From a virus, in the IMG/VR virus record IMGVR_UViG_3300035145_003810, positions 1 to 36,862 of that record: DNA of 36,862 bases; one strand, given 5' to 3'. Below are positions 1 to 36,862 of this stretch, piece by piece. Both the position numbers and the translations under genes were made by a program. Position 1 is the stretch's first letter. Each line of letters starts with the position of its first letter. The notes below the pieces were generated by a model. That model ran no database searches. It was not told the origin of the DNA and was given only the letters and a program-made list of their open reading frames with translations.

Positions 1-3000
1 GGAGATTTTACATCACAAGGTATTATGCTACGTGGTGCAAGTGCGGGATCTTATAGCATATTAACCGACAATAGTACTAATTGGAATACTGCTTACGGTT
101 GGGGCAATCACGCGTCGGCAGGTTACTTAACATCAGAAACATACACAGGTACAGTAACAAGTGTAGCACAAACAGTGCCAACTGGTTTTACAATTACAGG
201 CAGTCCTATAACTACATCTGGTACACTTGCCATTGCGTTTGACACTGGATATTCACTGCCAACAAATGCAAGCCAGAATAACTGGGACACGGCATATGGT
301 TGGGGAGACCATAGTGTAGCAGGATATACCTCCTATGCAAACTCTGACGTTGATGCCCACCTAAACCAAAGCAATCCAACAAGCGGATATGTTCTTTCTT
401 GGAACGGTACAGATTATGCTTGGGTAGCACAAAGCGGCGGTGGTGGTGGCCTTGCAGATGTTGTAGATGATACATCACCACAATTGGGCGGAGACCTTGA
501 CGTAAACGCAAAAGATTTTACTAGCAGCAGTGGTCAATTTGACTTTACTACAGCAACTTCTGCTACTACGCCGATAATTAATCTTATTCCACCTGCCTCT
601 CACTTTGATACACAAATTAGATTGCATACTAATAATAGTGGTACATATCAAGATATTATGAACGATGGCGGAGTTCTTAAAATTAGAACAAATGACGCCA
701 ATCCTATGGAATTTATTGTCAACGGTTCAACAAGAATAACACTCCCACAAGCTGGTGATGTAGATATAACTGGGAATCTTGACGTTAGCGATAACATCTA
801 TGTACAAGGTACTGCTTCAGATGGTGGTAAAATTATACTAAACTCCGCACAGTCAGGATCGCCAAGTAGTTCATCAACCAATTGGTCATATATTGAGGTA
901 GAAAGAGGTATTAACTCAAACGTTTCAATTCGTTGGCACGAAGGATTTGATCGTTGGGAATTCACTAACGACGGGGTTAACTATTACGCAATTCCAACTT
1001 CAGGTGGTAGTACCCCTACATTAGAACAGGTATTAACTTCAGGGGATGAATCTGACAACACTTTAACTTTATATAGAACTACTGATGGCAACAGTGCACA
1101 AGGATCTTTGATCTTTGAATCACGTGATACATCGCCGATACAAAATAACTCTATGGGTGATATTAGATTTTACATGGATAACGATTCAAATATCGCAACG
1201 AGCACACTTGGTGAATATGCACGTATATCCGCAAAAGCACAACAAGTAGCCTCTGGGTCCGCTGCAGACAACACTGGTTTTATAGAGTTCCGAACAAAAA
1301 CAAAAACCGGTGTAGATACATTAATGCAGGTTGGATTTGATCCGTGGTCGGCATCAGGCAGTTCGTCGGGTGGAAATATCGGTACAGTAATGCACGAGAG
1401 AGCATATGTCAACGGCAATTTCTACCTTTATCAACAAGTTGATACCTCTAACGATATTACATCCGATGCAGGTCTATATATGCATCTTACTGCATATGAT
1501 TCAGTATCAGGAACTATACAAAACCGTGGAGAGATTAATCACCAAAATGGCGTGTTTCGCATTATTCATAGAAACCGTAATAATACTGCACAATATGGTC
1601 AATTGACTATTCCACACTCTTCAAACACGCCATTAAGAATATATTACGCGGATGATAATTCAACGAACGATATTATTTCAGAGAAAAACTTTGATTCCAC
1701 GTTCAATAATAGAATGTTGGATGATGCTAATCTTGTAAGACTTAATCAATATGCAAATACAGAATACATTAGTACAAGGTCTGACTTTGGTGATTTTAAT
1801 GGCGGCAGCGCGGGACAAGCGTCCCTTGTGCCAGGTAACGGCGGGTTCGGTGCAGTTGCATTCTTTACTTGGGCTGATGCTAACAATGGCACTGCGTCTA
1901 AACACAGATATATTCCTGCAGGACACACAGAAGAAGCTGTACATGGTATGGGTATTCTTCGTGACTCCGGTCAACACGCTACTTCAACTCCAAGATGGGA
2001 TCCGTTCGGTGGACCGGACTTCCGTATCAGTTTGGATAGCAGCGCATCAGATGCGAACTACTTCTTTGGTTCAACAAGTACATCTAACACACCACACCCA
2101 ACCAACCTTATCATCACAAACTCAGACTATACTCCGCTTGATGGTGATGTCATTGGTCGTATTAAGTTTAAAGGTGGTGAAGATAGTTACACACAGTATG
2201 AAGAGTATGCACAGATCGCAGTGACAATGCAAGACACCGCTGCAGGTGCATATGATGCTAGAATGGCAGTGTATGTAAAAGGTAATGGTGGTACTGGTGA
2301 TAATGCAAACATTGGTTTGACACTAGATGGAAATGGTTCAATTATAAGAAGTAGAGCTAATCATCATTACTTTGGTGCGTTCCCAACCACTGCGGTTGAT
2401 AACGACACCGTTCCGACTGACAATTACATCAAAATTATTGCTGATAATGATGCCACACGTCAAGTAATTCAAAGTGCGGGTGATATGTGGTTCTCCGTTG
2501 ATACGGCGGTTTCTGCGAATACTGTTATGCAACTGAGTACTAGTGGAGTAAGAATTAATGGTGCGCTTGATGCTCAAAGTAATCAAATTAACAATCTAGC
2601 AGATCCAACTTTGGCCCAAGATGCGGCAACAAAAGCTTACGTAGATGCTAACGGTGGTGGCGGCGGCATTTCTAATATCGTTGAAGATACGACACCTCAA
2701 TTGGGTGGTAATTTAGATGCTAATGATAAAGTTATTAACGACCTTAGAGGTCTTAACATAGAATACAATACAAATGCAGGTGGGTCATACCCTTATATTA
2801 ATTTTAATCAAAATGATGGATCAAATGCATATCAAGGAAATCAAGATCTTGGCAGAATTAATTTTAGAGGTCTTGACGCTACTGACACATTTCTTGCAAC
2901 ATTAGCATCCATCAAAGCGGTTTATGAACAATATACTCCCGACCGAGATTCTCGAATGGAGTTTATGGTTACAAATGCAAATACTAATAGAACTGTTTTG

Positions 3001-4560
3001 ACTCTTAATAGTCTCGCATCTACTGGTGTTGAAGTAGAAGATGGAGAAAATCTTACTCTTACTGCGGCAACAGTTGGAGTTGAATTTCCTGATTCGTCAG
3101 GATCAAGATCTATAAGATTCAAAAAGACTGGTACTGTCCAAGGAATTGCATTAACAGCTCCAACTATATCAGCAGCACGAACTATTGAGCTTCCTGATGC
3201 TTCAGGAACAGTAGCTCTTACTAGTGATATTCCTGCATCAGGCATTGCTAATCTCGTTGAAGATACTACTCCACAGCTTGGTGGAGATTTAGATCTAAAT
3301 GGTTTTAAATTTACTCTTGGCACTAACGAAGATCTTGAAGTTTTCGCACCAAGCAGTAGCCGTTTTAATATTAAACTTGATTCTATCTATGGGTCAAATT
3401 ATGATCAAGATTTGTTTGTATATGATATGTCTGGCTACACTCAAGATCTTAATAACTTAGATCTTGGCGGTGTAAAAATAACTTATGATAATACTACAAA
3501 CGGGTCTGCTAACAGCGTATGTTTATCAGTTGAAGGAAGCGCTAGAGCTGGCTCTGGTCCTTATAACGGTATTTATTATTCAGATGACGCAGCTGTAAGA
3601 ATCGCTACAAACTCTGGTGGCAATTCAAGTAAAGGTAAAGCTAAAATTATTCTTTATAATAAAAGAAGTATATCCGTTGATGCCTATGATGATAAACACG
3701 CCGTTCATAGTGAAATTTCATTTGATGGGGATAAAATATCTGGGTCGGGATTTGTAAACTACGGCGCGATAAAAATGACTAGTGCTGAAGCTTCATCAAC
3801 ACACCCCGAAGGTCTTTTAGAAATTGGTGTTGCGTGCGGTGCAGGAGACGGCGGTCAGTTTTTTGATGGGCAAGGCGCTTTAAACGTTACTGGAGCAAAT
3901 GCAAACACTGGGTATCAACTCCTACGTATGGGAATGCAAAATAACAGTCAGCTTTGTATGGATTTAAACGCTAGCATTCTAATAAGATCCACACCAACAC
4001 GAGCTTCTTCTTCAGGATATAACAATATTGAATTTTATGATAATGGTGGAGGACAAGAAGATCAGGACGGTAACCTAGCCGGTACATATCCTGCAAGAGA
4101 CGGTACATCTCCTAATAGAGGAATACGTTGGTATGAAGGTGATAATATGGCTGGTTATGCTTATGCCGGAAACAACGACGCGACAGTATACGGCGCGTCA
4201 GGCGGAGCCGCTATCACTTACAACGCAACTACGGGAAATGTTCCACACGCAAATTTATTTGGAGGTGCCTCAGGCGGGGCGGCTTGGGTAAAAATCCAAG
4301 TATCACCAGAATTTGATACTGACTGGGCAGGACTAGGATATAATAGATGGGACACGCCTGTAGATATTCTTACAGTTTTTGCTGATAGAGTAGAAAGTGA
4401 AGTTGCGGTAACACTAGGTCACTATACTACAACAGAAAGAAACGCTTTATCAAGTGCCGGAAATATTACTGCAGGCACTATGATATGGAATACATCTAAT
4501 TCGCGAATTGAATTTTGGAATGGGTCATCCTGGCGATATGTGCAAGATTCAGCTGCTTAA
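1..4560 (+). CDS. Giant tail-fibre-like virion protein, 5' end missing
   Basis: The reading frame is open from base 1 to a TAA at 4558-4560, so at least 1519 residues are seen and the true start lies before the window. The protein is rich in Gly, Ser, Thr, Asn and Asp with no hydrophobic segment, as expected for beta-rich fibre shafts. It is modular: a NWNTAYGWGNHASAGY-type motif occurs twice (about 79-130 and 280-330), and a motif with core DTxPQLGGxLD occurs three times (about 450-510, 2665-2725, 3240-3300). The middle copy is preceded by LAQDAATKAYVDA, a motif common in phage fibres. The C-terminus (AGTMIWNTSNSRIEFWNGSSW) is a typical end for such proteins. No peptidase S74 domain is present, unlike the fibre at the other end of the window. 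Role: host recognition or long-fibre structure, by family resemblance; the exact fibre is unknown. Confidence 0.8.
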   Translation, partial: GDFTSQGIMLRGASAGSYSILTDNSTNWNTAYGWGNHASAGYLTSETYTGTVTSVAQTVPTGFTITGSPITTSGTLAIAFDTGYSLPTNASQNNWDTAYGWGDHSVAGYTSYANSDVDAHLNQSNPTSGYVLSWNGTDYAWVAQSGGGGGLADVVDDTSPQLGGDLDVNAKDFTSSSGQFDFTTATSATTPIINLIPPASHFDTQIRLHTNNSGTYQDIMNDGGVLKIRTNDANPMEFIVNGSTRITLPQAGDVDITGNLDVSDNIYVQGTASDGGKIILNSAQSGSPSSSSTNWSYIEVERGINSNVSIRWHEGFDRWEFTNDGVNYYAIPTSGGSTPTLEQVLTSGDESDNTLTLYRTTDGNSAQGSLIFESRDTSPIQNNSMGDIRFYMDNDSNIATSTLGEYARISAKAQQVASGSAADNTGFIEFRTKTKTGVDTLMQVGFDPWSASGSSSGGNIGTVMHERAYVNGNFYLYQQVDTSNDITSDAGLYMHLTAYDSVSGTIQNRGEINHQNGVFRIIHRNRNNTAQYGQLTIPHSSNTPLRIYYADDNSTNDIISEKNFDSTFNNRMLDDANLVRLNQYANTEYISTRSDFGDFNGGSAGQASLVPGNGGFGAVAFFTWADANNGTASKHRYIPAGHTEEAVHGMGILRDSGQHATSTPRWDPFGGPDFRISLDSSASDANYFFGSTSTSNTPHPTNLIITNSDYTPLDGDVIGRIKFKGGEDSYTQYEEYAQIAVTMQDTAAGAYDARMAVYVKGNGGTGDNANIGLTLDGNGSIIRSRANHHYFGAFPTTAVDNDTVPTDNYIKIIADNDATRQVIQSAGDMWFSVDTAVSANTVMQLSTSGVRINGALDAQSNQINNLADPTLAQDAATKAYVDANGGGGGISNIVEDTTPQLGGNLDANDKVINDLRGLNIEYNTNAGGSYPYINFNQNDGSNAYQGNQDLGRINFRGLDATDTFLATLASIKAVYEQYTPDRDSRMEFMVTNANTNRTVLTLNSLASTGVEVEDGENLTLTAATVGVEFPDSSGSRSIRFKKTGTVQGIALTAPTISAARTIELPDASGTVALTSDIPASGIANLVEDTTPQLGGDLDLNGFKFTLGTNEDLEVFAPSSSRFNIKLDSIYGSNYDQDLFVYDMSGYTQDLNNLDLGGVKITYDNTTNGSANSVCLSVEGSARAGSGPYNGIYYSDDAAVRIATNSGGNSSKGKAKIILYNKRSISVDAYDDKHAVHSEISFDGDKISGSGFVNYGAIKMTSAEASSTHPEGLLEIGVACGAGDGGQFFDGQGALNVTGANANTGYQLLRMGMQNNSQLCMDLNASILIRSTPTRASSSGYNNIEFYDNGGGQEDQDGNLAGTYPARDGTSPNRGIRWYEGDNMAGYAYAGNNDATVYGASGGAAITYNATTGNVPHANLFGGASGGAAWVKIQVSPEFDTDWAGLGYNRWDTPVDILTVFADRVESEVAVTLGHYTTTERNALSSAGNITAGTMIWNTSNSRIEFWNGSSWRYVQDSAA

Positions 4561-4574
4561 ATAAGGAGAGTATT

Positions 4575-4817
4575 ATGCGATATAAATTTGATCTTACAAT
4601 GCCACTTTCCGCAAAAGCAAATAGTATTATATCTTTTGCAAGCGATCGTGGGTGTACTGCAACTCTTATTGATAGTGATAGTTATGGAAAACCGCTTTGG
4701 AGATATGAGTCTGAAGAATTTGATGAAGTAAAAAATTTATTACAAGATTTAAAAGGCATACCTTTAGATGATAAGCGTGCCTTAATGATAATCGTGGATA
4801 CTGCAAATACAGCATAA
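4575..4817 (+). CDS. Small phage protein of unknown function
   Basis: An 80-residue protein that I do not recognise. I chose ATG 4575 rather than an in-frame ATG at 4515: 4575 has a clear AAGGAG ribosome site at 4563-4568, while 4515 would overlap the fibre gene by 46 bases and add a sequence unlike a protein start. The product is soluble, mixed charge, with a predicted alpha/beta character (RYKFDLTMPLSAKA strand and helix, then EEFDEVKNLLQDLKG helix). It follows the fibre gene by 14 bases and could be co-transcribed with it. I looked for the DSL serine motif of an acyl carrier protein because an AcpS gene is present elsewhere; it is absent. Confidence 0.7.
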   Translation: MRYKFDLTMPLSAKANSIISFASDRGCTATLIDSDSYGKPLWRYESEEFDEVKNLLQDLKGIPLDDKRALMIIVDTANTA

Positions 4818-4822
4818 AAATA

Positions 4823-4850
4823 TTGACATTTGAAAACTTTTTGATATTAT
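4823..4850 (+). promoter_or_regulatory. Sigma70-type promoter before the nuclease gene
   Basis: A perfect TTGACA (4823-4828), a 16-base spacer, then TATTAT (4845-4850), in an A/T-rich gap between two genes and 19 bases before the nuclease start. The sequence after the -10 box differs from the three related promoters downstream. Probably read by host RNA polymerase early in infection. Confidence 0.7.
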
Positions 4851-4869
4851 AAAAATAAAAGGCTATATT

Positions 4870-5538
4870 ATGTTTAATCATGTTGACCACGGTATTACTT
4901 TACCTAAGATATATCGTAAAGACACGGAGAGTGGTCGTAAATATTTTACTCCTGAAGATCAGGCGTATCCTTCTATCACAACCGTTTTATCAATTCTTTC
5001 TAAACAAGGTATTCTTGAATGGCGCAAACGTGTTGGTGAGGAAGAGGCAAATAAAATCTCAAGACAAGCTGCAGGTCGCGGAACGGCAGTACACAAACTT
5101 GCTGAGGATTATCTCGATAATGTGAAAGATTGGAATAAAGGCGCAATGCCTGCCAATTTGCAGTCTTTTAACGACCTTAAAACTATCCTTGATACTCGAC
5201 TCAATAACATATGGTTTCAAGAAGAATTCTTATATTCTGACAGATTGAAATGTGCAGGTCAAGTTGACTGTATTGCAGAATTTGACGGTCAACTTTCTAT
5301 TGTTGATTTTAAGACAAGTCGTAAACCAAAGAAAGAAGAATGGATTACTAACTATTTCATTCAGGCTTCTTTTTATGCTGCTGCTTTTTACGAAAGAACA
5401 GGTGTTCCTATTAAACAAGGAGTAATCCTTATAACTGTAGACGGTCATGAAGCTCAAGTATTCAAAATCAAGACATATGACTATCTTGAACACTTTCTTG
5501 CTGTAAGAAAAAAGTTTAAAGAACAAAATGGCTATTGA
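4870..5538 (+). CDS. PD-(D/E)XK (RecB/Cas4-like) nuclease
   Basis: A 222-residue protein with the motif set of RecB-family PD-(D/E)XK nucleases: GRGTAVHK with His75, then Asp133 in GQVDCIAEFD, then Asp146-Phe-Lys148 in IVDFKTSRKPKK, then the Gln165/Tyr169 motif (QASFYAAAF). His and the two Asp normally bind the metal and Lys148 is the catalytic lysine. Related enzymes (MGME1-like and phage exonucleases) process DNA ends, usually single-stranded. In a T4-like phage it may act in recombination, replication or host DNA breakdown. ATG 4870 follows an AAAGG ribosome site (4857-4862) and a promoter at 4823-4850. All catalytic positions are intact. The substrate cannot be told from sequence. Confidence 0.88.
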   Translation: MFNHVDHGITLPKIYRKDTESGRKYFTPEDQAYPSITTVLSILSKQGILEWRKRVGEEEANKISRQAAGRGTAVHKLAEDYLDNVKDWNKGAMPANLQSFNDLKTILDTRLNNIWFQEEFLYSDRLKCAGQVDCIAEFDGQLSIVDFKTSRKPKKEEWITNYFIQASFYAAAFYERTGVPIKQGVILITVDGHEAQVFKIKTYDYLEHFLAVRKKFKEQNGY

Positions 5539-5563
5539 CATTCATTATGATATAGATTATATT
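5535..5563 (+). promoter_or_regulatory. Sigma70-type promoter, repeated family, overlapping the nuclease stop
   Basis: TTGACA (5535-5540), 17-base spacer, TATATT (5558-5563), followed by GATTCTATAA. The TGA stop of the nuclease gene (5536-5538) is part of the -35 box. The same extended sequence recurs at 6782-6820. Confidence 0.82.
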
Positions 5564-5588
5564 GATTCTATAACAAATGGAGATAAAT

Positions 5589-5891
5589 ATGACTAAGTTC
5601 GACACGAAAAAGTTTACTTGCCATGGTGGATATCTTGAGTACACGGGTACCTACGAAGGTCAGCCAACATGGGATCAAGTTGCTCCTAACTGTCATCCTT
5701 CACGTGTAGGTATGCCTAAGGAATTGTTTATTGCTCGTTTTAAATATCGCGGTGGACCTGTTAAAATGGGTGCCTTTAAAAAGTTCCTCGTCAAGAACTT
5801 CACGATTGAAGAATATGTTGAAGCTCGTAAGAAGGAAGGACCTGAAGGAGCTCCTCTTCGTATTTTACAAAGTAAAGGATTTGCTATATGA
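5589..5891 (+). CDS. Phage protein of unknown function
   Basis: A 100-residue protein, not recognised. Start ATG 5589 is chosen over the in-frame ATG 5577 because GGAG (5579-5582) lies 6 bases before 5589 and would be inside the coding region if 5577 were used. The sequence is basic and aromatic, with two Cys (CHGG near the N-terminus and NCHPS near residue 34) and a C-terminal FTIEEYVEARKKEG helix. The two Cys-His pairs might bind metal, but this is speculation. It ends in an ATGA overlap with the next gene, so the two are translationally coupled. Confidence 0.75.
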   Translation: MTKFDTKKFTCHGGYLEYTGTYEGQPTWDQVAPNCHPSRVGMPKELFIARFKYRGGPVKMGAFKKFLVKNFTIEEYVEARKKEGPEGAPLRILQSKGFAI

Positions 5892-6472
5892 ATATATTCA
5901 TACTATCAGAAGAGCCGCGTGAAGCGGCTCAGATGGTTTGTGACAAACATTGCAGTAAAATGATTGTTGAGTCAGGACAAATGCTGTCCACTGCACACCG
6001 CATGCTAAATGGTTATGTTGAAAAACGGCCATCTAAATCAGGTAAACGGATGGTTAATTATTGGGTTCATGAGAATCCAAATCTTGAAACTTTTCTATAT
6101 AAAGCAGTACATCATAATCATCCTTGTACTGTTTGGACTATGGAATCTAAAGACAATTATATTTGGCATTATAACCATTTTATGGGGCTTGCAGAAGAGT
6201 TTCTAGTACGGTATAAAAAGCCACATATGACTGTTGTCAAGTTAAAAGAAATACTGCAGAATCCTCCTCGTGGCATACCTGACATTGGTTTGACAGAGTT
6301 TCCGCAAGCAATGAATCATTACCCAGAATGTAAGGTTCCTGGTAAACCTGTTGAAGCATATCGTAAATATTATCATGCAGCAAAGCATTTTGCAAAATGG
6401 GAAAAAGGTCGTAAAGCACCATATTGGTGGGAAGGATATAAAGGAAGACAGATTGAGATACATCATAGTTGA
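5888..6472 (+). CDS. Conserved phage protein, function unknown
   Basis: A 194-residue protein beginning MNIFILSEEPREAAQMVCD and continuing KHCSKMIVESGQMLSTAHR. I recognise this pattern as recurring in marine and T4-like phages without a firm function. It has many His, Trp, Tyr and Cys residues (CDKHCSK, HHNHPCTVW, HYNHFMG, KYYHAAKHFAKW, APYWW), suggesting an enzyme or metal/DNA-binding protein. A distant link to DNA-repair glycosylases is conceivable but I cannot show it. ATG 5888 overlaps the previous stop by four bases (ATGA). Its 3' end overlaps the next gene, which appears to begin at TTG 6453. Confidence 0.82.
   Translation: MNIFILSEEPREAAQMVCDKHCSKMIVESGQMLSTAHRMLNGYVEKRPSKSGKRMVNYWVHENPNLETFLYKAVHHNHPCTVWTMESKDNYIWHYNHFMGLAEEFLVRYKKPHMTVVKLKEILQNPPRGIPDIGLTEFPQAMNHYPECKVPGKPVEAYRKYYHAAKHFAKWEKGRKAPYWWEGYKGRQIEIHHS
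6441..6447 (+). promoter_or_regulatory. Ribosome site deciding TTG start at 6453
   Basis: AAGGAAG lies 5 bases before TTG 6453, inside the 3' end of the preceding gene. It selects a TTG start for the next gene. Confidence 0.55.
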
Positions 6473-6785
6473 TGAAGAACTAGGTATATTCCTAGGTACT
6501 CATAAAATACCATCTCAATATAATCCAAGAATAATGGAGGGGTTTGTCATATTCTCCTCCAACAATCCTTTTGGCATTGTTAAAGCTTATTCTTTTGCAA
6601 CAAAGAAAGAGGCCTGGATATATATGCAGTCTTTTTTAAGTGAAGACTTTCCTGATTGTAGAATTGAGAAAGTTGACTGCGATGATACTTACGTTGATAT
6701 TGTTCATTTGCTTAAAGACGGTTTTCACAGGTATACTTTTGATATGATGGATAATATTCCTATGCATAATGAAAATATCCATTGA
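6453..6785 (+). CDS. Phage protein of unknown function, TTG start
   Basis: A 110-residue protein starting at TTG 6453 (read as Met-RYIIVDEELGIFLG). The frame is open upstream to ATG 6351, but that start would overlap the previous gene by 122 bases and yield low-quality sequence, whereas TTG 6453 has AAGGAAG in front and an overlap of only 20 bases. The N-terminal strand-turn-strand (YIIVDEELGIFLG) and FVIFSSNNPFGIVKAYSF suggest a compact alpha/beta fold. The middle (SFATKKEAWIYMQSFL) looks helical. I do not recognise a family with known function. Its TGA stop (6783-6785) lies inside the -35 box of the next promoter. Confidence 0.68.
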   Translation: MRYIIVDEELGIFLGTHKIPSQYNPRIMEGFVIFSSNNPFGIVKAYSFATKKEAWIYMQSFLSEDFPDCRIEKVDCDDTYVDIVHLLKDGFHRYTFDMMDNIPMHNENIH

Positions 6786-6810
6786 CATTCGTTGTGAAAT
6801 GATTTATATT
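6782..6810 (+). promoter_or_regulatory. Sigma70-type promoter, repeated family, overlapping previous stop
   Basis: TTGACA (6782-6787), 17-base spacer, TATATT (6805-6810), then GATTCTATAA. The TGA stop of the previous gene (6783-6785) is inside the -35 box. Nearly the same as 5535-5563 and its downstream flank. Confidence 0.83.
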
Positions 6811-6844
6811 GATTCTATAAGGTAAAACAAAAGGAATCAATCTT

Positions 6845-7138
6845 ATGACAATCCAAGCTCAAAAATTCTGGTTGGAAACTCCTCTAAATGAAGTTAACAA
6901 ATTGATGGATCAAACATTTAGCTACGCTCAAGATGGTGACGATCTTGCAGAAATGTATATGGATGATCTTCGTGACTTCAAAAAAGCAGTTACTCTTTTC
7001 CGTAACTCAGATGGTGAAGGTCTTGCGGAACATATTGATTATCTTGACACATTACCTCGTGAACAATTGGTTTTAGCTTTTGCTAAAGATTGTGGTAACG
7101 AATTTGTTAACTCATACTTGGGTTATGAGTTAGCTTAA
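6845..7138 (+). CDS. Small acidic phage protein of unknown function
   Basis: A 97-residue acidic, mainly helical protein (QDGDDLAEMYMDDLRDFKKAV, GLAEHIDYLDTLPREQLVLAFA), not recognised. ATG 6845 follows an AAGGA ribosome site (about 6831-6835) and it has its own promoter 35 bases upstream. A separate strong promoter and small acidic product fit an early host-takeover protein or an inhibitor, but this is inference from context only. Confidence 0.8.
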   Translation: MTIQAQKFWLETPLNEVNKLMDQTFSYAQDGDDLAEMYMDDLRDFKKAVTLFRNSDGEGLAEHIDYLDTLPREQLVLAFAKDCGNEFVNSYLGYELA

Positions 7139-7145
7139 TTAATAG

Positions 7146-7174
7146 TTGACAATCACAACAGAATCAGTTATATT
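7146..7174 (+). promoter_or_regulatory. Sigma70-type promoter before the DUF932 gene
   Basis: TTGACA (7146-7151), 17-base spacer, TATATT (7169-7174), followed by AGTTTTATA, a variant of the GATTCTATA found after the -10 boxes at 5558 and 6805. It starts 7 bases after the previous stop. Confidence 0.82.
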
Positions 7175-7206
7175 AGTTTTATATCAAATGAAAAGGAAAC
7201 TATATC

Positions 7207-8160
7207 ATGGCACATGAATTGGAAATGATTAACGGTCAAGCACAGATGGCTTACCGTGAAAGTAAAGGTCTACCTTGGCACGGTCTTGGTACACCTGTTG
7301 GTGACGATATGTCACCTGAAGAAATGATGAAAGCTGCAGGTCTTGATTGGACTGTTGAAAAAGTTGATTCATTTGTTCGTTGGAAAGGCGATAATATTTC
7401 TACAGGTCAACAATCTTTGGTTCGTTCAACTGACGGCAAAATCCTTACTAACGTTGGTAAAGGTTGGAACCCAGTACAGAACTCAGAAGCTTTTGAATTC
7501 TTTACAGAATTTGTAAATGCAGGTGACATGGTTATGGATACTGCAGGATCGTTGAAAGACGGCCGTTTGGTATGGGCTTTGGCAGATGTTAAAGATGGCT
7601 TCTCATTATTTAACGGTGATGAAGTTAAAGGTTACCTCCTATTCTCAAATCCTCATATCTTCGGTAAAGGTATTGACATTAAGTTCGTAATGGAACGCGT
7701 TGTCTGTAACAATACTTTGACTGTCGCTTTGAATGAAAACGGTCAGCAAGGTGTTCGTCTTTCTCATCGTTCAGTGTTTGACGCAGAAAAAGTCAAAGAA
7801 ATTCTTGGCATTGGCCACAATAAAGTTGAGCAGTTCAAAGAAGCTGCAGAATTCCTTGGTTCAAAGCGTTATTCTGATGAGAAACTTACTGAGTTTTTCG
7901 GAGTTGTATTTGGCAAGTCTACTAAAGAAAAAGAAGAACTTGCTCGTACTGCTAAAGAAGCAATGTCAATTGTTGAAAATCAACCAGGAGATCACTTTGC
8001 TCCAGGTACTTGGTGGAACGCATATAACGCAGTTACTTATATGACTGACCACAAACTAGGTCGCTCTGCAGATAGTCGTATGGCTTCAGCATGGTTTGGT
8101 GGAAACGCAAAGCGTAAAGTTGACGCACTTAACGTAGCATTGGAGATGGCAGATGCTTAA
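7207..8160 (+). CDS. DUF932 / TIGR03299-type phage-plasmid protein
   Basis: A 317-residue protein with the layout of the DUF932 (phage/plasmid-like TIGR03299) family: N-terminal MAHELEMINGQAQMAYR and LPWHGLGTPV, then DWTVEK, a central RVVCNNTLTVAL segment, and HRSVFDAEKVKEILG followed by a helical C-terminal half ending GTWWNAYNAVTYMTDHKLGR. The molecular function is unknown; relatives occur in phages and conjugative plasmids. Its length is normal for the family. It has its own promoter (7146-7174) and an AAGGA ribosome site before ATG 7207. It heads a run of genes to 10081 that overlap or touch, which suggests one transcript. Confidence 0.88.
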   Translation: MAHELEMINGQAQMAYRESKGLPWHGLGTPVGDDMSPEEMMKAAGLDWTVEKVDSFVRWKGDNISTGQQSLVRSTDGKILTNVGKGWNPVQNSEAFEFFTEFVNAGDMVMDTAGSLKDGRLVWALADVKDGFSLFNGDEVKGYLLFSNPHIFGKGIDIKFVMERVVCNNTLTVALNENGQQGVRLSHRSVFDAEKVKEILGIGHNKVEQFKEAAEFLGSKRYSDEKLTEFFGVVFGKSTKEKEELARTAKEAMSIVENQPGDHFAPGTWWNAYNAVTYMTDHKLGRSADSRMASAWFGGNAKRKVDALNVALEMADA

Positions 8161-8284
8161 GTTGCTAAAGGAGTTTCACAATCACATAGAAAACCTAAAG
8201 CCGTCTGAGGTAATTGTCTATGGTTTTATTTTAGGTATGCTGCTTATCGCAGTTGATCCACTTGGCATTATACGAGGAATGTAA
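8153..8284 (+). CDS. Very small single-pass membrane protein
   Basis: A 43-residue open frame starting at ATG 8153, 8 bases before the end of the DUF932 gene, with GGAG at 8142-8145 at 7-base spacing. It ends TAA 8282-8284. It has a basic, helical N-terminal part (MLKLLKEFHNHIENLKP) and one hydrophobic segment (VIVYGFILGMLLIAV), so it is probably anchored in the inner membrane. It fills an otherwise empty gap and sits just before another membrane protein, so the pair may act together. Function unknown. Confidence 0.6.
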   Translation: MLKLLKEFHNHIENLKPSEVIVYGFILGMLLIAVDPLGIIRGM

Positions 8285-8286
8285 AT

Positions 8287-8655
8287 TTGCTACCATATAC
8301 TTTAATATATACAATAGCGCATCTTGGTGGTGCGTTATTGTTTCAATTTACTGGTAATCAGTATTACTTATTAATTAACAGCGCTCTATTGGGTTGGTCA
8401 ATGCTAATGCTTTTACAAATTACGGCATTAGTCATTAGCCCACAATACGATATAGAACTTGAAGTTGATAATGGAACTCCATTACAATTTAAACTAATGC
8501 TTTCAATCGCAAGTATACTTTCTGTGTGGTTATTATATCGTGAAGGTTGGGGTTTTTATGCAGGCTTTTGTACAGTTTATATCGTTGCTACCCTTGGTGC
8601 GTTGCTTATACAAATACTTGGAATTGATATGTCCAAAGAAAGCGATGAAGAATGA
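8287..8655 (+). CDS. Multi-pass membrane protein, TTG start
   Basis: A 122-residue protein starting at TTG 8287 (GAGG at 8274-8277). There are about four hydrophobic segments: residues 6-20, 27-52, 69-84 and 89-112. Between them lies an acidic loop (QYDIELEVDNGTPLQ) and the C-terminus is acidic (MSKESDEE). It overlaps the next gene by four bases (ATGA). Phage inner-membrane proteins of this size include holins and superinfection-exclusion proteins, but I see no specific motif. Its position, after another small membrane protein and away from any endolysin, does not settle this. Confidence 0.75.
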   Translation: MLPYTLIYTIAHLGGALLFQFTGNQYYLLINSALLGWSMLMLLQITALVISPQYDIELEVDNGTPLQFKLMLSIASILSVWLLYREGWGFYAGFCTVYIVATLGALLIQILGIDMSKESDEE

Positions 8656-9077
8656 AAATACTATTGTTTGGTTTGCCTGGATCAGGTAAAACAACTCTTG
8701 CAAAACCTCTTGCAGAATTGATTGGTGGTGTACATATAAACGCGGATGAAATACGTACTAAGTATGATGATTGGGATTTTACTCCTGAAGGTCGTATGAG
8801 ACAGGCAATGCGTATGCGATATCTCGCAGACGGCGTTGTGATGGCAGGAAAGATTGCTGTTGCCGATTTCGTTGCTCCTACAGATCAAGCACGTATGGAA
8901 TTTAATCCTGACTTTACTGTGTGGATGGATACAATTAAAGAAGGTAGATTTGAAGATACAAATAAAATATTTGTACCACCTTCTTATTGTGATTATCACG
9001 TAGAAGATTGGTTTAACGATACACACGAACAACTTTTGCCTGTTGTGAAAAGATGGATGGAGAGAAACAATGTTTGA
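8652..9077 (+). CDS. P-loop kinase, adenylylsulfate-kinase (CysC)-like
   Basis: A 141-residue protein with a Walker A motif at residues 7-14 (GLPGSGKT), then INADEIR, then FTPEGRMRQAMRMRYLADG and VADFVAPTDQAR. These match in order the FS-x-x-x-R helix and the I-x-P-x-x-x-x-R segment of APS kinases. The family transfers phosphate from ATP to the 3' hydroxyl of APS, but many phage relatives act on other small molecules. The protein is about 50 residues shorter than a bacterial CysC, so the substrate is uncertain. It overlaps its neighbours by 4 and 8 bases and is paired with an HxGH nucleotidyltransferase, a possible two-step kinase plus nucleotidyl transfer. Confidence 0.8.
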   Translation: MKILLFGLPGSGKTTLAKPLAELIGGVHINADEIRTKYDDWDFTPEGRMRQAMRMRYLADGVVMAGKIAVADFVAPTDQARMEFNPDFTVWMDTIKEGRFEDTNKIFVPPSYCDYHVEDWFNDTHEQLLPVVKRWMERNNV

Positions 9078-9477
9078 CTATAAAAAACCAACAGTTCAGA
9101 TGCTAGGCCGATGGCAACCGTGGCACGACGGTCATACTGAATTGTTTAAACGTGCACATGCAATTACAGGACAAGTCGTTATTATGATACGTGATGTATT
9201 CAATTTCGACGGCGACGCAGGAGCGGGCCGAACTGTAGTTCAAGATGACAATCCTTTTGGAATGATTGACGTTGTTCGTAATATTGAAGAAGGTTTGAAA
9301 CCACATGGATTTCATAACGGACAACAATATTTAATTCTTGAAGTACCTAACATTGTTGATATTAGTTACGGTCGTGGCGTAGGTTATACCTTTACAGAAC
9401 ACGATCTTGGTAAAGATATCCACGATATAAGTGCAACTAAAATTCGTGCAAAAATGAGAGAAGAAGGTAAATTATAA
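9070..9477 (+). CDS. HxGH-family nucleotidyltransferase
   Basis: A 135-residue protein of the cytidylyl/adenylyltransferase-like superfamily. The signature is GRWQPWHDGH (His19 and His22, the HxGH ATP-binding motif) near the N-terminus and ISATKIR (residues 120-126), the ISxTxxR motif, near the C-terminus. These enzymes add AMP or CMP to small phosphorylated compounds such as NMN, phosphopantetheine or glycerol phosphate. The opening GRxQPxHxGH is most like NadM/NadR-type enzymes. It overlaps the kinase gene by 8 bases. Its stop TAA shares a base with the next ATG (TAATG). I cannot tell the substrate; a role in NAD metabolism or in an activated-sugar pathway is possible. Confidence 0.82.
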   Translation: MFDYKKPTVQMLGRWQPWHDGHTELFKRAHAITGQVVIMIRDVFNFDGDAGAGRTVVQDDNPFGMIDVVRNIEEGLKPHGFHNGQQYLILEVPNIVDISYGRGVGYTFTEHDLGKDIHDISATKIRAKMREEGKL

Positions 9478-9818
9478 TGGAAGCACCGGTATTTGAAAAA
9501 GGTTACCCATCATTTGAAGCTGTTAATCGTGATATGGGTGATATGAAATTTACAACAGCAGGAGATTATATTATGAGTCAAGATAGTTATCAAGTAACAG
9601 CGGATGAGCTTCGTTCTTTTGTTGAACGATATGAACGGTTGCAAACTGAAAAGCAGGATTTGCAAGACGCACAAAAAGATGTTATGCAAGAAGCTAAAAG
9701 TCGTGGTTATGATACAAAAGTTTTGCGTAAAGTTATTGCTATTCGTAAACGTAATCGTGACGATGTGGATAACGAAAATGCAGTAACACAAATGTATTTA
9801 GAAGCGTTAGGAATGTGA
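9477..9818 (+). CDS. GapR-like (DUF2312) nucleoid-associated protein
   Basis: The C-terminal 80 residues match the DUF2312/GapR family: DELRSFVERYERLQTEKQDLQDA, then DVMQEAKSRGYDTKVLRKVIAIRKRNRDD, then a YLEALGM ending. In Alphaproteobacteria GapR is a small dimeric/tetrameric protein that binds overtwisted AT-rich DNA and stimulates topoisomerases. Two starts are possible. ATG 9477 overlaps the previous stop (TAATG), has AAGG at 9464-9467 and adds 32 residues not typical of the family. ATG 9573 has a better AGGAG (9560-9564, 8-base spacing) and gives an 81-residue protein of normal length. I list the longer form because it leaves no gap, but the short form may be the main product. Confidence 0.85.
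   Translation: MEAPVFEKGYPSFEAVNRDMGDMKFTTAGDYIMSQDSYQVTADELRSFVERYERLQTEKQDLQDAQKDVMQEAKSRGYDTKVLRKVIAIRKRNRDDVDNENAVTQMYLEALGM
9560..9564 (+). promoter_or_regulatory. Strong ribosome site for an internal GapR start
   Basis: AGGAG 8 bases before ATG 9573, inside the longer reading frame. It supports an 81-residue GapR-length product either instead of, or alongside, the 113-residue form. Confidence 0.55.
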
Positions 9819-9819
9819 T

Positions 9820-9918
9820 ATGACTTATCAAGAATGGAAAAAAACTAATCAAGGCACCTTCTCCCAATATTTGCAATCCAAGTATGAGGTAAAGAAAAGT
9901 GTTCGTCGTAAGGGATAA
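9820..9918 (+). CDS. Very small basic protein
   Basis: A 32-residue frame from ATG 9820 to TAA 9916-9918, with AGGA at 9809-9812 (7-base spacing), directly after the GapR-like gene. The product is basic and polar (EWKKTNQGTFSQYLQSKYEV and KKSVRRKG at the C-terminus). It overlaps the next gene by 20 bases. The ribosome site and gap filling support it, but at this length chance cannot be excluded. Confidence 0.45.
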   Translation: MTYQEWKKTNQGTFSQYLQSKYEVKKSVRRKG

Positions 9919-10081
9919 GAATGGCGAAATTGTTGCCTATGCTTCACGAAGAGAAGACGCCGATGGGATGGCTTCAACTCGATTAGATGGTGAAGAATAT
10001 ATTGTTGAGGAATCTTTTGATAGGATAGAAATTACAGAAATTATAAGATCTTATAAAAACTCAAAATATGCATTAAAATAA
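9899..10081 (+). CDS. Small phage protein of unknown function, GTG start
   Basis: A 60-residue protein beginning at GTG 9899 (read Met-FVVRDKNGEIVAYASRRED), with GAGG at 9886-9889. The opening VRDKNGEIVAYASRREDA and GEEYIVEE look like a small beta-sheet and helix fold found in short phage proteins, but I do not recognise a family. It is the last plus-strand gene; its TAA (10079-10081) abuts the terminator hairpin at 10087-10106. Confidence 0.65.
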   Translation: MFVVRDKNGEIVAYASRREDADGMASTRLDGEEYIVEESFDRIEITEIIRSYKNSKYALK

Positions 10082-10086
10082 AAAAA

Positions 10087-10106
10087 GGGGGATCTTTCGA
10101 TCCCCC
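10087..10106 (-). terminator. Intrinsic terminator at the convergent junction
   Basis: GGGGGATC, loop TTTC, GATCCCCC: a perfect 8-bp GC-rich stem. On the minus strand it is followed by a U-rich tract (10075-10086), so it ends transcription after the capsid gene. The plus-strand flank (AGTTTCGTTCGGTT) is only moderately U-rich, so it may also stop the early transcript but less efficiently. Confidence 0.88.
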
Positions 10107-10133
10107 AGTTTCGTTCGGTTAACCCGACTTCTA

Positions 10134-11453
10134 TTAGAACAAGTTGGATACCAATACGCGACGGTAGTACTTGTTTGCGTTTGCTGTAAGTGCGCCAAGA
10201 CCTTGTGAGTCGTGATCACCTTCAGCAAATGGGTTAGCAACCATGCCGTAGCGAGTTTTAAACCCGATTTTTGGCTGGAAGCTGTTTTCCCCAACTGCAC
10301 GAACCATCTGTAGTGGAACGTATGGGCAATAGAATAGACCTGCGTCAAATGCGCTTGATCCTTTGTAGCCGACAACCATGTAGTTTGCGCCTGCATATGG
10401 ATCAATGTATACGCGGTAACGACCGTTAAGAACACCAGCAAATGTGTTGCCTGTGTCATCAACTGCGAGGTTGTTTCCGTTAAGAGCTGGTGTGTAATCA
10501 AGAACACCGGCCATCTGCAATGCTGATGCAACGTCAGACGAACAGATAACCATGTTACCTTTACCGCGACGTGTACCTTTTGCGATTGCGTTTGCTTCTT
10601 GTTCGATCTGGAACATAAGTCCTTTGAACTTCTCAACTGACCAACGACCGTTTGCGTCTACGTCAAGATCAAACGTACCTGGGGTTGCTGTTGCTGATGC
10701 GCCAGTTACCGCAGTTGTATAAATTGTACGAACCAATTCACGGTTGATTTCCACGAGGATTTCAGACTGTAGAATGTTCGCCAATTCTGTTTCAGCGTCA
10801 AGACCGTGTACTGCTTTAAGGTCTTGTGCCAATTCAGTTGTGTATTCTGCTTTCAATGCACGTGATTTCGCAGTTACGGAAACTTTCTCGATTGAGAACG
10901 CCATTTCAGCAAAATCTGCACCAACACCGTCACCTAGTGCTTCAGCAGCTGCTGTAGTCATACCAGTACCAGTGTTTGCTGTTGCAGCAGAACCAACATT
11001 ACCAGCTTGAGTACCTGCACCTGAGAATGCAGTAGCTGCTTCATTATAGAATGCTTCATCACCAGCTTGGTTGGTGTAATGCGAACGCATTGCGAAGATC
11101 AAGCCTGTTGGACCTGTCATTGGCTGAACGCCTGCAATATCATACGCCATCAAGTTTGGCATTGCACGACGAACCAATGAAATAAGGATTGGGTCGTAAC
11201 CAGCTGTTGGACCAGCTGCTGTAGAGTCTGCGCCAAAACCGCCTGTACCGGCATCGTTAGTTGGTGCAGCTTCTGTAAGAAGTGAGCTCATGCTCATCTG
11301 ACGATCGCCAGATTCCATAAGAGCCTTCTCGGTGTTTTCAAGAATTGTCGCAGTGACAGATTTCTTGTGTTGATCCGCGATTGGCGAAAAGTTACTGTGC
11401 TCAAGAATTGGGCCCCACTTTTCCACAAGCGCTTGATAGTTTGACTGAGTCAT
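10134..11453 (-). CDS. 23: Major capsid protein (T4 gp23-like)
   Basis: A 439-residue protein that forms the hexamers of the head shell. It is identified by its position as the last gene of the gp13-gp23 block, downstream of scaffold and protease, and by its gp23-like sequence (YQALVEKWGPILE start, RRAMPNLMAYDIAGVQPM, PTGLIFAMRSHY, then the C-terminal VVGYKGSSAFDAGLFYCPY and IGFKTRYGMVANPF). I chose ATG 11453, not the upstream in-frame start at 11516, because AAGGAG lies just before it. LLTE61-A62 matches the gp21 protease consensus (L-x-E), near T4's cut after residue 65, so the mature protein probably starts at Ala62. It is shorter than T4 gp23 (521). A late promoter lies at 11492-11499 and a terminator follows. 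Confidence 0.95.
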   Translation of the reverse strand: MTQSNYQALVEKWGPILEHSNFSPIADQHKKSVTATILENTEKALMESGDRQMSMSSLLTEAAPTNDAGTGGFGADSTAAGPTAGYDPILISLVRRAMPNLMAYDIAGVQPMTGPTGLIFAMRSHYTNQAGDEAFYNEAATAFSGAGTQAGNVGSAATANTGTGMTTAAAEALGDGVGADFAEMAFSIEKVSVTAKSRALKAEYTTELAQDLKAVHGLDAETELANILQSEILVEINRELVRTIYTTAVTGASATATPGTFDLDVDANGRWSVEKFKGLMFQIEQEANAIAKGTRRGKGNMVICSSDVASALQMAGVLDYTPALNGNNLAVDDTGNTFAGVLNGRYRVYIDPYAGANYMVVGYKGSSAFDAGLFYCPYVPLQMVRAVGENSFQPKIGFKTRYGMVANPFAEGDHDSQGLGALTANANKYYRRVLVSNLF

Positions 11454-11491
11454 ATTTTCTATCTCCTTGTTATTGGTTTTTCTTCTGGATC

Positions 11492-11499
11492 TATTTATA
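11492..11499 (-). promoter_or_regulatory. T4-type late promoter for the capsid gene
   Basis: A perfect TATAAATA on the minus strand, 38 bases before the capsid start, in the 3' end region just downstream of the scaffold stop. Recognised in T4 by gp55. Confidence 0.88.
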
Positions 11500-11512
11500 A
11501 AATTTGTTATTT

Positions 11513-12502
11513 TCAATTAGTTCTTGCGTTTAGAGCCGCAACAAGAGCATTGATTGAAGAGTGCTCAGAAATTGGTGCTTTAACTTCTGCTTCTTCAGTA
11601 ATGATCTCATCTTCTTCTACTTCAGCTTCTTCTACAACTTTTGCTGTTTCAGCAAAGAATGATTCTTTGAGAGTGTTAAGATTCTGAGTATACTCTTCAA
11701 TGTCTTCGTTTGAAAGTTTTTCTGCCAAGACTTTCATTCTTTCCTGTTGGGTAAGAGTAAGGTCTTCAGTTACTTCAGCGAAAACTTTTTCGGCCTTAAG
11801 ATTAGCGATTTCTTTTGCAAGGGCGATGTTCTCGTCAATGCGTTCGTTTGCTTCTTTCTTAAGTTCTTCAACTTCTTCTTCAAGACCACCTACGAGATCA
11901 ACGGTATCTCCGTCAACTTCGATGTTGTGCTCTTCAAAAAGTCCTCTCAAGCCGTCCATTAACGATTCTGCCATCTCAACTTTAATCCCAGCTTCAATAG
12001 CAACTTCGTTTGTTGACATCCACTCATCTACTACGTAGTCAAGATAGCTGTCAAGATTCTCTACAAGGCCGTTTACAGTTTTCTCAATTGACTCTTGAAG
12101 TTCTGCATCAACCTTTTCTTGGTATGCTTCAGCCAATTTATCTGCTTTTGCTGTAGCTGCTTCATTTACAGCCGCTTCAAAAACAACAGATACCTTGTTC
12201 TTAAACTCTTCTGAAAGATCTGTGCCTTCAAACATTGCTTGGATTGATTCCTCAATTGAGATAATCTCTTCCTCTACAATTTCAACCGCTTCTTCGTCTG
12301 CAGCAGCTTCGGCGTCTTCTTTCATACCTGGTGTTTTGGTGTCAATTTTATCTGCAACTGGATCAGCTGCTTTTTTAACATCCGCTTTTTTCTTTGGGGC
12401 CGTGCCGCCCGCTGGAGTTACTGGATCCTCAACAGATGAAGATTTAACAGTAGCACCACCGTCGTCAACGACAAACTTTTCTTTTAGATCAGTCTCTGAC
12501 AT
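11513..12502 (-). CDS. 22: Prohead core scaffold protein (T4 gp22-like)
   Basis: A 329-residue, strongly acidic, almost entirely helical protein that fills the prohead and is destroyed by gp21 during maturation. Evidence is position between protease and capsid genes, the acidic coiled-coil composition (VGGLEEEVEELKKEANERID, TLTQQERMKVLAEKLS) and the LSEEFKNKVSVVFEAAVNEA segment typical of these scaffolds. It is longer than T4 gp22 (269) because of an N-terminal Lys/Ala/Asp-rich stretch (residues 1-75). It contains several L-x-E or I-x-E sites where gp21 could cut. ATG 12502 has AAGGAG upstream and its late promoter lies at 12540-12547. Confidence 0.9.
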   Translation of the reverse strand: MSETDLKEKFVVDDGGATVKSSSVEDPVTPAGGTAPKKKADVKKAADPVADKIDTKTPGMKEDAEAAADEEAVEIVEEEIISIEESIQAMFEGTDLSEEFKNKVSVVFEAAVNEAATAKADKLAEAYQEKVDAELQESIEKTVNGLVENLDSYLDYVVDEWMSTNEVAIEAGIKVEMAESLMDGLRGLFEEHNIEVDGDTVDLVGGLEEEVEELKKEANERIDENIALAKEIANLKAEKVFAEVTEDLTLTQQERMKVLAEKLSNEDIEEYTQNLNTLKESFFAETAKVVEEAEVEEDEIITEEAEVKAPISEHSSINALVAALNARTN

Positions 12503-12539
12503 ATTTACTACTCCTTTTTTCTGGATTCGTTATACTTAA

Positions 12540-12547
12540 TATTTATA
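12540..12547 (-). promoter_or_regulatory. T4-type late promoter for the scaffold gene
   Basis: A perfect TATAAATA on the minus strand, 37 bases before the scaffold start. Confidence 0.85.
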
Positions 12548-12551
12548 AAAT

Positions 12552-13253
12552 TCATTTTCTGAGTGATTCTATGAAACGTTGAAACAGTTCTGCTGCATGG
12601 GATTCATCAATTTTGCGAACTGTTTGTCTATATACTGTTTTAATTTCTTTTTCAATTTCTTCAATTACCTCGGCAACTTCTTCTTGCACTTGTGCAGGTA
12701 ACCAAGAATTTGAAGCAATATCATAATAGTATTCAACGTTTTCCATAATACCATTCACGAAGCAATTTGGTCCAGATGGATCAGTTACAACGTCAACAGT
12801 TGACAAATGAAAGTCATCTTGTACTTCCATTACACCGTCTTTTGTTGGTTTGACTGAACCAAGGCCTCTTGTAGAAACTCCGATTTGTACACCTTCATCA
12901 ATGAAAGTTTTTACAATCTCTCCCATAGGAGTTCCAAGAATTCTTGCTTTACCAACAAAGTTTGAACCATCACGTTTCATCTCAGTAATAAGATGTGAAA
13001 CACGATCGCCATTGACGGTTGGGCCATCAGGATGACCTAATTCACCAAGAGCACGTTTTGTATCAATGAAGTCTTTCTGATATCTTACCATTTCTTTTTC
13101 AAGAGTGGCGACAGGATAGGTTCTCCCATTACGGTTTTTGATATCTCCTTGCATAAAGATACCTTCAATGTAGTGGCTTTTCTTACCAGTTGCTTCGTCG
13201 AGAGTTGTCCCAACTTCACAACGATCAGTAACTACCTCTGTAATCAGTTTCAT
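12552..13253 (-). CDS. 21: Prohead core protease (T4 gp21-like)
   Basis: A 233-residue serine protease of the phage prohead-protease fold (MEROPS S80 in T4). It digests the core and trims capsid proteins after assembly. The catalytic His is probably His74 in ALGELGHPDG and the Ser127 in GVSTRGLG; both motifs are intact. The KNRNGRTYP segment is also typical. The C-terminal region (residues 190-233) is acidic and helical (EVAEVIEEIEKEIKTVYRQ) and may be removed on activation. It lies between the gp67/68 slot and the scaffold gene as in T4. It is slightly longer than T4 gp21 (212). A late promoter is at 13277-13284. Confidence 0.92.
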   Translation of the reverse strand: MKLITEVVTDRCEVGTTLDEATGKKSHYIEGIFMQGDIKNRNGRTYPVATLEKEMVRYQKDFIDTKRALGELGHPDGPTVNGDRVSHLITEMKRDGSNFVGKARILGTPMGEIVKTFIDEGVQIGVSTRGLGSVKPTKDGVMEVQDDFHLSTVDVVTDPSGPNCFVNGIMENVEYYYDIASNSWLPAQVQEEVAEVIEEIEKEIKTVYRQTVRKIDESHAAELFQRFIESLRK

Positions 13254-13276
13254 ATCATTAATTCCTTTTTAAAAAC

Positions 13277-13284
13277 TATTTATA
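13277..13284 (-). promoter_or_regulatory. T4-type late promoter for the protease gene
   Basis: A perfect TATAAATA on the minus strand, in the 40-base gap before the protease gene, 23 bases from its start. Confidence 0.82.
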
Positions 13285-13293
13285 ATTTTATTA

Positions 13294-13539
13294 CTATGGG
13301 ACGCCATTCGCAAACTTATTATCATAATAATTCTTATTTAATTCACCTCTAACAATAGTTTCTCCCGCTTTACGGCAACGAATATACGTTAATTGTGCGC
13401 TACCTCCTGGAGGAGTAAAAGATCTAACACCTGCCGTAACTGTACCATTTACATCGTCATATGTATCAGCCATTGCTGCGGTCGCAGCGTTGTCATATTC
13501 CCATATGCTATTTGAACCTTGTACAGAAACAAATGCCAT
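13294..13539 (-). CDS. Small protein in the gp68 position
   Basis: An 81-residue protein, not recognised by sequence. It is small, with many Asn, Ala and Thr, and a YDNAATAAMADTYDDVNG helix followed by a PPGGSAQLTYIRCRKAGETIV segment that looks like a beta strand. It starts at ATG 13539, one base overlapping the TAA of the gene before it (TAATG), so the two are translationally coupled. In T4 this place, between portal and protease, holds gp67 and gp68. I infer a virion or prohead role by position only. Confidence 0.7.
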   Translation of the reverse strand: MAFVSVQGSNSIWEYDNAATAAMADTYDDVNGTVTAGVRSFTPPGGSAQLTYIRCRKAGETIVRGELNKNYYDNKFANGVP

Positions 13540-14423
13540 TAAATAGCTTCTCTTGCAAAGCCACGGATTTCTTCATATCCTGCTTTATCCGTCATCATGA
13601 CATTTTTCATTTCGTTACGGTTTTTTGCGTTCAAACCTTTAAGCATTGTTGTTAATAGTTTAGCATCTTCATTTGAAACTTTGACTGTTGATCCGTCTTT
13701 AAGTTTCATATTTCCTGCTCTAACCATTTCATCAATAAGTTCTACTGATTCATTTTTTTCCCAAGGTGCCTTTTTTAAAGTTACCTTTTTCTTTCCTTCT
13801 TTTGACGGCGCTGACGCGTCTGACATTTTGTTGGCAACATCTTGACTTTGGTTTTCAGTTTTTGCTTTCTTTCCACCCATTAAAGCTCTCTTGATTAGCT
13901 CATTTGGTTTTACTTCAGGATAAGCTTCTTTTTTAGGTTTTGATCCACAAGAAGCTTCTTCAATTGATTCATTTTTCAATCCTTTACGAAGATCTTTTTG
14001 TGCCTTCGGTAAAGCAGATGCTAACATTTTCATTTGTGGTTCAGTTAACTGAATGTAGTTGCGACCAACTGATACTTGTACACCAAGTTTACCTCCACCT
14101 GCAGAATAACGAGTAATCATAATCCCGCCTTTATCAAACAGATCAGTTGCTTCTTGAAGTTCTGTTTCTTCTCCAAGACGACGCCCACCGCCTTCGTCAG
14201 AACCTGTTTTCTTGATATATGCTGCATCATAATTGCTATCAGTTCCATCATCGGCAAGACGTTTTGTTGTACCTACTTTACCTTCAATCTCACCAGTGTG
14301 CTGAGCTTCTGAAGCAACAGGGTGCTTGAACAATTGTACGTCGTGCTGATCTTTGAACCTGTTGTTCTCGTCGCTACGATTGTGTTTTGACACTTCGTCC
14401 AGATGTTGATAAAAAGACTTCAT
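13539..14423 (-). CDS. Putative prohead core protein in the gp67 position
   Basis: A 294-residue, Lys/Glu/Asp-rich protein with low-complexity, probably disordered stretches (residues 25-75 and about 150-225) and two more ordered parts: residues 88-145 (FDKGGIMITRYSAGGGKLGV, IQLTEPQMKMLASAL) and 225-294 (a helical SVELIDEMVRAGNMKLKDGS region and SNEDAKLLTTMLKGLN). I do not recognise a known family. It lies between portal and protease, the slot of the T4 core proteins gp67/gp68, and has its own late promoter (14455-14462). A role in the prohead core is inference; its size is much larger than T4 gp67 or gp68. Start ATG 14423 follows AGGAG. Confidence 0.72.
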   Translation of the reverse strand: MKSFYQHLDEVSKHNRSDENNRFKDQHDVQLFKHPVASEAQHTGEIEGKVGTTKRLADDGTDSNYDAAYIKKTGSDEGGGRRLGEETELQEATDLFDKGGIMITRYSAGGGKLGVQVSVGRNYIQLTEPQMKMLASALPKAQKDLRKGLKNESIEEASCGSKPKKEAYPEVKPNELIKRALMGGKKAKTENQSQDVANKMSDASAPSKEGKKKVTLKKAPWEKNESVELIDEMVRAGNMKLKDGSTVKVSNEDAKLLTTMLKGLNAKNRNEMKNVMMTDKAGYEEIRGFAREAI

Positions 14424-14454
14424 TGTCTTGCTCCTAATTTCTTATGATTCCATT

Positions 14455-14462
14455 TATTTATA
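14455..14462 (-). promoter_or_regulatory. T4-type late promoter
   Basis: A perfect TATAAATA on the minus strand, 31 bases before the start at 14423 and just downstream of the portal stop. Confidence 0.83.
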
Positions 14463-14466
14463 ATAG

Positions 14467-15990
14467 TTATTCTTCTGTAGGCTCATCAGGATATTCTGCC
14501 TTTTCAGCCTCTATTTGTTCTTTCATTTCTTTCATTTCTTCTTCGCTCATTTGCAAAATTGAACGAATTACCCATTCTCTTGAGTAATAAACTCCAACGT
14601 GATCTTCAACGTCGCGCAATGTTTGCATTCTTTCACGAACAATCTCAGCCTCTTTGAGTTCTTCAAAATAATTGTCTTGAACGAAGTCGTAACGAATAAG
14701 ATTACGAATTTGTTTAAATTCTTCAGGTGTCATAATACCTTTAAGAACAATTTGCTTCTCGAGCATTTGAGTAAATATCCCAGAGAAGCGAGCTCTTACA
14801 CGTTTAATGAATTTTGTAAATTTTAATTCGTCTCGAGTAATTTCTGTTGATCTACCAAAAGCATTCATTGTTTCAGGCTCGAGTCGTGTTAATGGAACTC
14901 TTAATGCTTTATACAATTTCTTTTGGAAATATAGCATATTTTCATCGGTTGTTAGTGCCGATGATGTACCGCCTGCAAGAGTATCAACTTCAGTAGATCT
15001 TTCTCCGCCACGACGTGGGAACCAAAAATCTTCTGTCATTGTCATCATTTTACGAGCATCGGTAATTTCACCGGTGGATGAATTATACTGCAACTTATTT
15101 TTATGACGAACCATCATATCACGAAGATATTGTTCTGCTTTTGATTTAGGTAGATTGCCTACATCAATATAGAATATACGACGTTCAGGGGCTCGAGTAA
15201 GAGTATAAATGACAGTTGCATCTTCGAGCATTCTTAACTGATTGAGCGGTTTGATTGCAGGATGCAAATACGATAACACAAGCGAGTTGTTTTCGTTCAT
15301 TAATCCTGAAGTGACTCGAGCAATAGAGTCCTTTGCAATCTTATAACCTGTGCTTCCTGAAGTAGATGTGGCTTTATCAGAACCAAATCCGTTTTCAGAA
15401 TACATATAATATTCGTTTCGCACTTTCTTTACAGGAATACCTGAATGAGGATCTTTTTCTTTTTTGTCAATCTCACGGATAAGTTTTAGTTTACGTGGAT
15501 CAACATAACGTACTTCAACAATACCTCGTTTAAGATCGTCGTTGTCAATAATAACATGATAGTTTAATCGACCATCAATATAAAACTTTGCAAAGATATC
15601 ATAACCTGCGTTTGAAAAGTCAAGTAAAGATAGAACTTCATCAAATTGTTCTATAAGCTTATTTTTAACTTTATCTGGTAGATCTGTATCGTCAAGTATG
15701 AGTTCTACTGACTTGTTATCGGTGTCAATACTAATAGCTTCGTTAACTACTTCATCAACACCTTGTGTAATTTCTGGCTGTTGGGCCATGATACGATATT
15801 TCGTAACAAGTTCGGACTCAGTTTTTGCCGAACCTTCCATATCCAAAAATGTGCCGTAAAAACCACCAAGGGCATTACCGACGGTAATTGCGCCTTCATC
15901 ATTAGACGGCTCGACGAAGGAGATTGGTTGCTTGTCGCCGCCAATCTCTTCTTCATCATTCCTCTTAATCTCAAAACCAAAGATTTTCAT
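14467..15990 (-). CDS. 20: Portal vertex protein (T4 gp20-like)
   Basis: A 507-residue protein that forms the dodecameric DNA gate at one head vertex and starts head assembly. Family evidence: LVTKYRIMAQQPEITQGVDEVVNEAI near the N-terminus, SNAGYDIFAKFYIDGRLNYHVIID, VRYVDPRKLKLIREI, ALTRAPERRIFYIDVGNLPK-type and DFWFPRRGGERSTEVDTLAG, RVPLTRLEPE further on; these run in the order seen in T4-like portals, and the length matches T4 (524). It is flanked by tube gp19 and the prohead slot, as in T4. The ribosome site before ATG 15990 is weak (AAGGTG at about 9 bases) and I see no TATAAATA in the 23-base gap, so it may be read from upstream late promoters. Confidence 0.94.
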   Translation of the reverse strand: MKIFGFEIKRNDEEEIGGDKQPISFVEPSNDEGAITVGNALGGFYGTFLDMEGSAKTESELVTKYRIMAQQPEITQGVDEVVNEAISIDTDNKSVELILDDTDLPDKVKNKLIEQFDEVLSLLDFSNAGYDIFAKFYIDGRLNYHVIIDNDDLKRGIVEVRYVDPRKLKLIREIDKKEKDPHSGIPVKKVRNEYYMYSENGFGSDKATSTSGSTGYKIAKDSIARVTSGLMNENNSLVLSYLHPAIKPLNQLRMLEDATVIYTLTRAPERRIFYIDVGNLPKSKAEQYLRDMMVRHKNKLQYNSSTGEITDARKMMTMTEDFWFPRRGGERSTEVDTLAGGTSSALTTDENMLYFQKKLYKALRVPLTRLEPETMNAFGRSTEITRDELKFTKFIKRVRARFSGIFTQMLEKQIVLKGIMTPEEFKQIRNLIRYDFVQDNYFEELKEAEIVRERMQTLRDVEDHVGVYYSREWVIRSILQMSEEEMKEMKEQIEAEKAEYPDEPTEE

Positions 15991-16013
15991 TTATTCACCT
16001 TGTTAATAATATA

Positions 16014-16547
16014 TTAGCTTGTAGGTATACCAGTCGCGCCTTCAACTCTCCACATATCGTATTGGAAGGTTACGCTAAACTCTTCAATCGTATCTTGTTG
16101 TTGCCAATCCATTGTAATACCTTCAATGGCTGTTGGGAACATTCCTTCAAATACGTAAGTTCTTAGCGAGTCTCCACTTTTGCTAAACTGTGTAATAATA
16201 CCCGTTGACTTATAGTCTTGCGGCAAACCGCGAATGTTAGAATCATGGCTGTTAATTGAATTTGACCACGCTTCCATTGCATTACGGATTGCAAAATCTT
16301 CGTCGTTGATAATTGTGACCGTCCAATCGGCAAAAGTTCTATCACCAGCATATTTGACTTCGCGACCAAAATATGGTACTACGTAACTACCAACCGTTGA
16401 CTCAGGAATTCCTGCTGAGCGAACCATGAAAGGCACTTTGAAGTCAGCACCCGGAACAACCGGGTTAGTGATTTGCACTTCGAATAGCGTAGGACGTGCA
16501 CCACCACCAACAAGCTCTGATTTGAACTGATTGATATTGAATGCCAT
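16014..16547 (-). CDS. 19: Tail tube protein (T4 gp19-like)
   Basis: A 177-residue protein that builds the inner tail tube through which DNA passes. It begins MAFNINQFKSELVGGGARPT and contains TLFEVQITNP, VPFMVRSAGIPESTVG, VPYFGREVKYAGDRTFADWTVTIINDEDFAIR and a C-terminal MDWQQQDTIEEFSVTFQYD strand pair, typical of tube proteins with a gpV-like beta-barrel fold. Length is close to T4 gp19 (163). It lies between sheath gp18 and portal gp20. ATG 16547 has AAAGGAG, and a late promoter variant is at 16570-16577. Confidence 0.93.
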   Translation of the reverse strand: MAFNINQFKSELVGGGARPTLFEVQITNPVVPGADFKVPFMVRSAGIPESTVGSYVVPYFGREVKYAGDRTFADWTVTIINDEDFAIRNAMEAWSNSINSHDSNIRGLPQDYKSTGIITQFSKSGDSLRTYVFEGMFPTAIEGITMDWQQQDTIEEFSVTFQYDMWRVEGATGIPTS

Positions 16548-16569
16548 TTTCTACTCTCCTTTTTAAATC

Positions 16570-16577
16570 TATTTATT
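16570..16577 (-). promoter_or_regulatory. Late promoter variant for the tail tube gene
   Basis: AATAAATA on the minus strand, one mismatch from TATAAATA, 22 bases before the tube start and overlapping the sheath stop. Confidence 0.6.
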
Positions 16578-18435
16578 AACTAATCTGACCAACAATTTCG
16601 TCAAACTCAATACCTGTTCTTGTTGCAACGAACGTTAGTTCAATTACGTTAATAGAACGTGCTGGTTTGATAAAGATGTTTGCACGGAATTTGTTTTGAT
16701 CTATGACTTCAGGAGTATTCACAGTTGAATCAGATACAACTCTAAAATCATTAATGCCACGTCTTCCTTGAATATCACGTAAGAAAGGTTCTACAATATT
16801 CTTAAATTGTGTCTGAGTAAACTCATCATTAAGTTCAAACAAGAACGATTCTGCAGCAGTAGCAATTGCTTTTTCCACTGCAATAAACAATCTACGAACA
16901 TTGATACGGTCAAACGCACTTGCAGTTCCTTGTCCTGTCTTATCACCAAACAACATAACTCCTTGACCAATCTGAGACATAACTGGGTTAATATCTGCTG
17001 AATACAATTGATCTCTTTGTGCTTTGCTTGGATTGAATGCTAGCTTAACAACATTCTTGATTAGACCTTTTCTAAAGCCTGCAGGTGATTCAAAAACCTC
17101 AACCCGTGAAGCCAAACCTGCCATATCTCCGTTTAGTGGTACATAACGGTATACATCGTTATATTTGTCGTAACGATATTTGTATCCGCTGTCCATAAAC
17201 CAATATGAGCTTGATTGGATTTTATTACGGTGTGCGATAACTTTAGTTAGTTTTGCATTTGTTTTTACTTCATTAACAACAGCTTCTTCTGAAGGTGATA
17301 CAAACATTACGCAGTCTTTTCTTACAGAAACAAGATTAGACAGAATGTAATTTGCTTTGTTTGCAGCATCGTCTGATTTACCAACCAATACGTGAGAAAT
17401 GTCAATTTCATTTGCATTTGCGAACGTATCGTATGCTGGTCCAATCATACCGAGAGTAACATTGTCTTCAGTTGCCGCAGCATCAGATCCACCAGTTAAA
17501 GATTCTGCTTCGTCTAATTCTGTATTTGCTGTACCGATTGGTTGTGTATTTGCAACAACAATCCAATTGGAGCTGTTCTCAATCATGGTTGCATAATAGT
17601 TTGTTCTGCCGTCATCAAGCTGTGCTGTATTTGACGTTGAAGCGTTTTCATATCTTTCAAGTACTTGACCCGTTGTACCACTTAGGGCACCATCATTATC
17701 AATAACAGCAACGTGGATATTACCGGCTGTCGGTGCACCAGAGAAAATGCTGTGATACTTCCAACGTTTTTCAATTGAAAGTTTATTAAGGTCGCTTTCG
17801 GCAAGAGTAAAGTTATTATCAAAAGCTGCAGTATATTCATAACCTACAGTCGTATTACCTTGTACGACTGGTACTTCAGCCCAAGCATTTAGTTGAAGAG
17901 ATTGATAACCAACATTATCATTACCGAAGCGGAGAAGATCGTTAGCATCAACTTCAGTAATTCTGTCAGCAGGTTCAACTTCAAAAACCAAAGCATTTGT
18001 ATTGAAAGCAAAGGTTTGTGGTACTGCGTTGTTTGAAATTTTATTCACTGGAATGGTGGCTACGGCAGCAACATCTGCTTCATAACCGGTGCTTGAACAC
18101 CAGGCAACGTCAAGGCTGTTGCCTAATTCGCCTGGATATTTTGCATTAAATACAGTTCCGGATGCTGTATTAGATGAGTCGTCGGCACGAGTAACGTATA
18201 GAGCGTTGGAATAAGCAAGGTAATCAGCTGCAACAAACCATGTTTCATAGTTTCCTGCATCTGGCTTGCCAAAACGGTCTACAAGTTGATCTTCCGATGA
18301 GATTAGTAGTGGTTCGTTCATTGGACCCCAGCGAAACAACCCAGCAATTGCTGCTGGAGGTGTTGCGATGGCCGGTACTGCCTGGGAAGCGTCCACTTCA
18401 CGAACAATAACAGAAGGACTTACGGAAAAAGCCAT
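16576..18435 (-). CDS. 18: Contractile tail sheath protein (T4 gp18-like)
   Basis: A 619-residue protein that forms the contractile sheath; contraction drives the tube into the host. The N-terminus (MAFSVSPSVIVREVDASQAV) and GPMNEPLLISSEDQLVDRFG, then the C-terminal RRLFIAVEKAIATAAESFLFE, TQTQFKNIVEPFLRDIQGRR and KPARSINVIELTFVATRTG match the sheath family; the C-terminal domain is the conserved one. Length compares with T4 (659). The middle third (about 150-330) is less conserved and faces outward in T4. ATG 18435 has AAGGAG, and a perfect late promoter lies at 18485-18492. Confidence 0.95.
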   Translation of the reverse strand: MAFSVSPSVIVREVDASQAVPAIATPPAAIAGLFRWGPMNEPLLISSEDQLVDRFGKPDAGNYETWFVAADYLAYSNALYVTRADDSSNTASGTVFNAKYPGELGNSLDVAWCSSTGYEADVAAVATIPVNKISNNAVPQTFAFNTNALVFEVEPADRITEVDANDLLRFGNDNVGYQSLQLNAWAEVPVVQGNTTVGYEYTAAFDNNFTLAESDLNKLSIEKRWKYHSIFSGAPTAGNIHVAVIDNDGALSGTTGQVLERYENASTSNTAQLDDGRTNYYATMIENSSNWIVVANTQPIGTANTELDEAESLTGGSDAAATEDNVTLGMIGPAYDTFANANEIDISHVLVGKSDDAANKANYILSNLVSVRKDCVMFVSPSEEAVVNEVKTNAKLTKVIAHRNKIQSSSYWFMDSGYKYRYDKYNDVYRYVPLNGDMAGLASRVEVFESPAGFRKGLIKNVVKLAFNPSKAQRDQLYSADINPVMSQIGQGVMLFGDKTGQGTASAFDRINVRRLFIAVEKAIATAAESFLFELNDEFTQTQFKNIVEPFLRDIQGRRGINDFRVVSDSTVNTPEVIDQNKFRANIFIKPARSINVIELTFVATRTGIEFDEIVGQIS

Positions 18436-18484
18436 ATTTTTCTCCTTTATATATTAGAAACGCGTTTAGTCATATCACTGTTTC

Positions 18485-18492
18485 TATTTATA
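18485..18492 (-). promoter_or_regulatory. T4-type late promoter for the tail sheath gene
   Basis: A perfect TATAAATA on the minus strand, 49 bases before the sheath start, in the 76-base gap after the terminase stop. Confidence 0.85.
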
Positions 18493-18511
18493 AAATAACC
18501 GATCTGCAGTG

Positions 18512-20113
18512 TTACCGCAGTACTAAGCCATCATCTTCAAAATATTCTTCACCAGTATCTATGAAACCAAAAGGAAGTAACTCTTCTTCAATCTGTTCAT
18601 CTGTTTTCTGTCTTAGCTTCGCTAATGTGTTTATATCGGATAACTCTCTAAAATAGTCTTGACCTGATAGCCAAGCAAATAATACTAAATTCATCACAAG
18701 ATCATCGTGCGCGCCTGGTTCTGCCTCATAACTGTTTCCTTTCCGCGAGAAACGAGACAATTCTTGAATTGTGTTATAATCTCGTAAGAGTATTTGATCC
18801 TGCTCGACAAGCATTTTAAGCATTTGACAGCCTTGGGATTTTACGTTACGAGTTGTTCTAATTCCATTATCAAGACGTTTTCCACCAAATCCTGAAGATA
18901 TTCTCTTTCCTTTAGCCCCAGCATTTTCGGAATATAATAAGTTTTCATAACCAAGATCCATCAATAAAACATCAGATACTTGTTCGCCAATATCGTTAAT
19001 CTCGATAAGTACCGACGCCTCATTATACATGTTACCTATTCTATATATAATAGTAGCAAAATCAACTGGTGTAACGTAATTATCTCTGAACGTACACACT
19101 TGTTGATATGGCATTTCTGTTGTGTCTATTACAGTAAATGTTGAATAGTCTAATCCTTTACCTCTTGATACGTCAACGGTCATAATATATACTCTGTCTT
19201 CCATCGGTTTCAAGTATTGACATATTCCTTCAGATTCTAAAAGTGGTTTATCATATGCAAGCTGTTTTAATTTTGCACCATTAATCAAAGTACCGCTTGA
19301 TCCTAAAAACTGACAACAGTATTCTTGATTAAATTTTTCTTCATCATAATCAAGTGCCTCAAGAGTTTCTTGCTTCCATTTTTCATCTCGACCCGGCACG
19401 TCATCCCACATAACTTCAACATATTCGTAACCGTTAGTACCTTCTTTTGCGCCTTTACAGGTTTTCCAAAAATGGTTTAAACCGTTGGGAGTTGAAGTCA
19501 TTAGAAGTTTTGTTGATTCACCAGAAGAAATTGTAGGATATACTGATGCGAAAAATTCATCGTATCCTTCAATAAATGCAACCTCGTCAAGATACAGGAA
19601 GTTAACTGATTTACCACGAATTGCACTTGATGATGTTGTACCTGCAAGAACTTGGCATCCATTTTCTAGTGCAATGTTTCCTTTATTCCATTCTTCAATC
19701 CCTTGCTGTAACCATTTAGGTAAAGCTTCATATGCCAGTTTAACACGGGCCATAACTTCACGAGCGGCGTCTCCTTTGTTTGCAAGGATTGCTACAGTTT
19801 TAAATTCGTTAAATAAAACGTAATGAAGAATAACTGCCGTTGCAGTTGTTGTCTTACCTGACTGCCGCGCGGTAAGTACTGCAACACGCCTGTGATTAGA
19901 TATTTTGTCAACGATATCTTTTTGATAGTCATACATGTCAAATGGTACAAGACCTTTATCAACATGGACAATCTTAATATATGTTTTTGCAAAGTAAATA
20001 GGATCTTGGGAGCATTTCATATACTCCTGCATTAACTCAGGAGTCCATTCTATTTGTTCACCGACGCGTTTAAGATTTGTGTTACCTAAGTAACCTTTTA
20101 TCATTTCAAACAT
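18512..20113 (-). CDS. 17: Terminase large subunit (T4 gp17-like)
   Basis: A 533-residue packaging motor with an N-terminal ATPase and a C-terminal nuclease. Walker A is TARQSGKTT (about residues 81-89) and Walker B is NFLYLDE (Asp176, catalytic Glu177). The nuclease begins IMTVDVSRGKGLDYSTF, with metal-binding Asp314, and the acidic residues in IEINDIGEQ and PGAHDDLVMNLVL are in place. I prefer ATG 20113 to GTG 20125: AAAGGTG sits at a suitable distance before it, while it would overlap GTG 20125. The gene overlaps the small-subunit stop by 8 bases. All key motifs are intact; the length is near T4 (610) but shorter. Confidence 0.95.
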   Translation of the reverse strand: MFEMIKGYLGNTNLKRVGEQIEWTPELMQEYMKCSQDPIYFAKTYIKIVHVDKGLVPFDMYDYQKDIVDKISNHRRVAVLTARQSGKTTTATAVILHYVLFNEFKTVAILANKGDAAREVMARVKLAYEALPKWLQQGIEEWNKGNIALENGCQVLAGTTSSSAIRGKSVNFLYLDEVAFIEGYDEFFASVYPTISSGESTKLLMTSTPNGLNHFWKTCKGAKEGTNGYEYVEVMWDDVPGRDEKWKQETLEALDYDEEKFNQEYCCQFLGSSGTLINGAKLKQLAYDKPLLESEGICQYLKPMEDRVYIMTVDVSRGKGLDYSTFTVIDTTEMPYQQVCTFRDNYVTPVDFATIIYRIGNMYNEASVLIEINDIGEQVSDVLLMDLGYENLLYSENAGAKGKRISSGFGGKRLDNGIRTTRNVKSQGCQMLKMLVEQDQILLRDYNTIQELSRFSRKGNSYEAEPGAHDDLVMNLVLFAWLSGQDYFRELSDINTLAKLRQKTDEQIEEELLPFGFIDTGEEYFEDDGLVLR

Positions 20114-20543
20114 CGCCTTGTTCACCTTTCATCATTTTTAGTAATTCTGCTGTAGATAGAATAAGATTGTTATTTGTCACATTTGTTTCTTTCTTTACAC
20201 CAGATTGTTCATCTTGGGCAAATTTCTTTTTCGTAGAAATATCAACATAATCTTTGTTTGCGTCAAGTAAAGTTTTCATTAGTGTAGATACAACTTCAAA
20301 AGCACGAGGAGACTCAGATTGTTTAGCAATTTCAACCATTTCTTTAACGGCATCATCACCTAATTCAATAATATTTTTAACATTAGCCCGTGCTAATTCT
20401 ATATCATTTAGGTTTTCTTCCGCTTGTGAATTGACTTCGGCCGGAAGATTTTCATTTTCTTCAATTGGCACGATTTCCGTTTTTTCTTCAACTTCACTCA
20501 AAGGTCTAATACCTAATGCCTTTGAAATATGATCATCATTCAT
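20106..20543 (-). CDS. 16: Terminase small subunit (T4 gp16-like)
   Basis: A 145-residue protein that helps gp17 begin DNA packaging. It starts MNDDHISKALGIRPLSEVEE, the usual opening of gp16 in marine T4-like phages; an upstream in-frame TTG at 20561 is less likely because ATG 20543 begins one base after the preceding gp15 stop. The middle (ELARANVKNIIELGDDAVKE, AFEVVSTLMKTLLDANKDYV) is helical as in gp16 oligomers, and the end (LILSTAELLKMMKGEQGD) is typical. Length is near T4 gp16 (164). It lies between gp15 and gp17 as in T4. Confidence 0.9.
   Translation of the reverse strand: MNDDHISKALGIRPLSEVEEKTEIVPIEENENLPAEVNSQAEENLNDIELARANVKNIIELGDDAVKEMVEIAKQSESPRAFEVVSTLMKTLLDANKDYVDISTKKKFAQDEQSGVKKETNVTNNNLILSTAELLKMMKGEQGDV
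20123..20129 (-). promoter_or_regulatory. Ribosome site choosing the gp17 ATG start
   Basis: AAAGGTG on the minus strand, 9 bases before ATG 20113. It includes the alternative GTG 20125, which would then have no free ribosome site, so ATG 20113 is preferred. Confidence 0.55.
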
Positions 20544-20544
20544 T

Positions 20545-21357
20545 TTAGGTCTCTTCGTCAAAAACTGTTATAATACCCCAGTCGTCATCAAAATCAATTT
20601 GTGAATACGGTACTGTGTTTGCTAATACTGTTGTTGGTTCGTTGTTTGCAGTTAACCCAGGTTGAACCGTTACTTTTTCAACCAATGGCGTATTTACTGG
20701 AGTGTTTACTGCAAATTTAGAATCAACAAATTTAATAATTTTTTTCGTTCTTTCAGGTCCAAAATACCAACCTTTAAGAGTAAAGTTAAGAGTATATAGA
20801 ATTGCTCTTCTTTCTGTAAAATCACCTTCATATAAGTCTTCGTTAATTACTGAATTAAGAACTATTGCAATATCAATTGGATCTAAATCTTCAATTAGTT
20901 TTGCACCAACCGTATAATCTGGCTGGAAGAACGGTACGATTTGTTCCATAAGTTTTGATGCGTCTTCTTGATATTTTGTCATAATATACAAAGAAAAATC
21001 AAGGTTATATGGTGCAGGTGAATATACAAAACTTTTTGTATCGGATGAGTCCGTACCAGCTTTGTTTTTTATTAATCGTTGAGTTGTACCAACTTTACGT
21101 TCACCATCATATGTGATAGAAGTAATTTCAAAAGACAGCCTCGGCAATGTAATTGCAGAAGGCTGATTTAGATTTGGATCTTGTGTGATACGGGCAAGTA
21201 CTTTTTGAAACGGCGCATAAGACAAAGGTACGATTATTGATTGAACAAGAGTACCTGCATTGTCCGCACGTTCAATCTTTAACTGATTAAACAGTGTTCC
21301 AAATAGTGCAACATATTTCCTTGTCGTACCGTTATAAAAGTAATTCGCAATTGCCAT
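20545..21357 (-). CDS. 15: Tail terminator / sheath stabiliser (T4 gp15-like)
   Basis: A 270-residue protein that caps the finished tail and joins it to the head. Evidence is synteny (between gp14 and gp16) plus conserved gp15-type segments: MAIANYFYNGTTRKYVALFG, VPLSYAPFQKVLARI, LPRLSFEITSITYDGERK, PYNLDFSLYIMTKYQEDA and YTLNFTLKGWYFGP. Length is almost that of T4 gp15 (272). It follows gp14 by one base. ATG 21357 has a moderate ribosome site. The C-terminus (about 215-270) is more variable. Confidence 0.92.
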   Translation of the reverse strand: MAIANYFYNGTTRKYVALFGTLFNQLKIERADNAGTLVQSIIVPLSYAPFQKVLARITQDPNLNQPSAITLPRLSFEITSITYDGERKVGTTQRLIKNKAGTDSSDTKSFVYSPAPYNLDFSLYIMTKYQEDASKLMEQIVPFFQPDYTVGAKLIEDLDPIDIAIVLNSVINEDLYEGDFTERRAILYTLNFTLKGWYFGPERTKKIIKFVDSKFAVNTPVNTPLVEKVTVQPGLTANNEPTTVLANTVPYSQIDFDDDWGIITVFDEET

Positions 21358-21358
21358 C

Positions 21359-22045
21359 TTAATCGCCTATCGTTATGTTTTCGCTAAACGGATCAATTTC
21401 CGAGAAGTCAATAATTCCATCAGCTTCTGTTTCAAAGTATACGTTCTTAGCAATTGGATCTGTATTTGCAAGCTGTGTAAGAGTCGTAACAGGAGTTGTT
21501 GCAGTAGACGAAATATCAATTCCATCAAAGTATGTATCAATATTATCTCGACCTGTCTCAAACCGCTCGCCTGAGTATTCAAACAATTCACAACGCAAGT
21601 CGTATACTTGTAATGCACCAGTTTGATAAAATACTGACTCATGTTCAACGTGCATAATTTTAAAGATTTTTTCATTTAGTGGGAAGAATATTGCATCACC
21701 TTCAAGAGGTCTAACTTTAAGTTCGTTTTCACGAGTAGCAAATCTTTCAAATGTTCTATAAGCAACAGTAAAAGTAACTTGATCTCGGATTTGCAATCCA
21801 AATCTTGATAGGAAGTCACCTTCTCCTTCAAACCCATCTACGTTCTTAACATACATTTCCATTTCGTATGTTTCGTTAAATACGCTTATATCATCTTCAT
21901 TTAGGATTTGGTCTACGTTATTAAATGATCTCGAAATATAGATATTGTCAATACCGTACATGGCTATTGACTCAATGACAAGATCGTCAATTAAGTTTTG
22001 TTCATTAAAATTATCGTAGTTTTGAAAGAACGCATTTGTTGCCAT
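21359..22045 (-). CDS. 14: Neck protein (T4 gp14-like)
   Basis: A 228-residue head-completion protein that forms the neck with gp13. It is identified by place (gp13-gp14-gp15-gp16-gp17) and by gp14-type features: MATNAFFQNYDNFNEQNLIDDLVIESIAMYG, the IYISRSFNNVDQILNED segment, SRFGLQIRDQVTFTVAYRTFE, and the IFFPLNEKIFKIMHVEHE strand region. Length compares with 256 in T4. It begins three bases after the gp13 stop, so the neck genes are probably co-translated. Confidence 0.9.
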   Translation of the reverse strand: MATNAFFQNYDNFNEQNLIDDLVIESIAMYGIDNIYISRSFNNVDQILNEDDISVFNETYEMEMYVKNVDGFEGEGDFLSRFGLQIRDQVTFTVAYRTFERFATRENELKVRPLEGDAIFFPLNEKIFKIMHVEHESVFYQTGALQVYDLRCELFEYSGERFETGRDNIDTYFDGIDISSTATTPVTTLTQLANTDPIAKNVYFETEADGIIDFSEIDPFSENITIGD

Positions 22046-22048
22046 GGT

Positions 22049-22792
22049 TTATCCAATAAAGTTGTACGTAAGTGGTTGAAGATTTTGAATTGCATCTTCT
22101 TCCATTCGTTGACGATCCTCTCGAGCTTCTTGAAGTATTTGTTCTCCATTAAACGATACACCACCGACAAGCTGCATGTTAGTAAATTTGGTAAGGTTTA
22201 AACCCCATTGTTCTCTAACAAGAACTGCTGCATAATTCTGTAGCCAACGGTCGGCCCAAACATCTTCGTACAAATCTTCGTCTACAACATCATACGCTTC
22301 AATAATGATATAATTACCAACAACCCAGCTAGATTGATCTACGTCAACATATAATTTATTCACATGTTTGTTATAACGAATTAAAGCTTTGCCAACAAGT
22401 ATTTCTTGCATAAATTCAATATGCTGCATTGTCATATAGTAATGCTGTAAACTATAACTTGTTAAATCCGTGAGGTTGTTTAAAACAAATTGATACTGTA
22501 CGTTAAACATACCTGTCCCAGTTGAGATAGATGTATCAAAATCAAATACTCTTGATATACCTAACAACTTAGTTGGTAATGTAATATATCCGTTATCTTT
22601 ATCGGCTTGAGTAATTTGGTGTTTAAGATAAACAAGTTGTGAACCGTTATAGTGATAGTCTCTCCAATAGGAAATTGCCTCATCAACACGGTCGTCAACC
22701 TGTTCATCGGAGACGTTAATCTGAATAACTGGCGCTCCGATTTTTCTTAATATATGTTCTTTAAATTCGTCTCTTGTTGTTGGTTGTGCCAT
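22049..22792 (-). CDS. 13: Neck protein (T4 gp13-like)
   Basis: A 247-residue head-completion protein acting with gp14 at the neck. It opens TTRDEFKEHILRKIGAPVIQ and INVSDEQVDDRVDEAISYW, has SLQHYYMTMQHIEFMQEILVG and YEDVWADRWLQNYAAVLVREQWG, and ends in FTNMQLVGGVSFNGEQILQEAREDRQRMEED, all in the order of gp13 in this phage group. Length compares with 309 in T4. Its ATG 22792 overlaps the TAA of the preceding gene by one base (TAATG). Confidence 0.9.
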   Translation of the reverse strand: MAQPTTRDEFKEHILRKIGAPVIQINVSDEQVDDRVDEAISYWRDYHYNGSQLVYLKHQITQADKDNGYITLPTKLLGISRVFDFDTSISTGTGMFNVQYQFVLNNLTDLTSYSLQHYYMTMQHIEFMQEILVGKALIRYNKHVNKLYVDVDQSSWVVGNYIIIEAYDVVDEDLYEDVWADRWLQNYAAVLVREQWGLNLTKFTNMQLVGGVSFNGEQILQEAREDRQRMEEDAIQNLQPLTYNFIG

Positions 22793-23124
22793 TATGCTAA
22801 CTCATCTTTGATGATTACTTTAATATAACCGGTATTAGGAAAGGTTTCAGACGTACCGTTTGTATATTCAACTTCAAACTCTGCATTATGCATACCTGTA
22901 TTTGCGGTATCACCGGCTTGCCAATCATACTTGACAATTCCTTTAGTGGCGTTTACAACAGCACCGGCGCCGTCAGTAATAATTGACGTTCCTTGTTCAG
23001 TTGACATATGGAACTTAATTGCTGAAGCATTTGCCATTGTTCTTGCTCGACCTCTTGCATCGGTTAAAACGGCTTCGATAGAGGGAGCAGTGTCATTCTG
23101 TTTAATATAAAAAGTCGCCGCCAT
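22792..23124 (-). CDS. BppU-N-like structural protein
   Basis: A 110-residue protein with the pattern of the N-terminal domain of phage BppU-type baseplate proteins: IKQNDTAPSIEAVLTDARGR at the start, IKFHMSTEQGTSII in the middle, then KYDWQAGDTANTGMHNAEFEVEYTNG and a final TGYIKVIIKDE strand. Such domains are small beta-sandwiches that attach receptor-binding or baseplate parts. The family call is fairly good but the virion place is unknown, since gene order puts it next to the neck genes. It has a late promoter variant at 23150-23157 and a TAATG overlap with gp13. Confidence 0.72.
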   Translation of the reverse strand: MAATFYIKQNDTAPSIEAVLTDARGRARTMANASAIKFHMSTEQGTSIITDGAGAVVNATKGIVKYDWQAGDTANTGMHNAEFEVEYTNGTSETFPNTGYIKVIIKDELA

Positions 23125-23149
23125 GTGCTTTCTCCAAGTCTTTTGTTTT

Positions 23150-23157
23150 TATTTATT
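23150..23157 (-). promoter_or_regulatory. Late promoter variant
   Basis: AATAAATA on the minus strand, one mismatch from TATAAATA, 25 bases before the BppU-like gene. Confidence 0.55.
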
Positions 23158-23962
23158 AAAAGTAAGAAGAGGATTTAATTCTTCGTTGTGTTTGTCTAAC
23201 AGTAAGATTATTGCTTTGAATTCCTGATAAAAGTTTAACACCGGTTCTATCGTCAATTTTATTTTCGTCTACGATACGAACTCCGTTATCAGATCCTAAT
23301 TCAAAATATAGATCGTTTGATTCATTACTAAATATTACGTCATTAATTCCTTCGTCTCGGAATACCACATCGTTTTGTCCTATCCTGCTATATACTCTTG
23401 TTGAATCGTTAATTGCAACAGAAGCAAGACTAAAATCAGGCGCTGTACCTGCTATTGTAGCGTTTGAAACGACGTTATAAACACCACTAAATGTTATAGG
23501 AAGTATTTGATTAAAAGTACCTTTGACTTGTACAAAGCCTTGAGATGATCCTGTTGGACCGGGTAAGGTTGTTTCACCTTCGGTGGCTTCAATAAGAACT
23601 CCACCATTTGCGGTTAGTAATATATCAAGTGGTACGTTAACATTAACTTCACCTGTTACGTCAACTTCAGTATCAGTACTAAATTGTAATATTTGATTAA
23701 AAGAACCGCCAACAATTACATTTGCCGCTGAAGAAACAGAAAAAGGAACAGTTACGTCTACTGATATATCACCAGATTGAACAGCACCAGTAGCCGATAT
23801 TAAGATATCAGCTATAGGAGTTGCTTGACCTTTGATAGGAAGGAAACCGGTTGCGCTTTGAGTAAAAGGTATCGTTTGGTTTAGTTGACCTGAAGCAGGT
23901 ATCCTAGAACCAAATGAATTTAAGGAAAACCCTAACGTTAAGCTTGCGGTACCCTGAGGCAT
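23156..23962 (-). CDS. Beta-rich virion-type protein of unknown role
   Basis: A 268-residue, Ser/Thr/Val/Ile-rich protein, not recognised as a family. It contains three spaced copies of a strand motif (QLNQTIPF near residue 26, SFNQILQF near 87, TFNQILPI near 150), suggesting a repeated beta-sandwich. The C-terminal third includes NDVVFRDEGINDVIFSNESND, a short internal repeat, and a basic end (RQTQRRIKSSSYF). Proteins of this type near neck genes are often virion decorations or fibre attachments. ATG 23962 lies 15 bases after the previous gene. Confidence 0.72.
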   Translation of the reverse strand: MPQGTASLTLGFSLNSFGSRIPASGQLNQTIPFTQSATGFLPIKGQATPIADILISATGAVQSGDISVDVTVPFSVSSAANVIVGGSFNQILQFSTDTEVDVTGEVNVNVPLDILLTANGGVLIEATEGETTLPGPTGSSQGFVQVKGTFNQILPITFSGVYNVVSNATIAGTAPDFSLASVAINDSTRVYSRIGQNDVVFRDEGINDVIFSNESNDLYFELGSDNGVRIVDENKIDDRTGVKLLSGIQSNNLTVRQTQRRIKSSSYF

Positions 23963-23977
23963 TTAACTAACCTCGAG

Positions 23978-24385
23978 TTAAGCACCGCCTGCGGTAATTG
24001 TAAACGATGTGATTGAGATTTGTTGTCCAACAGCAATGTTTGTGTTGTCTAATTCCATATCTCCACCACCTGCTGATACGGTGATAGAACCTTGCATGTG
24101 ACAAACAGTTCCACCTGCGTTGTGAACTCTAAAGTATCCTGCAGTCCCACTTGCATCCGCTGAAATATCTTGCCATGTACCTAAGAGACTTGCAGATCCG
24201 CTCGACGGTGTTCCCAAAAAGTCTGATGGAAGAGTCATTGTTGCTAGAATTGTACCTGTGTTTGCTGAGCCGCAATTAGTTGGTGCGGAACCTGATGCAA
24301 TTGTGAGAATTGGACTTGTTCCGATAGTTGACTCGAGCGCAGCGATGGTAGCATTTCTTACGTCTTCTGATAGTTGAAACGCCAT
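23978..24385 (-). CDS. Small virion-type protein of unknown role
   Basis: A 135-residue protein, Gly/Ser/Thr/Ala-rich and beta-sheet-like, opening MAFQLSEDVRNATIAALEST then GSAPTNCGSANTGTILATM. Two Cys (SAPTNCGSAN and GTVCHMQG) are present. Similar short proteins occur in phage structural modules, but I cannot name its role. It follows an AAGGAG ribosome site and has a perfect late promoter at 24424-24431. It is the first gene of this structural block after the accessory cassette. Confidence 0.72.
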   Translation of the reverse strand: MAFQLSEDVRNATIAALESTIGTSPILTIASGSAPTNCGSANTGTILATMTLPSDFLGTPSSGSASLLGTWQDISADASGTAGYFRVHNAGGTVCHMQGSITVSAGGGDMELDNTNIAVGQQISITSFTITAGGA

Positions 24386-24423
24386 TGCTTTCTCCTTTTG
24401 TTAAGCTATAACCTATTCCAAAC

Positions 24424-24431
24424 TATTTATA
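24424..24431 (-). promoter_or_regulatory. T4-type late promoter after the accessory cassette
   Basis: A perfect TATAAATA on the minus strand, 38 bases before the start at 24385. It overlaps the stop of the nucleotidyltransferase-cupin gene (24427), so cassette and structural genes are joined very tightly. Confidence 0.8.
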
Positions 24432-25206
24432 TTGAGTCCCGTCTCTCAATATCGTCCTCAGATAATACGTTACCCATCCAAACTTCAATTACTTTAACTG
24501 GCCTGCTTCCTACATTTGTAGCTTTATGCCAAGTCTTTTGTGGAATATCAATACTATCCCCTGACCTATATACATTTGAAGTTTTGTATCCATTTGAAAA
24601 TTCTAAATTCATTTCAAGTTCGCCATCAACAATATGCCAATGTTCCGTACGAACAAAATGTCTTTGATCCGACAATGATTTACCTACATCAATTGAAAGC
24701 TCTTTAACTTTCCAATGACCGTTATTATCAAGGTTTCTATATTTACCCCACAATCGCTGAGTTTCAGGTTTGTCCCAGTTCTCAAGTAACCAAGAAGAGC
24801 TGTTCTTTTTATTATTACCGCCAACACCAAACATAAACACGATTTGGCCTTCTTCAATTAATTCTTTTGCATACTCAACTTCAGGTGTTGTACCTTTTTG
24901 ACGATCGCCGCCATTAGCAAAAATGATTTGGCTTGAAGGATATTCTGACCTTACTTTTCTAATTGCACCAACCGCAGTATCATCGCTATCGTCAAATTCA
25001 AACACTTCGTCAACAACTTTAAGTGCTTCTAATATTGCAATACGTTCTTCAATTGGCATAAACGGTCTTCCTTTTTTGCGTGTCAACCATTCATCACTGT
25101 TTGCACCAACCAAAAGTTTGTCGCCAAGTTTTTTCGCAGCTTTAAAATATTCAATATGACCTGAGTGAATTGGATCAAATCCGCCAGTAACTATAACTAT
25201 TCTCAA
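24427..25206 (-). CDS. Nucleotidyltransferase-cupin (PMI-like) fusion protein
   Basis: A 259-residue protein with two domains. The N-terminal half (about 1-145) is an HxGH cytidylyl/adenylyltransferase like HldE-C or TagD: GGFDPIHSGH (His14, His17), GRPFMPIEERIAILEALKVV, FANGGDRQKGTTPE, and NSSSWLLEN at the position of the final ISxTxx motif. The C-terminal half (about 160-259) is a cupin of the mannose-6-phosphate isomerase/ManC type II kind: EHWHIVDGELEMN, SIDIPQKTWHKATNVG and VIEVWMGNVLSEDDIERRDS. Together these would activate and isomerise a sugar phosphate. Start is TTG 25206, in a TTGA overlap with the AcpS stop, with GGAG in front. It is the last gene of the cassette. Substrate unknown. 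Confidence 0.83.
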   Translation of the reverse strand: MRIVIVTGGFDPIHSGHIEYFKAAKKLGDKLLVGANSDEWLTRKKGRPFMPIEERIAILEALKVVDEVFEFDDSDDTAVGAIRKVRSEYPSSQIIFANGGDRQKGTTPEVEYAKELIEEGQIVFMFGVGGNNKKNSSSWLLENWDKPETQRLWGKYRNLDNNGHWKVKELSIDVGKSLSDQRHFVRTEHWHIVDGELEMNLEFSNGYKTSNVYRSGDSIDIPQKTWHKATNVGSRPVKVIEVWMGNVLSEDDIERRDSI

Positions 25207-25553
25207 AACCTATTCTCCACTATAACAATTGCTGTAACACAATTATTTTCTTCAGTTAACGAAATATGTATATCAAAGAATTCTAATTCGTTGTTTTGTA
25301 ATTCTATATATGGCTTTTTACCATTTGACACATAAGTGATTTGATTAAAAGGTATCTTCCATCTATGACTTGTTGCTTTATATAAAGCTTCCTTGGTAGC
25401 CCAACACCTTGCTGCAAACGCCGCTCGTTTCCAAGACGATAAAGTTTCTAATTTTTCTATTTCTTTTATAGAAAATATATGGCCTGGGTTGTTTTTGTGT
25501 TTTTCAAAGTGTCTTGATATTTCTGTTGTGTCAATACCTAAACCTTCAATCAT
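25203..25553 (-). CDS. acpS: AcpS-type holo-ACP synthase (phosphopantetheinyl transferase)
   Basis: A 116-residue protein matching bacterial AcpS (about 120-130). It opens GLGIDTTEISR, with metal-binding Asp8, and has the second signature FAARCWATKEALYKA with Glu55 and Lys59; the IHISLTEENNCVTAIVIVE end matches the usual final strand. AcpS moves 4'-phosphopantetheine from CoA to a serine of an acyl carrier protein. All key residues look intact. It starts at ATG 25553 with an ATGA overlap on the preceding methyltransferase and ends in a TTGA overlap with the next gene. No carrier protein is visible in this window, so its target could be the host ACP or a phage protein elsewhere. I know of no common AcpS in T4-like phages. 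Confidence 0.87.
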   Translation of the reverse strand: MIEGLGIDTTEISRHFEKHKNNPGHIFSIKEIEKLETLSSWKRAAFAARCWATKEALYKATSHRWKIPFNQITYVSNGKKPYIELQNNELEFFDIHISLTEENNCVTAIVIVENRF

Positions 25554-26797
25554 AATTTTTCAACCTCAAAGAAATAATTCCATGCAAAATTATGATTAGG
25601 ATTAACTTGTTTATTACGCAAACGACCGGCAAGTGATGGATGTACCCACCAATCCTCATAAGCTGCCTCTTCGTCAAACCCTACATTAGGTACTGCGAGG
25701 TGATATCCCATTGAGCTTAAACCTTCTCGTGATGCCTGCCTTACTTTGTCTCCATCAGGATGCCATGCCGCATTGTGTTGAAATTGAATAACTCCAAATT
25801 CATAACCCTGAAACGGAATTTGCTCAAGTGTTTTAAAACACCACTCTTCTGTTGATATTCTTAAAAAGTCAATATATCGTTCAATACAATGTTGATTGAG
25901 TAATGTGTGATAGTCAAGATCTGTTGCATCTCCAAATATAATTGTACTTTTTCTTTGTCTTGAAAACTTTGTAGCAAATCGTTCATTTCGTTCAATTGAT
26001 AGTCCTGACCAATCGTAATCCTTTTCAAGTAAATAAGTTGCACTCATTTCAATAGGATCACCACAACCAATGTCAAGAAATGTACCTCGTTTCTTTCCTT
26101 CAGTAATCATAAGTACAAATAGATCTTGAAAGTGACGAGCGTAGTTCTTTTCAATTTCTTGAACACCAGTAAAAGTATATTTTAAACTATCTACATCTTG
26201 TTTTGTATATGGTATTCGGTGTGGATACTTCGTATTCTTTAACCAACCTGTAATCGAATCTTCGTGGTGTTTATCAAGTTTTAATTTGTGTTTTACATTA
26301 AACATCAATAGTTTTGATGAATCAAGTCCGTCGTCTTTCCATTTTGAAATAGCATATTGGAATTTTAATAAGTTCATTCCTGTCCATTTTGGAAGGTTGT
26401 GGTTTTTTACAGGTTCTATATCAGTACAGCCTAAACCTATTTGAGAATACATTAGGCTATCTCGCCAATTGTTTTGTTTCTCGGCAAATGTGGCCATGTA
26501 ATAATATGCTTCAGGTCTATTAGGCAAAAGATTAATAGCAGCTTTAAGTAATGATCCGACAGTATGACCTCGTCTTCCTTCTTTCATAAACAAAATTGAT
26601 CCAAGAATTAGACATTCATATTGTAACCATTTTTCTTCAAAACTATCACCTTCTGTAAAATCAGCAGCACGTAAATAATAACTAAATGCAGCGGCTCGCT
26701 GATCTAACTTATCATATTCCATCGCAACTTTAAACATAATCTTTGGGTCTGCAGGATTTAACGCATAAGCATTTATAAGTTTAGTAATTAATTGCAT
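25550..26797 (-). CDS. TPR protein with FkbM-type methyltransferase domain
   Basis: A 415-residue two-part protein. The N-terminal part (about 1-135) has TPR-like helix pairs (LNPADPKIMFKVAMEYDKL, AAAFSYYLRAADF, LPNRPEAYYYMATFAEKQN). The C-terminal part (about 230-400) is FkbM-like: FLDIGCGDPIEMSATYLLEK for SAM binding, LSIERN, IIFGDATDLDYH, then YIDFLRISTEEWCFKTLEQI, the family's (I/L)D-x-(L/I)-x-I-x-x-E element. FkbM enzymes mostly O-methylate sugars. It starts at ATG 26797, sharing a base with the propeller gene stop (TAATG). Phage genes of this type are common in marine phages next to glycan genes. Acceptor unknown. Confidence 0.82.
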   Translation of the reverse strand: MQLITKLINAYALNPADPKIMFKVAMEYDKLDQRAAAFSYYLRAADFTEGDSFEEKWLQYECLILGSILFMKEGRRGHTVGSLLKAAINLLPNRPEAYYYMATFAEKQNNWRDSLMYSQIGLGCTDIEPVKNHNLPKWTGMNLLKFQYAISKWKDDGLDSSKLLMFNVKHKLKLDKHHEDSITGWLKNTKYPHRIPYTKQDVDSLKYTFTGVQEIEKNYARHFQDLFVLMITEGKKRGTFLDIGCGDPIEMSATYLLEKDYDWSGLSIERNERFATKFSRQRKSTIIFGDATDLDYHTLLNQHCIERYIDFLRISTEEWCFKTLEQIPFQGYEFGVIQFQHNAAWHPDGDKVRQASREGLSSMGYHLAVPNVGFDEEAAYEDWWVHPSLAGRLRNKQVNPNHNFAWNYFFEVEKL

Positions 26798-27840
26798 TAT
26801 GGGCTCCCATTCAAAAATTGCATAAAGACTTCTAAATTCATTCTCAAAATATAAGAAGCATTGTCTTGAAAACCAAAAGTAATAAGTATTTCTTCACCAA
26901 CAATTGTTGCACCTGTTACAAATTCAATGTTAAAGTCTTGTTGTTTTGCATGATCGTAATACGTACCTAAGAAATGAAATTCCGATGATGTTTGAATAAT
27001 ATTCCAATCGTTATCCCATATAATAACACGGTGTGCATAGTTACCGTCTTTACGACCAAACGGATCTCTTAATAGATTTGTTTCGTGGCAGAAAGCCATT
27101 CTTCTATTATCATCAAGCCTTATAACTTGTGAGCCACCTCTAAGATCTTTGCCAAAAGGATAAACTTTGGTTTCGTCAATAAACGCGTCAGTGCATTCGC
27201 CAGTTTCAATATCAAATTTTACAACTTGTGTTGGGTTTGTCCACTTAACAAAATGCCATGGCATATCAAGAACTGGCATCCAATTCTTTTCACAATAACT
27301 TGCATCTCCATTTGGTGCTGGGATTTGGTATCTATTTTGTTCAACCCATTCGCCGTCTATAAATTCAACTTCAGAAAGGTCCATACGACCTTTTCCTTTA
27401 TCATCATAGCAATCTCTACGAACTCCACAAAGATATAATTTATCATCCCATTCAAATAATCTTGCATCTTCAAGGCCAACAAAATTCCAAGTAGGTTTGC
27501 CTGTATCGAGTTTCATATTTACTCGACCACCTGAAACCATATTAAGATTCCAATCGTATTCACAAATTACGTTGTGTGTTTTTAAAGCTACATCGTTTTC
27601 AGGATGTACATACACCAAAGGACCCCACGCGTGTGGAAACTTTTTAGCCTCTGAATGATAAAGGATATAATTAACGTGGCGTACGTTTACTAATATTTTA
27701 TCTTTGTGTATAAAAATAGAAGGGTTCATTAAACCCGTAGATTCATTTCCTAATATCTGTAAAGGAATAACTATTGGCGTTAAAGAACCACCACGTTTAA
27801 GAGCATAGGTCGCAAGACCACCCATATGCAAGTCGTGCAT
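26797..27840 (-). CDS. GH130-like five-bladed propeller glycan protein
   Basis: A 347-residue protein resembling the five-bladed propeller glycoside phosphorylase/hydrolase group (GH130-like). Segments include MNPSIFIHKDKILVNVRHVNY, the signature VGLEDARLFEWDDKLYLCG, EKNWMPVLDMPWHFVKWTNP, DLRGGSQVIRLDD and FVTGATIVGEEILITFGFQD, at roughly even spacing as expected for blades. GH130 enzymes act on beta-mannosides; the catalytic acid cannot be fixed by eye, so it might be a binding protein. It starts at ATG 27840 with GGAG and is first of the four coupled genes. I see no TATAAATA directly in front; late transcription from 28638-28645 through the small paralogs is likely. Confidence 0.75.
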   Translation of the reverse strand: MHDLHMGGLATYALKRGGSLTPIVIPLQILGNESTGLMNPSIFIHKDKILVNVRHVNYILYHSEAKKFPHAWGPLVYVHPENDVALKTHNVICEYDWNLNMVSGGRVNMKLDTGKPTWNFVGLEDARLFEWDDKLYLCGVRRDCYDDKGKGRMDLSEVEFIDGEWVEQNRYQIPAPNGDASYCEKNWMPVLDMPWHFVKWTNPTQVVKFDIETGECTDAFIDETKVYPFGKDLRGGSQVIRLDDNRRMAFCHETNLLRDPFGRKDGNYAHRVIIWDNDWNIIQTSSEFHFLGTYYDHAKQQDFNIEFVTGATIVGEEILITFGFQDNASYILRMNLEVFMQFLNGSP

Positions 27841-27870
27841 AATATATCATCTCCATAATAAATTCAAATC

Positions 27871-28200
27871 CTACCAAGTAGGGTCCCGCGTTACCATTGT
27901 CATTTTGTTGATCTTGTTTTGTAAAGCGGTATTAATTCTTTCTTCGTGTTCTGCGTCAATAGCGCCTTGAACCCAACCTAAAACAATTTCTTCAGTAAGA
28001 TCATTAAGAGCAACAAAATCAGCAGCAGCGGTTTGTTCGGCTGTGAGTGTTGTTTTGCCTAAGTACTTTGCAACATTCCCACTTAGGTCTGTTGCAACTT
28101 TTCTCCAACTTACAAAAATCACGGCATCTTCAAGGGTATCCCCGTCACCATTGACTTGGCTTTTAGTTCCAAGTTTTAAGATTTCCCAATCGTATACCAT
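27871..28200 (-). CDS. Small virion-type protein, paralog A
   Basis: A 109-residue protein related to the gene just before it (28208-28600): both read [YTF]-x-W-[EK]-[IV]-x-x-L-K-x-x-x-Q-V-N, then G-x-T-L-x-x-A-V, a W, and a middle LGWVQ/LGWIQ helix. It opens MVYDWEILKLGTKSQVNGDG. Proteins with this pattern recur in T4-like marine phages next to fibre genes; role unknown. It ends with TRDPTW. It starts 7 bases after its paralog, so both are expressed together. Confidence 0.75.
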   Translation of the reverse strand: MVYDWEILKLGTKSQVNGDGDTLEDAVIFVSWRKVATDLSGNVAKYLGKTTLTAEQTAAADFVALNDLTEEIVLGWVQGAIDAEHEERINTALQNKINKMTMVTRDPTW

Positions 28201-28207
28201 TTATTTT

Positions 28208-28600
28208 TTACTCCTCGGACGGCAAAGCTGGAGTTGCGGAAGTACCATCGCCCCACGGCAATCCTGACTCATCAATTTCAGATTCATTTTCTATGTCGAT
28301 TTTCTTTTGAATTTCTCCATCAATATGTTTCTTATAAGATGCGTCATTATTGACTACGTTTTGAATCCACCCAAGAACATCGGCCTCAACAAGATCAGCG
28401 AAAGCTTTAAAAGATCCTTCAGGAACGTTTTCTGCTGAGAACGGCGTAGCTCCTGAAAACATACCGCTATCCCCGTCTTCGTTTGTACCTGTAACTTCCC
28501 AAAAAGTTTGAACGACCGCATTTGGCAAAGTAGCACCTTCGCTATTAACCTGGTCTCGAACTTTAAGGCTTGTTACTTTCCATTCATAAGTAAATGCCAT
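28208..28600 (-). CDS. Small virion-type protein, paralog B
   Basis: A 130-residue protein, paralog of 27871-28200 (shared start YEWKVTSLKVRDQVNSEGA then TLPNAVVQTFWEV; shared ADVLGWIQNVV). It adds an acidic, Pro/Ser/Gly-rich tail (about 108-130, GLPWGDGTSATPALPSEE) absent from paralog A. It lies 36 bases downstream of the giant fibre gene. It may be a virion protein or fibre accessory, by context. A late promoter variant (28638-28645) lies 37 bases before its start. Confidence 0.77.
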   Translation of the reverse strand: MAFTYEWKVTSLKVRDQVNSEGATLPNAVVQTFWEVTGTNEDGDSGMFSGATPFSAENVPEGSFKAFADLVEADVLGWIQNVVNNDASYKKHIDGEIQKKIDIENESEIDESGLPWGDGTSATPALPSEE

Positions 28601-28636
28601 TGTTGTTTCTCCATTAAGTTTTATTAGATTACAGGA

Positions 28637-31600
28637 TTATTTATCCATTAATTTATATACCAATTCTTGCAGTTTGTCAATCTGCTTTTGCTGTTCATCT
28701 AACTGATTTTGTTGTTTATTTATTGTTTCTTGCTGCTCTTTGATACCTTCAATAAGCAAGCCTACCATATTACCATAACGAACAGCTTTACGATCTTTTT
28801 GTGTTTTAAGATCTGTTGTTTCGTATACGGCTTCAGGTAAAACTTTTTCAACTTGTTGTGCAATTACACCAGTCTGATTACCTTCTTTATCAATATAGTT
28901 AAAAGTAATACCATCAAGGGTTTGGATTTTCTCAATAGCATCTTTAATAACTTCTATGTTTTCTTTCCAACGAATATCAGAATAGTTTGCAAAACCTGTA
29001 ACTTCGCCTTCTGTTTGAATTGTACCGTAAGCCTGAATTGCATTCATAACTGAAGTGCCGGCTGGGTTTTGATAATAAGTGGTATCGTTTGAGTCATAGA
29101 ATAATGGCGCACGTACTGAAGAACCGTCAAACAGTCCGTAATCACCACTTACGATTCTCATTCTCCAGGTTCCGCCGTTATTCAAAATACCAACGTTGTT
29201 ACTACTATCTGCGTAGAAGTAACCTCTAACGGTCCCGGCGTATTCATCACGCATACGAATCCAGTTTGCCGCGGTTCCGCCTGCTACGTTCCAACCGTCA
29301 TCATCATCAGAATAGAAGTGCTGTCCTGATGCTTGGTTATAAATACCTTCACCTGAGTTATCGTTACGGAACCAGTTACGAGCATAGAATTCGTTAGCAC
29401 GAACACTAGTACCGAAATTAGATCCGCCTGCAGGATCCAAATAATAAGTTGTATCGTTTTGGTCATAGAAAATTGGTGCACGGAACGATCCACGGGCTTC
29501 AAAATAACCAGATCTTGTACGACCTTCCCAAGTACCGTTATAATACAAATAAGTAATATAATCTTCATCGGCATAAAGAATTGCTTCGCCGTTATCATGG
29601 TACAATGACATAATAGATCCATCATCGTCCCAATAAATTCGCCCACAATATGTATTAGAATCACGGAATCTAACCTCGCCGTGGTCAGAGTTATTTGAAC
29701 GAATACTTAACGTGTCAGCGTCGTCATCGTAAATATCCCAACCATCATTAAATTGAAGGAAGTTAAGATCAATTTGGTTCATACGAGAAGTTGATGCCGG
29801 ATCGGTATAATATGCCGAGTCGTTTGAGTCATAATAACGGCCTGCATATAATGAGCCACCGCTAGTGCTGTTCACATCAAGCATTGGAACGGTTCTCCAT
29901 GCACTGAATGAACTACCCCAAGTATTTCTAAATCTTAAGTTACCAATAGGACCACCACACATTTGCCAACCATAACGGTTAGAACCGTTAGTATAGTGAT
30001 ATGCTTGAACACCAACCCAGTGAGATGTACCTGAAGGTTGGTTTGCTGGGTTTGACCATGTATCAAAGAATCCTGAGCCCCAGTTACCAACAGTGTTCAG
30101 ATCAATAGTACCCCAGCCTACTGCGCCTGTCCAATAGTCTGAGTTAGAAGTAATTCGTGGTCTTGCAGCATAATATTCCTTACTGCTTCTTGTGTGTCCT
30201 GGAAGCTGCATATAAGCCATGGTTTCCGGTTGGACGCCACGGAATCTCGTATCATTGGTGCTAGCGCCATTGAAGCGGTAAGCTGTATTATTTGTGTCAT
30301 AGAAGATTTGCCCACGAACCGAACTACCATCAAACAGTCCGTAATCACCGCCTACAATACGCATTCTCCAAGAACCGCCAGAGTTTAAGATACCAACATT
30401 GTTTCCGTTATCTGCATAAACGTAACCACGAACTGTTCCACCGTATTCATCACGGAAACGAATACCGTTTGCAGCAGAACCACCAGCAACGTTCCAATAA
30501 TCATCGTTATCAGAATACCAATGTTGACCTGTTCCTTGGTTGTAAAGTCCTTCGCCAGACTGGTCGTTACGGAACCAATCACGAGCATAGATGTTAGTAG
30601 CACGCAAACCAGTGTTAAAGTTAGAGAAACTTGCCGGATCTACGTAATAACCAGTGTTGTTTGTATCGTAGAAAATTGGTGCACGGAACGATGATGACGC
30701 ATATGAGTTACCATCTGCCATTGCTTGGAAGTACCAACCTGAGATACCACCAGTAGCAGCACCGTGTTGACCTACATAGAAACCTGTTGTATTTGAATCA
30801 TTATTGTTATTTGAGTCAAGGTTAATGAACACATCATGATAAGAGTTAATACGAATATCATCAGATATACCACCGCCGTTGTCACGAGACGTAAAGCCGT
30901 GATAATCAGAATCGTTACCATACATTGTAATAAAGTCACCACGATCGCGCATATTAAGCCTGTCAAGTGTGACTGTAACCATGCTTGAGGTACCGTTAGG
31001 ATTTGTATAATAACCTGTATCATTTGAGTCATAGAAGATTGGAGCTCTTAAAGATGCGCCAGCTTGCAAGTTATTATTAACATAAACGTTGCTGCCACCT
31101 AATGGGTCTGAACCATTGTTGATAGACATAACCTGTGTAGCCATGTCATAATCGGTATAGAAACGCATACCTTGGTAACCGGAGTTTGCACCAAACTTAA
31201 GACCAGTGTGGAATGCAATCCTTAGATCTGGATACGGGTTAGACCATGCGCCTGACTCACGGAAAATTGCGTAAGCAGTAGATTTTGTTGGGTGGAAATA
31301 AACACCGCGTCCGTCGTCGGTTGCAACCGAGTCATCAAATTGGATATAATCATCAACGACAAGTGTATTAATAAGTGAAGAACCTGCAGGATTTACATAG
31401 AAATTAGTATCGTTACGGTCGTACATAATTGGAGTATCAAGACGTGAGTTAATTAGTGTTTGACCATTACCTCTAATAATCATGTTCCAATCACCACCAA
31501 CACCACCGTCACGGAACGAAATATCTTCACCGCTTGATGTTGCAATAATTAAGTGTGCATCATTGGTATCTGTAACTTGTATGAACCCGCGTTGGTTTTG

Positions 31601-34600
31601 TGTTGTTGCTGCCTGCAAAGTAATAATAGATCCGCTTTGCATAAACAAGCCATTGTCTATTTGAACCTGCGACATTTTTGATGTGCCGTTAAAGTTACCA
31701 TAGTAGGCAGTATTATCAGCATCATAATAAATGCTCGCATAAAAGTTTTCTTGAACGTTTACGCCGTATACCGCAATTGAGCTAAATGCTGAATAAGCTG
31801 TTGTAGATCCAAAAGTTTGTTGCCATAGGCGCATACCACGCCCACTTTTATTGAACATAAGTAAGTTATCGTTACCACCTGAAGCATCTGTGTAAGATCT
31901 TAGGTGTAAATAATCTGCGTATGGTGATGTGTTATTATTGTTCCAAGATGTGAAGCCAAATTTTAATTCACCGGCAGTATCTTCTGATGGAGATATAGTT
32001 CTATTATCACGAGATTTTAACGCATCGGAATATCCGTTAACGCCAGGTGTGGTAATTGCATTATCAACAGTAAGATTTAATAGTCTCGCGTCTACATTTG
32101 GATCAACAAAATACGCACTATTGTTTCTGTCTGTAATACTATTTACATAAGCAATTCCGTCAACAGTTATACCATCAGATTTTGTTTCAAGCTTCATTGT
32201 ACCATTGTGCATAAGCTCAACTTCAGCGTTTTGTCTAAAGATTGCAGCCCATTCATTGTTTGTATCATTATAGATACCAGACACGGCAGCACCTGATGAC
32301 ATGAATACCCAATCATCATTGATTGCATATCCTGCATAACCATTTGTATTACCTTGAACTCTTATAGATCCGTAGTCGCCTGACACAGTGTCAATATAAT
32401 AAGTTGTACCAACTAACTGATAACGACCTGCTCTTACTGTTTCAAAAATAGATAGCCCGTTTGGATCTACGTAATAAGCGGCATCATCAGCGTCAATAAA
32501 TTGTGTTGCCGTGACAGTACTACCAAAAGTACCTGTAGTGCCAACATCAAGTGCGGCACCGATTGTCATATTACCGCTACTATCCGTAAATGTACTTGAT
32601 GTAGCAAAATACAAAACACCTGGATCGTTTGCATGATCCATTTCAAACATCGTCTGGCCACCTGCAACCATATGCACATGATCGTTTCTATATCTTAAAT
32701 AAGTATTCGTATCTCCGTTGTGATACAAATATTCATTAATATAAACGTTGTTTAAAATTGTATTTGAAGCCGGGTCAACATAATAATTGGTATCGTTAGC
32801 ATCAATAAATCTTTGTGCTGTAACATATCTTCCAACATCCAAGTCACCATTTGAACCCATTGTTGCACGGATAACTTGTGTTGCCCCAATCCCAGTTGTA
32901 AATTGAAGATTACCACCTGAGTTGGTTGTTATATCATCTGGTGATTCAAAGATACGCCACGCGCTACCACCTTTCCAATACAAACCTTCATTTGGACCAG
33001 GATCGTTAAATGTAATGTTGTTAACGTCATTAATATCGCCGTTTGTAAAGTTCCAAGTACCTGCAAGTTTACCGCCTGTAGCAGGATCCATATAATAAGT
33101 AGTATTATCTTTATCGTAAATTTTCTTGATATATAATTCGTTACCTGTAATATCGCCAGTCGCAACGATAGGACCATCAACATCAAGATCTTGAGTTTGA
33201 AGATTTGATAATACGTTGGTTCTTTTGAGTAAAGGTGGGCCGTAAGCACGTAAAGCACCGCCCGTAGAATAGTTCATCAATAGTACAAGACGAATATAAC
33301 GTACACCTAAACCATCTGAACCGTTAAATGGTGTGTGGCTTGTTGGGATTGTAGTGTGGCCTGAATATACTGTCCAACTTGTGCTTGTAACGTTTGTTCC
33401 GTTTACAACAAAATACTGAATACCATCGTTAGTTGCAATTGGGTTTTTGTCTTTATCATATCTACGAATACCCATATAGACAACGCCGCCAGATCCTGAG
33501 ATATATTTTACAGCAATTTCACCGTAGATTTCTTCTCCTGGCTCAACTGGGATATAGTCTGAGTCAAATGTTCTGTACCCATTTGTTTGTAAATGCCAAC
33601 CTGCCGCAAATGGTCCGTCGCCATTTTCTACATATTCGTTTGTATCTGAAGTTGCTCCATTTTCAGCACCTTGCATTGGTTGAATAACTCGCTTATCCCA
33701 ATATTCTGATGCGTCAAATAACAATTGGTCTGCAAGACCTGCGCCGTATGTTTTAAGCAAGCCGACATCTTCATTACCACCATTAAGGGCAAGGCTGCCA
33801 AAAATACCTGCACCGTATGCTTGAATATCCCCGGCTTCGTTAAACCAAAATCTTTCTCCGATACCGTTAAATTCAAATGATACAGCAGATAATGAGTTAC
33901 GAGTAATGTGTTTAAACCAAGGATAATTTGGATCGGCTCCGCTGTTACGGAAACCAATCATATATTCTGTATTATGATGCAAAGTAAACGGATAAGTAGT
34001 ACCTGCCTGTAACGCAGACTGATTACCAATATTTAATGCCTTTAACCTTGACTGATCGTCACCGTGAATATAGAAAGAGTTATCATTAACGTCCATAAAG
34101 ATAGGAGACTCAATTTTATTCGTCGCAACAACTTTACCATTTCCGGTTTCAAATTCTTTAGTGCCATCGTAATAAAGTTCAACAGTCCCATTACGATCGC
34201 CGTATATAGCCCATTCATTATCTTGATCGTTAAAGATACCCCAATTTGTTGTATTAGCAACAAAACCCCAATCAGTATTAATAACATAGCCTGCCATTCC
34301 GCCTGTATCGCCTTCAACACGGATTGAGCCATAGTTGCCGGCCGCGGAGTCAATAAAGGTTGCGGTTGAGTCAATCTCAAGTTTCTTAACTTGTACGATA
34401 TTAAGATTTGAATTACTACTAGGATCTAAATACCAAGAGGTGTTATCTTTATCATAATAGATAGGAGAACGGATTGAAGTTTCATGAGAAATAAAGCTTG
34501 CATTTAAATCTGTGTGGAATGCGCCATCTGTATAGAATTTAAATTTATCATCGGAGTTGAACCACATTGCTCCACTCTCAACACCAATTGTATAATCATT

Positions 34601-36862
34601 ACCATTGGCGACAGTTGGGAACAAGTTAATTCTTGCAGATGTTACTGCATCTGTTGCGGTAGGCGCACCTACGTTCAAATTATCAAAGTCAAGTTTACGG
34701 AACTTTGAAGTTCCTGCAAAATCACCGTAATAATCGGTATCCGCCCAATCATAATAGATATTAAAGAATGCGTTATCATTGGCATCATAAGCATATATTC
34801 CGCCATTAAATTCAGTTCTTTTATTAAAATAAAACTTTGCTCTGTCAGTTATAAATTGAGAATAGTCAGTTGTTTTTGAACCGATCTCAAGAGTACCTGT
34901 TGGTGTTGCAAAAACGTGAGAGTTTGATGAATTTGGATTCCAATAATAATTTTGATTTGCTTGATCGTATACAGCTGGTGCACGAACATTTTGAGTAAAC
35001 TCAGCATAAGTATTCTCGAGGTGTAACTTAATCCCACCGTTAAGTTCAACATCAAACTGATCGTTTGCTGGGAAACCAAACTTTGAATCTGTATCACCAT
35101 TATGAGAAACATAATCGTCAAGACTAATGGATGCCATAATTGAAGTGCCGTTTGGATCAACTTCATAATTTGAATCATCACCGTCAATGAATTTAGAACC
35201 AGTGAGTGTTCCTGTAGTAATGATATTTTTATTGTTGCGAACTTTCATGTCGTTCGCATTATCCATATACCAACCACCACCTTGACCAAAGCCAAGTTCA
35301 TTGTTTTTAAAGAATGATGCAGTACTACGTCCTACTACATAAGCATCGTCATTACTGTTTAATTGAACTGATCCGTTTACGTGTAACTTACTATCAGTAT
35401 TAGAGCCGATAATCGGTGTCATATCACCTTGTGTATAAGCGGGTGATTGATCTCCAACAACTGTGACAGCCGTATTTGCATTTACAGAAAATGCAATGTT
35501 TGCGCTCTGATCTCCAATATTCCAAGACCCATCTTGTTGCATAATAATATATGCATCACCTGCGTTTGATCCTGACAAGTAGTAAATATCAGACCCATCA
35601 ATTTGAGCATTAATAAATCTATTACTTGCTGAATATGGATTAGCACCAGCATCAATGCGGTTCAAAGTGAAAAGAGGTTTTCCTCCGTTATTGCCTGCCA
35701 CTTGTATTGACGGGTTTCCTGTTCCGCCACCCCAAGTATAAGGTTGAAGAGTAACGCCGCCTGTACCTGATGTCAATCCATCAAGATCACCATCAACGCC
35801 ATTCCTAATTACACCTGCGACAGCCAAAGCAGTATTTGCACCGGTTTCTCCAAGGCTTAAGAACCTTGTAGTTCCAGCATCAGGATAATAAGTTGAGGCT
35901 CTTATAGGAAGGAACGATTGGTTAACAGAGGTTGATCCTGTTGTACCAAATATAAATCTGTTCACACCGCCAGTAGCAAGAGCAAGTACGTCAGCGGAAG
36001 ATCTGTACATACCTGTTGTTGTACCGTCTTTAAACGAAAATCCTGGGAATGATGAAGTACCATCGTCACCTAATACTTGCCCGCCTAATACTGCGGATAC
36101 GCCAGAAGATCCAAACGGATCAACATAATAAGAAGTATTTGCCGAGTCAACAAAACGTGGAGCAACAGAATCAACTGAAGCTGTTACCGCTCCATCGGTT
36201 ACTGTTAATCTTGCCGCGCCACCGGTTTCAACTACGAAAGTATCATTTGCTGAAAAACCAAATCTTGTATCAGTATCACCATTATGAGTAATATAATCAT
36301 CAAGCAAAACGGTTGCAGTAAATTGAACACCGTTATTAGAAACATTAAAACGAGAAACTCCGCCTGTTACGAAGTGTATTTCGTCTTCTGCCGGGAAGTT
36401 AATATAAGTATCAGTATCGCCTCTGTGAACAAGGGAACCTTCAAGCAGAATTGTATTTAGTTCTGAATTACCAGCAGGATCTAAGAAATAGTTTATATCA
36501 TTTGAGTCATAATATGCAGGAGCTTTAATTATTACACCTGAAACGTTTTCCGTTAAACCAACATTCCAACTTTCTATATTGTTGATGTATGTTCTAACAG
36601 TGTTAGATGAAAATGTAATATATTCAGTATTAGCAGTACCAGTTCCACCGATTGAACCTGCCAAGCGAATGTTGTTCATTTCAGATATGCCAGCAAAGTC
36701 ACCATAATAAGAATTATTGTCGGCATCAATAAAGACTTTAGCAACAGTATTAGCTGATACGATCCAATTATTGTTTGCGTCTAATTTTGCACCGTATGCA
36801 AGTGTTTGGTCAAGAAAACCAATTTCGCCGTTATTTGAATAGAGTGTACCATTATTACCAAC
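28637..36862 (-). CDS. Giant tail fibre with S74 intramolecular chaperone, 5' end missing
   Basis: The frame is open without a stop to the right edge, so at least 2741 residues; the first ATG inside the window (36679) is not the true start because codons from 36680 to 36862 continue the same repeat pattern (FIDADNNSYYGDFAGISEM). About 20 copies of a 22-residue unit with core D-x-N-[DN]-T-x-Y-Y-x-D-P-x-G-x-S occur, 60-200 residues apart, plus a HNGDT module about four times. The last 114 residues are peptidase S74: SDIRWKENIEVI starts with the self-cleaving Ser (codon 28979-28981) and the Lys of the dyad, followed by GVIAQQVEKVLPEAVYE and a coiled coil at the end. It releases a trimer-folding chaperone. 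Role: adsorption fibre. No internal stops or frameshifts. Confidence 0.9.
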   Translation of the reverse strand, partial: VGNNGTLYSNNGEIGFLDQTLAYGAKLDANNNWIVSANTVAKVFIDADNNSYYGDFAGISEMNNIRLAGSIGGTGTANTEYITFSSNTVRTYINNIESWNVGLTENVSGVIIKAPAYYDSNDINYFLDPAGNSELNTILLEGSLVHRGDTDTYINFPAEDEIHFVTGGVSRFNVSNNGVQFTATVLLDDYITHNGDTDTRFGFSANDTFVVETGGAARLTVTDGAVTASVDSVAPRFVDSANTSYYVDPFGSSGVSAVLGGQVLGDDGTSSFPGFSFKDGTTTGMYRSSADVLALATGGVNRFIFGTTGSTSVNQSFLPIRASTYYPDAGTTRFLSLGETGANTALAVAGVIRNGVDGDLDGLTSGTGGVTLQPYTWGGGTGNPSIQVAGNNGGKPLFTLNRIDAGANPYSASNRFINAQIDGSDIYYLSGSNAGDAYIIMQQDGSWNIGDQSANIAFSVNANTAVTVVGDQSPAYTQGDMTPIIGSNTDSKLHVNGSVQLNSNDDAYVVGRSTASFFKNNELGFGQGGGWYMDNANDMKVRNNKNIITTGTLTGSKFIDGDDSNYEVDPNGTSIMASISLDDYVSHNGDTDSKFGFPANDQFDVELNGGIKLHLENTYAEFTQNVRAPAVYDQANQNYYWNPNSSNSHVFATPTGTLEIGSKTTDYSQFITDRAKFYFNKRTEFNGGIYAYDANDNAFFNIYYDWADTDYYGDFAGTSKFRKLDFDNLNVGAPTATDAVTSARINLFPTVANGNDYTIGVESGAMWFNSDDKFKFYTDGAFHTDLNASFISHETSIRSPIYYDKDNTSWYLDPSSNSNLNIVQVKKLEIDSTATFIDSAAGNYGSIRVEGDTGGMAGYVINTDWGFVANTTNWGIFNDQDNEWAIYGDRNGTVELYYDGTKEFETGNGKVVATNKIESPIFMDVNDNSFYIHGDDQSRLKALNIGNQSALQAGTTYPFTLHHNTEYMIGFRNSGADPNYPWFKHITRNSLSAVSFEFNGIGERFWFNEAGDIQAYGAGIFGSLALNGGNEDVGLLKTYGAGLADQLLFDASEYWDKRVIQPMQGAENGATSDTNEYVENGDGPFAAGWHLQTNGYRTFDSDYIPVEPGEEIYGEIAVKYISGSGGVVYMGIRRYDKDKNPIATNDGIQYFVVNGTNVTSTSWTVYSGHTTIPTSHTPFNGSDGLGVRYIRLVLLMNYSTGGALRAYGPPLLKRTNVLSNLQTQDLDVDGPIVATGDITGNELYIKKIYDKDNTTYYMDPATGGKLAGTWNFTNGDINDVNNITFNDPGPNEGLYWKGGSAWRIFESPDDITTNSGGNLQFTTGIGATQVIRATMGSNGDLDVGRYVTAQRFIDANDTNYYVDPASNTILNNVYINEYLYHNGDTNTYLRYRNDHVHMVAGGQTMFEMDHANDPGVLYFATSSTFTDSSGNMTIGAALDVGTTGTFGSTVTATQFIDADDAAYYVDPNGLSIFETVRAGRYQLVGTTYYIDTVSGDYGSIRVQGNTNGYAGYAINDDWVFMSSGAAVSGIYNDTNNEWAAIFRQNAEVELMHNGTMKLETKSDGITVDGIAYVNSITDRNNSAYFVDPNVDARLLNLTVDNAITTPGVNGYSDALKSRDNRTISPSEDTAGELKFGFTSWNNNNTSPYADYLHLRSYTDASGGNDNLLMFNKSGRGMRLWQQTFGSTTAYSAFSSIAVYGVNVQENFYASIYYDADNTAYYGNFNGTSKMSQVQIDNGLFMQSGSIITLQAATTQNQRGFIQVTDTNDAHLIIATSSGEDISFRDGGVGGDWNMIIRGNGQTLINSRLDTPIMYDRNDTNFYVNPAGSSLINTLVVDDYIQFDDSVATDDGRGVYFHPTKSTAYAIFRESGAWSNPYPDLRIAFHTGLKFGANSGYQGMRFYTDYDMATQVMSINNGSDPLGGSNVYVNNNLQAGASLRAPIFYDSNDTGYYTNPNGTSSMVTVTLDRLNMRDRGDFITMYGNDSDYHGFTSRDNGGGISDDIRINSYHDVFINLDSNNNNDSNTTGFYVGQHGAATGGISGWYFQAMADGNSYASSSFRAPIFYDTNNTGYYVDPASFSNFNTGLRATNIYARDWFRNDQSGEGLYNQGTGQHWYSDNDDYWNVAGGSAANGIRFRDEYGGTVRGYVYADNGNNVGILNSGGSWRMRIVGGDYGLFDGSSVRGQIFYDTNNTAYRFNGASTNDTRFRGVQPETMAYMQLPGHTRSSKEYYAARPRITSNSDYWTGAVGWGTIDLNTVGNWGSGFFDTWSNPANQPSGTSHWVGVQAYHYTNGSNRYGWQMCGGPIGNLRFRNTWGSSFSAWRTVPMLDVNSTSGGSLYAGRYYDSNDSAYYTDPASTSRMNQIDLNFLQFNDGWDIYDDDADTLSIRSNNSDHGEVRFRDSNTYCGRIYWDDDGSIMSLYHDNGEAILYADEDYITYLYYNGTWEGRTRSGYFEARGSFRAPIFYDQNDTTYYLDPAGGSNFGTSVRANEFYARNWFRNDNSGEGIYNQASGQHFYSDDDDGWNVAGGTAANWIRMRDEYAGTVRGYFYADSSNNVGILNNGGTWRMRIVSGDYGLFDGSSVRAPLFYDSNDTTYYQNPAGTSVMNAIQAYGTIQTEGEVTGFANYSDIRWKENIEVIKDAIEKIQTLDGITFNYIDKEGNQTGVIAQQVEKVLPEAVYETTDLKTQKDRKAVRYGNMVGLLIEGIKEQQETINKQQNQLDEQQKQIDKLQELVYKLMDK
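28638..28645 (-). promoter_or_regulatory. Late promoter variant at the fibre stop
   Basis: GATAAATA on the minus strand, one mismatch from TATAAATA, inside the last codons and stop of the giant fibre gene and 37 bases before paralog B. May drive 28600 down to 24427. Confidence 0.5.
29081..29490 (-). repeat. Segmental duplication in the fibre, C-terminal copy
   Basis: About 136 residues beginning at FRAPIFYDQND and ending at DYGLFDGSSVRAP, similar to the block at about 30281-30690. Boundaries are approximate. The shared middle includes YNQ-x-x-GQH-x-YSD-x-DD. Confidence 0.85.
30281..30690 (-). repeat. Segmental duplication in the fibre, N-terminal copy
   Basis: The second copy of the block at about 29081-29490, about 1.2 kb apart. 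It begins FRAPIFYDTNN and ends DYGLFDGSSVRGQ. Boundaries are approximate. Confidence 0.85.
32180..32410 (-). repeat. Fibre module repeat (GSIRV-NEWA), copy 2
   Basis: About 75 residues with DYGSIRVQGNTNGYAGYAIN, IYNDTNNEWAAIF and VELMHNGTMKLETK, related to the block at about 34130-34375. More diverged than the 29/30-kb duplication. Confidence 0.7.
34130..34375 (-). repeat. Fibre module repeat (GSIRV-NEWA), copy 1
   Basis: About 80 residues with NYGSIRVEGDTGGMAGYVIN, IFNDQDNEWAIYGDRNG and VELYYDGTKEFETG; related to about 32180-32410. Confidence 0.7.

Follow-up and report, generated by a model that had tools for sequence, protein, structure and literature searches.

What does a run of overlapping, sugar-related genes accomplish in the midst of the virion genes of a T4-like phage? 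The locus that raises this question lies in a viral record of 36.9 kb (hereafter the window, meaning the whole stretch analysed), and the view of this genome ends with the record. The cassette is surrounded by genes of T4-like myovirus type, encoding the major head protein, scaffold, portal, sheath, terminase and neck proteins. Head protein and terminase place the phage nearest, among isolates, to Sinorhizobium phages of the phiM12 group and to cyanophages. The four ORFs described in the initial annotation are all present on the minus strand. They encode a predicted five-bladed β-propeller of GH130/GT108 fold (347 aa, 26797..27840), a TPR domain followed by an FkbM-type methyltransferase (415 aa, 25550..26797), an AcpS-type 4'-phosphopantetheinyl transferase (116 aa, 25203..25553), and a nucleotidyltransferase fused to a mannose-6-phosphate-isomerase-type cupin ("NT-cupin", 259 aa, 24427..25206), which starts with TTG. 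Their overlaps, TAATG (26797), ATGA (25550-25553) and TTGA (25203-25206), are read directly in the sequence. Two further small genes of the same strand precede them, DUF7936a (28208..28600; PF25590, 4.9e-12) and DUF7936b (27871..28200; PF25590, 6.4e-13).

A scan of viral contigs with the propeller returned at least 600 matches, and gene order was read in the best 80 distinct contigs. Among these best 80, the TPR-methyltransferase gene directly follows the propeller gene in 76 of the 79 having room for it, the NT-cupin gene follows the methyltransferase gene in 64/72, and DUF7936 genes lie upstream of the propeller in 67/75. The conserved unit is DUF7936a-DUF7936b-propeller-TPR/methyltransferase-NT/cupin, flanked by T4-type late promoters. 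The same-order co-occurrence of four families, as first proposed, is found for the propeller, methyltransferase and NT-cupin genes, to which the two omitted DUF7936 genes must be added, and fails for AcpS. In the window, the conserved block has a giant tail-fibre gene on one side and neck genes on the other. In a second lineage, that of L055 and L062, the cargo genes lying between NT-cupin and the neck genes proved uninformative.

The late-type promoter reported over the last stop codon of the cassette is indeed there: TATAAATA at 24424..24431, minus strand, overlaps the last TAA at the end of the unit and stands 39 nt upstream of the next gene. The window carries six TATAAATA sites on its minus strand, five of which are 24-50 nt upstream of the start of a late-gene ORF, while the sixth (11492-11499) falls just within the longest major-capsid ORF, some 50 nt upstream of the start of its PHROG match. 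In related contigs, TATAAATA precedes the gene following the unit in 29/29 cases, for a chance level of 2.5% in random stretches. This frequency, together with the position of five of the six window sites near late-gene starts, argues against a chance occurrence. At the other end, a candidate late promoter, GATAAATA (28638..28645, minus strand), differs from TATAAATA by one mismatch and lies 38 nt upstream of DUF7936a, with an alternative candidate, TATAAATT, nearby (28650-28657). The exact TATAAATA is found upstream of DUF7936a in 45/63 relatives. Within the unit, it precedes the propeller in 12/77 related contigs, the methyltransferase in 0/78, and NT-cupin in 0/65. Because relatives carry late-promoter sites at both ends and none before the methyltransferase or NT-cupin genes, the natural transcription unit appears wider than the interval first delimited, running DUF7936a-DUF7936b-propeller-methyltransferase-(AcpS)-NT-cupin. 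From these promoter sites, we infer that the unit is transcribed late.

The AlphaFold2 model of the propeller has a pLDDT of 81. With Foldseek, its best PDB matches are a GH130 structure (5b0p, 2.6e-10) and then a GT108 structure (6q4y, 9.6e-7), with moderate TM-scores of 0.5-0.6. GH130 and GT108 have a five-bladed propeller fold in common (PMC8950772). A sequence profile search against the PDB gave no match, the fold search alone being productive, and the GH130 Pfam model (PF04041) does not recognise the window protein, matching only one of 17 homologs, at an E-value of 0.0036, below the cut-off. The resemblance to GH130 mannoside phosphorylases and to the GT108 mannosyltransferases of Leishmania lies in the predicted fold and, tentatively, in the Asn, Glu-Asp and Asp candidates of the active site, at 10-14% sequence identity. 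The protein is best classed as GH130/GT108-like only, outside Pfam GH130 by sequence; the GH130-like call made initially holds through the predicted structure, whereas sequence does not yield it. Four residues, N39, E124, D125 and D326, are invariant among 85 distinct homologs. They can be paired, by motif and order rather than by superposition, with residues of the GH130 mannose site, Asn28, Glu91-Asp92 and Asp281 of Teth514_1788 (PMC4264767). As candidate catalytic residues are invariant, the model and the alignment suggest an enzyme more than a lectin or the glycan-recognition part that had been envisaged, and a non-enzymatic glycan-binding propeller is judged unlikely. Propellers of the same predicted fold occur in giant viruses (Pithovirus, Solivirus and Satyrvirus, in BFVD), several of them annotated as fucosyltransferase-, WcaK- or LicD-type; these, in contrast, belong to eukaryotic viruses, are mostly larger, and share low identity with the window protein.

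The TPR-methyltransferase is predicted with a pLDDT of 91, and its TPR half resembles the TPRs of O-GlcNAc-transferase. The FkbM assignment stands through homologs only, since Pfam does not recognise the window's own protein: PF05050 finds no match in it, is weak in 6/21 of its close homologs, and passes the cut-off in three homologs of greater length, L078, L081 and L083. A scan with the window protein as lone query gave no match, the first hint of its divergence; an alignment-based scan did find relatives, none above 48%. This copy is unusually diverged around the SAM motif. Over residues 241-280, relatives share 72±5% identity with one another and the window protein 45% with them, at comparable propeller identity. 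For the C-terminal half, the values are 58±4% among relatives and 47±1% between the window and relatives. The end branch of the window methyltransferase measures 1.0, against a median of 0.25. The NT-cupin of the window groups tightly with those of L041, L043 and L047, while the window propeller groups elsewhere. The cassette is, from these sequence comparisons, a mosaic, in which the methyltransferase gene was probably replaced by, or turned into, a distant variant.

The NT-cupin protein matches PF01467 (60.6 bits) and PF01050 (78.3 bits), both above cut-offs, as initially called. Its HxGH motif (H14, G16, H17) is kept in 113/113 homologs, and the next Ser motif in nearly all. Scores stay below the equivalog cut-offs of HldE/RfaE domain II (TIGR02199, 76 vs 181.5 bits) and TagD (TIGR01518, 48.9 vs 165.4 bits), for which reason a substrate is not assignable.

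What these parts may build together is suggested by the relatives. In L076, propeller, GT17 and methyltransferase are fused in one protein, and in other relatives FkbM or TPR parts are fused with GT2, GT7C or GT17. These fusions support a glycan pathway, as do the glycosyltransferase-type annotations among the giant-virus proteins; the unit of the window itself includes no conventional glycosyltransferase. Conserved gene order in dozens of relatives, the late promoters, the glycosyltransferase fusions and the conserved active-site residues support the initial proposal of a sugar-modifying cassette that is late and coupled in translation. We give about an even chance to the reading that the unit serves marine T4-like phages to synthesise and O-methylate a glycan late in infection, with tail fibres or other proteins of the virion as the most likely targets. 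NT-cupin would provide an NDP-activated sugar or alditol; the GH130/GT108-fold propeller would transfer, or reversibly phosphorolyse, a mannose-like residue. The FkbM-type domain would O-methylate the glycan while the TPR arm holds a protein acceptor. The likeliest acceptor would be one of the virion proteins synthesised concurrently, namely the tail fibre or DUF7936. Decoration of a virion protein is favoured by the protein-binding TPR arm and by the presumed late expression of the unit next to genes for the tail fibre and the neck.

Late placement as such does not separate virion decoration from a modification of the host surface, being compatible with both. The cassette might alter LPS or capsule on infected cells, blocking superinfection or the re-adsorption of progeny to debris, a reading that we hold to be unlikely but to be the main rival. 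It is the published interpretation of cyanophage sugar clusters possessing HIGH-type nucleotidyltransferases and cupins (PMC7824862). Furthermore, homologs of NT-cupin are encoded in phage islands alongside GT2, GT25 and FkbM genes, between RecA/UvsX-like and UvsW-like genes. Against it, transcription from late promoters amid virion genes would come late if a lytic phage were to exclude superinfection by it, the unit carries no epimerase or kinase genes and none for membrane functions or export, and the TPR arms suggest protein acceptors. Virion decoration is kept as the preferred reading in what follows.

The AcpS gene stands apart from the rest of the unit. Its product matches PF01648 over its full length (44.5 vs a cut-off of 25 bits; 1.8e-11), which upholds the initial domain call, and TIGR00556 narrowly (46.6 vs 45.35 bits), and it retains the invariant catalytic residues D8, E55 and K59 (Mg-binding Asp/Glu and Lys). 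In these respects it is like bacterial holo-ACP synthases; it differs from them in scoring below the acpS equivalog cut-off (TIGR00516, 36 vs 59.8 bits), in its location in a phage late operon, and in that no carrier protein was found, PF00550 having no match within the 36.9-kb window or 44 related records. Among the best 80 of the at least 600 propeller contigs, an AcpS homolog was found in none. PF01648 is likewise missing from 50 related records (the control being positive in 10/14 genomes), and similarity searches found no AcpS in the related viral loci examined. Non-exhaustive scans with patterns drawn from the protein or its alignment revealed no relative in viral contigs, and a similar non-exhaustive pattern scan none in plasmids. 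In phage records, the sole matches are two short Listeria fragments at 29%, one of them flagged UNVERIFIED; in bacterial genomes, again by a non-exhaustive pattern scan, they are AcpS of the Lactobacillaceae type, at 35% over 60 residues. An assembly chimera is judged an unlikely source of the gene, because the gene joins each of its neighbours through a clean overlap of 4 nt.

The methyltransferase and NT-cupin genes of relatives touch or overlap at the very site occupied by AcpS in the window. In some relatives, junctions of this kind hold small ORFs without family match: in L015 an ORF of 81 aa separates methyltransferase from NT-cupin, and in L004 one of 77 aa separates propeller from methyltransferase. 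By this comparison, AcpS is best regarded as one among several such insertions at junctions, outside the conserved core. It makes a rare case of a carrier-protein-activating enzyme within a phage late operon. The insertion adjoins the unusually diverged methyltransferase gene, and AcpS possibly arrived together with a replaced copy of the latter.

These data also bear on the initial annotation's view of the four families as one system, in which four enzymes, AcpS included, build or attach an acyl-sugar. As a conserved unit, the four-gene system is rejected, since none of the relatives found has AcpS. As a pathway of this particular phage, it has a small chance. AcpS is coupled through 4-nt overlaps with its catalytic residues kept, and it is precisely in this phage that the adjoining methyltransferase has diverged, which would fit a joint change of the two; the lack of a carrier protein in the window and 44 related records and the unrelated small ORFs at the operon junctions of relatives weigh against it. 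Within the cassette as preferred here, a late glycan pathway acting on virion proteins, the inserted AcpS may add a phosphopantetheine-dependent step.

A smaller chance still is left to direct protein methylation, the cassette being then a protein-methylation rather than a glycan system. In a marine phage-host system, proteins of the phage virion are reported to be methylated (PMC13288928), and TPR arms bind proteins. This account leaves aside the propeller and NT-cupin, which are sugar enzymes by fold and family, and sits badly with the glycosyltransferase fusions of the homologs. Scarcely any credence can be given to DNA hypermodification with glycosylated bases, even though T4-like phages glycosylate their own DNA, since DNA-modifying genes are expressed early whereas the cassette has late promoters among virion genes and comes without a base-modifying partner.

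Phage sugar clusters are already known. LPS biosynthesis clusters of cyanophages and jumbo phages (P-SSM2 type) comprise glycosyltransferase genes with epimerases and sugar kinases, and like the present unit they bring together a HIGH-superfamily nucleotidyltransferase, a cupin sugar enzyme and O-methyltransferases in T4-like marine phages (PMC7824862). No glycosyltransferase, epimerase or sugar kinase was found in the unit of the window or in those neighbouring genes that were tested. A propeller of GH130/GT108 fold, a TPR-fused methyltransferase and a position between late promoters in the structural region further set the unit apart from those clusters. What is new is the unusual propeller, the TPR-fused methyltransferase, the fused NT-cupin and the late structural setting. 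Two Synechococcus phages, S-SCSM2R and DSL-LC02, have the propeller/TPR-FkbM pair adjacent as in the window (45% / 32% and 44% identity), adjoining a baseplate-annotated gene in the former and among tail-fibre genes in the latter, where the FkbM gene forms a fusion with a radical-SAM/SPASM domain. These pairs differ from the window unit in having no adjoining NT-cupin, no AcpS and no DUF7936. In the literature searched, a part of the whole, there was no match for FkbM in cyanophages or GH130 in viral metagenomes, nor, in the context of phage metabolism, for phosphopantetheinyl transferases of phages. The conserved block is widespread in marine T4-like phages and, in that literature, apparently undescribed.

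A bolder and highly speculative extension may be formulated. A widespread viral system would place a late O-methylated glycan of mannoside type on tail or virion proteins by means of a propeller transferase outside known families, and in this phage AcpS and the changed methyltransferase would have been acquired jointly, giving a pantetheine- or acyl-dependent modification of the virion. If true, such a modification would be one known from no virus. Should virions be decorated, in whatever form, phages would possess a dedicated late pathway for modifying their own receptor-binding parts. Host range would be concerned, and so would virion proteomics, as the latter assumes unmodified peptides. 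For testing virion decoration, the block offers named genes and two sequenced isolates, S-SCSM2R and DSL-LC02.

Domain fusions involving the cassette families occur in related viral loci. At locus L076, one protein (1884-4280) combines the propeller with both a GT17 glycosyltransferase and a methyltransferase. In Synechococcus phage DSL-LC02 (L083), the TPR-FkbM methyltransferase is fused to radical-SAM and SPASM domains (6968-9121), and this gene adjoins the propeller gene amid tail-fibre genes. The operon junctions look like insertion spots, judging by small ORFs of unknown family found in two relatives, one between the propeller and methyltransferase genes (L004:8039-8272) and the other between the methyltransferase and NT-cupin genes (L015:9278-9523). 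The variable region after NT-cupin encodes, in another relative, a 572-residue protein (L055:7962-9680) with a weak, below cut-off match to Hint/Vint (E 0.0014). Many T4-like viral contigs (L105-L163) also carry NT-cupin in sugar islands, with adjacent RecA/UvsX-like genes and with GT2, GT25 and FkbM genes.

Beside the cassette, the window harbors a giant tail fibre of 2680 residues (28637-36679, minus strand), displaying at least 10 copies of an FYDsNdTxYYxdP-like motif along its length and ending in a C-terminal Peptidase_S74 intramolecular chaperone. A 1511-residue plus-strand protein (25-4560) has a single short match to a tail-fibre PHROG and none in Pfam. The transcription unit starts with two tandem DUF7936 genes (27871-28600, minus strand), whose products may serve the cassette as acceptors or as partners in assembly.

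Follow-up and report, generated by a model that had tools for sequence, protein, structure and literature searches.

A repeated 27-residue unit as a probable joint for module exchange in the giant S74 fibre of an uncultivated T4-like phage

S74 fibres, mosaic tail fibres and knob domains are already known. In the long tail fibres of T4-type phages, the exchanged variable segments of the gp37 and gp38 adhesins are flanked by short conserved boxes or glycine-rich motifs, which differ in both motif and scale from the 27-residue unit described here. How fibre parts can be exchanged without breaking the trimeric fold has usually been inferred case by case. Domain exchange between phages is an ongoing process in tail fibres generally (PMC10684548); the portions of that work considered here describe no common connector, whereas in the fibres analysed below a sequence-defined unit marks the exchange points. 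The MAT family of Bdellovibrio consists of long trimeric S74 fibres with diverse adhesive tips and beta-helical stalks (PMC10769870). Like the present fibre, these proteins are long and carry an S74 domain, and related units occur in contigs of the Bdellovibrio group (L265 and L267). A signal peptide followed by a conserved beta-rich domain of ~130 aa characterizes the family. However, the parts of that report considered here deal with variety at the tip and mention no recurring joint that introduces one module after another, and the MAT capping-loop consensus given there, V-G-G/N-pi-X-X-P-X-X-X-L, is a different motif (PMC10769870). In pelagimyophages and cyanomyophages, finally, the host recognition cluster is a hypervariable fibre island near the neck genes, accompanied by cell-surface sugar genes (PMC7029224). 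The fibre studied here occupies the same setting, near T4-like neck genes, but the variation described in those phages lies between genes, whereas here it lies within one gene (PMC7029224).

The DNA analysed (hereafter the window) is the entire IMG/VR record IMGVR_UViG_3300035145_003810, 36,862 bases from an uncultivated T4-like myovirus. Homologues of the neck, tail-sheath-stabiliser, sheath and portal genes lie beside the fibre gene on the minus strand, in T4 order, and together with TerL they occupy 14467-22792; TerL (18512-20125) is 58% identical to that of Sinorhizobium phages phiN3 and phiM12. The giant fibre ORF (28637-36862, minus strand) runs for 2741 codons with zero stops and continues past the end of the contig. 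As the record is complete, the true start must lie outside the window and cannot be the ATG at 36679. Another record, IMGVR_UViG_3300035145_003763 (L016), finishes with 127 nt identical to the window edge (36736-36862), and this exact overlap is probably the trace of a de Bruijn assembler, k=127, between adjacent contigs. The joined frame encodes a fibre of 3052 amino acids that begins MASKKFVVKNGLL, without an obvious signal peptide, and has its first unit at residue 351; the window thus holds the C-terminal 2741 of about 3052 residues, in keeping with the first-pass annotation, which had put the protein at no fewer than 2741. The inner end of the overlap falls about 10 nt into unit 1, which would suit a fork of the assembly graph at this point; no other IMG/VR contigs with the 127-nt overlap, which might have carried an alternative fibre branch at unit 1, were found. 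On L016, the cluster just before the giant fibre comprises a collagen-like S74 fibre (3-1991), a 1450-aa fibre gene bearing two 27-residue units (2431-6783) and a 736-aa fibre-like gene (6816-9026).

We consider it likely that this ORF encodes a giant host-recognition fibre of about 20 modules, each opened by a standard joint at which relatives cross over. An HMM built from the copies of the repeat gives a count of exactly 20 units in the window fibre, each 27 residues long (consensus RAPIFYDSNDTAYYVDPAGTSILNTVL), matching the roughly 20 copies throughout the protein counted at first inspection. The unit had then been given 22 residues; the repeat is real and contains a 22-residue core, but the full unit extends to 27. 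From unit 1 onwards, the HMM places the copies, all on the minus strand, at 36665-36745, 36446-36526, 36086-36166, 35123-35203 and 34904-34984 (units 1 to 5); 34688-34768, 34391-34471, 34031-34111, 33053-33133 and 32741-32821 (units 6 to 10); 32432-32512, 32069-32149, 31661-31741, 31358-31438 and 30968-31048 (units 11 to 15); and 30605-30685, 30236-30316, 29768-29848, 29402-29482 and 29033-29113 (units 16 to 20), the last reading RAPLFYDSNDTTYYQNPAGTSVMNAIQ. Their spacing ranges from 72 to 326 residues. In a leave-one-out analysis 19 of the 20 units scored above the maximum of 200 shuffles; the exception was the most divergent copy (unit 8, at residue 918), which still reaches 31.7 bits with the HMM.

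The unit was characterized further in a set of 156 non-redundant unit-bearing fibres (155 relatives plus the window fibre) with 1848 units. Its best conserved positions are D7 (97%), Y13 and Y14 (about 85%), Y6 (84%), S21 (78%) and T11 (76%). Spacings in these fibres peak at 26, 72-73, 100, 103, 121-122, 125, 129 and 156 residues, a pattern that reuse of a restricted range of module types would produce. No Pfam model covers the unit, and its profile, run against PDB sequences, returned chance matches only (E >=0.16). In AlphaFold models, which are monomers of moderate confidence (mean pLDDT 65-67), the unit appears as a short hairpin leading into a loop; in unit 18 the strands span model residues 286-288 and 291-296, with a pLDDT of about 70-80.

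At its C-terminal end the fibre carries an S74 intramolecular chaperone (28640-28981, minus strand), identified by its PF13884 match, its predicted fold and its Ser-Lys dyad. The Pfam match covers residues 2628-2680 (E=2.8e-15; 56.8 bits against a cut-off of 22), and the predicted fold matches that of the MyRF ICA (7dc3; TM 0.72 by target length) as well as 3gw6. The Ser-Lys dyad noticed in SDIRWK at the outset is indeed intact: Ser2628 and Lys2633 (Ser-x4-Lys) are both present and are invariant in a 40-sequence alignment. The stretch from Ser2628 to the end measures 114 residues, the length originally proposed, and, judging from sequence and model, cleavage before Ser2628 would release these 114 residues. 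A C-terminal intramolecular chaperone of the same family (PF13884) and the same predicted fold terminates T5 pb1 and the K1F endosialidase. The active residues of the pb1 chaperone are the same, Ser1264 and Lys1269, five residues apart as in the window fibre (PMC4690869). The position of the T5 accessory Arg, 14 residues before the Ser, is occupied here by Thr2614. At 1396 residues pb1 is also far shorter than the present fibre, whose 20 unit-module repeats bring it to about 3052.

The modules between the units are of diverse kinds. The one between units 17 and 18 (29849-30235, minus strand) is, on the evidence of fold comparison, a knob domain resembling phage K gp144 and the R-pyocin fibres: its model matches 5m9f (Z 9.8 over 80 residues) and 6cl5/6cl6, the R-pyocin fibres (Z 8.4). 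The modules after unit 16 (30317-30604, minus strand; predicted to consist of successive short beta strands) and after unit 19 (29114-29401, minus strand) are 78% identical and represent an internal duplication. One module gave weak fold matches to T4 gp34, PHROG matches were confined to the C-terminus of the fibre, and a PDB search with the A1 and A2 module profiles yielded nothing meaningful.

Homologous modules are arranged in differing orders in different fibres, mostly distally. When 1595 modules were sorted into 262 classes, 55 classes had at least five members, and for 52 of these 55 three or more different neighbours were seen on one of the two sides. Module H (121 spacing), for instance, lies near the tip in the window fibre and in L012, but in L009 and L011 it immediately follows module C. 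The shuffling of modules suggested by the first-pass annotation is borne out distally, but it is not uniform: exchanges are concentrated in the distal two thirds of the fibre, while the long modules of the proximal core stay in a fixed order. Module F, a 299-aa part of this core (33134-34030, minus strand), holds its place across relatives, and in all 40 copies its left neighbour is of one kind. A point against exchange at the unit is that in L009 one proximal module has lost homology in its first 100 residues, with no unit at the border.

Comparison of fibre modules among related genomes supports the view that module exchange between phages takes place nearly always at the 27-residue connector or beside it. 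We defined a strict switch as a DNA match of at least 88% identity giving way to non-homologous protein, and assigned it to a unit when it fell within 45 nt of the unit midpoint. By this measure 68% of 316 switches lie inside a unit, against 22.4% expected and a maximum of 32% in 1000 rotations of the unit positions. Counting linked breaks once left the share at 67.9% (of 134), compared with 11.5% after rotation (maximum 20.9%), and the proportion was stable under stricter identity and length. The roughly 32% of strict switches beyond 45 nt on either side of the midpoint are nearly all within 100 nt; altogether, the zone reaching 100 nt to either side of a unit centre takes in 96% of switches and 49% of the sequence. 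Unfiltered DNA match ends showed a mild enrichment at units (31% against 22%), because most such ends reflect gradual divergence, a difficulty that requiring non-homology past the break resolved. Chimeric junctions, resembling one identifiable relative on the left and another on the right, were in a unit in 17 of 20 cases. None of the strict switches involves the window's own fibre, so that exchange in that fibre is argued from its module order and from its relatives.

Protein comparisons lead to the same picture. With the units left unmasked, matches were uninformative because the conserved unit glues neighbouring modules together. With units masked, 46.7% of homology ends lie within eight residues of a unit edge, as opposed to 13.7% when the positions were rotated and 22.5% when the masks were moved by 50 residues; the mismatch between unit and module boundaries that would have told against a joint was not seen. 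In unit pairs that have only the upstream module in common, extra likeness is restricted to residues 1-14, and in pairs that have only the downstream module in common it covers residues 15-27 as well. The first 14 residues hence follow the upstream module, and beyond about residue 15 only the downstream one counts, which places the join around the Tyr-Tyr core. The DNA switches, the chimeric junctions, the ends of protein homology and the tracking of the unit halves all support the early suggestion that the unit is a joint between interchangeable modules.

Crossovers centre on those codons of the unit that are best conserved, which is also what one would expect if the unit were recombination-promoting DNA, conserved as a stretch of homology or as a recombinase site, and a few junctions do have 14-23 identical nucleotides in common. 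We regard this explanation as unlikely. The conservation is at the protein level (D7 97%, Y13/Y14 about 85%), random pairs of units are only 50% identical in DNA with a median exact run of 7 nt, and the parents of junctions do no better. A homology-driven crossover through long identical DNA is unsupported, exact shared DNA at junctions having a median of 8 nt as against 7 nt in random unit pairs. Since junction identity is no longer than that of random units, structural tolerance is favoured over DNA homology, and we infer that the crossovers owe their position to such tolerance and not to a dedicated recombinase. The same figures bear on the idea that module switches are chimeras created by metagenome assembly at a repeat. 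In favour of this idea, every module comparison draws on metagenomic contigs, and close to unit 1 the window breaks off in a 127-nt overlap of the graph type. Yet units are 81 nt long and average 50% identity, exact runs at junctions (median 8, maximum 23 nt) are far below the usual assembly k-mers, and the switches recur in many samples, all of which makes an assembly artefact highly improbable.

A further reading, possible though in our opinion doubtful, takes the unit for no more than a recurring piece of the S74 fibre stalk, such as a trimerising beta-hairpin collar, with exchange occurring there simply because domains end there. Units stand back to back at a spacing of 26 residues in 90 pairs, which indicates that the unit can build a stalk without intervening modules, and spacings of 26, 31 or 37 residues are found in bacterial S74 and other proteins. 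A mere stalk element fits less well with the fact that the unit opens almost every module of any class, that its two halves follow different modules and that junctions centre on its core. The distinction between stalk and joint is partly a matter of emphasis, as a collar may double as a tolerated join.

We picture the giant host-recognition fibre as some 20 modules in a row with an S74 chaperone, presumably self-cleaving, at the end. Every module is opened by the 27-residue unit, predicted to fold as a small beta-hairpin (FYD-SNDT-YY) and a DPAGTS loop. As a standard structural joint, the unit would allow modules of very different kind and length to succeed one another in the fibre, which is presumably trimeric, with the hairpins packing accordingly. 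Because the unit would tolerate varied modules, recombinants joining two fibres inside it should stay foldable, and relatives could therefore exchange, duplicate and reorder whole modules by crossover in the unit. Such exchange plausibly alters host range. It is tempting to go further and view the unit as a universal connector of giant phage fibres and some bacterial S74 proteins, whereby any module may follow any other, with the junction in the connector, without a recombinase or programmed inversion; to us this broader proposition stands about an even chance of being right.

The openly accessible papers searched yielded no description of the unit motif or of a sequence-defined joint marking the exchange points of giant fibres. 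That one sequence marks these points in more than 100 giant fibres means that domain borders become readable from sequence. The unit would also help in annotating fibre proteins of great length, most of which lack annotation over much of their sequence, and built-in modularity via a standard joint is a directly testable hypothesis.

Coding sequence for the unit was found in at least 555 viral stretches and, in a survey of one genome for each of 84,980 bacterial and archaeal species, at 27 loci. The latter (L248-L274) belong to Patescibacteria, the Bdellovibrio group, a Pseudomonas plasmid and others; many have units in tandem, 26, 31 or 37 residues apart, and in several the units precede an S74 domain. 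Among isolated phages, only Synechococcus phage DSL-LC03 was found to have the same fibre arrangement, with a fibre of 3161 residues and a DUF7936-like gene beside it.

In the window, two DUF7936 genes (28208-28600, adjoining the fibre, and 27871-28200, both on the minus strand) follow the fibre gene, and 97 of 119 related fibres have a DUF7936-like gene downstream within 1.5 kb. This recurrence makes the family a candidate for a fibre-associated role, as an assembly or tip protein. Between the fibre and neck genes lie a 4'-phosphopantetheinyl transferase (ACPS) gene (25203-25553, minus strand) and a gene for a fused cytidylyltransferase/cupin (24427-25206, minus strand), heptose adenylyltransferase-like with a mannose-6-phosphate isomerase C-terminal domain; both possibly serve in modification of the host surface.
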